From NCBI GenBank assembly GCA_022843805.1, contig JALHMY010000024.1, positions 1 to 64,000 of the forward strand: a stretch of DNA of 64,000 nt, read 5' to 3'. Numbering within the stretch: the stretch's first letter is position 1; each line of letters begins with the position of its first letter. The notes under the pieces are model-generated. The model was not told the origin of the DNA and did not search any database. It was given only the letters and a program-made list of their open reading frames with translations. Source of the DNA: Fuerstiella sp. Its GTDB lineage: Bacteria; Planctomycetota; Planctomycetia; Planctomycetales; Planctomycetaceae. Below, piece by piece: positions 1 to 64,000 of the stretch. The position numbers and the translations under genes were made by a program.

Positions 1-105
1 ATTCGTCAGTGGCGGCCACACTTCGATCTATCGAATCCTCCAAACGGCCAGGTCCAAACCAAAAGAAGAACCCACATAATGAACACGTGAAAGATGTTTA
101 CAGCA

Positions 106-350
106 GTAGCTTCGCCCTCCCGTCGGATTCTCTCGGCTCAGCAGGAGCTTCGCCCTCCCATCGGCTTCTCTCGGCTCAGCAGGAGCTTCGCCCTCCCATC
201 GGCTTCTCTCGGCTCAGCAGGAGCTTCGCCCTCCCGTCGGCTTCTCTCGGCTCAGCGGGAGCTTCGCCCTCCCGTCGGCTTCTCTCGGCTCGGCAGGAGC
301 CTCGCCCTCCCGTCGGCTCAGCGGGAGCTTCGCCCTCCCGGCTGTTCAGG
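106..350. repeat. Tandem ~38-bp repeat array, unit close to CTTCGCCCTCCCGTCGGCTTCTCTCGGCTCAGCGGGAG
   Basis: About six near-identical units read directly. Core GGGAGCTTCGCCCTCCC is shared with the array at 25.1-25.5 kb. ORFs over it (GSAGASPS, GEAPAEP) are low complexity in several frames. Confidence 0.9.
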
Positions 351-394
351 CATCGGGTCGACAATCAGCCCGGATATCGCTCGATCACGGGTCT

Positions 395-1582
395 TCAGGC
401 CATAAATTTCTCAATTGCATCCATGCCTCGGCGGAGGTTCTCCATGCTGGTTGCAAACGACATTCGAACATAGCCAGGAGCGCCAAATGCATCGCCGCTG
501 ACCAGTGCCACGTAGGCTCGTTCGAGCAATGCTGTACAAAAGTCGGTTGCATTGTCCACTGCAGGACCGCCCATCAGAGGACGACCAAAGTGGCTGCTGA
601 CATTGAAGAATGCATAGAATGCTCCTCCGGGTTCTGCCATCGTGAGGCCCGGCATGGCACTCAGTCGCCGGATCACATAATCACGACGTTCGGCAAACTT
701 CACACACATATCGGCAACACACTGCTGAGGGCCGGTCAAAGCGGCGAGTGCCGCGTACTGGCTGACACTGCAGGGATTTGACGTCTGCTGGCTCTGCAGG
801 CGATTGATCGCAGCGCTCACATTTTCCGGAGCCAAAGTCCAGCCGATACGCCAGCCCGTCATGGCGTAGGCTTTGCTGACGCCATTAACGATCACTGTTC
901 GTTTTCGGACCTCATCGCCGAAGGATGCGAAGGAGCGGAAGGTGTGCCCCGAATAGATCAGCTTGTCGTAGATTTCGTCAGAGAGCACAACGATGTCTTT
1001 TTCAACGACAACCTGCGCCAGCGCTTCCAGTGTCTTTACCGGATAGACAACTCCGGTCGGATTGCTGGGACTGTTCAGCATCAGCATGCGAGTGCGACTT
1101 GTACAGGCTGCCCGCAGTTTTTCCGGACTGAGACAAAAGCCTTCTGCTTCGGTTGTTTCGACGAGCACCGGCTTTGCACCGACAAGCTCAACCAGAGCCG
1201 AATAGCTGACCCAGTAGGGTGTGGGGATAATGACTTCATCGCCAGGTTCGCAGATCGCGACAAGCACATTGTGGAGTGCGTGTTTGGCGCCATTGGAAAT
1301 GGTGACTTCCGACGGCTTCCATGTGACCCCGTGATCTCTTTGAAACGCATCGCAAACGGCCTGCTTCAGTTCCTGAATTCCGGTGGCCGCCGTATAGTGG
1401 GTATGTCCTGCCTCCATCGCTGCAACAGCCGCGCTGCGGATATGTTCGGGGGTGATAAAGTCGGGTTCACCCAGCGTAAAGTCAAGGACATCAATTCCTT
1501 TACCCCGAAGTTCGCGAGCCTTTGCGGCAGCAGCAAGTGTTTCGGATGGTTTCAGCTGATTAACGAGTGACGACGTATGCAT
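395..1582 (-). CDS. Pyridoxal phosphate-dependent aminotransferase, class I/II (aspartate aminotransferase-like)
   Basis: 395 aa; FTLGEPDF, NSPSNPTG, SDEIYDKL, NGVSKAYAMTGWRIG (PLP lysine motif). Confidence 0.93.
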   Translation of the reverse strand: MHTSSLVNQLKPSETLAAAAKARELRGKGIDVLDFTLGEPDFITPEHIRSAAVAAMEAGHTHYTAATGIQELKQAVCDAFQRDHGVTWKPSEVTISNGAKHALHNVLVAICEPGDEVIIPTPYWVSYSALVELVGAKPVLVETTEAEGFCLSPEKLRAACTSRTRMLMLNSPSNPTGVVYPVKTLEALAQVVVEKDIVVLSDEIYDKLIYSGHTFRSFASFGDEVRKRTVIVNGVSKAYAMTGWRIGWTLAPENVSAAINRLQSQQTSNPCSVSQYAALAALTGPQQCVADMCVKFAERRDYVIRRLSAMPGLTMAEPGGAFYAFFNVSSHFGRPLMGGPAVDNATDFCTALLERAYVALVSGDAFGAPGYVRMSFATSMENLRRGMDAIEKFMA

Positions 1583-1662
1583 GTCAGGACAAAATCACAT
1601 CAAGAATTTGGAAAACAGGAATTGCTCTGAACCCTGATTCAGAGAATATCAGGCTCACTGTT

Positions 1663-3597
1663 TTAAGGCGAGCCCATGGAATCGGGATTTGCAGCGTTTG
1701 CACGAGTGCGAATCAGCTGATGCAGCTGATTGACAGCCTGCTGCACCTTCGCAAACGAATCATTGTGAGCCAGACGTGAGGCAGCACTCAGGTCTTCCGG
1801 CAGACTGCCAAGCAGCTGCGAATGGATCAGCTCTGTCAGCCATGCGGCCCGGCGTTTCATAAACGCAGCGTGCAGGCTGTGAAACCATGCCTGCAGAAGT
1901 CCGGCCCCTGTACCTGCTGCTCCGGAAACAGCTGCTTCGCCAGCCAGAGCGGCTGTTGCACCTCCGGCCACATCGGCAACGACATGCACAACTGCCTGTG
2001 CAGCAGCATCAGCAACAAACGGGGCGACGACTTCGCCAGCCGGGCCGAACCCCATCGTGAACAGCACTACGCTTGTCACCGGACGCACGGCTGCCGAAAC
2101 ATGATGCAGCTGTCGATAGAATCGAAACATCTCCGGGCTGTTCTGGCGAAACTTCTGCATTTCCGCATCGACAACTTCAGACAGCTCCCTTTCAAAGTCA
2201 ACGGTTTCGTGACTGATCTTCAGACGTGCGATCAGATCAGAGCGTGAGGAACCTTTCAAAATGGCTGCAATACGTGGCTGAATCAGACGATTGCCACTCT
2301 CTGCCATCCACTGCAGTTTGTCGAAAAGCTCTTCAATCACCACCAGAATGGCCGACCATTCACGTCCGCGATATTCCTGCATTGGAGGAACAGGTTCCCC
2401 CTGGATTGCATTGCGGGCAGCTCGAACCGGCCAAAGAATACCGGCTCCAAGAACGTTATAGACACTGTTAATACGTCGAGCCCAGCCATCCTGTCGCGCC
2501 TGCCACCAGGAACGAATTTCGTCGACAACAGAAGAATTTGCAGGTGCAGGCCAGTTTCGAATACGCACGACCGTTTCAGCAGAAAGTCGTTCGGCAGTCG
2601 TTGCAAGATCGGCACTGGCCGCTCTGATCTCATTCAGATACGACGGAACTCCGCGTTTCGGGTGCAAAAGTTCATTCAGTGAGCCAAGCAGAGTCCGCAT
2701 CCGAATTTCATGAAACCGAAGGCGGGACAGGTCGGCGCTCAGGTTTCGGGCAACCCCCTCTTCTGGATGTTTGCCTTTATCCCAGCCTGCAGGAACGGGC
2801 CATGGTCTTTCGTAAAAGGGCAGCCGAAGTTCTTCTGCTGCCTTTCGGTCGCCCGGAGCAATGTACACTCCATCCGGCCGGATTCCGGTCTCTGAACAGA
2901 AAGTATTCAGCCAGACGGGCCAGTAGGGCTCATCGTCGGGAATCAGACACTGATTAAAGACGACCAGAACGGCTTTGTCTTCGGAGCCCGCCTTGCGGAA
3001 GAATTCCTTAACGGCGGCGTCGTTGTACTTTTGTTGTGTCAGCACCGCGACCAGAACGTCGGCCGACCGCCGCACCGCGTCCGCGCGAATCCAGTTCACT
3101 CGAGCATCGCTGTCAATATCCGGCGTGTCCAGTATCAGCAGGGTTTCCGGAAGTTCCGGAGCTGTTCGCCAGAAAAGCAGATTACTTTCGCTTTCACCAA
3201 GAGCCTCTGCGGCACCCGACCATTCATGCAGTTCGAAGTCCGGAAAGATCTTTTGCAGATCGTGGGTTTGAGTAAACCCTTCAGGAATCAGGCACACCGG
3301 ATGTTTCGTGCCCGAAGCGAGCGGACTGCTGGCACTGGCCCGGTACCCGGCCAGATGATTGAAGACGACGCTCTTGCCAATGTTTGTGCCACCGACAACT
3401 GCCACAACCAGCCATGCACCATTTCCAAGCTGCGGTAACAATTTCTGACGCAGCAGGTCATACCATTCACGGCCAGCCAGAGGAGCAACCTGAAGCAGTC
3501 CGGCCTGCTGCTCCAGCGCAATCAGATATTTTTCGAGATGTGCAGTGACCGATGCGCTTTGCTGGAAGATTCGAGTTTGTGAAATTTCGGCCGTCAT
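1663..3597 (-). CDS. GTPase domain-containing (dynamin/Era-like) protein with C-terminal hydrophobic/Ala-Gly-rich region
   Basis: 644 aa; P-loop GGTNIGKS, G3-like LILDTPDID, hydrophobic segment near VAPFVADAAAQAVVHVVADVAGGATAALAG. Confidence 0.8.
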   Translation of the reverse strand: MTAEISQTRIFQQSASVTAHLEKYLIALEQQAGLLQVAPLAGREWYDLLRQKLLPQLGNGAWLVVAVVGGTNIGKSVVFNHLAGYRASASSPLASGTKHPVCLIPEGFTQTHDLQKIFPDFELHEWSGAAEALGESESNLLFWRTAPELPETLLILDTPDIDSDARVNWIRADAVRRSADVLVAVLTQQKYNDAAVKEFFRKAGSEDKAVLVVFNQCLIPDDEPYWPVWLNTFCSETGIRPDGVYIAPGDRKAAEELRLPFYERPWPVPAGWDKGKHPEEGVARNLSADLSRLRFHEIRMRTLLGSLNELLHPKRGVPSYLNEIRAASADLATTAERLSAETVVRIRNWPAPANSSVVDEIRSWWQARQDGWARRINSVYNVLGAGILWPVRAARNAIQGEPVPPMQEYRGREWSAILVVIEELFDKLQWMAESGNRLIQPRIAAILKGSSRSDLIARLKISHETVDFERELSEVVDAEMQKFRQNSPEMFRFYRQLHHVSAAVRPVTSVVLFTMGFGPAGEVVAPFVADAAAQAVVHVVADVAGGATAALAGEAAVSGAAGTGAGLLQAWFHSLHAAFMKRRAAWLTELIHSQLLGSLPEDLSAASRLAHNDSFAKVQQAVNQLHQLIRTRANAANPDSMGSP

Positions 3598-4102
3598 TAC
3601 TTTACGAGCACTTCGTGGCAGAAAAGGGATGAACCCCGGAAATTCATGGTCGCTGATCAGGATCTGAGTTCAAAATCCGGCCGGACGACGATTTCATCAG
3701 TCTACAGACGCTGGCTGCTGACTGCGAATCCATTTATGTGATGTGTGTCAACGAAGATCAATTTCTTTGCCGTGAGTCCATCCGCGGCTGCCATAGCGGG
3801 ACGCAGAATCGTTTCGATGGTCAGAATTTGGCCATATTTCCTGCGATTCGCAGTTAACCAGGCTTCTGCAACCCAAGATTTTCGGATATTCGCGCCGCTT
3901 CGTTCCTTCGGTGTTTCAAACGCTTTCCGGCGAAGACTTGAACCAGACTGTCGACTTTTTTGTTGTGATCCCCCCAAAAACTGCGATAAACTGGCTGATG
4001 ATGCTGCTGGAATAGCGTTTTCTTACCGGTAACTTCGGTTGCCTGCAGCATTGGCTAGTCTGCAGATCCATGGTTCCGCGTGTGCCTTCAGGAGCTGATT
4101 TC

Positions 4103-5017
4103 ATGAAAATTTCTCGTGCCGCCATTGGATGCTCGCTCATTTGCGCAGCGTTAGCGGCAAATGTTGTTGCCGTGTCAGCCACTGTTCAGGCTGCATCGAA
4201 AAAAGCGGAAGCCCGCAAGCCCGTGATCACGAATCCGAAATTCGATCCGACTGCGGATCGAGTGGGTTTGTTTAAGGGGGTAGAAGAAGGGCAGCTGGAA
4301 ACGAAATTCGTTCCCAAAGGCTCCGCCGGGGGATTTGTACTGATTTCGAATAAGACGGATCAGCCCCTCACGGTCGAACTGCCCGATTCGTTCGTGGCAG
4401 TTCAGGTGCTGAAACAGCTGGGCGGCGGCGGATTTGGTGGCGGTGGTTTGGGCGGTGGTGGTCTGGGCGGCGGTGGTCAGGGTGGCCAGGGCGGCCAGAA
4501 TCAAAGTGCTGGCGGCGGGTTTGGTGGTGGCGGTCAGGGTGGTGGAGGTCTTGGCGGTGGCGGCGGTCTTGGTGGTGGTGGCGGCGGCGGCGGACAGGGA
4601 TTCTTTTCAATCCCCCCTGAACGCAGTGTGCGAGTACCATATGTCTCAGCCTGTCTGGACCATGGAAAAGCCGATCCTTCTCCGAATCTTGAATACAGAC
4701 TGATTCCCGTTAACGAATACACTCAGGATCCGGTACTTGCACAGCTGATTCGAATGGTTGGCAGCGGCAATGTTGATCAGCATTCTGCTCAGGCCGCCAT
4801 CTGGACTCGGACTGACAATATGAGCTGGCAGCAGCTCGCGTCCAAAGGCACTCAGGGTATTCAGGGACGCGTCAGTTATTTCACATCAGTAAATCTTCAG
4901 CAGGCTCAGATGATTTTGTCTGCCGCAGAAGCTCGGGTACGTGAAGAAGCTTCGAAGAAGAGTGAATCGGACGTGCCAAATTCAGAGCCTCGTCAGGTCA
5001 GTCGACAGTTGCGTTAA
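4103..5017 (+). CDS. Secreted glycine-rich hypothetical protein
   Basis: ATG at 4103 (in frame with ORF 4070) followed by a signal-like MKISRAAIGCSLICAALAANVVAVSA; (GGGGLGGGG)n tract; conserved-looking C-terminal domain. Confidence 0.75.
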   Translation: MKISRAAIGCSLICAALAANVVAVSATVQAASKKAEARKPVITNPKFDPTADRVGLFKGVEEGQLETKFVPKGSAGGFVLISNKTDQPLTVELPDSFVAVQVLKQLGGGGFGGGGLGGGGLGGGGQGGQGGQNQSAGGGFGGGGQGGGGLGGGGGLGGGGGGGGQGFFSIPPERSVRVPYVSACLDHGKADPSPNLEYRLIPVNEYTQDPVLAQLIRMVGSGNVDQHSAQAAIWTRTDNMSWQQLASKGTQGIQGRVSYFTSVNLQQAQMILSAAEARVREEASKKSESDVPNSEPRQVSRQLR

Positions 5018-5077
5018 CATCGCAACGTTCTTTACGGCGCACAACTGAACGGCGATCTCGAACAGAAAAATCTGAAA

Positions 5078-5120
5078 GCTCGAGTGTTCGGATATCTTTC
5101 CGACATTCGAGCTTTTTTTT
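5078..5120 (+). terminator. Intrinsic terminator-like hairpin downstream of the Gly-rich gene
   Basis: AAAGCTCGAGTGTTCGGA...TCCGACATTCGAGCTTTTTTTT, imperfect inverted repeat followed by a T tract. Confidence 0.7.
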
Positions 5121-5129
5121 GTGATCGCG

Positions 5130-5193
5130 CCACGTACCGGCGTCTCTCCGAGACGCCGGTCTTCGCGAGTCTCGGAGAGACTCGCCTACGTGG
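5130..5193. repeat. Nested palindromic twin-hairpin element
   Basis: CCACGT-ACCGGCGTCTC-TCC-GAGACGCCGGT-CTTC-GCGAGTCTC-GGA-GAGACTCGC-CTACGTGG: 11-bp stem with TCC loop, 9-bp stem with GGA loop, outer CCACGTA/TACGTGG. Confidence 0.9.
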
Positions 5194-6121
5194 GGGTTGG
5201 ATGATTTTCGGGGAGCAGCCAGACCCAGCTTTTGCCGAGTCGACCACCGTAATTGCCTGCTGTGATCCTGAGCACGCCTTCTACGGGTGCGGCGGCGGAA
5301 ATCGCTGCCTGAGTTGCTGCGGCTACAGTTTTCAGGTCTTTTCCGTTGATGATGATTTCCATTACGGAGGTGATTCCGGCAGGCAGCTGAGTCTCTGCGC
5401 CTTCACGGTTTACCAGCGTTGGGCAAAACGGGTGATTCGTGCTGGCGAATAGAAACTTATAGCGGCTGCCCGCTTTCGATCCGCTCGCGGCAACTCCGCC
5501 GGGAAACGGCGTGATCACGCCTGGAATATTCTGGCAGGCTTTCACCGCCAGTTCGGCGGCGAGCAATGATGCGTCTTCTGACGTCGCCATAAACCAGAGA
5601 TTTCCACCCATAACACCATCTCGCCATGCAAATCGCCGGTCGATGCAGAATTCACCGCCCATGGTGGGAAGGACCCACATTTTGCGTCCGAATCGTTCTT
5701 CGATACGTTCGAAGCCGTCACCAAAGAAGGCAACTTTGCGACCAAGTCGGTAGGAGGGAGGTGTTGCATCCAGTGAGAAGCAGCGAGCCGTCGGACATGT
5801 CAGAACATTCTGGCTGACTCTGGCCAGCAGCGATCGTTCCAGTGCTTCGGTTCGATCCTTTCGGAAACGGGGCACATGCAGCTGGCAGATCGCCCCCGGC
5901 CTTCCATCCGGCGTTTGTATGGATTCGATTCCGCCTGGGCCGATATAGCGGTCCACACCGGCTTCACAGTCGCACAGGATGGAGGACGAAGCATGTCCTG
6001 TAGCTGCCTGAACGGCATGATCCAGCCATTGCCGGTCACGTGCCGTGATCAGAAACTCCACGTACAGGCTGCGAAATGCCTCTGCATAAGTATCTTCAAT
6101 TTCCGCCGTCATCAGTGTCAC
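5186..6121 (-). CDS. ftr: Formylmethanofuran--tetrahydromethanopterin N-formyltransferase
   Basis: 311 aa with characteristic stretches: FFGDGFERIEERFGRKMWVLPTMGGEF, GVMGGNLWFMA, TPFPGGVAASGSKAGSRYKFLFASTNHPFCPTL, ITAGNYGGRLGK. Confidence 0.92.
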   Translation of the reverse strand: MTLMTAEIEDTYAEAFRSLYVEFLITARDRQWLDHAVQAATGHASSSILCDCEAGVDRYIGPGGIESIQTPDGRPGAICQLHVPRFRKDRTEALERSLLARVSQNVLTCPTARCFSLDATPPSYRLGRKVAFFGDGFERIEERFGRKMWVLPTMGGEFCIDRRFAWRDGVMGGNLWFMATSEDASLLAAELAVKACQNIPGVITPFPGGVAASGSKAGSRYKFLFASTNHPFCPTLVNREGAETQLPAGITSVMEIIINGKDLKTVAAATQAAISAAAPVEGVLRITAGNYGGRLGKSWVWLLPENHPTPT

Positions 6122-6131
6122 GCTGCGAACC

Positions 6132-6737
6132 CTATTTTCGACCGCGTCCGGCGATTACCCGGTCTTCTGTGATGATCATGTCCATGAAAATGTCATGCCC
6201 GGCAACCGGGATTTCTTCGAACATCTGGCACTCAAAAGCAAGTGCAACCAGCGGAGTAGAAGAACGAGCATGTTCGAGAAGCTTGTCGTAATATCCCTTG
6301 CCGTGACCCATTCGAGCGCCGCGTGCATCAAAACCAACTCCGGGAACCATAATGAGGTCCAGGGATTCCACATTCACCTGCTTTTCAGGAAGAGCTCGAA
6401 GTGAAAGCCGGGGTTCGAGGATTTTGTACATTCCGAGCTCCAGTTCATCCATTGATTCCAGATGGAAGAGCTCAAGTTCTCCTTCAGCGTTGCACCAAGG
6501 GACCACGATTTTTTTGCCGGACTGAAGCGCGTACTCCAGATCGTTGCGTGTCCGCACTTCGCTGCGAACATCAATGTAAAACATTACCGTGGATGCGGTT
6601 GCATATTCCGGCAGCGCCATGAACGCACCGACAATCCGGCGACTCAGCTGATCCTTGTTTTCCTGAGCGTTGCGACTGGCGTGTGCCTTCTTTCGCATCT
6701 CATTTTTGCGTTCCTGAACCGAAGCATCCATCGACAT
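6132..6737 (-). CDS. 5-formyltetrahydrofolate cyclo-ligase family protein
   Basis: 201 aa; DLIMVPGVGFDARGARMGHGKGYYDKLL is the family signature; KIVVPW; ALAFECQ. Confidence 0.92.
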   Translation of the reverse strand: MSMDASVQERKNEMRKKAHASRNAQENKDQLSRRIVGAFMALPEYATASTVMFYIDVRSEVRTRNDLEYALQSGKKIVVPWCNAEGELELFHLESMDELELGMYKILEPRLSLRALPEKQVNVESLDLIMVPGVGFDARGARMGHGKGYYDKLLEHARSSTPLVALAFECQMFEEIPVAGHDIFMDMIITEDRVIAGRGRK

Positions 6738-7003
6738 ACACTGACTTTCACAGAAAGTGACGAAGCGTTCTCTTTCCGGGAAAAGCTTTTACCCGCTGAT
6801 CAATTCCGGTTCAACCGGCAGCCGACTTCGTGTTTCACTTCCCAGGAATCAGAAGTGCCCCGGGAATCCGAAGTTGCCAAATCTCAGATCCAAACTTCTC
6901 GACCAGCACGGAAGAACATACACTGAGGCGTTGATTCGACACTCAGCAGAATTGTCTGCGTTGTTGGGAAGTCAGGATTTTTGCTGACAAACTCTGCGTT
7001 CTG

Positions 7004-7930
7004 ATGCAGGCCCGGTTCCGCATGGAGGAGTTGGCCGTGAAACAGCTGGAAGACATCGGGAAGACCCGCGAAAAAAATTCGCGGACAGTTGCCCGTTCAT
7101 GGAGGAAGCTGATGCCTCTGATCGTGCTGCTTCTCACTGGAGTTACCGCGGCTCTGGTTGTTTTGTCCAGCACGAATTCACCCGCAGAAGCAGCTCCGCC
7201 GGTATCGGGCGTGGAAGTCGTACAGATATTCCCGCATGATTCTTCTTCCTTTGTTCAGGGACTTGTGGTGTATCAGGGGGAGATACTTGAAGGAACCGGT
7301 CAGTATCAGAAGTCCCGGCTAAGGAGACTGCAAATCCCCGGAGGAGCCGTTGTTAAGGATATCGCAGTCCCGGACGATGTGTTTGGAGAAGGGATCACTG
7401 TCTGGAACAATCAAATTCTGCAGCTGACATGGAAAAATGGTTACCTGATTGTCTACGACGCGGAGACCTTTGAGCGAAAGGGTTTCGTGCGTTACAGGGA
7501 CATCGACCCGTCATGGCGGGAAGGCTGGGGAATTACTCACGATGGAAAGCATCTGATTGTGAGTGACGGCACGGCCACTCTCCGGTTTATCGACCCGGTC
7601 CGTTATCAGCTGATTCGAACAGTGGTCGTGCGTAACGGCTGGCAGTCGCTGAAGCAGTTGAATGAGCTGGAATTCGTCAACGGCGAAATCTTTGCGAATG
7701 TCTGGTATCGCGACGAAATTGCCCGGATTGATCCGCAAAGCGGGGCCGTAAAGGGCTGGCTGGATCTGGCTCCGCTCAAACCCAAAGAGGTGCGATTCAA
7801 TCGTGAAGCTGTGCTCAATGGCATCGCATGGGATCCCGCCGGCGATCGGCTGTTTGTCACTGGCAAGAACTGGCCCGCCCTGTTTCAGATCCGGATTACG
7901 GATTCGAAGACGCGGCCGCAGCGAAGATAG
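7004..7930 (+). CDS. Glutaminyl-peptide cyclotransferase (beta-propeller type)
   Basis: N-terminal TM/signal; VVQIFPHDSSSFVQGLVVYQGEILEGTGQYQKS; GWGITHDGKHLIVSDGTATLRFIDP; LNELEFVNGEIFANVWYRDEIARIDP; LNGIAWDPAGDRLFVTGKNWP. Confidence 0.9.
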   Translation: MQARFRMEELAVKQLEDIGKTREKNSRTVARSWRKLMPLIVLLLTGVTAALVVLSSTNSPAEAAPPVSGVEVVQIFPHDSSSFVQGLVVYQGEILEGTGQYQKSRLRRLQIPGGAVVKDIAVPDDVFGEGITVWNNQILQLTWKNGYLIVYDAETFERKGFVRYRDIDPSWREGWGITHDGKHLIVSDGTATLRFIDPVRYQLIRTVVVRNGWQSLKQLNELEFVNGEIFANVWYRDEIARIDPQSGAVKGWLDLAPLKPKEVRFNREAVLNGIAWDPAGDRLFVTGKNWPALFQIRITDSKTRPQRR

Positions 7931-8238
7931 TGGTCGATCACCGATTTCCACTGAGCAGACGGATTTTCTAAGCATTCGTACAGCTGCAGCGGGAATTCCC
8001 GGGGATGGGACCCTCACGAACGGTGCCCGAAATTGACTTTCGAATCGATTGCATGGTCCCGTGAATTGCAAAAACACAGTCATAATCGCAGCCTTGCAAA
8101 TAACTTAGGCTAAGTTTGCTGTGTGGTATTTTGTCAACATTGCCACAAATCCATTTAAAACCGGTACCGGCAGGCCGGGCAAACACAGCATGCCATGCTG
8201 ATGGGGCCTGAAACTTAACCAAGACAGTCAGCGGGCGG

Positions 8239-9831
8239 ATGATTCAGGCGGCCAGAAAATTTGATGCGCTCCTTTCAAATCGCTTTGCGGCGAATTTGCT
8301 TGGAGATCATTTTGTTATCTGGCAAAGAACGAATGAGTGGTCCCCACTGAACGACGATCTGCAGGGACTCAGACGCATCACTGTACCTCGATCAGAAGTT
8401 GTGCGAGTGATCGAAGCAGCGGTGCACGCCGGTCATCCCGTTCTTCAGTCGCTGAGTGACGGACAAATACTCTGGGTCGTTCCGGTCCCGGATTCAATCA
8501 TTCCGTCCGTAGCCGTTCGTTTTTGCAGTTCTGATCCGCAGGAGCTGTTGCGACTGCTGAATCGAACATCCGAATGTGCATGGACTCGGGAACAGAGTCT
8601 GAGGGAATCGGAACAGACAATCCATCGCCAGGAACAGCAGTTGTCAATGTTTGCCGATCAGGTGTCCGCTGATCTGGAAGAGCTGACATGGCTTCGACGA
8701 CTGGCCACAAATCTTGAAATGACGGAATCCGGCAACAGTACCGATCAGATCGCTCAGAGCGTGCTCCCGGGACTCTGTGATCTGATTGGTGCGAGGTCGC
8801 TTGTTTTCATGAGGGATCATACTCCTGACGACCATGGCACACCCGGGCAGGCGATCTGGCAGACAGGACGTACTCGGGTTCCTCAGCAGGTATGTCTGGA
8901 AATTGCATATGAACTGGCCGGACGCAACAAAGGTCTGCCGGTCGTTGTGAACAACTGGGGAAGGCGATTTGAATGTGACGGCTTTTCCGGGGTCAAATCG
9001 TGTATTCTCGTACCTGTTGCCACTCAGTCCCTGCGTCTGGGATGGCTGATTGCCGTGAACAAGGAAATTGACTCACGCAGCCGTATCCGCAGCCTTTGCG
9101 GCGAAGTCATTTCTGATGAGCAGCAGGCACTGGACTTTGGCTCGTTCGAAGCCAGCCTGATGAGCGCCACAGCGGTGATTCTTGCGGCACATGAACGTAA
9201 CTGCTCGCTGTTTCAGGAAAAGGAACTGTTGCTGCGGGGAGTCATTCGATCGCTGATCAACGCCATCGACGCCAAGGACTCGTACACCTGCGGACACAGT
9301 GACCGGGTTGCAGAGCTCTCACGCCTGATTGCCCGATCACTGAACATGGACGCGGCTGAATGTGATCAGGTCTATATGACGGGACTGCTGCATGATGTGG
9401 GGAAAATTGGTGTTCCCGATGGAGTGTTGCAGAAGCCAGGGCGACTGACTGATGAGGAATTTGCTCTGATCAAGCAGCATCCGGTAATTGGTTATGAAAT
9501 CCTGAAACATCTGGATAACTTCCGCTACGTACTTCCGGGTGTACTTCATCACCATGAAGCCATTGACGGGTCGGGCTATCCATATGGCCTGAAGGGCGAA
9601 CAGATTCCTCTGGTTGCCAGAATTCTGGCAGTCGCCGATGCCTATGATGCCATGACAACCAATCGTCCATATCGTCGGGGAATGCCGTCGGAGCGAGCCG
9701 AACAGGTGCTGAAGGATGGTGCCGGACGTCAGTGGGACGTGCAGTGTGTTGAGGCATTCTTCCGCAATATTCATGGAATTCGGCTGATTTCCGCGCAGCA
9801 GGCGGCTCCTGAACCCCAGTCCGGTCTTTAA
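8239..9831 (+). CDS. HD-GYP domain protein with N-terminal GAF-like sensor region (putative c-di-GMP phosphodiesterase)
   Basis: 530 aa; HSDRVAELS, GLLHDVGKIGVPD, HHEAIDGSGYPYGLKGEQIPLVARILAVADAYDAMTTNRPYR. Confidence 0.9.
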   Translation: MIQAARKFDALLSNRFAANLLGDHFVIWQRTNEWSPLNDDLQGLRRITVPRSEVVRVIEAAVHAGHPVLQSLSDGQILWVVPVPDSIIPSVAVRFCSSDPQELLRLLNRTSECAWTREQSLRESEQTIHRQEQQLSMFADQVSADLEELTWLRRLATNLEMTESGNSTDQIAQSVLPGLCDLIGARSLVFMRDHTPDDHGTPGQAIWQTGRTRVPQQVCLEIAYELAGRNKGLPVVVNNWGRRFECDGFSGVKSCILVPVATQSLRLGWLIAVNKEIDSRSRIRSLCGEVISDEQQALDFGSFEASLMSATAVILAAHERNCSLFQEKELLLRGVIRSLINAIDAKDSYTCGHSDRVAELSRLIARSLNMDAAECDQVYMTGLLHDVGKIGVPDGVLQKPGRLTDEEFALIKQHPVIGYEILKHLDNFRYVLPGVLHHHEAIDGSGYPYGLKGEQIPLVARILAVADAYDAMTTNRPYRRGMPSERAEQVLKDGAGRQWDVQCVEAFFRNIHGIRLISAQQAAPEPQSGL

Positions 9832-10019
9832 GCCGCGGTCATTCCGTTCCATGTCATTCCGTTTAAAACATGTCATCCCGTTTAAAAACAGAGAGACTGT
9901 AGCGGAATCTCCGGTGGCTTTCGGCCCGGGATTTCATCTCACGCTCCGCATCGATACCATACACCCAGTTATCCGGACTATTGCCCCATCGCCCCTCGCA
10001 TTACCACTGAATCCTGCTC

Positions 10020-11600
10020 ATGATCGTTCGAACACGCTTTGCTCCCAGTCCCACTGGCTACATGCACATTGGTGGCATGCGAACTGCTCTTTTCAACTGG
10101 CTTTGGGCTCGCCGACATGGCGGCCAGTTCATTCTGCGAATCGATGATACGGATCAGCAAAGAAACAGAGACGAAGCACTGGCGCCAATTCTGAGTGCGT
10201 TTCGATGGCTGGGGCTCAACTGGGATGAAGGCCCGGAAGTGGGAGGTCCCTGCGGACCGTATTTTCAGTCGCAGAGACAGGCCTTTTACGACAAGGCCCT
10301 TCAGCAGCTTCTGGATACTCGGCAGGCTTACCGCGACTTTGAGAATCCGGAAGACACGAAGGCACAGCGGGAAACGGCTGAGAAGGAAAAACGTCAGTAC
10401 ATCAGCAGCCGCTCATCGCTCGAACTGTCAGATGCGGATATCAGTCAGTTTCTGTCTGAAGGCCGTGCTCATGTGATTCGCTTTCTGGTTCCTCGTGACC
10501 AGAAAGTTCAGATTGAAGACCACGTTCGCGGCCATGTGGAATGGGACTGCAGCCTGATGCCTGATCCGGTGATTGCACGAAATGACCGTTCGCCACTGTA
10601 TAACTTTGCGACGGTCGTCGATGATGCCGAATTCCGGATTTCACATGTCATTCGAGCCGAAGAACATCTTCCAAATACTCCGGTACAGGTTCTGCTGCAT
10701 CAGGCACTTGGTAATGAACTTCCTCAATGGGCACATATCCCGTATGTCGCTGCGCCCGGCGGGCGTGAAAAGCTCAGTAAGCGACGAATTGGCCAGTATC
10801 GCACCAACCCGCAGTTTCAAAAACTGTTTGAACTGGGAGACCAGGTGCTGTCGCGTCTGGGAATCGATTCTGCGGCTGATGCGCTGTCACCCGTTATGGT
10901 CGAATATTACCGTCGAGTCGGATTCCTGCCTGAAGGCGTTCTGAACGCTCTGTTTCGGCTGGGCTGGTCGCTGGATGATCATACGGAATACATTTCCCTG
11001 CCCACAGCTCAGCAGAACTTTTCGCTCGACAGAATCATTCGCAGTGCCGCCGGACTGGACGCCGACAAACTTCTGAATTTTCAGTCCCACTGGATGAGCC
11101 AGCTGTCGGCGGAAGAGAAATTGAATGGATGTCTGCCGCTGCTGGCGGAATCAGGGCTGATTGATTCAACCGATGATGCCGACACACGTGATCGTGTGAA
11201 GCAGATTATTGCTCTGGCCGGTGATCGGCTGCGAGTCTTCGGCGATATCTTTCAAATGGACGAGTTCTTTCTTCCGGACGACCAGCTGACTGTTGACGAA
11301 AAGAATTTTCAGAAGCGAATCGTTAAGCCGGAGGCGGCCGTGGATCTGCTGCGAGAACTTCGCAGACGTCTGGAGGCGACGGCAGACTTCTCCGCGGCTG
11401 CATTGCATGAACTGATTCAGGGGTTTGTTACGGAAAAGGGAATTCGTGCGGGCGATCTGTTTCCGGCCATCAGGCTGTGCGTAACAGGTAAGGCACAGGG
11501 GGCTGATTTGTTCGAAACACTTTCTCTTTTGGGACAGTCGCGAGTACTCAGCCGCATGGATCGTGGTATTGGACGAGCAGAATCCCTGCGGGCAGAATGA
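10020..11600 (+). CDS. gltX: Glutamate--tRNA ligase
   Basis: 526 aa; RFAPSPTGYMHIGGMRTALFNWLWAR; RIDDTDQQRN; EKLSKRR. Confidence 0.92.
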   Translation: MIVRTRFAPSPTGYMHIGGMRTALFNWLWARRHGGQFILRIDDTDQQRNRDEALAPILSAFRWLGLNWDEGPEVGGPCGPYFQSQRQAFYDKALQQLLDTRQAYRDFENPEDTKAQRETAEKEKRQYISSRSSLELSDADISQFLSEGRAHVIRFLVPRDQKVQIEDHVRGHVEWDCSLMPDPVIARNDRSPLYNFATVVDDAEFRISHVIRAEEHLPNTPVQVLLHQALGNELPQWAHIPYVAAPGGREKLSKRRIGQYRTNPQFQKLFELGDQVLSRLGIDSAADALSPVMVEYYRRVGFLPEGVLNALFRLGWSLDDHTEYISLPTAQQNFSLDRIIRSAAGLDADKLLNFQSHWMSQLSAEEKLNGCLPLLAESGLIDSTDDADTRDRVKQIIALAGDRLRVFGDIFQMDEFFLPDDQLTVDEKNFQKRIVKPEAAVDLLRELRRRLEATADFSAAALHELIQGFVTEKGIRAGDLFPAIRLCVTGKAQGADLFETLSLLGQSRVLSRMDRGIGRAESLRAE

Positions 11601-11720
11601 ATTCTTCCTGCCGAGTTATCGAGTTATTTGGCTGGTGCGACACTTCCGGCCATGGCAAACACAGATGATTTTTGTAGCGGAAACAGTTCACGTTTATCGA
11701 GGTAGAGGGATGTTGATCCT

Positions 11721-12665
11721 ATGACAACTGTTCTGGTAACGGGCGGTGCAGGTTTTCTTGGCAGTCATCTGTGTGATCGGCTGATCGAACGTGGTGATGA
11801 AGTCATCTGCGTGGATAACTTCTTTACGGGTTCAAAGGCGAACATCCGCCATCTGCTCAGCCATCCTCGCTTTGAGCTGATTCGGCACGATATCGTGCAT
11901 CCGCTGTATGTGGAAGCCGATCGAATCTATAACCTTGCGTGCCCGGCTTCTCCGGAGGCTTACCAGTCCAATCCCATCAAGACCATCAAGACTTCAACAG
12001 TTGGAATGGTCAATATCATGGGGCTGGCGAAACGCTGCAATGCTCGAGTCCTGCATGCGTCCACATCAGAAGTGTATGGAGACCCGCTGGAACATCCTCA
12101 GACAGAAGACTACTGGGGTCATGTGAATCCTATCGGGCCGCGCAGCTGTTACGATGAAGGGAAGCGAATCGCCGAATCTCTGATGATGAATTACCACCTC
12201 GCGCACAGGACGGAGATTCGCATCATCCGTATTTTTAACACCTATGGGCCGCGGATGGCGCCTGATGATGGTCGGGTGATTTCCAACTTTATTACTCAGG
12301 CGCTTCGCGGACAGGATATCACGGTCTATGGCGACGGACAGCAGACACGTTCGTTCTGCTATTGTGATGACCTGATCGACGGCATGATGAAGCTGATGGA
12401 CAACAACGAGCATACCGGGCCGGTGAATATTGGTAATCCTGTCGAAAACACAATGCTGGAACTGGCTCAGGCGGTAATTCGGGCGACCGGCAGCAAGTCC
12501 AGGATTGTGCACAAGCCGCTGCCTCCGGATGATCCCAGAAAGCGGTGCCCCGATATTACTCGTGCCAGAAAATGGCTGGGCTGGGAACCTCGAGTTTCGC
12601 TTGCCGAGGGACTTGATAAGACGATTGCATGGCACGTGCAGACCCAGACGCCTCAGACATCCTGA
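11721..12665 (+). CDS. NAD-dependent epimerase, UDP-glucuronate decarboxylase (UXS)-like
   Basis: 314 aa; [101 protein letters not shown]. Confidence 0.92.
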
Positions 12666-12732
12666 CAAAGAACTACTTCCTCTTCAATTCCCGGTTCCGC
12701 AGCTACAAAAGTTTTTGAAATCGATTCCAGAC

Positions 12733-13776
12733 ATGGCACATATTCTGGTTACCGGCAGCGCTGGCTTTATTGGATACCACACGGCAGCCAAACTGCTGGA
12801 GCGGGGCGATTCAGTCGTCGGTCTGGACAGCATTAATGAGTATTACAATCCTCAGCTGAAACGCGATCGTCTGAAACAGCTGGAGGGACGTGCCGGGTTT
12901 GAATTCGTGCAGATGCATCTGGAAGATCGCAATGCCCTGCAGAAGTTATTTGAACAGCACCGGTTTGACAGTGTCATTCATCTGGCTGCTCAGGCTGGCG
13001 TCCGCTATTCCCTGACCAACCCGAATGCATACGTTGATTCCAACCTTGTTGGTTTTACTTCCATTCTTGAGTGTTGCCGCCATCATCAGATCGGACATCT
13101 GGTCTATGCGTCTTCCAGTTCGGTTTACGGAGCCAACAGGAAAATTCCGTTTAGTGTTGAAGATCGTGTCGACCATCCGCTCAGTCTGTATGCTGCGACG
13201 AAAAAAGCCAACGAGTTAATGGCCCATACGTATAGCCATTTGTTCAGACTCCCAACGACAGGCCTGCGGTTCTTCACTGTGTACGGGCCGTGGGGACGGC
13301 CGGATATGGCTCTGTGGCTGTTTACCGAAGCGATTTTCAAAGGAAAGCCGATCGATGTGTTCAATCATGGACGCATGCAGCGAGACTTTACCTACATCGA
13401 TGACATTACCGAAGGCGTTATTCGAGTGAACGATAACGTTCCGCGATGCAGTGTCGGCGAATCTGATGCGGCGAAGGAGGTGCCGAATCCGGCGAATTCC
13501 GACGCAGACTCCCGGTCGCCCACGTCCGCGCCCTATAGAATTTACAATATTGGCAACAATAAGCCTGTTGAACTCATGCAGATGATTCGGACTCTGGAAT
13601 CCTGTATCGGTCGGAAGGCTGAAATGAGAATGCTGCCGATGCAGCCTGGTGACGTGCCATCAACTTTTGCTGATATCGACGCGCTGCAGCGGGATGTTGG
13701 CTTTCGGCCCGACACGCCAATCGAAACGGGAATCGAACGGTTTGTCTCGTGGTACAAGTCGTATCATGGGGTTTGA
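12733..13776 (+). CDS. NAD-dependent epimerase, UDP-glucuronate 4-epimerase-like
   Basis: In-frame ATG at 12733 within ORF 12505; [85 protein letters not shown]. Confidence 0.9.
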
Positions 13777-14166
13777 GCGGCAGCGCGGCCCGCGCTGAAA
13801 ACAGGCGCGGAACCACCCGCGTCGCGGCTCACGCAGGTTTTGTTAAGGGTTCTCACGTTGTCCTGACGATTCCGGAGTCAACTACCGCTCCAGCGAAGAT
13901 TTTCCAGCAATTTTCCAGCTGGATGCGTGTCGGTGCTGCAAAAACGGATGCGCCGCCGGGAAGGAAATCCTGGTCGCAGGAACGCCTGTTCAAGCTTCCG
14001 GAATCCTCATATACTCAACTGAACCCATTTTTAACGAACTTGTCACCCTCTTGTTGACAGCTCGTGTCATTGCATGGGACCGATCTGCGAAAAAACAAAT
14101 CACCAGTGAGGCCTGCGGCGGCCCGGGCGTTCGGCTCGGGCATTTGTCCGGACCTCCAGGAAGAAG

Positions 14167-15879
14167 TTGAGTGAAATGTCTGACGAGCGAAAACTAAGTA
14201 AGGTGGAAACGCTGAAGGCTGAAAGCCAGCAGCTGCGAGGAACACTGGGCGAGGAACTGAAGAACGACCAGCCTGAGTTTACTGAGAACGCTGCCACCAT
14301 TCTGAAACACCATGGGTCCTACCTTCAGGATGACCGGGATTCGCGAAAAGCGAAGAATGACGACGGTACACTGCGGGGAAAACAATATTCCTGTATGGTG
14401 CGCAGTCGAATTCCAGGAGGTCGGGTCTCAGCCGCTCAGTTTCTGGCCGAGCTCGATTTGTGTGATCGACTGGCCAATGGGACCGTGCGAATTACATCTC
14501 GTCAGGGATTCCAGCTGCACGGAGTGCTGAAGAAGGACCTGAAGGAAACGATTCGTGCCATCAACGATTCCAAACTGACCACGCTGGCCGCCTGTGGTGA
14601 CGTGAATCGAAATGTGATGTGCTGCCCGGCCCCGTTCCGCAACAATCCTGTGTACGACCAGATGCAGGCGCTTTCTCAGCAGCTGGCCGAACACTTCAAG
14701 CCTCGCACCACGGCCTACTACGATCTGTGGCTGAAGGATGAAGACGGCAACGAAGTGGACGCGACCGAGTTTCGGCCGGTCGAAGAACCAATTTACGGGG
14801 CTCTGTATCTGCCTCGGAAATTCAAGATGGCCATCGCACTGCCTCATGATAACTGCACCGACGTTTATTGTAACGATATTGGACTTCTGGCGGTTGTCGA
14901 GAACAACCGGATCGTTGGCTACAACGTTCTGGTCGGCGGTGGTATGGGAAGAACACCCAGCGCAGAAAAGACGTTTCCCGCGATCGCTCATCGTATGACA
15001 TTTGCCTCGCCGGAGGATGTGGTTGCGGTGTGCGAAGCGGTAGTAAAGGTGCAGCGAGACTTCGGAAATCGTGAAGACCGAAAACGAGCCAGACTGAAGT
15101 ATCTGATCTCGGACTGGGGTTTGCCGAAATTTAAGGCGGCCGTCGAAGAGTATTTCGGAAAACCGCTGCCGGAACCGCATCCTTCCGATGTGACCGGTGT
15201 GGAAGACCATATCGGCTGGTTCGAACAGGGTGATGGAAAACTGTTCCTTGGAATCAATATCGAAAACGGTCGTATCAAGGATGAAGGCAGTCTGCGCATT
15301 AAGACGGGCCTTCGAGCCATCCTGTCAAAGTACGGAATGAACACCCGGCTGACGGCGCTGCAGAGCGTCATTCTGTGTGATATCGATCCTGCAGATCGCG
15401 ATGATATTGATCGAATGCTGACTGAGCACGGCATCCGCCATGCACATGAGTTATCTCTGTTGCGACGATATTCGATTGCCTGTCCGGCGTTTCCCACGTG
15501 TGGATTGTCCATTACGGAGTCGGAACGAGCGCTGCCCGGCATTATTGATGAGCTGGATATTCAGATCGCTCGACTGGGGCTGCAGTCGGAAAAAATTGCC
15601 GTGCATATGACGGGATGCCCCAACGGATGTGCTCGCCCCTATACACCCGATATCGGACTTGTGGGACGTGCTGTTGGAAAATACACCCTGTTTCTGGGCG
15701 GGAATCCTGAAGGAACTCGACTGGGCTTCATCTACAGGGACATGTTGCCAGCCGAAGAAATTACATCCACCCTTGTTCCGCTGCTGACCGCTTACAAAGC
15801 GGAGAAGCAGGCGAGCGAATCATTTGGCGATTTTTGTACACGACGTGGTCAGGCCGGACTTGAAAGTTACGTCGCCTGA
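14167..15879 (+). CDS. Assimilatory sulfite reductase hemoprotein (CysI/Sir family)
   Basis: 570 aa; TSRQGFQLHGVLKKDLKETI; CGDVNRNVMCCPAP; CPAFPTCGLSITESERALPGI; HMTGCPNGCARPY (Fe4S4/siroheme motif). Start TTG 14167 or ATG 14176. Confidence 0.9.
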   Translation: MSEMSDERKLSKVETLKAESQQLRGTLGEELKNDQPEFTENAATILKHHGSYLQDDRDSRKAKNDDGTLRGKQYSCMVRSRIPGGRVSAAQFLAELDLCDRLANGTVRITSRQGFQLHGVLKKDLKETIRAINDSKLTTLAACGDVNRNVMCCPAPFRNNPVYDQMQALSQQLAEHFKPRTTAYYDLWLKDEDGNEVDATEFRPVEEPIYGALYLPRKFKMAIALPHDNCTDVYCNDIGLLAVVENNRIVGYNVLVGGGMGRTPSAEKTFPAIAHRMTFASPEDVVAVCEAVVKVQRDFGNREDRKRARLKYLISDWGLPKFKAAVEEYFGKPLPEPHPSDVTGVEDHIGWFEQGDGKLFLGINIENGRIKDEGSLRIKTGLRAILSKYGMNTRLTALQSVILCDIDPADRDDIDRMLTEHGIRHAHELSLLRRYSIACPAFPTCGLSITESERALPGIIDELDIQIARLGLQSEKIAVHMTGCPNGCARPYTPDIGLVGRAVGKYTLFLGGNPEGTRLGFIYRDMLPAEEITSTLVPLLTAYKAEKQASESFGDFCTRRGQAGLESYVA

Positions 15880-15896
15880 CTCATGGAGCAAGACAA

Positions 15897-17030
15897 GTGA
15901 TTATTACTGGAATTGACGTCTGTCCGTTAACCGGTGCAACAGTTGACGGCGGGTGGCCGCAGGGACATGAGCCTCAGGAAAATCTCCACACTCTGCTGCT
16001 GGTCCATACGGATTCCGGCGAGGTTGGATACGGCAGCTGCTTCACCTCCGGAAAACTGGTCACCGGTGCAGTGGAGCTGCTATGGCCACTGCTGAAGAAT
16101 GAATCAGCACTGGAGCCGGAGCGAGTATCCGAGAAACTGCATCAGTCAACGTTCTGGCAGGGACGCGGAGGGGCAGTAACGCATGCCATCAGCGGAATCG
16201 ACATTGCCCTCTGGGACCTCCTGGGAAAGGCATGCCGACAGCCGGTTTCCCGTTTGATGGGAGGTAATTATCGCAATCGGATTAAGCCGTACGGCTCGAT
16301 CCTGTTTGACGAACCCGATGCGCTCGCACGCAATCTCGAAAGCGTTGTGGCCCGAGGTTTTAGAGCGATCAAGATGGGCTGGCGACCATTTGGACGCCGC
16401 AATCGCAAGTTCGACGAATTGCTCGTCAAAACTGCCCGGCAGACCGTGGGTGATCAGGTTGAACTGATGGTGGATGCCGGAGGAAGTGAACAGTTCTGGC
16501 CGCATGGCACCAACTGGGCTCGAAATACGGCGGCAATGCTGGCGGATTATGGAATCGTGTGGTTTGAAGAGGCACTTCCGCCTGATGATCTTGAAGGCTT
16601 TATTGAGCTGACCAGAGTATCACCCGTTCCAATTTCCGGTGGCGAAGTGCTCACTCGCCGACAGTCGTTCCAGCCGTGGCTGGAACGAAGAGCCTTCGAC
16701 ATCATTCAGCCGGACTGCACAAAAAACGGCGGGCTCAGTGAGTTTCGGCGCATCGCCTGGATGGCTCAGGATCACAATATTCAGGTGGTTCCTCACGGAT
16801 GGAATACGGCAGTCGGGCTGGCCGCTGATCTGCAGATTTCTGCGTTCATGCCGGTCGCCCGTTATGTCGAGTACCTGACCCCATGTGCCTACATCGATCA
16901 GCTGACCGTCGAGCCCTTCGTGATCGATAGTGAGGGCTGCCTTGAGATCCCTGTTCGGCCCGGGCTGGGAATTGAGATTGATCCGGTACGTCTGAAACAG
17001 TTCTGCCCCACGCCTGTTCCGTTCCGCTGA
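15897..17030 (+). CDS. Mandelate racemase/muconate lactonizing enzyme family (enolase superfamily)
   Basis: 377 aa from GTG; GIDIALWDLLGKACRQPVSRLMGG; RAIKMGWRPFGR; LMVDAGGS; WFEEALPPDDLEGF; IQPDCTKNGGLSEFRRIAWMA; VVPHGWN. Confidence 0.9.
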   Translation: MIITGIDVCPLTGATVDGGWPQGHEPQENLHTLLLVHTDSGEVGYGSCFTSGKLVTGAVELLWPLLKNESALEPERVSEKLHQSTFWQGRGGAVTHAISGIDIALWDLLGKACRQPVSRLMGGNYRNRIKPYGSILFDEPDALARNLESVVARGFRAIKMGWRPFGRRNRKFDELLVKTARQTVGDQVELMVDAGGSEQFWPHGTNWARNTAAMLADYGIVWFEEALPPDDLEGFIELTRVSPVPISGGEVLTRRQSFQPWLERRAFDIIQPDCTKNGGLSEFRRIAWMAQDHNIQVVPHGWNTAVGLAADLQISAFMPVARYVEYLTPCAYIDQLTVEPFVIDSEGCLEIPVRPGLGIEIDPVRLKQFCPTPVPFR

Positions 17031-17311
17031 GGACGTCGTCCGCCCACGAGCTTGCATGTGGCACAACGAAACTGTTGAACGCGAGCCGTTCAATGGCTAC
17101 CTTATTGGAGTCACGACTGGTCGCGACGAATCCACGACTGGTCGCTACGAATTGGAGTCACGACCGGTCGCGAAGAGAAGACCTCTCGATGGCAGCACTG
17201 TCGTCCATCGTGTTTTACTGTCATTGCGCTTCGCAGTCAGGTTCGGTTTCCGGACCGAACCTGTTTCACTTTTTTTGGAAACGAATCGAGGGTATTTAAA
17301 AGAGGTGGAAA

Positions 17312-18196
17312 ATGAAGAGTCTCACGGTTTTCCTGTTCCTTGTGGCTGGCAGTCTTTCCGGCCAGCTAAACGCCGAAGAGAAGCCTGCTGACGCTAAGCC
17401 TGCTGAAAATAAGCCTGCAGATGTGGTGGAGATTCCTGATGCGGGTCTGAAGGCGGTGCTGCTTGAGAATATGAAGAATCGACCGAAGGATAAGGTCGAT
17501 ATCACGAAGGAAGATTTGCGAAATGTCTGGTTTCTGAATGCGGAAGGCCGGGATATCTCGGACCTGACAGGTCTGGAGTTTTGTTCAAATCTTGGCGAGG
17601 CCCGACTGGGGAAAAACAAAATTCAGGATGTGTCGCCGCTTGCGAAGTGTGTAAACCTTCAGTCTCTAAGCTTGCAGCAGAATGCAATTGAAGACATTGC
17701 TCCGCTGGGGACTCTGGCGAAGTTGCAGTATCTGAACGTTGAACACAATAAAATTGCTTCGCTGGCCGGAATTCAGACTCTGCAGGCTCTGACATCACTT
17801 TATGCATCGCACAATCAAATCGAATCGCTCGACGGCGCAGAGAAGCTTGCACGCCTCTGGACCCTGTCACTCAATCACAACAGGGTGCGGGATATTTCTC
17901 CCATCTCCGGACTGACGCGTCTGCAGTCACTTGGGCTTGCGCATAATCAGATTGAAGATGTGTCAAAGCTTCCTGCCGGAAATACGATCTATTCAACGTA
18001 TCTTCAGGGAAACAAAATTCAGGATCTGACGCCGCTCACACAGCTGGCGGAAGCCGATGCAGCAGGTGCAAAACGCTTTTCCGCGTTCTGGAATCTGTAC
18101 CTTGCCGGAAATCCACTCAGCGAGAGTTCAAAAGAATCTCAGGTGGCGGCTCTCAAAGCCAAAGGTGTTCGAATCAACATGGAATACGACAAGTGA
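17312..18196 (+). CDS. Secreted leucine-rich repeat protein
   Basis: Signal peptide; repeated LQSLSLQQNAIEDIAPLGTLAKLQYLNVEHNKI-type LRR units. Confidence 0.88.
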   Translation: MKSLTVFLFLVAGSLSGQLNAEEKPADAKPAENKPADVVEIPDAGLKAVLLENMKNRPKDKVDITKEDLRNVWFLNAEGRDISDLTGLEFCSNLGEARLGKNKIQDVSPLAKCVNLQSLSLQQNAIEDIAPLGTLAKLQYLNVEHNKIASLAGIQTLQALTSLYASHNQIESLDGAEKLARLWTLSLNHNRVRDISPISGLTRLQSLGLAHNQIEDVSKLPAGNTIYSTYLQGNKIQDLTPLTQLAEADAAGAKRFSAFWNLYLAGNPLSESSKESQVAALKAKGVRINMEYDK

Positions 18197-18294
18197 CGGA
18201 CACATTTTTTGCCGCGGTGGACAGGAGCCGGTGAGTTTGCAGACTCGGAGGGACCGCCCGGCCGGAAGTTCGTCGTGAACAACGGTCAATAAAA

Positions 18295-18333
18295 ACAGCC
18301 AGCGCGATCTGATCGCGCTGGCTGTTACTTTTT
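18295..18333. terminator. Hairpin terminator between convergent genes
   Basis: AACAGCCAGCGCGATCTGATCGCGCTGGCTGTTACTTTTTT; long perfect stem (CAGCCAGCGCGATC/GATCGCGCTGGCTG) then T-rich. Confidence 0.85.
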
Positions 18334-18395
18334 TGAGTCATTCCTGAGGCGTGCCTGAAGAATGCAAACCCTGTCAGCGGGGCAGCAGACCAGGT

Positions 18396-18809
18396 CTATT
18401 TCATGAAGAAGTCTGTGGGACCTCTCAGAGTATAGTACGGATACTGTACCATCGCCGGTGCCGCGTTTTCCGGCGGATACATCAGCCCCTGAGGAGCTGA
18501 ATATGTGTGGAAGTTGCGATGCACAGGATGAAACGGAATATTGCAGTGGCCTGCGCCGTTGCAATGACCATTGTGACAATGTCCGCCAGGAGGACACTGT
18601 GAAGCATATCCGGAAGGACCGGGATAGCACTGTCCGTTCGGACACCCGGCTCCGTTGGAATTGTCGTAGCCCTGTTGTACGGGGCCTCCGAATGAAGCAA
18701 ACGACGGATTCGGACTTTGTCCCCGAAATGTCGGTGTGGTTGATGCGCAACCGGTGGCCAAAAGTCCAATCGCCCCCGAAAGCAGCAATGTGAGTGCACG
18801 AGAATGCAT
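18396..18809 (-). CDS. Small Cys/His/Gly-rich putative lipoprotein
   Basis: Lipobox-like LLATGC; CPNGQCYPG...CPPGGHCHNGHCNGAGHC; C-terminal YYTLRGPTDFFMK. Confidence 0.65.
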   Translation of the reverse strand: MHSRALTLLLSGAIGLLATGCASTTPTFRGQSPNPSFASFGGPVQQGYDNSNGAGCPNGQCYPGPSGYASQCPPGGHCHNGHCNGAGHCNIPFHPVHRNFHTYSAPQGLMYPPENAAPAMVQYPYYTLRGPTDFFMK

Positions 18810-19095
18810 CGAAGTCTCCCTAACTTCCCCCGCTGAAGAACCCGCTTACGAATCGAGACGGGTGTTCAATGTGAGCCATGTGACTCACGTCATATTCGTT
18901 ATCGGCAATAAGACTCCCCAAACATGCAAAATCCCTACAAATCGTCCAGATGTTGAACCAGGAAGATTGGATGGTCTTGCGTAATTTGGCCGGTGACAAT
19001 ACAGTCATCTCATCCAAACGGATGGAAACCCGGGCAGTGATTCTCGCTGTAAGTATCTGTCAGGAATTAGTTTAGGGCCGAAAGGGAGTAGTCAA

Positions 19096-19839
19096 GTGCA
19101 TATTGCCGCTTCAACGCGAAGTCTCTGGGATTTGGCGTTTCCGGCAGCGTGTCTGCAAATTCAGGATCTGGGATTTGACCGCGTTGAAATCTGGCTCAGC
19201 GAATCCTTCGATCAGCTGAAGCCAGCCATGGTCGCAGGAAACCCGGATGTTTACGCTTCCCAGGTTCGCGAAGCCAGCCGCGTTTCCCCGTCCGCCATCT
19301 TCCTCGAAACTGACGTGGACATTGATACCTTCAAAGCGATCGTGGAATTTGCCAAGCTGCTAAAGATTGCGCAAATCACAATCGAAGCGTCTCCTCGCGG
19401 AACCCCGTTCAATACAGAGATTGACCGACTGCGTGAACGTTGCAGTCATTGTCATCAGGAAGGCGTCCGTCTTTCGATTCTTACCAAAACGGGTTTGCTG
19501 ACGGAAGATCCTCACACGGCGGTGGAATTGTGTCAGTCAGTGCGGGGACTGGGCGTGACTCTGGACCCCAGCTATTTTATCTGTCGACCCAACGGCAAAG
19601 TGGATTTTGATGTTGTGTTCCCTGAAGTCCTTCATGTTCACCTGCGAGACACTTCGCTGACAGAAATTCAGGTCCCCGGCGGGCTGGGTGAAGTGGACTA
19701 CAATCAGATCATCACACGACTTCGCCAGTGTAATTTTCAGCGCACTATTAGTATCGACCTGTTGCCGCACACTCTGATGGGCGATGAACGGTTGCTGGAA
19801 CTGCGGAAACTGCGCCTGCTGCTGGAATCGCTCGTATAG
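19096..19839 (+). CDS. Sugar phosphate isomerase/epimerase-like TIM-barrel protein
   Basis: 247 aa from GTG; MHIAASTRSLWDLAFPAACLQIQDLGFDRVEIWL; GVTLDPSYFICRP; VLHVHLRDTS. Confidence 0.75.
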   Translation: MHIAASTRSLWDLAFPAACLQIQDLGFDRVEIWLSESFDQLKPAMVAGNPDVYASQVREASRVSPSAIFLETDVDIDTFKAIVEFAKLLKIAQITIEASPRGTPFNTEIDRLRERCSHCHQEGVRLSILTKTGLLTEDPHTAVELCQSVRGLGVTLDPSYFICRPNGKVDFDVVFPEVLHVHLRDTSLTEIQVPGGLGEVDYNQIITRLRQCNFQRTISIDLLPHTLMGDERLLELRKLRLLLESLV

Positions 19840-19912
19840 AGGCCACCCCTGATTCTGTCTCTTATTTCTGAGCGAGCCCTTAGGACCTGGAAAACAATAA
19901 GTGACCGCCATA

Positions 19913-19985
19913 GTCGCCTTTCGCTCCGCGAAAGAGCATCCTTTTGCGGAGCAAAAGGCGACACTGATTGTCTGACAGCGCCTTA
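19913..19985. repeat. Dispersed twin-hairpin palindromic element, copy A
   Basis: GTCGCCTTTCGCTCCGCGAAAGAGCATCCTTTTGCGGAGCAAAAGGCGACACTGATTGTCTGACAGCGCCTTA; nearly identical to 52209-52280. Confidence 0.92.
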
Positions 19986-20864
19986 CTCGGGCTTGTACAG
20001 CAGTGGGAAGAATTGTCCGTCGAGTCGCTGGCCGGATCTGACCGGCGGCACGCCATCCAGCAGCGGTGAATCGGACGCGCTGCAGACTCCGTCACGCACC
20101 ATGTTAACAACGACGGCTCGCCGAGGATTCACGGTACGATTTTCGAAGGAACCGTGAACCGTCAGTGGATGATGAAAAACACAGTATCCCGCTTTCAGTT
20201 CCACGGGAACGGGATGCTGAAATTTCTCCCACTGATCTGCAGTCAGCACTTTCTGAATTGCCGACATGTCTCCTGCCAGTCCGGTGATGGGAAGCAGGTT
20301 CCACTGATGGCTGCCGGGAACGTAGTGCACACATCCGTTTTCCACGGTACTGTCATCCAGGCCAATCCAGCAGGTCAGATGCGCCATTGGCTGAGTGCGA
20401 GTCCAGTACGAGTAGTCCTGATGCCATGCGACAACTCCGCCATGCAGCGCCGGCTTGCAAAACAGCTGATCGTGCCAGAAACGTACGGCCCCGCCCAGCA
20501 GCTGGCTCGAAGGTGTCGTCAGCGCAGCGTTCCAGAGAATATCATGGAATCCCGGTGAAATTCGCCAGGCACCCAGCGCATGAAACAGCACTCGTCCGGG
20601 ATCCGCCGATTCATTGGAATGGTACTCATACCAGTACTCACTTCCCGGATGCCCTGGCTGTGTCAGCACAGCCAGTTCGGACCGCAGCTGTTCAATCTGT
20701 TTCGCATTCAGAATCTGTGGTCCGGCGACAAAGCCGTTTTCGTCAAAAAACTTCAGTTGCTCAGGCGACAGCATCCACTGCTGACGACGCTCAGAGTCAG
20801 CAGAACACTCGAAGAGATCATTGACCGGCTGGTGAATCAACGACAAATCCGCAGATACAGACAT
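19983..20864 (-). CDS. Phytanoyl-CoA dioxygenase family protein
   Basis: 293 aa; [79 protein letters not shown] (HxD...H Fe site). Confidence 0.9.
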
Positions 20865-21019
20865 GGAACTCCGCTTCCATCACAATGTACGACATCACAA
20901 TGTACGAAAATTCAAAAGCCGAAAAGACCGGCACCGAAAATCACAGAGTAATCACAGATCGATCACAAAACGAAGACGAACACCTGCTGTACTGCCGCGA
21001 GTCACAGAGCAGCCGCCCG

Positions 21020-22078
21020 TCAGCCGCCCATCGCTTCTCTGGCGGCTTCATTCAACGGACCAATATAGACAAGCATGACGATCCGGAAAATGAAGAAGAT
21101 GATCATGGCAGCCACCATGAACCAGATCACATGGCTGAAAATTGAACCAAGTCTGTGCAGTGCCCGAGTTGCATCTTCTTCAAAATGCCGACTCATTCGA
21201 TCGAGCTGTTCCGGAATCGTACCTGTTTGCTCGGCAGTCTCCACGAACTGCAGATATTCGGCGGGAAACAGTTTGGACGCGGCCAGAGCATCAGCAAAGG
21301 TCTCACCCTGATGCAGTTCGTCCCAAATGTAGGGTTCTGCCATAATGAATGCTCCGTTGGCTGTCGCTTTCAGACTGCAGTCCAGCGAAGGCCTGATGGA
21401 CATGCCAGCCTGCTGCGTCAGTGCAAAGCACCAGGAAAAACGAGAAATGGCAAATGCTCGCATGCAGCCACCAATGCCGGGCACCTGCATCATTACGGGA
21501 TGCAGAAACATCTGACCCGACAGATTGCGAGTTGTCAGTTTCCAGCCAGCGTAAATCGCAGCGGCAGATCCAAAACAGAACGTGTACCAGAGGATAGCGC
21601 CCTTTGTACCGACAAGTCCAAGACCCAGGATGTCGATTGGCGCACTGCCGCCCTGAGATGGCAGCATTCCGAGGATAAAAATCAAGAATCCAATAATCAG
21701 AATGGCGGCGACCAGCTGAAACATTGGCCACGCAATCGCCGATCGAAAATCCCGCAGCTGCTTGATTCTGGAATCATAGTAGCGAGCCAGTGATGCAAAC
21801 ACCTCCGGCGCAGCTCCCGTTTGTTCTCCCACATTTACAAGATCACGAAACAGCGGAGGAAATCTCTGTTCATGCTTCTTAATCGCATCCGTGAGTGTTG
21901 CTCCACTGGCAATACTGCGATCAACCTGTTCCATAATTGCAGGCAGACGCGAATCGGGTGACTGGCGGGAGGCTGTCTTTAATGCTTTGCGAATATCCAC
22001 GCCCGCTTCAAGCATCTGTGCCATCGAACGACTGAAATTCGCAAGGGCCTGCCACGAAATTTGAGGATTGCGAAGCAT
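21020..22078 (-). CDS. Type II secretion system F family protein
   Basis: Likely ATG at 22078 (MLRNPQISWQALANFSRSMAQMLEAGVDIRKAL), inside longer ORF to 22345; F-domain, three hydrophobic segments, FVETAEQTGTIPEQLDRMSRHFEEDA. Confidence 0.88.
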   Translation of the reverse strand: MLRNPQISWQALANFSRSMAQMLEAGVDIRKALKTASRQSPDSRLPAIMEQVDRSIASGATLTDAIKKHEQRFPPLFRDLVNVGEQTGAAPEVFASLARYYDSRIKQLRDFRSAIAWPMFQLVAAILIIGFLIFILGMLPSQGGSAPIDILGLGLVGTKGAILWYTFCFGSAAAIYAGWKLTTRNLSGQMFLHPVMMQVPGIGGCMRAFAISRFSWCFALTQQAGMSIRPSLDCSLKATANGAFIMAEPYIWDELHQGETFADALAASKLFPAEYLQFVETAEQTGTIPEQLDRMSRHFEEDATRALHRLGSIFSHVIWFMVAAMIIFFIFRIVMLVYIGPLNEAAREAMGG

Positions 22079-22309
22079 AAATGCGTTCTGCAAACAAAGT
22101 TTTAAAAACGTATGCCCTGAAATACACGCGTCAGCGACATCGCCCGTCTGACCCACGCCCGAACCGGCCATACATTCATCATAACGCCCTTTTCGGCCAC
22201 CGCCCAATGTGCTGTGCCCCTCAACGCCCGGATTTTTCACCACGATGATTCTCAGGACTTGTCCATAATCAACTTCGTGTTTTGCGCTGACGGAATCTCC
22301 ACCGCTGCA

Positions 22310-22368
22310 AAATCCCGTCGGCGGAGCGACGGGTGTACTGTACACCCGTCGCTCCGCCGACGGGATTT
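22310..22368. repeat. 59-bp near-perfect palindrome (29-bp perfect arms, 1-nt centre)
   Basis: AAATCCCGTCGGCGGAGCGACGGGTGTAC-T-GTACACCCGTCGCTCCGCCGACGGGATTT; lies in the divergent intergenic region. Confidence 0.95.
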
Positions 22369-22473
22369 ACTCGTCGTTTTTAAAAAGGCGATTTCCGGCT
22401 TTTGGACGGCTGCGACGAGCCAGATCGCCGGTCCTGTCTTGTGAGGAAAACAGGATTTCGCGAGAATTCGACG

Positions 22474-25008
22474 ATGCGTTCACCATCTGAAAAACTGACT
22501 GAGCTAGTGTCGAAACTGCGATTGTGTTCACCTCAGGACCTGCTTGCCTGTGAGAAGCGTGTCAGGCGACTCTGCCATGATCTTCCGGACTTTGACAGCG
22601 TCTGGCTGGATGCCCTTGTTCAGCAAAGACTGATCACGCCGTGGCAGGCTGACGCCCTGCAGTCAGGCAGTCCTGACAGAATTCGAATTGGCAACTATTT
22701 GCTGCATCAGCCTTCCGGTACTCACAGCTTTCTTGGATTTCACATGGACGGAGGACAGGCCTTCGTCCTCCGGAGAACCGATTTGGTGAGGCCGACGGAT
22801 GGTTCTGCGGATGCAGGTCGACGCCTTCAGGAACTGATTGACGTGCTCGCCCGTTCCGGCCAGAAAAGTCCGGCTTGCCTCCTGCTGCCTCGCGAAGTCG
22901 TCTTTCCGACGGAACTCGGACTGTCCGGTGAGCAGTCGACAGACGTGTCCGGGACACCTTCAACTTTGTCGCTGGCATCCGCTGAATCATGGGTGGTCAG
23001 TCCACATGTCCCGGGATGGTCTCTTGATGAACTTCTGATTCGAGGCGGTCGGCTTCCGTGGCCTGTCGTCTCGGAAATCGGCAGAGATCTGCTGACGGGC
23101 CTCGCATGGCTCGAATCGGTTCGACTGCTGCACGGCAATGTCGTGCTGAGAAATGCACGGCTCACGCCTCAGGGCCGCACGGTGCTGCTTGCCCCATTTC
23201 TGAAACGAATTCAGCATCCCCACGTCATGCTCACCGAATCACTGACGCTTTCGGACTGCGAGGGAGTGGCGCCGGAACAGGTGGGCACCGGGCGTATGCC
23301 GGATACCAGAAGCGAACTCTACTCGCTGGGATGTCTCCTGTGGCAGCTGCTCACGTGTCGGCCCGTCGTTTTGTCGGCCGACCCAGTATCCCGACTCATG
23401 AAACAAAAGGAACAGGATATCGCGGACGTTCGAACGGTCGTTCCGGACTGTCCGGAATGGATGGCCCGTATCATTCAGTCCATGACTCGACGTTCGCCTG
23501 AACTTCGTCCAGCATCTGTGGAAGAGGTGTTGAAACTCTGGAAAAGCAACTCCGGAGGTGGCCACAGTCAGGCTCGCGCGATCGCACATGAAATGCCGGA
23601 TCGCACTCCGCGTCAGAAGCGTCCGGTCGCACAACGAGCGGTTCGGGGTAAAGGATCTCCTGGCAGAAAGGCGGTATTGTCAGCGGTTGTGATGAGCCTG
23701 CTGGTGATTATTGGTGCGACTTCCGGAGTGATGCCGATGACCCTGAGACTGGGGCCACCGTCATCATGGATTGCGAAGTTACAGAGTCCTTCGATTTCCG
23801 ACTCCGATGTGAACTCAACTGCGGCTACGTCGCCCGATGCTGTACCTGCGAACGAAACGAATGTGCTGCCTCCCGAAACGCCCGGCACACTGCTCAGTTT
23901 GCCCGCACCAGATACCTCTGGAAGAATTCTGCTTCGGGCGGGACACACGTATCGTGCGACCAGCATTCAGCTGGACTCTGATTTGAATGTGTCGGTCGTG
24001 TCTGACAGAAACACTGGTCGCCCTCAGGATCGAACGTCAACAGCTTCTGAGCCAGTCAGGACTATGGCCGTTGTCCAGACTGCGCCGGGAACTTCGTGGA
24101 AATTGTCGGCACCAAAGATAGAACTGAATAACATTACCGTTCAGCAGGAACCTGACGATCCTCTGCGAACACAAGTCCGGAGGCCAATGAGCTCGGCCCC
24201 TGAATCGGCCGAATCAGAGGCAGGCCGTTCCGCGACGACAGCCATGGTTCAGATCAATTCCACTGAGCTGCACATTGATCACTGCATTTTCCAGGCCTCG
24301 TCGGAGGGATCAGCCGTCGCATGCATGGAATGGCATTCGCCAAAATCCAAACCCGAGAGGCTGGAGTTTCGGAACTCGATTTTCTCAGGGCGAGGATACG
24401 CGATTCGACTCAGCCATCCGCCAGAACGATTGCAACTGAACAACCTGGTTCTGGGAACTCTTGCCGCCGCGCTGCGCTGCGATTTTTCTGAACGAAACAA
24501 TCGACAACTGAGGATGATTGTGACCAATGTCTCACAGAGAAACGGGACCAGCTTCATTGATGTGGTTGTTCCGGACAGGCGATCAACAAACGTGGCGATC
24601 GCCATTCAGTCCGGGGAATCAGTGCTTGCACCTAAACAATCACTGATTCGAGTAGCAGCTCCCGAGGGATGGCCAGTATCACAGTTTCGCTGCAATTTCC
24701 TGCTGGCACCCGCTGGAAACGCCACCATTGTTCCGCCTGGAATTGAATGGGGCCTGTTTTTTGATCCACAGTTAAAGACTTTTGTTCGCCTGCCGGAAAA
24801 ACAGCTGGGAACAGAAAGCCTGCTCATTGCCGAACCTGTCTTTGCAGACGCTGTCTCTGATGAGGACATTCGCTCCGGGGCTGATGGATCAGGAAACGAT
24901 TCCGGGGTGAACCAATTTCTGCTCAGTGACTATGAAGGACCAAAGCTAAACACCGTGATGCCCGGAGTCGTCGTGGAGAAGTTGCCGGTCGGCTGGAAGC
25001 CGGACTGA
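22474..25008 (+). CDS. Serine/threonine kinase-like protein (probable pseudokinase) with TM segment and secreted/beta-helix-like C-terminal region
   Basis: In-frame ATG 22474; kinase-fold landmarks (VAPEQVGTGRMPDTRSELYSLGCLLWQLLTCRP) but HGN for HRD; TM VLSAVVMSLLVIIGATSGVM; C-terminal HIDHCIF/LEFRNSIFSG/LQLNNLVLG pattern. Confidence 0.8.
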   Translation: MRSPSEKLTELVSKLRLCSPQDLLACEKRVRRLCHDLPDFDSVWLDALVQQRLITPWQADALQSGSPDRIRIGNYLLHQPSGTHSFLGFHMDGGQAFVLRRTDLVRPTDGSADAGRRLQELIDVLARSGQKSPACLLLPREVVFPTELGLSGEQSTDVSGTPSTLSLASAESWVVSPHVPGWSLDELLIRGGRLPWPVVSEIGRDLLTGLAWLESVRLLHGNVVLRNARLTPQGRTVLLAPFLKRIQHPHVMLTESLTLSDCEGVAPEQVGTGRMPDTRSELYSLGCLLWQLLTCRPVVLSADPVSRLMKQKEQDIADVRTVVPDCPEWMARIIQSMTRRSPELRPASVEEVLKLWKSNSGGGHSQARAIAHEMPDRTPRQKRPVAQRAVRGKGSPGRKAVLSAVVMSLLVIIGATSGVMPMTLRLGPPSSWIAKLQSPSISDSDVNSTAATSPDAVPANETNVLPPETPGTLLSLPAPDTSGRILLRAGHTYRATSIQLDSDLNVSVVSDRNTGRPQDRTSTASEPVRTMAVVQTAPGTSWKLSAPKIELNNITVQQEPDDPLRTQVRRPMSSAPESAESEAGRSATTAMVQINSTELHIDHCIFQASSEGSAVACMEWHSPKSKPERLEFRNSIFSGRGYAIRLSHPPERLQLNNLVLGTLAAALRCDFSERNNRQLRMIVTNVSQRNGTSFIDVVVPDRRSTNVAIAIQSGESVLAPKQSLIRVAAPEGWPVSQFRCNFLLAPAGNATIVPPGIEWGLFFDPQLKTFVRLPEKQLGTESLLIAEPVFADAVSDEDIRSGADGSGNDSGVNQFLLSDYEGPKLNTVMPGVVVEKLPVGWKPD

Positions 25009-25144
25009 CACTGCCAGCAATGGAATTCCTGAAGTCTGAAGCAAATTCTGACAGCCAGGTGGCCATTCACAGGTGAGCTCGGCGCTGCTATAGTTTGCAG
25101 CTGTGGCAGTCCTGTAAGTGGCGGCGGAAAAATCGTTTTTACCG

Positions 25145-25478
25145 GGAGTCGTTTTTACCGGGAGGGCGAGGCTCCTGCCGAGCCGCAAAATCGTTTTATC
25201 GGGAGGGCGAGGCTCCTGCCGAGCCGCATAATTGTTTTTACCGGGAGGGCGAGGCTCCTGCCGAGCCGCAAAATTGTTTTTACCGGGAGGGCGAGGCTCC
25301 TGCCGAGCCGCAAAATTGTTTTTACCGGAAGGGCGAGGCTCCTGCCGAGCCGCAAAATTGTTTTATCGGGAGGGCGAGGCTCCTGCCGAGCCGCATAATT
25401 GTTTTTATCGGGAGGGCGAGGCTCCTGCCGAGCCGAGAGCCGAGCGTTTCTCGGCTCGGCGGGAGCCTCGCCCTCCCA
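25145..25478. repeat. Direct repeat array (~41-43 bp unit, about 7 units) ending in an inverted unit
   Basis: Unit GGGAGGGCGAGGCTCCTGCCGAGCCGCAAAATTGTTTTTACC; last unit and its inverse form 29-bp arms (one mismatch): GGGAGGGCGAGGCTCCTGCCGAGCCGAGA...TCTCGGCTCGGCGGGAGCCTCGCCCTCCC. Confidence 0.93.
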
Positions 25479-25589
25479 TGTGCTGCGCCCTCCCATGTGC
25501 CGCAGCCTGGTATTTTTTGATGCCGGTCGCCTAAACCGAATGTGCCTGCATCCGCAGGCAATTCGCCAGATCCTTAACTGACCTGTTCT

Positions 25590-26501
25590 TTGCTCATGCT
25601 TGAAAACCTGCCACTGCATTCTGTTCGCCATAAGGCCATGACGATCGAGGGCTATTCGCGAGCAGCCGTCCAGAGTTACTGGCGAATACCTGAACTGAAG
25701 ATCGGCTTTGAGCTGGGAGGCAGCCCCTGGTCGTTTATGGGCACTCCCACATTCTTTGTTTCGCACGCTCATCTGGATCATCTTGCTGCGCTGCCCGTGT
25801 ATGTTGCTCGTCGCCGCATGATGAAGATGGAGCCGCCCACAATTTATCTTCCGGAAGAGGTGGTGGATCCGGTATGGCAGATGCTGAAGGCGTGGCAGCG
25901 ACTGGACCGCGGTCAGATGAACTGCCAGCTCATCGGGGTGAAGCATGGTGATATGCTGACTCTGACGCGTGAACACAAAGTGGCCATCTTTCGAACAAAG
26001 CACACGGTTCCATCTGTCGGTTACATCATTTATGACTGCCGAAAGAAACTGAAGTCCGAGTACTTTGGGCTGACCGGCGATCAGATTCGTGATCTGCGAA
26101 TGGGAGGCACGGAGGTCACCAGGGAAACTCTGACGCCGCTGATCTCCTTTACCGGCGATACTTCTCCGGCCGGGCTGGATTCTCACCCCGATGTTTATAC
26201 ATCTCAGGTGCTGATCACTGAGATGACGTTTTTTCGTCCCGACCATCGTAAAGAAAAGATTCACAAGTTTGGTCACATGCACCTGGACGACATCCTGGAG
26301 CGAGCTGACCGATTTCAGAATGAGCTCATCATTCTGTCACATCTGAGTACTCGTACAGCCGAATTTGAGGCCCGTCGTCGGCTCGACCGCAGCCTTCCGC
26401 CCGGCCTGCGCGAGCGAGTCGTGCTGTGGGAAAGCAGCATCCTGAATCCGGATCCTGAAGGGAGTGCACCGACACTCGCGGACGACGAACTGCCGGTTTA
26501 A
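25590..26501 (+). CDS. MBL-fold metallo-hydrolase (ribonuclease Z-like)
   Basis: [23 protein letters not shown] (HxHxDH); [19 protein letters not shown]-like strand; ILSHLSTRT. Start TTG 25590 or ATG 25596. Confidence 0.85.
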
Positions 26502-26533
26502 ACTCTACGCAACACTCGTATGGTAGTTGAGCC

Positions 26534-27004
26534 ATGAAACACGATGTGGAAATTCGGGTTCTCGGCAGCAATGATGCTGCGCTGATGCGTGAAATGCTGT
26601 CAATGTTCGGAGCCGCCTTTGAGGATTTCGCAACCTATACCGGTAACCAGCCTGATGACACATATCTGACCGGACTACTGTCCGGCCGGAACTTCATCGC
26701 GATCGTGGCATTACGTGAAGGCCAGGTGATTGGAGGCCTCACTGCGTATGTGCTGAGCAAGTTCGAACAGATGCGATCGGAGGTCTACATCTACGATCTC
26801 GCAGTCGAAGAAGATTTTCGGCGGCAAGGCATCGCAACTGCGCTGATCCGGGAAGTTCAAAAGGAGGCCCGGACGCGAGGCGCCAGGCTCGTCTTCGTTC
26901 AGGCGGATTGCGAAGACGAGCATGCCGTCGCACTGTACTCGACTCTGGGAACCGGAAAACAGGTTCTGCACTTTGAAATCAGGCAGCCCGACGGGGCTGC
27001 CTGA
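26534..27004 (+). CDS. GNAT acetyltransferase resembling aminoglycoside 3-N-acetyltransferase AAC(3)-I
   Basis: 156 aa; FIAIVALREGQVIGGLTAYVLSKFEQMRSEVYIYDLAVEEDFRRQGIATALIREVQKEARTRGARLVFVQADCEDEHAVALYSTLG matches the remembered AAC(3)-I pattern AYVLxKFEQxRSExYIYDLAVxxxxRRQGIATALI...VQADxxDxxAVALYxxLG. Confidence 0.85.
   Translation: MKHDVEIRVLGSNDAALMREMLSMFGAAFEDFATYTGNQPDDTYLTGLLSGRNFIAIVALREGQVIGGLTAYVLSKFEQMRSEVYIYDLAVEEDFRRQGIATALIREVQKEARTRGARLVFVQADCEDEHAVALYSTLGTGKQVLHFEIRQPDGAA
26979..27004. terminator. Perfect 11-bp hairpin spanning the stop codon of the AAC(3)-I-like gene
   Basis: TCAGGCAGCCC-GACG-GGGCTGCCTGA; no T tract follows, so termination is uncertain. Confidence 0.5.
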
Positions 27005-27068
27005 CGAATATTGGTTCGGAAGTCAGTATTCGGGGTGCACGCGCGATGGGCAAAGACGCTGCATTCTG

Positions 27069-27845
27069 TTACCCGGCGGCAGGAACTCCTTTGGGGTTTT
27101 TACCACGACCTTGTCGACGAAGTACGAATCCCACAGCGACCATCAGCGCGAGGATGCCGAACGTCCCGGGTTCCGGAACTGCTGCGGTACTTCCTGACAC
27201 CGTCATGTTGTCAAAACGCCAGGTGCCTGCTGTGCCGTAGTCCCCAGTTCCAGTCCCCCCTCCTGATGTAAATGATGCCTGAGCGTTGGCACGCATATAA
27301 GCCGTATTGGCCGCAAAGTCACCAAGGGGACTGTTCTGATCAAACGCCTGAGGTGAAAAGATGGAAACAATGCGAAAGCCGAAATCAGCGTTATTGGACG
27401 CACCGGTGACACTGCTGAAATCCACATTAAACGAATAGAATGTATCGTGCGGTGATAAACCCCCGGCATTGTTCCAGAACCCGGTTACCCAGTTTCCACC
27501 ACCATCCAGGGTATAATCGACCTGTGCCCAGCGGGACGATGTTCCACTGGCCCTATGGTCGAAGCTGACGGAAATTGACTCAAACCCGATCGTACTCGCC
27601 TGGAACTGCACGCCACGCTGTCCGGACTCCGTGGACTGACTGGCATATGTGGACGTGTTCCAGCCCCTGCCACCACCATTGCCATTGGCGAAAGTTGATG
27701 AAGTGCCGCCAATCAGACTTGCGATTCCCGTACCAGTCGAAGGCGATGAGGTGTCCCCTTCAAAGGTCCACTGAGTGATAATGTCGGCCATCGCCAGATC
27801 AGCCGAGGCAAGGAGTAACAGCCACGCGAGTAATACCTGTTTCAT
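27069..27845 (-). CDS. PEP-CTERM sorting domain-containing secreted protein
   Basis: ATG at 27845 gives MKQVLLAWLLLLASADLAMADIITQW; C-terminal VPEPGTFGILALMVAVGFVLRRQGRGKN. Confidence 0.88.
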   Translation of the reverse strand: MKQVLLAWLLLLASADLAMADIITQWTFEGDTSSPSTGTGIASLIGGTSSTFANGNGGGRGWNTSTYASQSTESGQRGVQFQASTIGFESISVSFDHRASGTSSRWAQVDYTLDGGGNWVTGFWNNAGGLSPHDTFYSFNVDFSSVTGASNNADFGFRIVSIFSPQAFDQNSPLGDFAANTAYMRANAQASFTSGGGTGTGDYGTAGTWRFDNMTVSGSTAAVPEPGTFGILALMVAVGFVLRRQGRGKNPKGVPAAG

Positions 27846-28333
27846 TACTTCTGGTCTCTCTGCAAAATGCTGGCAAACGGCGCCGGATGTCGGGGTCGGA
27901 ATTACGCCGTTAACCAATTCGGACTGCCGCAAACTCCAGACAGGAAAGTCAGCAGATCTGCAACCGCTGATTGCCACAGGGCAGTCACAGCAAAATCACG
28001 CCACTTCCCCAAAGCTACCTATCAACCCAATCCAGCCATACACCGCAGGCATCTCATTCATTGAAAATTAACGAAAACGTCTTCGAGGTGAACTGCGGAA
28101 TCAAAGTGATTCGAACTGCATCAACACGGTTTCGATTTCGGATGAGGATAGGAGAACTGACTTTCGCCCGGGGACCGTTGGAGGTTAATTGGACGGATCG
28201 CACGAGTACGAGCAGGACCACTCCATGACGCAACCAATCGGCAGCTGTCGCAAACCCTCAAACTGTCCCAATTCGATTTTTCGTACTCGTACTCAGGGCA
28301 ACGGTACTCGTACTCGATTGAGTGCTGGAGAAC

Positions 28334-28403
28334 GAACCGATTTTCAGCTGTCGACGATTGAATGATTAATGCAGGGTTCGTTCGAGCACGAGCACGAGCG
28401 GGG
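28334..28403. repeat. Dispersed repeat with hexanucleotide (GAGCAC)n tail
   Basis: AACCGATTTTCAGCTGTCGACGATTGAATGATTAATGCAGGGTTCGTTCGAGCACGAGCACGAGCGGGG; related to 35586-35672. Confidence 0.7.
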
Positions 28404-28522
28404 CTTCGCGATGGCACAAGCATTCGGAGTCTGTGGCAAATACCGGACGTTCCCCGTACAATTCATTCAGGTCTGCCTCGCCCCGAAAGAAGTCTCTTTA
28501 TCCAAAAGAACCGGAGACAAGC

Positions 28523-29110
28523 ATGCGACTTTCGATACTGCTGTTTCTTGCTTCAATCGTCATTAGCAGTGCCAGCTTCTCCCAGGAAGTTCAGGACACT
28601 CAGGACGTCTCAAAGAAAAGTGGCGAACTGCTAAATGTCCGGGTTGTTCAATTGACCGAATTTCGAATGAAGAAGGCATCGGATGTGCATCTCTCGTCCA
28701 GCGAGATCGTCAAATCGTTTGAGGAAATGAAGGCCGACGGAGACATCGAAGTTATTGAGACAATTCGACTTTCAGCATTGCCGGGCCATGAGAGCATGAT
28801 GCAGATTGGGAAAACGGCGACAGTGGTTGTGGGCGTTGCAAATGCACCCGGTCGCGGCCAGGTTCGCCAGAGGCAACAGCAAATCATTGGGACAATGGTG
28901 CGGTTGACGGCGGAGCCGATCGACGGAAAGGTTCTGCTGAAACTGTCATACGAAGCATCTCGCTTTGAAGGCGAAGGCTCGGATGATGTCCCACCGGACA
29001 TGAAGACCTTTCAGGTCAACACCACACTGGTTTTGGATCCATCACAAACGGTTCTTGTGGGCGGAACAAGTGCTGAATCGTCAACGTTCCTGGCCGTGGC
29101 TGTGAAATAA
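28523..29110 (+). CDS. Secreted hypothetical protein with possible secretin-like strand pattern
   Basis: ATG 28523 gives MRLSILLFLASIVISSASFSQ; later GTMVRLTAEPIDGKVLLKLSYEAS...FQVNTTLVLDPSQTVLVGG, reminiscent of secretin-domain strands. Confidence 0.55.
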   Translation: MRLSILLFLASIVISSASFSQEVQDTQDVSKKSGELLNVRVVQLTEFRMKKASDVHLSSSEIVKSFEEMKADGDIEVIETIRLSALPGHESMMQIGKTATVVVGVANAPGRGQVRQRQQQIIGTMVRLTAEPIDGKVLLKLSYEASRFEGEGSDDVPPDMKTFQVNTTLVLDPSQTVLVGGTSAESSTFLAVAVK

Positions 29111-29574
29111 ATTCGAGCACCCTGGTTGGTATCGTGGCGAAGTACATTCTCGCCGTGTTGCTCGCAGCAGCCGACGTCCGAAAACTCAATGGTGGTATGA
29201 CGATGTGCCAGATGGCGAAACTCCCTGGGTACTCTCCATTGGAAATTCGCGCGGGCGACTTTATGGAGGTATGGATCAGGAATTGTGGTCATGGAATGGC
29301 ACGCGTGCCAAAATTCATCAGGAAAGAAAACTGCTACATTTCCTGATGGATAACAATCGCAACTCCCAATTCGCTTTTTCGTCTTTCGTGCTCCTGCTCC
29401 TGCTCCTGCTCCTGCTACTGCTCGAAAGAAACTCGACCAGCGTAACGCTCGTTGATTGCCAAATACATCGGTCAAAGATTGCTTTCCACGAAGCCCGTGA
29501 CGTATAGCCAAAAGCCCATGTAAAGCATTGTGTGGCTGCTTGCCGATCACTTTCGGGGTCGCTGGAATGATGCG

Positions 29575-29650
29575 ACCACAGATGACACAGATTTTCACAG
29601 ATTACTGGGGTAACCGCATTATTGTTTTATCTGTGCCTATCTGTGTTCAA
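29575..29650. repeat. Dispersed imperfect inverted repeat 'CACAGAT' element, copy 1
   Basis: ACCACAGATGACACAGATTTTCACAGATTAC...GTTTTATCTGTGCCTATCTGTGTTC. Confidence 0.85.
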
Positions 29651-29982
29651 GTAAGCCGCCGTCTCGGCGGGGGTTACTGTGAGCGAATTCTGAAGGGAAA
29701 GTCTGCCGTTTGCTATAGCGAACCGTTTTTCTGACTGTTGTTGCAGTGTCAATGCGGCGCTCTGCTCTTCAGATCTCTCGTCAGAGCAACCCTCTCATGG
29801 ATCGCAGTCAACATTCGCCGGATCACAACGATCACAGTGACCACAGCCACAGCAAGCCCAGCGTGGCTCGTCATTCGAAGACAGGCCGGAACATCGAGCC
29901 GACTCGCGCGGCTCCTGACACGCCGCGAGGACACACGCATTCGCCGTACTTCAACGGTCCGCTCTAATCCCGTCACCCAGCC

Positions 29983-30106
29983 CCCACGAGCTCGCCTCGT
30001 GGGCTCGCCGGGCCTTTGCGCCAGGACCGAGCCTGCGGAACAAGGACGTTCGAACGCACTCCGCCTGGCGCATAGGCGAGGTAAACCCACGAGGCAAGCT
30101 CGTGGG
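29983..30106. repeat. Imperfect inverted repeat with ~40-bp arms containing inner hairpins
   Basis: Left CCCACGAGCTCGCCTCGTGGGCTCGCCGGGCCTTTGCGCC; right GGCGCATAGGCGAGGTAAACCCACGAGGCAAGCTCGTGGG; each arm has an 8-bp CCCACGAG/CTCGTGGG stem. Confidence 0.88.
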
Positions 30107-30126
30107 CGTCTGGCTGTTTCGAGGCT

Positions 30127-30483
30127 GTGGCTCCACAGTCCGAACGTGTTCAGAGCCGGATTCGCTGCAAATATTGCGGAGGGTTCAACGGACCTCAGAT
30201 CCTGGCCGGTGATGGCCTGCTGAGTTCGCGTTCGGTGTTGCTTGCCGTCCTCGTCCTTGAAGCCGCGATGGCGATTTATGTGCTCATCGGGAATCCGTTT
30301 CGAGCATGGTGGCTTACGCTCGGCATGTTCACGGCGTTTGCTTTGTCGGCTGGCTACGCACTGGCGACCGGGCAGGATTGCAACTGCATTTCCAATCACG
30401 TCGGGCCGCGTTTCATGTTGCCTCTGGATCTGGCCGTTGTGGCGTTTGCCATTTGGCTGCGACCGGTGGCTGGATGGTGCTGA
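30127..30483 (+). CDS. MauE/DoxX-like small integral membrane protein
   Basis: 118 aa ORF; CKYCGG near N-terminus; SVLLAVLVLEAAMAIYVLIGNPFRAWWLTLGMFTAFALSAGYALATGQDCNCIS...PLDLAVVAFAIWL; start uncertain. Confidence 0.6.
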   Translation: MAPQSERVQSRIRCKYCGGFNGPQILAGDGLLSSRSVLLAVLVLEAAMAIYVLIGNPFRAWWLTLGMFTAFALSAGYALATGQDCNCISNHVGPRFMLPLDLAVVAFAIWLRPVAGWC

Positions 30484-30890
30484 TCGTTCGCTCGGACTGC
30501 GATCACTGCGACAAATTGGTCAGGAATTATTTTGCCGATCCGGCATGGCATCGTCCGGGGGAACGGACGGCAGTGTTCGTCGCGGGTGAAGACCGCTGGC
30601 CTTTCGAACTGGATGGAATCTCCCTGGAACCGGATGGCCGAACTGTTGTTCGTTGGGAAGAAGAGCCGTTTGTGGCAAGCCCGCTCGTGTGTTTGATAGA
30701 GGATGGGATTGTCGTAGATGCGGCCGACGGCACCGGGACAGATGAATTCATGTCGCAGCTGCATGTGTCGGCTGTAAATGCTCTGAAAAGTATAGACGAA
30801 AACAGTTCCTCAATTCCGCAGTCAGAGTATCTGTCAGCCGACTGCGACGTTATGATCGAAGAGGGATTCAACATGGAATGCCAGTTGTGA
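30474..30890 (+). CDS. Small thioredoxin-fold-like protein with CDHC motif
   Basis: ATG 30474 in frame with ORF 30306; MVLIVRSDCDHCDKLVRNYF; overlaps the upstream stop by 10 nt. Confidence 0.55.
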   Translation: MVLIVRSDCDHCDKLVRNYFADPAWHRPGERTAVFVAGEDRWPFELDGISLEPDGRTVVRWEEEPFVASPLVCLIEDGIVVDAADGTGTDEFMSQLHVSAVNALKSIDENSSSIPQSEYLSADCDVMIEEGFNMECQL

Positions 30891-30924
30891 ATGCAATTCG
30901 TTTGTTTCCTGGGTTCAAGGCGAT

Positions 30925-30960
30925 GGTCCATCCTTTCAAGTTGCACAGGAAGGATGGACC
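30925..30960. terminator. 11-bp perfect hairpin between 30890 and 30981
   Basis: GGTCCATCCTT-(14 nt)-AAGGATGGACC followed by ACTTTT. Confidence 0.6.
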
Positions 30961-30980
30961 ACTTTTGACGAGAGGTCATT

Positions 30981-32129
30981 ATGATTCAGCTCAGAACAGC
31001 GTTTCTTCTCGGTCTTGTTGTTCAACAGGCTTTATTGGCAGGTGAGGATCCCGCGGTCGACATTGAGACGGTGTCAATTGATGAGTTCCGGTCGATGGAT
31101 TTCGAGCACCAGACAGCGACGCTTCGGGCCGCGTTTGAACGGCGGCTTGAGCACGGCAGGAATATTTCTTACGAATCTACGATGCGCCTTAGAAACCACG
31201 AGCGGGATGGCGAATCCATAGGAGAAGTCGTCTGGGAGGGATTTCGCTATGATCACAGGCATTGGAAGCTGGGTGATTCCTACCGCATGGACACAGATCA
31301 ATACGGGCCAACCTTTCCCAAAGATCCTTTACAGTTCGTGCAGTCGGGTTTCGATTCCGGAGAAGGCGTGGGGCGGATGCGCGTACAGGGAAACGGCTCC
31401 GAAAAGATATATGGTCGCATCGATACCCGTCATGACAGAATCATCGTTGACAACCGCTATTCATACTGGCTCGACGGCGAAGATGTTACCGCTGCGGATT
31501 TTCTGATTCCGTATTTGGTGAAACATTCCGACAAGTACACGATTGGATTTGCCAAGGAAGAGCCACTGATTGAATTGACAGTGCCATGGATGCCGTTTCA
31601 CAGCCGGGACAAAGCACTTGGAGTTCGTCACTTCTGGTTAGATCCGACAAAGGGATTTTTACCGGTTAAAGGGGAGGCCCGGTGGGATGATGGACCGGAG
31701 TCGTGGCGAACCGAAAGATTTACTGTTGAAGCGTCGAGACTAGTCGGCGATGTGTGGATGCCCACAAACTTAAAAGAGTTCATCGGTTCCTCAAGCAGTA
31801 TGGTCGGCGGGCGGGCGGGTGTAATTAACGTCTGGGAGACGACCATTCTCAAGATCGAGCACGGCAAGGTAACCGCTAAGGATCTAATCGTGGATTTTCC
31901 CGCAGGAACAGAGGTTGTCGATGCCATAGAAGGCGTGACGTACATTCTCGGTAAAGACGGGAATCCGGTCGGAAAACGGGAGTCGCTAATGGTCGGGGCA
32001 ACAAGGACACGTCCCGAGTTGAGCGAGAACGATAAAAAGGGCTGGCCATGGCTGATCGTTCTCAACATCGTTTTGCTCGCTGTCGCAGCGCTGTACTACT
32101 TCATACGTCGAAAGAAGGCGGCAGGCTGA
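30981..32129 (+). CDS. Hypothetical protein with signal peptide and C-terminal TM anchor
   Basis: 382 aa; N-terminal IQLRTAFLLGLVVQQALLAGEDP; C-terminal WPWLIVLNIVLLAVAALYYFIRRKKAAG. Confidence 0.8.
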   Translation: MIQLRTAFLLGLVVQQALLAGEDPAVDIETVSIDEFRSMDFEHQTATLRAAFERRLEHGRNISYESTMRLRNHERDGESIGEVVWEGFRYDHRHWKLGDSYRMDTDQYGPTFPKDPLQFVQSGFDSGEGVGRMRVQGNGSEKIYGRIDTRHDRIIVDNRYSYWLDGEDVTAADFLIPYLVKHSDKYTIGFAKEEPLIELTVPWMPFHSRDKALGVRHFWLDPTKGFLPVKGEARWDDGPESWRTERFTVEASRLVGDVWMPTNLKEFIGSSSSMVGGRAGVINVWETTILKIEHGKVTAKDLIVDFPAGTEVVDAIEGVTYILGKDGNPVGKRESLMVGATRTRPELSENDKKGWPWLIVLNIVLLAVAALYYFIRRKKAAG

Positions 32130-32209
32130 GTTGTCTTCCACAGTTGCTCAATCCGCCGTTAGAGTCTGACTCTGTTTCATAATCGCACGATGCGAGAATC
32201 ATCGTGCCC

Positions 32210-32246
32210 CGCCACTCCGTGGCGGGAATCACGCCACGGAGTGGCG
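32210..32246. repeat. Twin-hairpin palindrome
   Basis: CGCCAC-TCC-GTGGCG-GGAATCA-CGCCAC-GGA-GTGGCG (15-bp perfect outer arms, two 6-bp inner stems). Confidence 0.92.
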
Positions 32247-32420
32247 AGGACTACTGATTGCGGCTTCGCCGCGATCAGACGGTATTGCCTGCCATTCACA
32301 ACAGGATATTGATAAGCCCGGAGCGAGTGCACCCGGCGGCGGCCGGTCTGGCCGTGGGGTTTTGAATGATTCAGACAGCCGACGGAAGTGCAGTGCGGTT
32401 TTTTCTTTTGGCGATGCATC

Positions 32421-34175
32421 ATGCTGTTCCAGGAATCGCTCAGAACAACCTTTCCTTATACTGACTGGCTGCCGTTGCCGCTGCTTTCCATCCATGCGGC
32501 ATTGCTGGTCTTTTCCGCCCACTGCCATTCGCCGGTGTGGGACGAAACTGTCAGAATTCAAGCCGGTTGCATTCACTGGCAAACCGGAGACATCAGTCGC
32601 AATCCAGGGAACCCGCCATTCAATGATCTGATCGCGTCCGCTCCGATCATGCTGTTTGCTAACGTGAACGAGCGGGATGACTTCACCCGGAGATTCCTGA
32701 ATTCCAGTCACGTTGTGAGGTTCGTATTTCTGGGGCGGTTAGCTCTGATTCCGTTTTCGGTGCTGGGTGGCTGGATCTGTTTCGCATGGGCTCGCGATCT
32801 CTTTGGGCGCACAGCAGGTTTGCTGGCACTCCTGCTGTGGTGCTTCGATCCCCTGATCCTTGCGCACGGATCGCTCATCACGGGAGACATGTTTTCCACA
32901 GTGGCGGGAGTCGGTGCGGCCTACTCATTCTGGAAGTGGATGCAGCGGCCGTGCATGTCGGGTGCCGTGGTCTGCGGAATCACTCTGGGGATCGCGCTGC
33001 TTTCCAAATATGTCTGGGTCATCATGCCGTTGCTGTGGCTGACGCTTTGGATGGCGCGGCGGTTTTCCGCTCCGCGTCCGGCTCAATGGCCCTTAGCACG
33101 CCAGATGGTGGTGATGGTCCTGATGTCTTTATACGTGGTCAATGCCGGGTATGGACTTGGGGGATCCTTTCAGCCGCTGGGTGGGTTTAAACTCACCAGC
33201 GAGACTCTTAAGCCGTTTGCGTTTTGGCAGGATGTCCATGCGACGTCCGGACTCGGACGCTGGATGAGACAGATTCCGGTTCCGCTGCCGCGAAACTACA
33301 TCATGGGGATCGATCAGATTGCAAACCATGTGCAGATTCTTCCCATGCGAACGTATGTGCATGGGGAATTCGTTGCCGGGCATGTCTGGTACTTTTACCT
33401 GTATGGCCTGCTGGTGAAGATGCCGCTGGGAACCTGGACGCTGCTGGCCGTCTCGTGTTATGCGAAAATTACGGCACATGATGGTCGTCCCCGAAGCAGT
33501 CATAACGACCTGGCACTGTGGCTACCCGCTTTAACGGTCTTGTGCTTCGCGAGCTGGGTGACATCCTACAAGTTTCTCCGCTACATCCTGCCGATGGTAC
33601 CTTTTGTGTTTATCTGGATGGGCGATGTGGCTGTCTGGGCGAAAGAAGGCGGATTATGGCGAAACTGTGTGGTGTGGGGCGCGCTGGGGTGGTCGGTCGT
33701 CAGCAGCCTGGCGGTTTATCCTCACAGTCTCTCATACTTTAACGAAGCGGCCGGAGGAACACGCAATGGTCATGCCCACCTGCTTGGTCCAAGTTATGAC
33801 TATGGGCAGGACTTCTTTTTCCTGAAGGACTGGATCGAATCACATCCTGAGGCGGAGCCGCTCTATGTGGAGTGTAATAATTGGGTCGATCCCAAAATCG
33901 CGGGCATTCAGTCAACAAGACGAATGCCACGATTCGGCCCCGAAGCGGGGTGGTATGTCCTGAGTACGAATGTGCTGCGGGGTTCGCTGCGGCTGCAGTA
34001 TCCGGTCGAAAGTACCGCCCGGTCGGAATTTCAGTACCTTGAGTCATTCCTTGAAGAGACACCCGTCGCGAGTGCTGGTTATTCGATCCGGATCTATCAT
34101 CTGGAATGCTGGAAGGCGAACGCGATGCGAGCCAGGCTGGGGCTGGAAGCGATCGAATGTGATGGTGCGAAGTAA
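32421..34175 (+). CDS. Multi-TM glycosyltransferase family 39-like (PMT/ArnT-type) protein
   Basis: ATG 32421 within ORF 32388; HSPVWDETVRIQAG; LIPFSVLGGWICFAWARDLFGRTAGLLALLLWCFDPLILAHGSLITGDM; many TM segments. Confidence 0.8.
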   Translation: MLFQESLRTTFPYTDWLPLPLLSIHAALLVFSAHCHSPVWDETVRIQAGCIHWQTGDISRNPGNPPFNDLIASAPIMLFANVNERDDFTRRFLNSSHVVRFVFLGRLALIPFSVLGGWICFAWARDLFGRTAGLLALLLWCFDPLILAHGSLITGDMFSTVAGVGAAYSFWKWMQRPCMSGAVVCGITLGIALLSKYVWVIMPLLWLTLWMARRFSAPRPAQWPLARQMVVMVLMSLYVVNAGYGLGGSFQPLGGFKLTSETLKPFAFWQDVHATSGLGRWMRQIPVPLPRNYIMGIDQIANHVQILPMRTYVHGEFVAGHVWYFYLYGLLVKMPLGTWTLLAVSCYAKITAHDGRPRSSHNDLALWLPALTVLCFASWVTSYKFLRYILPMVPFVFIWMGDVAVWAKEGGLWRNCVVWGALGWSVVSSLAVYPHSLSYFNEAAGGTRNGHAHLLGPSYDYGQDFFFLKDWIESHPEAEPLYVECNNWVDPKIAGIQSTRRMPRFGPEAGWYVLSTNVLRGSLRLQYPVESTARSEFQYLESFLEETPVASAGYSIRIYHLECWKANAMRARLGLEAIECDGAK

Positions 34176-34426
34176 TTCGCCCAGGCTGCCGCTGCATGCG
34201 GTCAGCCGGTCCGTTGAAATGGAGCAGGAACAATGTGCCTGACACGACAAGCACGTCGTGGATCGAAGCACATTCCAGTGCCGATCCTCGTGCTATTTCA
34301 AAGAAGCGATTCTTGTCCTTCAAGCTTTGCTTGCCGTTTGGGTGCAAAGGGGCTGGTCATGGTGATCGGCCCTACGCAGAATCAATCATGAGCACTCGGC
34401 GCTGGCTGCCAGTCTTCCCATGGACT

Positions 34427-34470
34427 GCGGCAGCCTGCTGCCGCTTTCGAGTCCACAGCCTGCTGTGGAC
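34427..34470. repeat. Pair of hairpins with identical CCTG loops but different stems
   Basis: GCGGCAG-CCTG-CTGCCGC and GTCCACAG-CCTG-CTGTGGAC, separated by 6 nt. Confidence 0.85.
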
Positions 34471-34557
34471 AACTCCTTTCAACCTGAACATCACGGGCAC
34501 ATGCCCAGCAGGATTTCCCACCCCAACCGACCTTGTGTCCAATGGCATGGACTTAGT

Positions 34558-34616
34558 GTCGCCTTTCGCTCCGCGAAAGTAGCGTTTTCGCTTTTTTTCG
34601 CAGAGCGAAAAACGAC
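34558..34616. repeat. Dispersed twin-hairpin palindromic element, copy B (divergent)
   Basis: GTCGCCTTTCGCTCCGCGAAAGTAGCGTTTTCGCTTTTTTTCGCAGAGCGAAAAACGAC; CTTTCGC-TCC-GCGAAAG then TTTTTCGC-AGA-GCGAAAAA. Confidence 0.88.
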
Positions 34617-34668
34617 TATGGAAGCCCGCACGATGCTTAAGTCCACGGCATTGGACCCTGTGTCGGTT

Positions 34669-34850
34669 GAGCCCAGGTTTGGCAACTACAGGAGTTGGAT
34701 CAGCCGTCTGAAATCATTGCGCTGAACCTGGATAGTGTAGTTGCCAAACCTGGGCTCCATCGGCACAAGGCCGATGGGGGCCGATAGCAATACCCTTGCA
34801 TCTGTAGTTGCCAAACCTGGGCTCAACCGGCACGAGGCCGGTTGGGGCCG
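34669..34850. repeat. 21-nt motif in three copies (one inverted, two direct), the direct copies followed by hairpins
   Basis: GTAGTTGCCAAACCTGGGCTC at 34737-34757 and 34804-34824; inverse GAGCCCAGGTTTGGCAACTAC at 34669-34689; hairpins CATCGGC/GCCGATG and CAACCGGC/GCCGGTTG. Confidence 0.93.
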
Positions 34851-35147
34851 GGCTGCAGATGATCCCGCAGCAGCGGAAAGTTCTCTTTTTCAAACAACAC
34901 AGAACCGACTGATTCTCCGGCTCGATCTGCAGGCGGTGTGATTGATCCGCGGTTCATATCTAACCGCGGATTTCGCGGATAACGCGGATGGAACAGGGCC
35001 TGCTCAGGGGTGACGCCCACACAGAGATTCGTTAACAGGAATGCTGGACTTCGTCTCACGGAACAAAACGTCGCCTTTGTCCCACTCCCAATTAATCAAA
35101 ACATCACATGGTCTCGTGCACTTCAGTTGTCGTTGAACCTTTTTGAA

Positions 35148-35229
35148 ACCACAGATTACACAGATTTTCACAGATAACAGCGGCGACCGCGTTTGTGTTT
35201 TATCTGTGCCCATCTGTGTTATCTGTGGT
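35148..35229. repeat. Dispersed imperfect inverted repeat 'CACAGAT' element, copy 2
   Basis: ACCACAGATTACACAGATTTTCACAGATAACA...TTTTATCTGTGCCCATCTGTGTTATCTGTGGT. Confidence 0.9.
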
Positions 35230-35585
35230 CAAAAAATGCGACTCAAAGACAACTCATTGGTCTGGATCAGCATTCGAGGTTTGTCCGCACCGGTCGCACC
35301 CATGACGTTGCAGACCAAAGGAAGAATTGGCAGAAAAATTTCAGGGCAGAAAAATGAATCGCAGATGACGATCCACGGGATGGCGAAGACTTCACCGTGG
35401 CCGTCGACAACGCTCTGTCACCGAGTTCTTCTGTTTCCCATAAATTTTCTGCCAAAGAAATCTTTCTGCCAACAAGTCGTCATTTCGCCCGGACAGAAGA
35501 ACTCTGTATGTCTTTCCCTGCGGAACTCGGGACCACCGCGAATCACCCTGTTGCAATTCTACAACGACCCATGTGCGGGAGGACG

Positions 35586-35672
35586 GACCGACTTTCAACT
35601 GTTCGCGATTGAACAGTTATTGCCGGGTTCGTTCGTTCATTCCTTCGTACGAGTACGAGTACGAGTACGGGG
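35586..35672. repeat. Dispersed repeat with (TACGAG)n tail, related to 28334-28403
   Basis: GACCGACTTTCAACTGTTCGCGATTGAACAGTTATTGCCGGGTTCGTTCG...TACGAGTACGAGTACGAGTACGGGG. Confidence 0.7.
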
Positions 35673-35748
35673 GGCTGCAAAAACTGGACAATGAGGTGGA
35701 AACCGGCCGTTTGCGGGGCGAGGGGGATTCCATCATTTTCAACCGAAT

Positions 35749-36459
35749 TTACGGTACGTACAGCCGGACGGAAAACATCAGGTTGTGAGATACAAGGTCA
35801 GCGAGGTAGTCGCCGGATGATCCGCCATCCAGCGCGATCGATGCGGTTCCCATGTCAAGAAATCGATATCCAAGGTCGATCTCAAAATTGTCGCTGACCG
35901 GGACGATAAACCCTGCTCCAGCCTGCCATGCAAAATTCGACGCAGTTGTCTCACCGGAAACTACGTTGTCCGTTACTGAAAGATGCATGCCGGCCGCCCC
36001 AATCCCGCCGCCGCCATACAGCCAAAGATGTTCGGCAATCGGAGCGTCGAGCCACAAATTGGCCAGAGTCGACCAGTTATCCGATGACTGTACGTCGTAA
36101 AAGAAGGAGATGGGTCCCGGAGGCCCGGGGAAGCTGTCTGTGACGTATCCCGCATCCTGCCGCCACATTGCTTCAAACTCCGGACGTATGCGGAACGATT
36201 CGTGTTCCTTCATCAATCCAAATGTTCCACCGAAGCCAACATTCGAATCGGTATCGTGATTGGAGTTCGTAAAAAACCCTGCAGTGTTAAAGCCTCCGCT
36301 GTCAAGGTTCGTGAAGGAACCAGTAAAGTTCGCCTGCACATAGGGATTGTAATCCCCAATTCGAAAAACTTCGGTGACCTCAATCGCATCCGCTCGACCG
36401 CTGTTCAGGATGACCAGGACAAGCAAACTCAGCCCGCTCAGTCGCAAATATCCAGGCAC
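35749..36459 (-). CDS. Outer-membrane beta-barrel/porin-like protein
   Basis: Signal peptide; alternating strands; NFEIDLGYRFLDMGTASI; terminal LVSHNLMFSVRLYVP. Confidence 0.72.
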   Translation of the reverse strand: MPGYLRLSGLSLLVLVILNSGRADAIEVTEVFRIGDYNPYVQANFTGSFTNLDSGGFNTAGFFTNSNHDTDSNVGFGGTFGLMKEHESFRIRPEFEAMWRQDAGYVTDSFPGPPGPISFFYDVQSSDNWSTLANLWLDAPIAEHLWLYGGGGIGAAGMHLSVTDNVVSGETTASNFAWQAGAGFIVPVSDNFEIDLGYRFLDMGTASIALDGGSSGDYLADLVSHNLMFSVRLYVP

Positions 36460-36752
36460 TCGATGACTCCTTCTTCCAGTACCAAAAACAGAGCAATCCG
36501 TTAGTGGGAAGATCGTCTGAGGTGCCTGGCTTCATGGTGTGCCGGGGCAGCAAAAGCAGCTGCATTTTCGGTGCAGATTCCATGAGCACCAGATATTCGC
36601 ATATTACGGAAAATCCGTCACACACCGAAATGCTAACGCAGTCCTGGCAGTTGCCCGGAGTATGGGTGTTTCTGCCTGGAGGTTATTCAGACCTGAGTGG
36701 TCAGCACGTGCCTGCAGGTGTATCAATTTCAGTCCAGTGCCGCTGCCCGCTC

Positions 36753-38222
36753 TTAACTGAGAATGTCACGGATAATATTGCCATGGACATCGGTCAGACG
36801 GAAATCACGACCCTGGAATCGATATGTCAGCTGCTCGTGATTCACTCCGAGCGTGTGCAGGATGGTTGCATTCAGGTCGTGGATATGAACGGGCTTGTCG
36901 ACCACGTTGTAGCTGAAATCGTCCGTTTCGCCGTAGACCTGTCCGGCTTTGATTCCTCCGCCAGCCAGCCACATGGTGAAATTGCGAGGATGATGGTCTC
37001 GTCCATAATTGTCGCGAGTCAGCGTCCCCTGACTGTAAACGGTGCGACCAAATTCACCACCCCAGATGACCAGAGTATCATCCAGCATCCCTCGCTGTTT
37101 CAAATCCTTCACCAGTGCGGCACTTGGACGATCCGCCGCAGGAGCCAGCTGTCGAATAGCGCCGGGAAGGCCGCCGTGATGGTCCCAGCCTCGCAGGAAG
37201 ACCTGAGTAAACGGAACTCCGCGTTCTGCAAGACGTCTGGCCAAAAGACAGTTATAGGCAAAAGTACCCGGTTCCTTCACCTCGGGGCCGTACATATCCA
37301 GAACGCTCTGAGGTTCATCCGAGATGTCAGTCAGGTCCGGAACCGATGTTTGCATCCGAAATGCCATTTCATACTGCGAAATTCGGGAAGCAATTTCCGG
37401 ATCACCCACGGTGTCAAGCCGCTGCTGATTCAGTTCTGACAGACCGTCCAGCATTCGCCGACGTGTCGCTGCATCAACTCCGTTGGGGTTGGACAAATAC
37501 AGCACCGGGTCACCGACAGATCGCAGTGCGACACCAGCATGCCGGGTCGACATAAACCCGCTGCCCCAGAGCCGAGAGAACAGCGCCTGCGACTGAGATC
37601 CGCTGGGCATTCTTGAATGCAAAACGACAAATGCCGGCAGATCTCGATTCGGGCTCCCCAGTCCGTACGATACCCATGCGCCCATACTCGGTCGTCCGGG
37701 AATCTGACTTCCGGTCTGAATGTACGTAATGGCAGGGTCGTGGTTGATTGCTTCCGTGTTGACGGTCTTAACAATGCACAGATCATCCACAATGGAGCCG
37801 ATTTCCGGGAGCAGATCGCTGATCCACGTGCCCTGCTGACCGTGCCGTGAAAATCGAAAGACTGATGGCGCGACAGGCAATCGAGTCTGCCCTGAGGTCA
37901 TCGTTGTAATTCGCTGGCCCTGCCGAATACTCTCCGGAAGATCCTTGTCAAAATACTCGTCCAGCTTCGGCTTGTAGTCATAGAGATCAAGCTGCGATGG
38001 AGCATCCGCCATAAACAGCCAGATCACTCGTTTTGCTGTTGGAGGATGATGCAGTCGACTCAGAAGGGCGTCCTCTGACGACTGTTCCGCACCCGCCGCA
38101 TTGCTGGTCAGCAGGCCGGGATTCATGACAGATGCGAGCGCAGCGGTACCAAGACCAGCAGCACTTCGGCCAAAGAAATATCGCCGAGTTTCCTGAAGTG
38201 CGTGTTGCCTGAAAGCATTCAT
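36753..38222 (-). CDS. DUF1501 domain-containing protein
   Basis: 489 aa; [87 protein letters not shown]. Confidence 0.95.
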
Positions 38223-38247
38223 TTCGATGAATTCCTGTTCCCTTGTA

Positions 38248-41200
38248 CTATTCTCGGGTAATTGTTTCGTCGAGATTCAGCAGGAGGTTGCCCATCATGG
38301 TCATGGTGGCATACTCAACGGCGTCGAGAGTTGCATTTTTGGGCGATGCACCCGTTGCGAGCAGTTTTTCCGCTTCCGGTACACTGGCCTGATAATGTTG
38401 TCGATGACCGTCGCAGACTCGCTGCAGAATCGACTGTTCATGTGGCTCCGGCGATCGTCCGGTACAAAGCCGAAATCCCCAGGCGAGCCGACTGCTGTCA
38501 TTCTCGCCGCCCTCAGTCAGCATCCGTTCCGCAAGTCCGCGGGCCGCTTCCACATACTGTTCATCATTCATCAGCACCAGAGCCTGCAGAGGAGTGTTTG
38601 TCCGAGCACGGCGGGCCACACATGTTTCGCGGGACGGCGCATCGAATGCCATCAGTGAAGGTGGTGGCGATGTTCGTTTCCAGAACGTGTACAGACTTCG
38701 CCGATACAAAGCATCTCCCGCATCCTGCTTGTAGAACTGAGTTGTGCTGCCAACGAAGGCAACCGCTTCCCAAAGGCCGGCAGGCTGATAGGGTTTTACG
38801 CTGCGACCTCCCAGTTGTTCAACCAGCATTCCGCTGATTGCAAGGGCACTGTCGCGCACCACTTCCGCGTCAAGCCGGAATCTCGGACCGCGGGCCAGCA
38901 ACTCGTTTGCAGGATCCGTCTGCAACAACTCGGGACTTACGCGGGAAGACTGTCGATATGTGGCAGAAGTCAGCATCAGTTTATGCAGCTGCTTTATGTT
39001 CCAGCCACTCTCCACAAATTCAACTGCCAGCCAGTCCAGAAGTTCCGGATGAGTGGGCCAGGTTCCCTGGGAACCAAAATCTTCGGCCGTCTTCACAATA
39101 CCGCTGCCGAAAAACTGCTGCCAGAAACGATTGACCGTCACTCGGGAAGTCAGAGGATGCGATGAGTCGGTCAGCCAGCGAGCCAGTCCAAGTCGGTTCT
39201 TTGGTGCGCCGTCAGGAAGTGCCGGAAAAATGGCAGGCACACCTGGCTCAACTTTTTCGCCCGGCTTATTGTACTCGCCTCGCTTCAGTATGAATGTCTC
39301 TCTCGGCTGTGCCAGGTCTTCCATAACCATCGTAACAGGCACGGCGTTATCTGTATCGGTCCGTTGCTTTGTCAGTTCATCCACCTGCTTCTGAAGAGGC
39401 TGAAACGTCAGCCTGATCTGCGGATGCACATTCTGCACAAAGTAATTTCGAATCAGTAGTCTTTGTTCTTCGCTGCGTTTGTCCGTTTCAACTCGAATCG
39501 CATCGCGAACTGGCTGAGGAACGCCCGATTTTTCAAGTGTCTTTTCTGCTGCTTCCCATGCGAGCTGAGATTCAAACGACTGTTCTGCCTGCGGTGTTCG
39601 AGTGCGAATGCCCGCATGATCCCAGTAGACAGTTCCTCCAAACTGAGTGAACGCCCATCCGTTCAGTTCTGAACCTGGCTTCAGGCCGACCGAAGCAGCA
39701 CTGACTTCCAGTCTGACCCATTGGCCGCTCGCGGGCAGATCCCCCAGCCGGCGGTGATTCTCGTTGTCGCCCGAACCCCACTCGATCAGATCTTCACCCC
39801 AGAAGGCCCGATGCTCCCAGCTGCCGTCGTTGAACTGCAGCATAACGGTCCGGGGTGGATTCGCAGGATCGATCCGGCACATGGCGAACAGGACGTCGCC
39901 TTCGCCGATTTTTAAACCTGGAGCGGCTCCTGTGAAGAAATGCTGGCTGAGGCCAGGTGCGGTTCGGCGAGTCGCCTGAGTGCCGGAAAACACAGGGTGC
40001 TCGGGTGCCGTGACAAACTCCCAGGAAGTATCTCCCTGCAGCTGCGCACCAGCAGGTGCGGCATCTTCAATCCAGACAAAATCCTGTGGTTCCGATGCTG
40101 TCACTCCCGGCGGCAAACCTGGATCCGCATATTGTACTTCGGCCAGCGCTGTGGTGATGCGAGCCTGCAGATCAGTAATCTGCTGATTCAATTCCGCCAG
40201 CTTTGTGGTCTGTTCGGGCGAAGGTACCCTGATGACCGGCGGCGGAGCCAGCTGATTTCCATCCATCGCGGCATCTGCGGCCGCATTGTAAAATGCAAAC
40301 AGCTGATAAAACTCTTTCTGAGTCACCGGATCAAATTTGTGATCGTGGCAAACAGCGCAACCGAGAGTCATGCCCATAAAAATTGTGGACATGGTTTCGG
40401 TACGGTCGACGGCGTAACGAACGAACACTTCTTCATTAATGGACCCACCTTCACTTGTCGTCACATTGCAGCGATTAAAGCCGGTGGCAATCTTCTGATC
40501 AATTGTGGAGTCTGGCAGGAGGTCCCCGGCCAGTTGCTCGATGGTAAACTCATTAAAGGGCTTGTTTTGGTTAAATGCGCTGATCACCCATTCACGGTAT
40601 TTCCAGAGTGATCGTTCATTGTCCAGGTGCAGGCCGTGCGAGTCGCCATAGCGAACGAGGTCCAGCCAGTATCGCCCCATGTGCTCACCATATCGGCTGG
40701 ATTCCAGCAAACGGTCGATCAGTCGTTCGTATGCCTGAGGTTCGGAATCGTTAACAAACGCGTCAATCTCCGCCGGCGTTGGGGGTAGTCCGGTCAGATC
40801 AAGAGTTGCCCGCCGAATCAGTGTGACTCGGTCCGCTTCGGGCGAAGCCTTCAGGCCAGCCTTGTCCAGTTTGCCCATTACGAAATGATCGATCGCGTTT
40901 CTGCACCAGTCCGGGTTGCTGACCTGAGGTTGTTCATGCTTCCCGGGACGGATGAATGCCCAGTGGCCCTGGTATTCAGCCCCCTGTTCAATCCACCGTT
41001 TCAGAACATCCACCTGAGCAGAGGTGAGCGTTTTTCCGGTGCTCGCGGGCGGCATCTGGTGGTCGCCGTCCGTGGACGTGACACGACGCAGAAGTTCGCT
41101 CGCCGCAGTATCCCCCGGCACAATTGCGGCGACGCCGGATTCCAGCCTCGCCGTCGCTTCGTCGTGGAGGTCCAGACGCAGGCCTGCCTTGCGTTCCGCA

Positions 41201-41385
41201 GCATCGGGTCCATGGCATTTATAACAGGCGTCCGAAAGGATCGGACGAACCTCGCGGTTATAGTCAACCTTCTCCGCGGACTCCACCACACAACTCAGAG
41301 GCAGAACGAGCCCGGAAAGAGCGTAAAGCCATATTGCAAAAGACTTTCCGCTGAAAAAACAGTGCTTCCAGACGAGCGATCGCAT
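38248..41385 (-). CDS. PSD1 and planctomycete cytochrome C domain-containing protein (DUF1549/DUF1553)
   Basis: 1045 aa; [111 protein letters not shown]. Confidence 0.95.
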
Positions 41386-41535
41386 GCGACTTCCTCAGTG
41401 ACGCAGTTTCCGTTGTCGGCGTCATTGACGTGACCCGACCTGTTACCGTCCTTCATTACGACAGATCAGGAGTCAGAAGTCAACGATAAGCCAGCGGGAC
41501 TGAGAAGGTTTGGGCAGGCGGTGCACCAATTCGTG

Positions 41536-42201
41536 TCAGGATTGACTCGCTCGCCACATGACGTACATCATCTCCCGGCAAATCTGTTGACTTCGCTCGT
41601 CGTATGTTGCCGATTCCAGGAGGCTTCCGTCAGATTTCTTTGGATCTTCGTAAGGAATGGCGATGCGTTCGCTGCATCCACTCACCAGCGGGCATGCTTC
41701 GTCGGCCTGCGTACACGTCATAACAGCACAAAAGTCTTTGGATGGGTTGGGCGATTCGGAAAAGACTTTGGAAAAACAGGTGAACGAACGCTGATCCTGG
41801 CGAAAACTGACCTTGTAATGTGGGTTCGCAGCCTTTTCGTCTGCAGCACTCACTTGCAGTCCGGCACGCTGAATTGCCGCCACGGCACGCGGATTAAAGG
41901 CTGTTGCCTCAGTGCCTCCGGACCACGTCTCTACTTTGGGGATGCCGTAGAATTCCGCGGCGGCAAGTGCCCAGATCTGAGCAAGATGGCTGCGGCGGGA
42001 ATTGTGAGTACAAATAAATACCAGGTGAGCCGTTTTGTCTGCATCACTGCAGGCCTTCACATGATCCGCCAGTTCCTGCAGCATCACTTTGCGTTCAGCC
42101 GGAATGTTCTCGAACTCTGCTGCACGCGCCGTCAGATATTTGCTGACTGCAGGAAGCAACTCGGTCGAAGTCTGGGTCGTCACTTCAGTTGAACGGGACA
42201 T
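41536..42201 (-). CDS. Low-molecular-weight protein-tyrosine-phosphatase/arsenate reductase-like protein
   Basis: ATG at 42201 within ORF to 42237; LVFICTHNSRRSHLAQIWA (C-x5-R-S), WSGGTEATAFNPRAVAAIQRAGL, VMTCTQADEACPLVSGCSERIAIPYEDPKKSDG. Confidence 0.82.
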   Translation of the reverse strand: MSRSTEVTTQTSTELLPAVSKYLTARAAEFENIPAERKVMLQELADHVKACSDADKTAHLVFICTHNSRRSHLAQIWALAAAEFYGIPKVETWSGGTEATAFNPRAVAAIQRAGLQVSAADEKAANPHYKVSFRQDQRSFTCFSKVFSESPNPSKDFCAVMTCTQADEACPLVSGCSERIAIPYEDPKKSDGSLLESATYDERSQQICREMMYVMWRASQS

Positions 42202-42475
42202 GATCAATCCCAGCAGGAACAGGGACAGGAAATTCATTGGATCTGACTCCGGCCGGACGGTGCACGATCGTAAACATCAAATACAGTGTTCTGCTTCCGA
42301 GTGGTTCAACGCTTCCGGTTATTCTTCCAGAGCAAAGCACAATCTCGTGCGGTGCTGAACTCAGCATACGAAAATTCGGGGGCTCTGTCGATTTCCACAG
42401 AAGAAGTCCGTCGTGTGGAAACAGCCGTTACCGCCTTCAGATCATACAGAGTCATCTGTTGCTGACGCCTGACCT

Positions 42476-42835
42476 TCATTCAACTTTCAGATCCAGCGAC
42501 GTCGTGTCGGCGGCAACCTCAAACTGCCTGTCCATCGAACCCTGCTGGAAGCCTGCGGGAATTGCCTGAAAGTCTTTGGCAGACGCTCCTGCCGACAGAT
42601 ACCAGGTATATTTCCCGGGCGTCACAGGACTCTGGAAAGTCCCATTCACGATGGGAACGACCGCTGGCAGACCAGCTCCTGTTGGCTGAAAGTTGAAGTT
42701 TACTTTATCGACCGGTTTGCCAGCACGAGTGACTGTCACTTTAACGTCAACGGGAGCTGAATGCTGATCGATACTGACGTCCCCGCAACCTGCGGCAAAA
42801 CAAATATTCAGCAGCAGTACGATTCGAAATTTCAT
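42476..42835 (-). CDS. Small lipoprotein-like hypothetical protein with carboxypeptidase-regulatory/Ig-like fold pattern
   Basis: MKFRIVLLLNICFAAGCGDVS lipobox-like; VKVTVTRAGKPVDKVNFNFQPTG, typical of planctomycete accessory lipoproteins near DUF1559 genes. Confidence 0.65.
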   Translation of the reverse strand: MKFRIVLLLNICFAAGCGDVSIDQHSAPVDVKVTVTRAGKPVDKVNFNFQPTGAGLPAVVPIVNGTFQSPVTPGKYTWYLSAGASAKDFQAIPAGFQQGSMDRQFEVAADTTSLDLKVE

Positions 42836-43037
42836 TTGAACTCAGAGACCTTCGAAACGGAATTGCCATCGGATCCCTGGGGAACCCCAGGGCAACATAA
42901 AACAGACGGGCACAGGATTGAATGTCCTGCACTCCGTCATCTGTCGGCCTGCTGGGCCGGAACTTCCGCTCCGGCCCTCGCACGACCACGGCAGACGCAC
43001 TGCCCGGCCACTGAGGCGTCGGGCAATTCACCAGTCA

Positions 43038-44291
43038 CTAATCGACGCTAGCCACATTTCCGTCCTGAGACGCAGCGAGCCACTTCAGCAGCAATGTGTC
43101 CATGTTTTCGCTCAGAAACTTCACAGAACCATCTCCCATTACCGCCTGGCAGCCACCAATGTGCCAGCTGAATGGTTCGTCATTCGGTCCGCAGTTGTTA
43201 ACGGTCCAGCGACATGTGTCGGGCCCACCCTGAGGCGTTCGGTTCTGATTGATTCCCATCAGCCTTGATGCAGGAGACAGTGCATTGCTTGGGCCAGAAA
43301 GTCCGTTCGTGGAAGAATCCGGATCGGCCCATGCATACATACGGCGACCACCTGTTGAGCCACCTGACCATGCCACACTGTCCGCAGCAATTGGAGCGGG
43401 ACGAGTCGACAGCGATGCAAACTGTCCGGCATTCGGATGAGCGCGACCGGCATCTTCAATACACAGAATTGTGTTGGAAGTACCATCGGTCACACTGCCA
43501 AAGCCCCAGTTCCTGTCGCATGACAGAAAGCCCTGCTTTGTCATCTGGACTCGTCGAGTCGAATTCAGTGGACGCGTTCCGATGGGATCTGCCTGCCCGG
43601 CAATTTCCTCAACGTCTGACACAGAAATGAACATATAATCCCAGACACCGTACCCATCAGGTGCCCGTGTTTCGGCCGCAACAGGAGTGCTGGGGCAAAT
43701 GAACGATGGAATCTGTGTCTTTGCCGCGGCGACTGTGTCCGGGAAATTCGGGTCATGATACAGAGCACCCAGTGAGTTGGCATGCAGAGCAGCGGGCGCG
43801 TAATTGTATGGAGCTGCCGTCATCTGAGCGAATGTCAGCTTGTGTTCCATCTTGTTGTAAACGTTGCCCTGCTCAATGTACGGCAAAAGAAGAGTCGGCG
43901 TCGACTGACTCATATAGATAGTTGATGCTCCACCAGTGCTGTCACACTGGCCAGGATGCGGCAGTTTCCGGAAGGTTGATTCAAAGTTGTGAACAGCCAG
44001 CCCTATTTGTTTCAGGTTATTCTTGCACTGCGTTCTCCGTGCAGCTTCTCTCGCCTGCTGAACGGCTGGCAGCAACAAAGCGATCAGAATCGCAATGATT
44101 GCAATAACAACCAGCAGTTCGATGAGAGTAAACCCGCGGCGAGTTTCCTTCACTGATGATAAATGACGATATCCCGATTTCTTCACCTGAAGAGACCTTT
44201 CAAAACGGTCAATGCTCCACAACCCTGCCTGAAAAATGGTTCGCCACAGCACAATGATTCCGGGCTGCCCAGCCTGACACAATTCTGTCAC
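43038..44291 (-). CDS. DUF1559 domain-containing protein with prepilin-type N-terminal motif
   Basis: [56 protein letters not shown]; true start probably downstream of 44291. Confidence 0.93.
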
Positions 44292-44764
44292 GGCTGCGCC
44301 AAATGCTCATACTGCCAGCGATTCGCTGCAATGGCAGCGAGGCAGGTTCGACTTAACCGTTATTTTGCGACACACTGTGAAGATTGAATGAAGGACTTGT
44401 GAAGTCTTTGTGAATTCCAGAGCACAATGGATTTCAGTGTCGCTCGCCGATTTTGATCGATAGAAACATTCGAGAATCCCATGCATAAAGATGCCGATCC
44501 GGCTCTGCTGAAGTGTATTCATTTTGACCTTCTCATGTCATTTCGATGACTCTCCTGATGGGTGTATATTGGGCTCGAAAAGCGTTATCCTGTTATAATT
44601 AAACATGTTACGTCGATCGATCTGGAACTGGCATTGAAAGTGTACTCAAAGGCAGGCATGCACCAGAGAACGGTGCACAAGAACCACTGACAAAACCTGC
44701 GGGTACCGCGATGTTTGTGGTTCTTAATCAATTGCCCGATTCAAGATGAGGAGGAAACAGAGCC

Positions 44765-45718
44765 ATGATTTCAAGAACAGGAAAACAACTGACAGCGATG
44801 CTACTGCTGTTCAACATGCTGACTGCAGTTCGCGCCAATGACATCGAAGACGTATTTAAGGCGTTGCGTGGCGGCACGAATCGGCGACCGCCGCAGGTGG
44901 CACAGATCCCGGTGGGGCATGACCGTGGCCGAGGCTATTCCGGAGATCACTCAGGGTATGGATATCCGGGTCGTCAGATTCATCCGCATGGACCGGGCAT
45001 GCATTCTGCAATGAGCAGTCGGGATATCGCACAGCGGCAGCAACTGGCTCGCCAGTTCTCCGGAATGCGTGGCGATGGATTTCGGGGCTATCACGATGAC
45101 CACTATGACCTGAGAGATCGATACAACGACGGTCGACATCATCAGTCTGGATACCGCGGGGCTGGATACGGCGGGGCTGGATACGGTAGTCCGCGTCACG
45201 GCGATTCAGGATACCATGCCCACAGCCAGGCAATCTCATCCCGGCGTCGCTCCGGATCTATCGTGTCGTTCAGCGTTAGCAGCAACGCACCGGTTTTTTA
45301 CGAAAATGGTCTGAATGACCTGAATGACCCGGTATATGGCCCAACTCTCGTTCCGCAGTATCCCGTGGTGCCTGCCGTTCCATCCGCTCCGGCGCATTCA
45401 CAGACACTTCCCTGTCCTCACCAGCTGGGTGAGATTGTGACGTATGCGGTTCCAGTGGCCACATGCATTCAAATCGAAGATCCTGAAAACATAGCGCCTC
45501 ATGCTGTCCCTGTCGTCGTGGCAGTTCGCGATCCGAATTTGGGTGCAATTCATACATGTGTCGAACAGGTGGTCTATGTGGAAGTGTGTGTACCTCCCTG
45601 TCCGATGCGAAGGCTGACAGTGTCCCCATGCCGAACCCGTATCCGAATGGACTTTGGCGAATACGAAGTCGACATTCGATCTCATCGAGGCAAGGTGGTC
45701 ATCGACTACGATAACTGA
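44765..45718 (+). CDS. Secreted hypothetical protein rich in Gly/His/Tyr
   Basis: Signal-like N-terminus MISRTGKQLTAMLLLFNMLTAVRAND; GYRGAGYGGAGYGSPRHGDSGYHAH; C-terminal CVPPCPMRRLTVSPCRTRIRMDFGEYEVDIRSHRGKVVIDYDN. Confidence 0.7.
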   Translation: MISRTGKQLTAMLLLFNMLTAVRANDIEDVFKALRGGTNRRPPQVAQIPVGHDRGRGYSGDHSGYGYPGRQIHPHGPGMHSAMSSRDIAQRQQLARQFSGMRGDGFRGYHDDHYDLRDRYNDGRHHQSGYRGAGYGGAGYGSPRHGDSGYHAHSQAISSRRRSGSIVSFSVSSNAPVFYENGLNDLNDPVYGPTLVPQYPVVPAVPSAPAHSQTLPCPHQLGEIVTYAVPVATCIQIEDPENIAPHAVPVVVAVRDPNLGAIHTCVEQVVYVEVCVPPCPMRRLTVSPCRTRIRMDFGEYEVDIRSHRGKVVIDYDN

Positions 45719-45731
45719 GGCGAAAACGAAC

Positions 45732-45768
45732 GTTCCGACTGGATCAGCATTCCAGTCGGAACTTTTGG
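45732..45768 (+). terminator. Intrinsic terminator downstream of 44765-45718
   Basis: GTTCCGACTGGA-TCAGCAT-TCCAGTCGGAAC-TTTT, 12-bp perfect stem. Confidence 0.82.
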
Positions 45769-45837
45769 GACTGAAAATCGCAGGCAGCCGAGCCCATTCG
45801 CTCCACGAATACCGGGGCGAGCGTCTATACTTCAGCA

Positions 45838-45885
45838 CTTCCGCCGATACAGGCATTCGTTTCTGAATGCCTGTATCGGCGGAAG
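45838..45885. repeat. Perfect 21-bp inverted repeat with 6-nt loop
   Basis: CTTCCGCCGATACAGGCATTC-GTTTCT-GAATGCCTGTATCGGCGGAAG, 63 nt upstream of the candidate ATG at 45948. Confidence 0.92.
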
Positions 45886-45947
45886 GTTGAGTGCTGATCC
45901 TGCCGGAGCCATTCCGGAAGTTTAAGAATTCTTCGGAGTGTCTGCTC

Positions 45948-48900
45948 ATGCATCACCTGCACAATATGATCCGTTCAACTCTGCTTTGCAGTATTCTGGT
46001 GCCGTTCTGGGTGTCGGCCGCTGTGGGGGATGACGGTTCTGCAGGACTTGCCCGGCTGGAAAGATCGAATCCATGGTATCCCAGCCTGAATCTTCCTGCA
46101 CTGACAACTCCGAAGTGGATTGCAGAAGACGGCGTTGAGGCGGTCGTGGTGCTGGCGATCGATGATATGCGCGATCCCGCAAAGTATGAGCAGTATCTTC
46201 GACCCATTCTGAATCGACTGAAGCAGATTGATGGCCGAGCGCCCGTCAGCATCATGACGTGTCAGGTCCGGCCGGACGATCCTCAGCTGCAGAGCTGGCT
46301 GAGCGAAGGGTTAAGCATCGAATGCCATACCGCTGACCATCCGTGCCCGCTGCTCCAGGGTGGAGATTTCGCGAAAGCGAAATCAACGTATGAACGCTGC
46401 GTTGAGCTGATGAACCAGATTCCGGGCAACCGGCCGGTGGCATTCCGCATGCCCTGCTGCGATTCCCTGAATACTGTCAGTCCCCGGTTCTACTCAGAGA
46501 TCTTTAATCGCACGACGGACAAACAGAATTTTCTGGAGATTGATTCATCGGTTTTTAACTTTTTCACATCGGATGATAAGTCGATCCCCAAAGAACTGGT
46601 CCTGGATGCGAACGGCAACGAACGATTCCTGAAGTACATGCCCAAAGCAAACAAGTATGGAGGAAATGTTCATAATCACTTTGTCAACTTTATTCGCAAC
46701 TATCCCTATCCTTACGTAATCAATAATTCCTGCTGGCAATTTCCGTGTGTTGCTCCCAGTGACTGGTCGGCTCAGCATCTGCATGGTGTGAACAATCCTC
46801 TCACGGTTGAAGACTGGAAAGCCGCAATCGATATCACCGTCCATAAGCAGGGTGTCTTCAATCTGGTCTTTCACCCGCACGGCTGGATCAAAGCCGAACA
46901 GGTGGTAGAGATGATTGACCATGCCGTATCGAAGCACGGGACGAAAGTGAAGTTTCTGACATTCAGGGAAGCGGCCGAACGACTGCAAAAGAGTCTGCAG
47001 AACGGAAAGGCCCTGCGAGACAGTTCAAAAGATGTTCAGGACAATTTGAGTCACATTCCGTTTCGTCAGGCCCATCATCAGGAGAATGACCTTAACGCAC
47101 TTTCGCCGGAACTGCGGGAAATCGTGTCGACCGGACGATCCGAAAAGCTGCTGCCGATACTGCGACCCGATGGAACAAGTAACGGACTCTTCATTCATGA
47201 CCAGCATTTCTGCTGGCAAAATGAAGACACAGCCGGGCTTCCTGATCTGATCCATCGTGTGTCATTTGAAGAAGTGCTGTCGGAAAAACGTCGTGCAGAG
47301 GATCGCAGTGATATTCCGGCCGTGCCGATTGGTGCAGCGGTCGTTGATATCACTCCGTCTGTTCCCCTGCGGCTTACCGGATACGGGGCTCGCAAACAGG
47401 AATCCGAAGGTGTGGCGGAAAAGATCCATGCACGAGCCCTTGTGTTTGGCGGTGATGGCATCCCTGGCAATGACGGACAGCAAAGCGTTCTGGTGACGGT
47501 CGATAACTGTGGAGTGGCGGCCGAGATTACGGAAACGGTATTCGCGAAACTTGCCGAGAAGCACAAACTCGTTCGTGAGCGTTTTGTCATCTGTTCCACT
47601 CACACGCATTCGGCTCCTGCACTGCGGGGATTTGCTCCCAATATCCTTTCTGATGTGACAGCGGATCAGGCCGCGCGTCTGAACCAGTACGAAACGGAAC
47701 TGACTGGCAAACTGGTGGAGGTGGTCGATCAGGCAATTGCCGCTCAGCGTCCGGGATATCTTTCCACCGGATATGGTGAAGCCGGGTTTGCCATGAACCG
47801 CCGCAATGTGGTCGACGGCAAATGGGTGGGATTCGGGGCTGTCGCGGATGGCCCCGTCGACAAGCGAGTCCCTGTTCTGGCGGCACACGATGAGGAGGGT
47901 CGGCTGATCGCCGTGCTGGCAAACTACGCATGCCACTGTACGACCGAACCGGGCTCTTTCAATCAGGTGAGCGGTGACTGGGCGGGCTGTGCTGCCGACT
48001 TTCTTGAAGCCGATCATCCAGGTGCAGTCGCTCTGATTGCCATCGGATGCGGGGCAGACGCTGACCCGTCTCCCCGGGGGACGCACGAGCTGGCAAGGCA
48101 GAATGGTCGCACGATTGCGGATGAAGTAAATCGACTGCTGGCGACCTCTGCAAACAATGCCGGCCCATTGTCAGAAACACCGGGAAATCGAATGCAGGCC
48201 GATTTGAAACGGATCCATCCGAATTTGTTGTGCCGGATAGACCGAATCGATCTTCCTCTGAGTCCGCTTCCACCCCGTGAGGAACTTGAGCGGCGAGCTG
48301 CTCAGAAGGATGTGACCGGCACACATGCTCAGCGGTTGCTGAAATTGCTGGACGACGGACAGACCGTACCGACTACCATTCCCGGGTACCCGGTCCAGAT
48401 CTGGTGTTTTGGTGACGATCTTGCAATGGTTTTTCTGGGCGGCGAAGTGGTCGTTGATTATTCGATCCGCCTGAATCAGATGTTTGATGATTCACGATTG
48501 TGGATTAACGCTTACAGCAATGATGTGCCATGCTACATCGCATCAAAACGATTACTGCGGGAAGGTGGCTACGAAGTCGATTCATCCATGGTTTATTATG
48601 GGCGTCCCGGCCGCCTGGCTCCCGAAGCTGAGGATCTGATTTGTGATACTGTGCAGCGACTGATGCCGCATGAGTTCTATTCAAAGATGCTGCAGACGGA
48701 TTTTCCAGGCCCGCTGTCGCCGGAGGATGCTCTGGCATCAATGAAGACCAGGCCCGATCTGAAGGTGGAGCTGGTCGCATCGGAACCCCTGATCCACGAT
48801 CCGGTGGCATTTGACTGGGATGTCAATGGCCGACTTTGGGTTGTCGAAATGGGAGATTATCCTCGCGGAATCGAACCGAACTCCGGGAAAACGGGGGGAC

Positions 48901-51900
48901 GAGTGCAGGTGCTGGAGGATACCGACAGCGACGGTCGATACGACAAAGCCACCACATTTCTGTCGGGAATCCCTTTCCCGAACGGCATTTGCTTCTGGCG
49001 CAACGGAGTCATCATCACTTCTGCTCCGGATGTGATCTATGCAGAAGATACAAACGGCGACCTGCAGGCGGACCTGCGAAAAACTCTTTACACGGGCTTC
49101 ACTGAGGGCAACCAGCAGCATCGAGTCAACGGACTCCGCTGGGGGCTCGATGGATGGCTCTATCTGGCCAATGGAGACAGTGGAGGAGAAATCCGGGCTG
49201 TTGCAACTGTCGACGGCATTGCAGTTTCCGGTGCGGATGCTGCGTCCGGCAGCTCGTCATCCGGTGTAAACATACGGGGGCGGGATGTTCGAATTCAGCC
49301 GGACCTCGGGCTCGTCGAGGCGGTTAGTGGGCAAACTCAGTTTGGCCGCGAACGCGATGATTTCGGAAACTGGTTTGGTAACAATAACTCCAATCCCATC
49401 TGGCAATATGTACTGGAAGACGCATATCTGAAACGTAATCCTCATGCAGCCGCACCGACGGTGCGGGGTGAAGTGGCCGAGATTCCGGGAGCAGCTCCGG
49501 TTTTTCCAGTCAGCCGCACTCTGGCACGATTCAACGATTTCGGTTCGGCCAATCGTTTTACCTCCGCCTGCAGTACGATGATCTATCGAGACATTCGACT
49601 GGGCCAGCAATATTACGGGAATGCTCTGACAAGCGAACCGGTTCACAATCTGGTCTCCCGACTGGTGCTGAATCGCACTGGCATTACATACCGTGGACGC
49701 CGAGCGGAAGATGAACAGGCATCGGAGCTGCTGGCGTCCGGCGACAACTGGTTTCGGCCAACAATGCTGCGAACCGGTCCCGACGGTGCCTTGTATCTGG
49801 CGGATATGTACCGGCAGGTCATTGAACATCCCGAATGGATTCCACCGGAATATCAGCGCCGAATGGATCTGCAGGCGGGCTGCGATCGTGGTCGCATTTA
49901 TCGGCTGGTACCCGTTCAGGATTGCTGCACTCCTGCTTCCGAGTCGCTGTCCCCATCGGACAGCAAGGCACCGGCACCATCTCCCAAACCGGACACCGGG
50001 GATCTGAGAGCATGGTTTGCACAAAAGTGGGATCAGATTCCGACCGAGCATCTGGTGACTCGTCTGAGCAGTCCCAATGGCTGGTGGCGGGATACGGCAC
50101 ATCGTATTTTGCTGCACCGCCAAAATACAACCGCGATGGAGACTCTGACGAATCTCGCAAAAGATCACTCTTCGCCTGCTGTTCGACTTCAGTCCCTCGC
50201 TGTGCTTCAGCATCTGAACGACGATCAAAGTGAACTCAGCAAGATTCTGACGGACGCACTTGTCGATGCGTCGGCTGAGGTTCGCTGTCATGCCATTCGA
50301 CTGCTTGAACCGTATATGCGGAATCCAGCCGCTCGACTTCCTGAGCAGCTGACAGGTCTGGCTGGTGATCCGGATGATTCGGTTGTTCTGCAGCTGGCTT
50401 CATCGCTTGGAGAATCAAAGTCTCCGGAAGCGGCTATACTACTGGCGAAGATACTCAGAAGACAGCCTGAGAACGGCTGGATCACGTCTGCAGTCTTCAG
50501 TTCGCTGAATGCCGGGAACGTTGCCGACGTTCTGCATGCATGGAATGCGGCCGAGCAGGAGGAAAACGCAGCCCCCGGGAACAGCCGGAAGACAGATCAG
50601 TCGATGGCAGTTTTCGGTCGACTCATTGGACAAGCCGCCGCTCTGCAGCAGCCAGACGCGGTTCGCCGACCATTTGTCGCAATGCTGACGTCGCTGAATA
50701 CGGACAATGGCCGAATGAATTCGGCTACGTGGCAGGCGACTCTGGAAGTGATTCGAAATCTCAAACGCTACCGTGACATGGAGACGGCAATTCGCAAATC
50801 GGCGGATGTGGCATCTGCCTGGGAAAGTGCGGCCGAGCACGCGATGACGATTGCCCTCGACTCAGATGCTGACAATGAACTTCGGTCTGTGTGTGCGAGA
50901 TTCGTGCTTTCAGATGGTTCGGTGACACACGAGCAGGTAATTCGGCTGCTCGATCTGCTGCAGCCTTCCACTGCGATTGAAGTGCAGCAGGTCATTGTCG
51001 AGGCTGCCGGGACAACGGGTGACAGTCAGACTGCCATTCAACTGATACAACGATGGAAAGGCGTGGGACCGGCCGTGCGCAGCGGAATTCTTGATCTGCT
51101 GCTGGCAAAGAACTCATGGACGGAAATCCTTCTCTCATCACTGAAAGACGGTGCACTCGCCGTCTCTGACATTGATGCGATTCATCGGGATCGCCTGCTG
51201 ACTCATCGGAACGAATCCATTCGTCAACAGGCTGAACAACTGCTGTCAGCTGGCAGCAGCACCAGTCGAACGGCCGTTGTCGACGAATGGAAAAATAAAA
51301 TCACGGGTATGACCGGGAATTCGGCTGCAGGAAAAGGCGTTTTCGAAAAACGATGTTCCGCATGCCACCGGCTGCAGGGGATTGGAAAGTCCATCGGAGC
51401 AGATCTGGAAGCACTGAAGGACCGTTCTACGGACGCTCTGCTGACCGCGATTCTGGACCCGAATCGCGCGGTCGAAACAAAATTCCTCAGTTATACGGCT
51501 GCGTTGACGAACGGACTGACGATCAGCGGAATGCTGCTGAATGAGACGGGAAACAGTGTCACCCTGATCTCCAGCGACGGAAAGGAACATGCTGTGGCCC
51601 GAGCTGACCTCGAAGAACTGACTGGCACCAGTCGTTCACTGATGCCCGAAGGGCTTGAAAAGGATCTTTCTCCGCAGGAACTCACCGACGTCATGTCTTA
51701 TGTGCAGCAGCACAGCATTCCATGGAAGCAGGCTGAAGGCAATAACCCTGTGCTTGTCCAGGCAGATGACAATGGCGTGATCACGCTGCCTGCCTCGGCC
51801 GCACAGATCTATGGCCCGCAGCTGACATATGAAAAACAGTATGAGAATCTCGGGTGGTGGGCAACCGCTGAAGACTATGCCGTATGGACCTTCGAATCAA

Positions 51901-52169
51901 AGCGTTCCGGGCATTATACTGTCGAGTTCGAATATGCATGCGATGACAGCACGGCAGGCAATTTGATTCGCCTCTCCACCGGTACCCGGTTGCTCAGTGC
52001 ACGAGTGCCGGGCACTGGCAACTGGGAGACTTACCGCCGCTGGACGGCTGGTACGCTGGATGTTCATGGAGGAAAAGGGAGACTGATTGTCACAGCCGCC
52101 GAAAAGCCATCAGCGTGGCTTATCGATCTTCGCGTGATTCGACTGATTCCACCGGGAAATGGCAAATAA
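45948..52169 (+). CDS. Giant secreted multidomain protein: deacetylase-like, neutral ceramidase-like, PVC-type dehydrogenase, HEAT-like repeats, c-type cytochrome, C-terminal beta-sandwich-like domain
   Basis: Single open frame 45891-52169; likely ATG 45948. VVVLAIDDMRDP; GAAVVDITPSVPLRLTGYGARKQ and ICSTHTHSAPAL; VELVASEPLIHDPVAFDWDVNGRLWVVEMGDYPRG; KRCSACHRLQGIGKSIGADL (CxxCH at 51354-51368). Confidence 0.9.
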   Translation: MHHLHNMIRSTLLCSILVPFWVSAAVGDDGSAGLARLERSNPWYPSLNLPALTTPKWIAEDGVEAVVVLAIDDMRDPAKYEQYLRPILNRLKQIDGRAPVSIMTCQVRPDDPQLQSWLSEGLSIECHTADHPCPLLQGGDFAKAKSTYERCVELMNQIPGNRPVAFRMPCCDSLNTVSPRFYSEIFNRTTDKQNFLEIDSSVFNFFTSDDKSIPKELVLDANGNERFLKYMPKANKYGGNVHNHFVNFIRNYPYPYVINNSCWQFPCVAPSDWSAQHLHGVNNPLTVEDWKAAIDITVHKQGVFNLVFHPHGWIKAEQVVEMIDHAVSKHGTKVKFLTFREAAERLQKSLQNGKALRDSSKDVQDNLSHIPFRQAHHQENDLNALSPELREIVSTGRSEKLLPILRPDGTSNGLFIHDQHFCWQNEDTAGLPDLIHRVSFEEVLSEKRRAEDRSDIPAVPIGAAVVDITPSVPLRLTGYGARKQESEGVAEKIHARALVFGGDGIPGNDGQQSVLVTVDNCGVAAEITETVFAKLAEKHKLVRERFVICSTHTHSAPALRGFAPNILSDVTADQAARLNQYETELTGKLVEVVDQAIAAQRPGYLSTGYGEAGFAMNRRNVVDGKWVGFGAVADGPVDKRVPVLAAHDEEGRLIAVLANYACHCTTEPGSFNQVSGDWAGCAADFLEADHPGAVALIAIGCGADADPSPRGTHELARQNGRTIADEVNRLLATSANNAGPLSETPGNRMQADLKRIHPNLLCRIDRIDLPLSPLPPREELERRAAQKDVTGTHAQRLLKLLDDGQTVPTTIPGYPVQIWCFGDDLAMVFLGGEVVVDYSIRLNQMFDDSRLWINAYSNDVPCYIASKRLLREGGYEVDSSMVYYGRPGRLAPEAEDLICDTVQRLMPHEFYSKMLQTDFPGPLSPEDALASMKTRPDLKVELVASEPLIHDPVAFDWDVNGRLWVVEMGDYPRGIEPNSGKTGGRVQVLEDTDSDGRYDKATTFLSGIPFPNGICFWRNGVIITSAPDVIYAEDTNGDLQADLRKTLYTGFTEGNQQHRVNGLRWGLDGWLYLANGDSGGEIRAVATVDGIAVSGADAASGSSSSGVNIRGRDVRIQPDLGLVEAVSGQTQFGRERDDFGNWFGNNNSNPIWQYVLEDAYLKRNPHAAAPTVRGEVAEIPGAAPVFPVSRTLARFNDFGSANRFTSACSTMIYRDIRLGQQYYGNALTSEPVHNLVSRLVLNRTGITYRGRRAEDEQASELLASGDNWFRPTMLRTGPDGALYLADMYRQVIEHPEWIPPEYQRRMDLQAGCDRGRIYRLVPVQDCCTPASESLSPSDSKAPAPSPKPDTGDLRAWFAQKWDQIPTEHLVTRLSSPNGWWRDTAHRILLHRQNTTAMETLTNLAKDHSSPAVRLQSLAVLQHLNDDQSELSKILTDALVDASAEVRCHAIRLLEPYMRNPAARLPEQLTGLAGDPDDSVVLQLASSLGESKSPEAAILLAKILRRQPENGWITSAVFSSLNAGNVADVLHAWNAAEQEENAAPGNSRKTDQSMAVFGRLIGQAAALQQPDAVRRPFVAMLTSLNTDNGRMNSATWQATLEVIRNLKRYRDMETAIRKSADVASAWESAAEHAMTIALDSDADNELRSVCARFVLSDGSVTHEQVIRLLDLLQPSTAIEVQQVIVEAAGTTGDSQTAIQLIQRWKGVGPAVRSGILDLLLAKNSWTEILLSSLKDGALAVSDIDAIHRDRLLTHRNESIRQQAEQLLSAGSSTSRTAVVDEWKNKITGMTGNSAAGKGVFEKRCSACHRLQGIGKSIGADLEALKDRSTDALLTAILDPNRAVETKFLSYTAALTNGLTISGMLLNETGNSVTLISSDGKEHAVARADLEELTGTSRSLMPEGLEKDLSPQELTDVMSYVQQHSIPWKQAEGNNPVLVQADDNGVITLPASAAQIYGPQLTYEKQYENLGWWATAEDYAVWTFESKRSGHYTVEFEYACDDSTAGNLIRLSTGTRLLSARVPGTGNWETYRRWTAGTLDVHGGKGRLIVTAAEKPSAWLIDLRVIRLIPPGNGK

Positions 52170-52208
52170 CCACAGCTCTCTCGATTCCCATTCGAAAAGC
52201 CTGGAACT

Positions 52209-52280
52209 TCGCCTTTCGCTCCGCGAACGAGCATCCTTTTGCGGAGCAAAAGGCGACACTTATTATCTGACTGCGCCTTA
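52209..52280. repeat. Dispersed twin-hairpin palindromic element, copy C
   Basis: TCGCCTTTCGCTCCGCGAACGAGCATCCTTTTGCGGAGCAAAAGGCGACACTTATTATCTGACTGCGCCTTA; matches copy A at 19.9 kb. Confidence 0.92.
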
Positions 52281-52618
52281 GCGGCAGAAGTGGAGGGTAT
52301 GTAAAACTTTAACACCTAGTGTGTCATGCGTAGTGCATCCCCGCATTGGAGCGATGTACAGGCATGGTGTGTGCGGCGGGTTCCCTCAGGAAACCTGTGT
52401 AGAGAACTTTCCTACCTCGTAACAATTGTTCCGTCGAGGGTCTCTGCGGGATACAGGAACGGTTGAATTCCGGCAACACAAAAGCAAATGCTGTTGTCGG
52501 TTTGTCATATGGTTGAATGGGAACATCACCACATTGAGGTGATTCGACACCACAGACAGGAAATTGTTACCTGTCGACTCAGCCTGATGCCAAAAACCGT
52601 TCGCGTCGGAACCTGTTC

Positions 52619-54583
52619 ATGTCCCTGCGGAGTCAAATCGCGATTATCCTTGCCTGCCTGTCGCTCCTGCAGGCCGGGGCAACGTGGGCTGTTCATTTCT
52701 TTGTGACGATGCCCGCTTTTCTGGGAATTGAACGCGAGTTTGCTCAGCGAAATATGGGGCAATGTCTGGACGCTATCGAAGGAGAACTGGCCAACTTGTC
52801 AAAGCTGGCCAACGACTGGGGAGCATGGGACGACCCTTACCAGTTCGTTGTCGATCGAAATGAGGAGTTTCGGCGAAAGAATCTGATGGAGGAAACGTTC
52901 GTCAATACAAGCACCAATCTGTTGTGCTTTTTAAATAACGATCGCGAAATCGTCTGGAGCGACTGTCGCGATATTCAGACGCTTGAGCAAGTTAAAGTTG
53001 ATGATGTTTACGAGCTGATTCGGCGTGAAAATGGCCCGCTGACATCTCACCGTCATGCGGATGATTCGAGGCAGGGACTCATTGTCACGGCCCGGGGACC
53101 AATGCTTATTGTTTCGCGTCCGATCATTCCAACTCGTCGCGAAGGCTCCATTCGCGGGTCAGTGGTCATGGGCCGTTTTCTGAGTGCCGAGCAGACCCGG
53201 ATTCTGGCTCGTCGCCTGCATATGGACCTGTCCATAACGGAAACTGGCAGAACCGGAGTTCCCGAATCGTTACCAGTCAGTCAGTTGCTGCTGAACAAGT
53301 CCGTTCTGCTTGAGAACGTCAGTGCCAGCCTGATGACTGCATCGGCAGTTCTGCCGGATATGTTTGGACACGCAGCAATTCTGGTGCAGCTGACACTGCC
53401 TCGAAAGATCACCGCACTGGGAAGTTCCGCAGCATGGGCGTCAAAAATCTGTGGATTGTTCTGCACGATTCTGACAATGCTGGGAATCGCCGCATGCCTG
53501 CATTTCCGCATTCTGCAGCCACTGCAGGCGCTGTCTGCACATGCAGCAAGAATTGGCCACAATGACGACCTTAAGGCACGACTCAACCTGCGGCGTCGCG
53601 ACGAAATTGGATCGCTGGCTGACCGATTCGACCAGATGGTAGAAAACCTGGCCGTTTCCCGATCGAAGCTGCTCGAGGCCGTGCATCGAGCCGGTATGGC
53701 GGAAAGCGTTTCGGAACTGCTTCACAACGTCGGAAATGCAGTCAACTCTGCAGGATGCTCAACCGAGCTTCTCGAAGAACGACTCAGCTCATCCCGAATT
53801 TCAGGTCTTGGCAGGGCAACAGCCATGTTGCAGGAGCAGAAACCGCAGGCGGCTGACTTCTTCTCTGCTGACGCTCGCGGCATGCAACTTATTGACTATC
53901 TCATCGGCCTTAATGAAAAGCTGCAGGAGGAACATGTCAGTAACCTGAACGAGGTAACGAGGCTGCATGAAACCATCCGTCACATTCGATCGGCGATTGC
54001 TGAACGGAGAACTTTTGCTGCCGGAGCCGAATTCCGTCAGGAGACAGAACTGAAATCCCTGCTGAAGGAAGTCATTCGTCTCAGTGAGCCCGAACTGAAC
54101 ACAGTCGCCGTTCAGGTACGTCTTATTGTACCGCCACTCCCTCACCTGAATCTGAACACAACACGCATGACCCAGATTCTGATGAATCTGGTGAAGAATG
54201 CCGTGCAGGCTATGAACAGCACACCTGTGGGGCAAAGAGTACTGACAATCGCCGCCCGGTTTCTTCCGCCCCATGGTATAGAGATAGACGTGGCTGACAC
54301 CGGCTGCGGAATCTCGCCGGAAGTTCACGAGAAACTTTTCCGGCATGGCTTCACGACACGGAGCGACGGACACGGTCTGGGACTGCACTACTGCGCCAAC
54401 GCCATCCGGGAAGCCGGTGGTGACATCTCCGTTTTCAGCGGAGGACTGCATGGTGAAACAACGTTTCGAATTCAGCTTCCGAATGTTTTTCCGGAAAGCA
54501 TAGCGGTTGGCGATTATGAGGACGATACGGCGCAGCCTTCTGCCGGGTTTCGCATCAGAGAACATCCAGCTCTTTGTTCATAA
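52619..54583 (+). CDS. Membrane sensor histidine kinase with CHASE4-like periplasmic domain and HAMP
   Basis: N-terminal TM; LANDWGAWDDPYQFV (CHASE4-like); HAMP-like ILQPLQALSAHAARIGHNDDLKARLNLRRRDEIGSLADRFDQM; HATPase motifs ILMNLVKNAVQAM, VADTGCGIS, GHGLGLHYCANAIREAGG. Confidence 0.92.
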   Translation: MSLRSQIAIILACLSLLQAGATWAVHFFVTMPAFLGIEREFAQRNMGQCLDAIEGELANLSKLANDWGAWDDPYQFVVDRNEEFRRKNLMEETFVNTSTNLLCFLNNDREIVWSDCRDIQTLEQVKVDDVYELIRRENGPLTSHRHADDSRQGLIVTARGPMLIVSRPIIPTRREGSIRGSVVMGRFLSAEQTRILARRLHMDLSITETGRTGVPESLPVSQLLLNKSVLLENVSASLMTASAVLPDMFGHAAILVQLTLPRKITALGSSAAWASKICGLFCTILTMLGIAACLHFRILQPLQALSAHAARIGHNDDLKARLNLRRRDEIGSLADRFDQMVENLAVSRSKLLEAVHRAGMAESVSELLHNVGNAVNSAGCSTELLEERLSSSRISGLGRATAMLQEQKPQAADFFSADARGMQLIDYLIGLNEKLQEEHVSNLNEVTRLHETIRHIRSAIAERRTFAAGAEFRQETELKSLLKEVIRLSEPELNTVAVQVRLIVPPLPHLNLNTTRMTQILMNLVKNAVQAMNSTPVGQRVLTIAARFLPPHGIEIDVADTGCGISPEVHEKLFRHGFTTRSDGHGLGLHYCANAIREAGGDISVFSGGLHGETTFRIQLPNVFPESIAVGDYEDDTAQPSAGFRIREHPALCS

Positions 54584-54645
54584 CAAGTTTCGGAATCGAA
54601 AAAACAGTCATTAACTGAGACAAGAGCCTCTGCGGGAGTTACGCC

Positions 54646-56499
54646 ATGAATCCTTTATCAGGCGAGCAACATCGAATCCTGATTGTAGACGATAATCCGT
54701 CCATTCATCAGGACATTCGCAGCCTGTTGCAGTTCAGGGACTGCACTTCCCTGGACGAATACGAGTCCGAGCTGTTCGGTGTTACCGGCCAGGGTGTCCC
54801 GGCATGCCTGAACGCGGATCGCTTTGAGGTGCAGTCGGCCTTTCAGGGACAGCAGGCCCTTCAGATGCTGCGAGATGCCATCAGTGAAGGCCGACCTTAC
54901 AGTATGGCCGTTGTCGATATCCGAATGCCGCCCGGATGGGACGGCCTTGAAACCATTCAATATCTCTGGGCTGCGGATCCGGACCTGGAAGTTGTGATCT
55001 GTACTGCGTTCTCAGACTACTCGTGGCGACATATCGTCTCCTGCCTCGGGCAGTCTGATCGATTTCTGATTTTGCGAAAGCCTTTCGAAAGTATCGAACT
55101 GCGTCAGCTGGTCCTGACGCTCACAACTAAAGTGAGCATGAGAAAACGTCAGGCCGAACATCTGCAGACGATGGAAAGAACGCTCGCGGAACGCTCCGAG
55201 GCTCGTGATGCGGCAGAAAAGGCAAACCGTGTTAAAAGCGAATTTCTGGCCAACATGAGCCATGAAATTCGTACGCCACTGAATGGAGTTATTGGCATGC
55301 TTCAGCTGCTGCAGGAAACTCGGCTGAATGAGGCACAGAAACGCTATGTGGGTGTGGCCGCCTCATCCGCCGACTATCTGATGAGTCTTCTGAATGGTGT
55401 TCTGGACTTTTCGAAAGTCGAAGAAGGTCAGCTGGAGCTGGAGGATGCAGATTTCTCGCTGACTAACCTGCTGCATGAAGTTGTCGAGATGCAGGCGGGC
55501 AGCGCGAAGCTGCGGGGCCTCGAAATCTGCTGCGAATTGTCTGCCAGCCTTCCGCAGACTGTTCGCGGGGACCGGTCCCGGCTGCAACAGATTCTGCTGA
55601 ATCTTATATCGAATGCAGTTAAGTTTACAGATCATGGTTACGTGACACTGGCTGCGATACCGCAGGAGACCAGCGACCAGTTTCATCACATCCGGTTTGA
55701 GATTCGGGATACCGGCATTGGAATTCCGCATGACCGTCGGCATCGTCTTTTCCGAATGTTTTCCCAGGTTGATGCATCCACGACTCGCCGCTTTGGAGGA
55801 ACAGGACTGGGACTCGCGTTGTGCAAACGGCTTGTCGAGCTCTTTGGCGGAGAAATTGGGGTGGAGAGCGAGCCTGAACACGGATCCACATTCTGGTTTA
55901 CGGTTCAGCTGAAACGACCGCTGTCTGCTGAATCAGGAATGGATTCAGATACTTCGGAAGGTGTTTCAGATTCCCGCCCGCCGCTGGAAGCAAAGGGCGA
56001 TCTTCGAGTACTGATTGTTGACGACCATGAAGTCAATCAGACTGTCATTCGTGAATTTCTGAAACAGTTCGGATATCAGTGTGAGATTGCTGAGGATGGT
56101 CAGAAAGCCGTCGAAAAGGCAGAGTCCCGAATGTTTGACGCTGTTCTGATGGACTGTCAGATGCCCGTGATGAACGGCCTGCAGGCAACAGCATCCATCC
56201 GAAGATCTGAAGCGGAGCAAAGTGGACTCAGTCGTACCGGGCGCAAGCTGCCGATCATTGCGCTGACTGCCAGCGCGACACAGCAGGACTTTGCTGCGTG
56301 TATGGCGGCTGGAATGGATGGGTATCTCACCAAACCGGTGAACTATGCGAACCTGCTGGAAGAGCTGGGGAAATGCACGTCCGGTGGTTCAGACTTGCCG
56401 CCCGCACCTTCACCGTCATCAGGCAAATTCAGCAATGGCCGAAACGGCGGAAATCGCGCTGTCGATTTCTTCGAAAGTGTTCCAGTATCCAGGGCTTAG
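54646..56499 (+). CDS. Hybrid histidine kinase: REC - HisKA - HATPase_c - REC
   Basis: 617 aa; [14 protein letters not shown]...[80 protein letters not shown]...[11 protein letters not shown]. Confidence 0.96.
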
Positions 56500-57585
56500 A
56501 CGAATCGCTCCTCCCCACGGCGCCGTACCCAGAACACTGTGTGTCATTGGCGCACAGTGAAGGCCTGGCCGGCACTGAATTTCAAATGACTGCTCAAGGA
56601 TTGTGGCTGCTTCACGGCAGTCCATATTCCCGATATTGAAGGCGATAATACCGGTTCGCTGGGCTGATCCGGCATCAGCAAAAATTTTCACGGACGGAAT
56701 GTCACGCAGCCCCATCCGGAGCCGCTCCGACAGGTCTGCAACCTGTGAATGGACCTTCTGTACGGTAACCGTCTGCAGCCAGCGAGTCGCCGCGTAAAGG
56801 CCAGCCAGACCGGGCATGTTCAGATTTCCGCTTTCAAACCTGCCAGGCATTGCTGCAGGCTGCTCCGGCGATTCGCTCGACGTCCCTGTCCCCCCACAAC
56901 GAACGGGTCTGATCAGTCCTTCCAGTCCTGGTCGAACCGCCAGCACTCCGGTACCAAGCGGCCCGAGCAGTCCCTTATGCCCGGCTGCTGCCAGAAAATC
57001 GATCTCCAGTTCACGCATATTCATCGGAAAATGGCCGGCTGTCTGGGCAGCATCAACCAGCAGCATGGCACCAGCAGCATGAGTGATGTCCGCCAGTTGC
57101 CGGACCGGCTGAACAACTCCAGTCACATTCGAAGCGTGACTCAGTACGGCCAGTCGTACCGGTGACAACTCAGCCTGACGCTGGAATTCTGTGACACTGA
57201 TCTCTCCTGACTCCGCATCAAACGGGACATAGTCCACCTGCAGATTCAGCTCTTTGGAGAGCTGGGTCAGAGGACGAAGCACAGAATTGTGTTCGAGCTG
57301 AGAACTGAGAACTCGATCACCGGCATTCAGAATCCCCCGCAGCAGCAGATTCAGACTGTCGGTACAATTGAAGGTAAAGACGGTCGCTGACGCCGATTCA
57401 ATACCGAGCAGGGCCGCAACCTGACGCCGGCACTGTTCAACCAGATCTGTTGACGAACCGGCGGCCGCATGAATGCCGCGGCCGTAAGCCGCGCCGTTTC
57501 CCCTCATCCACTGATCCACTGCGTCGTAAACGCCCGGGGCCTTGGGAAAACTGGTTGCCGCATTGTCCAGATAAATCAAACTCAT
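56419..57585 (-). CDS. Aminotransferase class V / cysteine desulfurase-like protein
   Basis: 388 aa; [91 protein letters not shown]. Confidence 0.92.
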
Positions 57586-57665
57586 GACATCAGGCCATTC
57601 TCACCGGTCGTACTCTGAGAGCTCAAATGGGCTTTGTGCCTCTCAGACAACGATCGTCACGACCG

Positions 57666-59834
57666 TTACTGCTGGCCAGGCAACCAGAGGCTGCCTCCCC
57701 CGCCCTGCTCTGCTTCACTTTGTGGAGTCCACAGACCACCGGAATTCTGAGCACCAATTGATACGGGCAACTCCAGCTCCTGCAGAAGGTGTTCGCAATG
57801 AGAATCCATCAGCTGCCCCTGAATAACCTCACCGATCTCCGGCAGCTTCCCGATGTATCGGTCGCGAATTCGATGCAATAATACGATCAGTTCAGGATCG
57901 GTCGGATCATCCAGCCGCATCGCCAGCTCGCGGATTTCGATCTCAAGCAGCTCACGGAAGCTTTCGCGGCTTACCGATGCCGTTTTTCTCGCAGTCTGCA
58001 TACAGGAGGTGATGGTGTCCGGATCGCTTTCCGTTCGGGCGATGGATGCTCGCATCAGGCAGGCACGAACGACGCCAAACTGCTCCAGTGCAGCCTGGCG
58101 TCGAAGCAGTTCGTCCAGCCCTTTCTTTGCCAGGTCCGCAAATCCCAGCATTGATACTCGATTGCAGTACTCAATCAGATGCTGATCGTTCAGCTGAATA
58201 CAGTCCAGCCGCTGGAGGAAATAACAGGGGAACGCTGCACAGTGCTGACCATCCGAAAGCGAAGTCGGGGCGGGGTCGGCGATCTGCAGCTTCCGGCGGA
58301 GCAATGAAACATCAAACGGTCGTTCATAGTAGCGAGCATTAACCGAAAGTGTGAGAACGGCAGCCGCGAGTACCACCTTCATGGATGGATCCTTTGCCGC
58401 ATCAGCAGGAGTTTTTCCGCCGAGCGACAACAGTGGTCTGTTCATCCAGCGACTGGCAAGCTCGTCATTCCATCCACGGACGATTTTTCGATACTGGCTC
58501 TTCGTCACATCGTCAGGACAATAGAGTCTGCAATCAAACTCTCTCGCATCTCTGGGATGCAAAATCGCAACGGATGGCTGCTGTTTGTCGTCCGAAACCG
58601 GCAGCAGCAGATCCCCGCAAACTCTTCGAAGTTCAGCGAGCACGGCTTCGGCCTGATCCTCAACTACCACAACCCGCAGTATCGGTGTACTGATGTTGTT
58701 CGCAGCGGCAGCGGCCTCGTCAATAATATCCAGGAGTTCAACGTCAGCGATTACTTCGGAGAGTTGCGAAACATCCGTGATCGCGTCGGCGGGACTGGGA
58801 CGATTCAGCAGGTCAAACATGGCAACAATGTCCATGCCCGGCGGCAGGGTCGACTTCTCAGCGTCCTCCAGATCCTCATCTCCGTAGCGGATCAGCGCCT
58901 CCATGTCTTCAACAACGGTCAGCAACTCCGAGCCTGACCTGACGGGCAACCGATACTCGTACAGCGCATAACTTCGTTCAGGAAGTTTCTGATCGAGCAA
59001 CTGTGCAAGCGATTCCGCTTCCGCTGCTGTATCAGGATCCGTGAGTAAGGTGGCCGCTTTATGCAAAGCCGCGGCTGCATCGGCAGATCGCCCATCCCAT
59101 GCTCGACAGAGACCCAGGTTGTGCCAAATGGCACCATTCTGAGCATTTGTTTCGCTGAGCCTGGAATAGATAATGGCGGCCGGTTCCCAGCAGCCAATCA
59201 AACTCAGCTTTCTCGCTCGAAGATCCTGCTGCATTGTTTCATCACTGCCGGAAACTGGCAGCAGCGAATGCGGAGTTCTCAGGACAACCGGTACAATGTT
59301 GTCTGCTTCCAGCATCGCCAGGTTCATCAAATACTGGCGTCCCTGTTCAGGTCCCGCCAGCCGGGCAGACAGAGCAAGATGCTCACGACCTCCCATGTAT
59401 TCCAGGTCCGAAATCATGTTCAGACCGATCAGATGGGCCAGCTGTGCCATTTCCAGCGGCATCGTCCGGGAACTGATCTGAAATGTTCGATGTATCAGAC
59501 GTCGCGAAGCCTCAAAGCCGTCTAACGTCAACGCAAGACGAGACAGCCACATTAGCCCTCGGGGATGGTCAGGATGCTGTTTGAGAAAAGCTGTCAGAAT
59601 TTCGCGACATTCCTCGTCCCGGTTCATTTGTCGCAGAAGATCGCACAATTCTGCAACCAGCACTTCACGGTTGGGGAATTTCACCAGCAGGTCTCGTAAC
59701 TGCTTTTCCGCAGCTTCCGGCTGATTCTCCTGCAGGCGACTGATGCGCTGCAGATCCGGCAGAATATCGCTGCAGCAAAATTTCAGCTTCTTCCCGCTTC
59801 CACAGGGGCAATTTGAATACGGATTGTTGCTCAT
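57666..59834 (-). CDS. SEC-C motif/tetratricopeptide-like repeat protein
   Basis: 722 aa; N-terminal NPYSNCPCGSGKKLKFCC (SEC-C zinc motif); TPR-like helical repeats. Confidence 0.85.
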   Translation of the reverse strand: MSNNPYSNCPCGSGKKLKFCCSDILPDLQRISRLQENQPEAAEKQLRDLLVKFPNREVLVAELCDLLRQMNRDEECREILTAFLKQHPDHPRGLMWLSRLALTLDGFEASRRLIHRTFQISSRTMPLEMAQLAHLIGLNMISDLEYMGGREHLALSARLAGPEQGRQYLMNLAMLEADNIVPVVLRTPHSLLPVSGSDETMQQDLRARKLSLIGCWEPAAIIYSRLSETNAQNGAIWHNLGLCRAWDGRSADAAAALHKAATLLTDPDTAAEAESLAQLLDQKLPERSYALYEYRLPVRSGSELLTVVEDMEALIRYGDEDLEDAEKSTLPPGMDIVAMFDLLNRPSPADAITDVSQLSEVIADVELLDIIDEAAAAANNISTPILRVVVVEDQAEAVLAELRRVCGDLLLPVSDDKQQPSVAILHPRDAREFDCRLYCPDDVTKSQYRKIVRGWNDELASRWMNRPLLSLGGKTPADAAKDPSMKVVLAAAVLTLSVNARYYERPFDVSLLRRKLQIADPAPTSLSDGQHCAAFPCYFLQRLDCIQLNDQHLIEYCNRVSMLGFADLAKKGLDELLRRQAALEQFGVVRACLMRASIARTESDPDTITSCMQTARKTASVSRESFRELLEIEIRELAMRLDDPTDPELIVLLHRIRDRYIGKLPEIGEVIQGQLMDSHCEHLLQELELPVSIGAQNSGGLWTPQSEAEQGGGGSLWLPGQQ

Positions 59835-60424
59835 TAACCTGGACCTGTTCTGAATATTCTATTTTTCAACCTGCGCAACTTGCGCGGGATCGATACAGTT
59901 TCAATCAGCGTAATCGTCACACGCTGTTACCCGCTTCATTCGTCTGACAATACCTAAAGTGCCGGACAATAAACCACTTTCCACGAGGGAACGCCCGGCA
60001 GATGGACGAAAGTTGACACCGCGCGACGTCCATTGTCCAGTCACCAACTCGATTCACCGGTGATTCTGTACAGTGCAGTCGCGACCGTAGTCCCCGACAA
60101 TCCCTGCAAGGGTTTCCGAATTTCAAAAATCGCTTTTCCGACAGCTCAGGATATTAACAGGATTGCCATAGATTGGCAGGTCTGTCTGAACAGTCCTGAC
60201 GGCACCTGCCAATTGGCCGTTTTTTACGTATTTAACCCTGTTTTTCCTGAAAATCGTGTTTTGGATGCCGCCAGCACTGAATCTGCGAGAAACAAAAAAA
60301 TCGTCCGGCAGTCCATTTTTCCGTGGGCAGTCGATTCCGTCAGCTGTTGAAACCACCCGACTGAAACTAGACTTCCGAAAGCGTAAATCGTCGCTTTTCG
60401 AAAACTCTGGCAACAAAAACGGCT

Positions 60425-61624
60425 ATGGCAAACGTTCATTTTCAATTGGTTGATGTGGATCAGCAGGTTTTCGACTCGGAAACAATCATCACTCCTGCTT
60501 CGCTTGGACTGCAGAGCAATCCACAATCCGACTGGTCCATCCGAATGAATCGCCTTCATGGTGGTCTGTCCGAAGGCGTTGATGTGATCTCGCTCCATTC
60601 CGGTGGCCTCCAGCTGGAGGTCCTGCCAACTCGCGGCATGGGGATCTGGAAAGGATCCGCAAACGGAGTCCCCCTGGGCTGGAATTCTCCCGTGCAGCGT
60701 CCCGTACATCCAAACTGGGTGGACCAGATGCGTCGAGGAGGTATCGGCTGGCTCGACGGTTTTAACGAACTGATCTGCCGCTGCGGCCTTGGATGGCATG
60801 GTGCTCCGGGGAATGACGTCATCTGCGATTCTGATGGTAAAATTCTTTCCGAACAGTTTCTTCCCCTGCATGGCCGAATTGCCAATCTGCCCGCCCACAA
60901 GGTGTCAGTGTCGGCCTCTGACGACGGCCCCGGTCGCATCGACATCACAGGTGAAATCGATGAAGCCAGCATGTTCGGCGGTCACCTGCGTCTTCGATCG
61001 ACATTGTCGGTCGTCCCTGGTGCCTGTGAGTTTCGTATCACCGATGTCGTTACCAACATGGGAAGCAATCCGGCAGAAGTCGAAATGCTTTATCACTGCA
61101 ATATCGGCGAACCGTTTCTCGGTGAAGGATCCGAATATCACGGCGCCGCCACAGAAGTGGCGCCTCGAGATCCTCGTGCGGCCGACGGGATCAATATGTG
61201 GAATATCTTCCAGGGGCCAACTCCCGGTTACTCCGAACAGGTCTACTTCACAAAACCTGTCGCTGATGCCGACGGTTTTGGTATGGCCGTTCTGACCAAT
61301 GCAGAAGCGACCGCGGCATTCTGCGTCAGATTCGACACCTCCACACTTCCGTGGTTCGTCCTCTGGAAAAACACCCAACCCACAGCCGACGGATATGTGA
61401 CCGGCCTTGAACCCGGCAGCAGTTTTCCAAACCTTCGTTCCGTTGAACGCAAAAATGGTCGGGTGATTCGACTGGAGTCCCAGGAGGAAGTCGGATTTGA
61501 CCTGAAATTCCAGATCGCAACCAACAGACAGCAGGCCCGAAAATTGCTGGACGAAGTCACCAGCCTGCAGGTCGCCTCTCCCCGAACCATCCATTCGAAG
61601 CCGCTTCCGGGCTGGAGCAGCTGA
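60425..61624 (+). CDS. DUF4432 / aldose-1-epimerase-like protein
   Basis: 399 aa; LQLEVLPTRGMGIWKGSANGVPLGWNSPVQRPVHPNWV; GIGWLDGFNELICRCGLGWHG; LYHCNIGEPFLGEGSEYHG. Confidence 0.85.
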   Translation: MANVHFQLVDVDQQVFDSETIITPASLGLQSNPQSDWSIRMNRLHGGLSEGVDVISLHSGGLQLEVLPTRGMGIWKGSANGVPLGWNSPVQRPVHPNWVDQMRRGGIGWLDGFNELICRCGLGWHGAPGNDVICDSDGKILSEQFLPLHGRIANLPAHKVSVSASDDGPGRIDITGEIDEASMFGGHLRLRSTLSVVPGACEFRITDVVTNMGSNPAEVEMLYHCNIGEPFLGEGSEYHGAATEVAPRDPRAADGINMWNIFQGPTPGYSEQVYFTKPVADADGFGMAVLTNAEATAAFCVRFDTSTLPWFVLWKNTQPTADGYVTGLEPGSSFPNLRSVERKNGRVIRLESQEEVGFDLKFQIATNRQQARKLLDEVTSLQVASPRTIHSKPLPGWSS

Positions 61625-61722
61625 TGTCCGATGTGGAATTGCAGAATTCCCGATCGTTTACACCATGAAACAACTGCCCGGAGAACTCTGATCGCTGTAC
61701 GATAGACGGCCGCCCCACTGGC

Positions 61723-62973
61723 ATGTCTGTCATTTCTCAACTCTGTCGACTGGTTCTGATCCTTCACGTGAACCCCGCAATACCGCCATCTGAACTCGTC
61801 AGCATAACGACCCACATCAGTCCAGCTGTGGACGTGAGTCCACCCGCATTTTCCGGTCATGTTCCGGATCGCCGAGCGATTCTTGAGCTGACGCCGCAGG
61901 AACTGACTGACTGGCTGGCTTCCATCGGTCAGCCACGCTTTCGAGCAAAGCAGATTCGCAAGTGGCTGATCAAAGGACGAATCAGCCATTTCGATCAGAT
62001 GACGAACCTGCCTGTCGAACTTCGACGTCAGCTCAGTGAAGAGTTTCGATTCTCGTCGTTTGAGTGTTCCGATCATCTGACTGGAAGTGACCAGACCGAA
62101 AAGCTGTTATTGAAATTGCAGGATGGTGAGCTTGTTGAATGCGTACTGATGCGTGATCCCGGTCGCCGTACGGTCTGTATCAGTACCCAGGTCGGCTGTG
62201 CGATGGGCTGTATCTTCTGTGCCAGTGGTCTGCTGGGTGTAAAGCGTAATCTGACTCCCGCTGAGATTTTCGAGCAGGTACTGGTGCTGCACCGCCTGAT
62301 GCGAGCTGACGAGCAGATTACGAATGTTGTGGTTATGGGAATCGGAGAACCGCTGGCCAATTATCGTGCGCTGATGGAGGCATTGGACGTACTCACATCG
62401 GAAGAAGACTTCGGACTGGGTGCTCGACGCATCACGGTCTCCACGGTCGGGCTGCCGGAGAAAATTCGCGAGTTTGCACGGTCCGGCCGACAATTCAACC
62501 TGGCTGTTTCACTTCATGCTCCCAACGACGAGCTGCGGACGGAAATCGTGCCGGTTAATCGCAGTATTGGCATCCAGGATATACTCGCCGCTGCCGACGA
62601 TTTCTTTGATGCTACGGGGCGGAGGATCAGTTACGAATATGTGCTCATGTCCGGAATTAATGATCAGCCTGAACACGCGGAACAACTGGCTGCTCTGCTG
62701 AGAGGTCGGAATGCGCATGTGAACCTGATTCCCATGAATGGAGTCAGCGAACTGGTGATGACCGCACCGGGAGAACCGGCAACTCAGCAATTCTGCCAGA
62801 TACTGGAACAATGGGGCGTGCCGGTGACCGTTCGGAAAAGGAAAGGTGCGGACATTGACGCAGCCTGCGGCCAGCTCCGTCTGAACCGGCAGACGGCGAG
62901 TCCCGTTCACACGGAAAACCTGCCACAGCAGGTTGCTTTGCTGGCAGTTCCTGTCAAAGAATCAGACACCTGA
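61723..62973 (+). CDS. rlmN: 23S rRNA (adenine-C2)-methyltransferase RlmN
   Basis: Radical SAM CAMGCIFCASGLLGVKRNLTPAEIFEQVL; VVMGIGEPLANY; RRITVSTVGLPEKI; NLAVSLHAPND; YEYVLMSGINDQPEHAEQLA. Start may be further downstream. Confidence 0.93.
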   Translation: MSVISQLCRLVLILHVNPAIPPSELVSITTHISPAVDVSPPAFSGHVPDRRAILELTPQELTDWLASIGQPRFRAKQIRKWLIKGRISHFDQMTNLPVELRRQLSEEFRFSSFECSDHLTGSDQTEKLLLKLQDGELVECVLMRDPGRRTVCISTQVGCAMGCIFCASGLLGVKRNLTPAEIFEQVLVLHRLMRADEQITNVVVMGIGEPLANYRALMEALDVLTSEEDFGLGARRITVSTVGLPEKIREFARSGRQFNLAVSLHAPNDELRTEIVPVNRSIGIQDILAAADDFFDATGRRISYEYVLMSGINDQPEHAEQLAALLRGRNAHVNLIPMNGVSELVMTAPGEPATQQFCQILEQWGVPVTVRKRKGADIDAACGQLRLNRQTASPVHTENLPQQVALLAVPVKESDT

Positions 62974-63040
62974 TGAAGAGATTGTACGGTCGTCGCAAAA
63001 ACCGTATCCACAGATCGAAAAACATTGTAGGCGAGCTCCC

Positions 63041-64000
63041 ATGAAACATCTGCCCCCGGCTTCCTCGTTATTCCGGCACCGCATACTGCTGCACTTGATG
63101 TCCTTTTTTGTGCTGGCGGCAGCAGCATCTGCCATGGCAACTGCCGATGAGCTGGCACCCGTGCAAAAATTCCTTTCCGAAGGGCGACTGACAGACGCAT
63201 CCGATCACTTTTCCGAACTCCTGAAGACTAACGAAGCGGATCAGCAGGCTCGCTTTAGTCTGGGAGTTGTCCAGTTTCTTCAGGCCGTCGAAGGTCTTGG
63301 ATACGACCACTATCGCTACGGACTGCTCGGCGATCGGCGGCGTCAGATCACCTTTATGCGATTACCTGTACCAGAGAATCCATCCCCGGAAAAACTGAAC
63401 TACGAAAAGGCCCGGGCAATCATCAGCGGTTTCGTGGAACGACTGGGCATTGCCGAGAAAACTCTTGCGGACGTCAAACCCACCGGAGTCCTTCTTCCAC
63501 TGCAGGTCGGAGCGATTCGACTCGATCTGGACAGAAATGGAAAACGAACGAATGACGAAACTCTCGGTGCGATTATCGACAGCCTGCAGGGGCCCCGATC
63601 GGGCGCAGCAGCCGGATCGACGGCCGGACTGACGATTGCCTTTGATGATGCCGATGTGCTCTGGCTGCGGGGCTATTGTCATGTCATGTCAGGGCTTGGC
63701 CAGATTGTTCTGGCCTACGACTGGAAGGATCAGTTTGAACGCACCGCACATTTGTTTTATCCAAACGTCGAAACTCCTTATTCGTATTTGCAGGCTGAAG
63801 GTCCCGGCGTTGCTGCCGGCTTCAACCTTCAGAATATCACCGATCTGATCGCCCTGATTCATACAGTGAACTATGAGGTCACTGAGCCTGCCAGAATGCA
63901 GACTGCTCTGCAGCATTTCGAAACCGTCATCACGCTCAGTCGTGAATCGTTCAGGCTGATCGAAGCCGAAACAGACAATGACCGGGAGTGGATCCCGAAT
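63041..64000 (+). CDS. Secreted hypothetical protein, truncated by the window end (absent from the supplied ORF track)
   Basis: ATG 63041; hand translation MKHLPPASSLFRHRILLHLMSFFVLAAAASAMATADELAPVQKFLSEGRLTDASDHFSELLKTNEADQQARFSLGVVQFLQ...; I saw no stop before 64000. Confidence 0.75.
   Translation, partial: MKHLPPASSLFRHRILLHLMSFFVLAAAASAMATADELAPVQKFLSEGRLTDASDHFSELLKTNEADQQARFSLGVVQFLQAVEGLGYDHYRYGLLGDRRRQITFMRLPVPENPSPEKLNYEKARAIISGFVERLGIAEKTLADVKPTGVLLPLQVGAIRLDLDRNGKRTNDETLGAIIDSLQGPRSGAAAGSTAGLTIAFDDADVLWLRGYCHVMSGLGQIVLAYDWKDQFERTAHLFYPNVETPYSYLQAEGPGVAAGFNLQNITDLIALIHTVNYEVTEPARMQTALQHFETVITLSRESFRLIEAETDNDREWIPN

Follow-up and report, generated by a model that had tools for sequence, protein, structure and literature searches.

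We found that one reading frame of Fuerstiella sp. almost certainly encodes a single secreted chain in which a signal peptide, a NodB/CE4 deacetylase, a neutral-ceramidase-like Zn domain, a DUF7133 dehydrogenase, HEAT repeats, a c-type cytochrome and a CBM6/35-like end follow one another in that order, all of them known families. The frame lies on the forward strand, as do all features below, of the window that we analysed, a stretch of 64,000 nucleotides (GCA_022843805.1, contig JALHMY010000024.1, positions 1 to 64,000) from a draft genome of 172 contigs, G000. A sequence-only reading of the window had claimed an uninterrupted frame of about 2,070–2,090 residues, and indeed the frame runs without an internal stop to 52169 from either an ATG at 45948 (45948..52169, 2073 aa) or a GTG at 45891 (2092 aa). 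We prefer the 2073-residue version because a Shine-Dalgarno-like GGAG (45935..45938) stands 9 nt upstream of its ATG. Residues 1–27 (MHHLHNMIRSTLLCSILVPFWVSAAVG; 45948..46028), judged by eye, form a putative Sec-type signal peptide, with which the invariant Cys residues and the periplasmic heme domain are consistent. The same reading had named a deacetylase-like N-terminus, a neutral/alkaline ceramidase-like domain, a PVC-type dehydrogenase/beta-propeller, HEAT-like repeats, a CSACH c-type heme site and a C-terminal beta-sandwich-like region, and each of these was recovered by the profile, structure and residue comparisons given below. Two AlphaFold2 models (mean pLDDT 81 and 83) match ceramidase, CE4, Kustd1711 and CBM35 structures. 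The next genes in the window are two histidine kinases.

We infer, with confidence that leans neither way, that deacylation and oxidation are coupled in this chain, which would then be a secreted deacylating oxidoreductase with an acylated glycan as its substrate. The CBM would hold an acylated, probably N-acylated, glycan, from which the deacetylase and the Zn hydrolase would strip acyl or amide substituents; the propeller, with a His base like that of soluble aldose dehydrogenases, could then oxidise the exposed sugar and pass electrons through the heme to the respiratory chain, and the HEAT solenoid would keep the sites together. Such coupling had been proposed earlier for a complex glycan or lipid. 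Its glycan part is supported because the catalytic ligands are conserved, the chain is under purifying selection, it has a carbohydrate-binding end, and its halves occur elsewhere as neighbouring split genes; support is missing for the lipid part and for the oxidation step, as set out below.

Dehydrogenase propeller, HEAT solenoid and cytochrome

The PVC-type dehydrogenase propeller (DUF7133/TIGR02604, residues 916–1325; 48693..49922) was recognised by both Pfam (DUF7133 at residues 924–1322, E 2e-154) and NCBIfam (TIGR02604, 285 bits vs a cut-off of 122). It contains a GSDH-like motif, QHRVNGLRWGLDGWLY, and comparison with NHNGGTIAFGPDGYLY puts the conserved H1058 at the catalytic-His position of the (N/Q)H...GxDGxLY motif. 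The window protein has no Pfam match to GSDH (PF07995), and hhalign of the dehydrogenase against the GSDH profile matched the last blade alone, with a probability of 13%. Because HEAT solenoids make up most Foldseek matches of the C-terminal half, the dehydrogenase fold is without an independent fold match. The solenoid itself (residues 1366–1780; 50043..51287) is identified by HEAT_2 (Pfam, 48.8 bits vs a cut-off of 27.7) and is modelled as an alpha solenoid.

The c-type cytochrome domain (TIGR02603, with inserted 'nose' strands; residues 1786–1922; 51303..51713) scores 110 bits at residues 1790–1921 against a cut-off of 68 (NCBIfam), and Kustd1711 matches it by profile (E 1e-19) and by fold. 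The CSACH heme attachment motif (C1803, C1806 and H1807) is conserved and lies exactly where it had been placed, at 51354..51368; the distal Met1899 (51642–51644) is also conserved, giving a His/Met heme. Cytochrome c assembly genes are present. Kustd1711 of Kuenenia shares the cytochrome fold and the His/Met heme, but it is a free diheme electron carrier according to the published account (PMC11791136), whereas the window has one heme domain within a large enzyme. A link to LPMO/X183, raised by the match to a diheme protein, was dropped when that match turned out to be Kustd1711.

These two domains, both far above their cut-offs, together with the conserved CxxCH and distal Met, place the chain among the PVC-type heme-binding CxxCH proteins (TIGR02604 + TIGR02603, DUF7133), with which it shares the dehydrogenase propeller, the HEAT repeats and the terminal c-type heme. 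Many of these proteins have frames of only 1000–1200 aa, whereas the window chain is extended by two hydrolases before the propeller and by a CBM6/35-like domain after the heme; G000 holds about 70 matches to parts of the chain. Fungal AA12 pyranose dehydrogenase consists of a cytochrome b, a PQQ propeller and a CBM1. By analogy it may follow a like logic, with one chain providing a propeller oxidase, an outlet through heme and a carbohydrate-binding part, but its heme domain is unrelated to that of the window and it has no deacylases.

The propeller could instead be a binding or structural element, with the heme taking electrons from a partner enzyme or acting as a sensor and the deacylases alone being catalytic. 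We consider this unlikely, since the GSDH-like motif keeps H1058 among many invariant polar residues, matches to GSDH itself occur in other PVC propellers of these genomes (for example G000:C49, E 9e-7) and a c-type heme is constantly linked in the same chain. Nevertheless, besides the weak GSDH profile match, neither PqqC nor PqqE was found above cut-off in G000, nor in 39 of the 40 genomes searched, despite abundant propellers. The oxidation step is therefore without a known cofactor supply, and PQQ might conceivably be taken up from outside the cell.

Deacetylase, carbohydrate-binding end and target

The NodB/CE4-type polysaccharide deacetylase domain (residues 28–360; 46029..47027) was assigned from Pfam, Foldseek and invariant residues. 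Polysacc_deac_1 (PF01522) matches residues 64–173 at 26.3 bits, a narrow margin over the cut-off of 23.1, and the model matches CE4 deacetylases at E 1e-5 (Foldseek). D72/D73, H127, H131, R167 and H309 are invariant in 25/25 sequences, all of which thus hold the Asp-His-His metal triad (D73, H127, H131) and the motif-5 His (H309). Fold and triad are shared with the CE4/NodB deacetylases PdaC (6h8l) and chitin deacetylase (5znt); in contrast to these, the window domain belongs to a distinct, long, Cys-rich subfamily, with ~13% identity in structural alignment.

At the other end, a CBM6/CBM35-like beta sandwich (residues 1932–2071; 51741..52160) was assigned from CBM_6 in the ortholog L040 (22.6 bits, E 1e-4) and from CBM35 structures by fold (2w1w, TMt 0.71, E 6e-4) and by profile (2vzp, E 7.5e-4). 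In the window protein itself CBM_6 stays under its cut-off (15.1 vs 28.9 bits, residues 1966–2062, Pfam). The CBM6/35 nature of this end had been overlooked when it was first described as sandwich-like.

The target could also be the envelope or extracellular matrix of the producing cell itself, with the protein remodelling acylated surface glycans rather than attacking a food polysaccharide, which we judge a little less probable again than a non-oxidising propeller. The gene is mostly single copy per genome and stands alone, without a degradation operon around it, and the closest sequence match of the CE4 domain among solved structures is a peptidoglycan deacetylase, PdaC (E 5e-4). A CBM6/35-like end, however, suits an exogenous polysaccharide, and at one locus only, L151, an ORF between the two halves has weak acetyl-xylan-esterase/glucuronyl-esterase matches. 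We found no conserved gene neighbourhood that would name a substrate.

Ceramidase-like module

The neutral-ceramidase-like Zn hydrolase domain (residues 461–908; 47328..48671) rests on Pfam and on profile and fold matches to 2zws (E 1e-19 and 1e-20, respectively). Ceramidase_alk (PF04734) scores 71.4 bits against a cut-off of 32.1 at residues 461–691. We take the Zn ligands of the Pseudomonas neutral ceramidase to be H97, H204, E411 and Y448, and alignment to 2zws sets their counterparts as H552, H663, E833 and Y863, which are invariant; the stretch of this alignment around E411/Y448 is below significance, yet index-exact. The fold and all four ligands are thus common to the domain and to neutral ceramidase (P. 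aeruginosa 2zws, human 4wgk). In contrast to the latter, it lacks a conserved Ser at the counterpart of the nucleophile Ser274: in a motif-based alignment the stretch reads GCGADxxPxP, with N/D at 706 and S/T/A/E at 708. It also scores 38 bits against the 1200-bit cut-off of the neutral ceramidase equivalog NF041649 (NCBIfam). A lipid substrate is unsupported for these two reasons, and the domain belongs to the PF04734 superfamily only.

The missing Ser, and a ceramidase profile that spans only the first half of the domain, would also fit one or both hydrolase modules being catalytically dead binding domains. This seems to us improbable, because the four Zn ligands and both His residues of the THTHS motif are invariant, as are the deacetylase triad and its motif-5 His.

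Conservation and origin of the fusion

The full chain is encoded in one open frame in at least 17 other genomes (2049–2467 aa), or 18 with G000, in counts that cover the family; one of them, G065 of the genus Fuerstiella, is a single-contig 8.92-Mb genome. All domains are under purifying selection (dN/dS 0.03–0.17 in PDA, CER, DH, CYT and CBM, 0.14–0.32 in HEAT), and the module junctions align across orthologs. Separate genes in every ortholog, with a stop or frameshift at the junctions, had been named as what would overturn the fusion; the orthologs are instead full-length and without stops, and the fusion is genuine, of ancient origin and conserved. That two or three genes were merely joined by misassembly or a frameshift, as the draft state of the window genome might have suggested, has a negligible chance and is ruled out by these orthologs, with the same order in one frame.

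Between the deacetylase and the ceramidase-like domain, a linker (residues 361–460; 47028..47327) carries an FG-GAP/VCBS propeller relic (residues ~397–450, LPILRPDGTSNGLFIHDQHFCWQNEDTAGLPDLIHRVSFEEVL), which the sequence-only reading had overlooked. The relic aligns with the end of the FG-GAP segment of relatives, and FG-GAP_3 matches occur in L145, L075 and L142. The FG-GAP propeller has been reduced repeatedly, and the window retains only a relic at this junction.

A backbone of deacetylase, FG-GAP propeller, dehydrogenase, HEAT, cytochrome and CBM is widespread. Deacetylase-FG-GAP-PVC dehydrogenase fusions (~1600–1960 aa; 37 complete among 80 loci), common in Planctomycetota, share this backbone with the window chain but have a full or reduced FG-GAP propeller between deacetylase and dehydrogenase and no ceramidase-like module. 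Conversely, ceramidase-like-PVC dehydrogenase fusions, widespread members of the same class (1393–1989 aa), have the ceramidase-like, dehydrogenase, HEAT and cytochrome modules, with or without a CBM, but no deacetylase, and form separate clades in the dehydrogenase and ceramidase-like trees. A single origin of the ceramidase-bearing forms is rejected by the trees (AU p = 5e-6); L145 combines a different ceramidase-like lineage with a deacetylase-type dehydrogenase. The ceramidase-like module was inserted into the older backbone, ahead of the dehydrogenase, at least twice. Furthermore, in L142 the deacetylase-propeller and dehydrogenase-cytochrome halves are separate adjacent genes, which supports a functional link between them, and in L151 the halves are near neighbours.

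Implications

That the same module was inserted convergently at the same junction, and that the halves are adjacent elsewhere, argues that the combination is functional. It is possible, if somewhat doubtful, that the chain represents an undescribed class of deacylating oxidoreductases, in which a single bound glycan would be processed successively by a pair of unrelated Zn deacylases and a sugar oxidase wired to a heme, a combination built more than once by placing the same ceramidase-like cassette ahead of the same propeller. In the portion of the open-access literature consulted, neither the full chain nor its convergent assembly appears to have been described, and 'neutral ceramidase' was not found together with Planctomycetes. 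The missing PQQ synthesis genes, PqqC and PqqE, raise the question of the cofactor that these propellers employ. PVC propeller-HEAT-cytochrome proteins abound in Planctomycetota genomes, and two deacylases hard-wired to such a propeller point directly to acylated sugars as the hypothetical substrate of the class as a whole, an idea testable in Fuerstiella, a cultured genus.

Architecture of the fusion protein

The frame at 45948–52169 is open and encodes 2073 residues from an ATG preceded by GGAG at 9 nt, or 2092 from an upstream GTG. Pfam and NCBIfam matches run, from N- to C-terminus, through polysaccharide deacetylase, neutral/alkaline ceramidase N-terminal domain, DUF7133/TIGR02604, HEAT, TIGR02603 cytochrome and, weakly, CBM_6, bearing out the motifs and coordinates on which the sequence-only reading had proposed a fusion. 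In Foldseek searches, the AlphaFold2 model of residues 28–908 (pLDDT 81) matched CE4 deacetylases at E 1e-5 and, at E 1e-20, the P. aeruginosa neutral ceramidase 2zws, and that of residues 916–2073 (pLDDT 83) matched HEAT solenoids, CBM35 and Kustd1711 of anammox bacteria. The cytochrome domain resembles Kustd1711, which is a His/Met, Ca-tuned cytochrome at about +350 mV (PMC11791136).

Between the deacetylase and the next domain, relatives carry an FG-GAP/VCBS propeller of 240–350 aa in its long form (FG-GAP_3 matches). The window protein has 100 aa at this junction, where residues ~397–450 match only the end of such a propeller and are its relic. With propeller state classed by a 180 aa length cut-off, its presence or shrinkage changed 11 times on the tree, and the propeller is therefore dispensable.

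Occurrence of the chain

A complete chain of 2049–2467 aa was found in 17 genomes beyond the window's own, among long relatives and in a scan of the genome collection, providing the full-length orthologs that the sequence-only reading had called for and ruling out an assembly artefact as the source of the fusion; five further chains are interrupted by contig ends. One of the 17 is a Fuerstiella genome on a single contig of 8,920,478 bases (G065). Nor are the orthologs always separate genes, although split halves do occur in two MAGs. In L142, a dehydrogenase-HEAT-cytochrome gene (10387–13521) comes after a deacetylase-FG-GAP gene (7575–9617) in the same orientation. In L151, the two genes are on opposite strands and separated by ~4 kb, an interval that holds a regulator and an ORF weakly matching acetyl-xylan esterase and glucuronyl esterase. 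This closeness supports a functional link between deacetylase and dehydrogenase. No dehydrogenase was found near other stand-alone deacetylase-FG-GAP genes.

The window's genome contains the full chain once and ~70 partial matches at other sites, one being a 1887-aa ceramidase-like-dehydrogenase protein. Two architectures are common in relatives: ceramidase-like-dehydrogenase-HEAT-cytochrome(-CBM) (A) and deacetylase-[FG-GAP propeller]-dehydrogenase-HEAT-cytochrome-CBM (B). The deacetylase is present in 82 of the 171 genomes of the family. One deacetylase-FG-GAP-dehydrogenase chain (L047/L089, G015:C717) is split within the dehydrogenase into overlapping ORFs of 877 and 993 aa, a frameshift or sequencing error, and a MAG labelled Verrucomicrobia (L160) bears a deacetylase-dehydrogenase-cytochrome chain, by transfer or mis-binning.

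Origin of the ceramidase-bearing chains

On the deacetylase+dehydrogenase+cytochrome tree, 17 ceramidase-bearing chains cluster, with a few forms lacking the module among them, and L145, a single MAG, is placed elsewhere. One clade for all 18 was rejected (AU p 5e-6); without L145 it was not (p 0.2). The ceramidase-like domain of L145 nests in an architecture-A lineage and its dehydrogenase groups with architecture B. These trees, like the one of deacetylase+dehydrogenase+cytochrome, are quick ones with SH-aLRT support only. On the rejection and these mixed affinities, the ceramidase-like module acts as a cassette that entered architecture B on at least two occasions. L012, within the main clade, has this module and no deacetylase, which points to secondary loss.

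Active sites and selection

Deacetylase residues D72, D73, H127, H131, R167 and H309 are invariant in 25/25 sequences. In the ceramidase-like domain, H552, H663, E833 and Y863, equivalents of the 2zws ligands H97, H204, E411 and Y448, are invariant in all sequences covering the region. The ortholog alignment showed no invariant Ser in the nucleophile stretch, GCGADxxPxP, and ceramidase chemistry as known is therefore unlikely here. In the dehydrogenase, 108 positions are conserved at ≥96%, among them H1058 of the GSDH-like motif; the cytochrome retains CxxCH and distal Met1899, and Ccm-type assembly genes are present. Purifying selection acts on every module: simple Nei-Gojobori estimates from four ortholog pairs, three of them with synonymous sites partly close to saturation, gave dN/dS of 0.03–0.17 for the deacetylase, ceramidase-like, dehydrogenase, cytochrome and CBM modules, 0.14–0.32 for HEAT and 0.12–0.20 for the linker.

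Neighbouring genes

Directly downstream of the fusion gene on the same strand (52619–56499, +), two genes encode a CHASE4-HAMP-HATPase protein and a hybrid histidine kinase that carries receiver domains. A TPR protein of 722 aa, whose Xre_MbcA_ParS_C match is near threshold, is encoded on the other strand at 57666–59834 (−). In one sub-clade only (L091, L092, L096, L135), the fusion gene is followed by a conserved 514–538 aa N,N-dimethylformamidase-like gene (DMFA2_C match tested in L092). At 36753–41385 (−), a DUF1501 gene adjoins a PSCyt1-PSCyt2-PSD1 gene, a classic planctomycete pair that also comes after a stand-alone deacetylase-FG-GAP gene in L148.

Proposed mechanism

Having established the architecture, conservation and assembly history of the chain and its intact metal and heme ligands, we propose that the protein would be exported and act on an acylated glycan, deacylation preceding oxidation and electrons flowing to the heme. 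Neither PqqC nor PqqE was found above cut-off in the window's genome; both occur in only 1 of 40 genomes searched, with none above cut-off in the other 39, despite GSDH-type proteins being common there and PVC propeller and GSDH-like proteins numbering dozens in this genome and its relatives. This cofactor supply is the weak point of the mechanism: either the propeller uses an imported cofactor or another one, or it has no oxidase function. We found no description of the full chain in the open papers searched. Each of its parts falls in a known family, and the full fusion is real and conserved.
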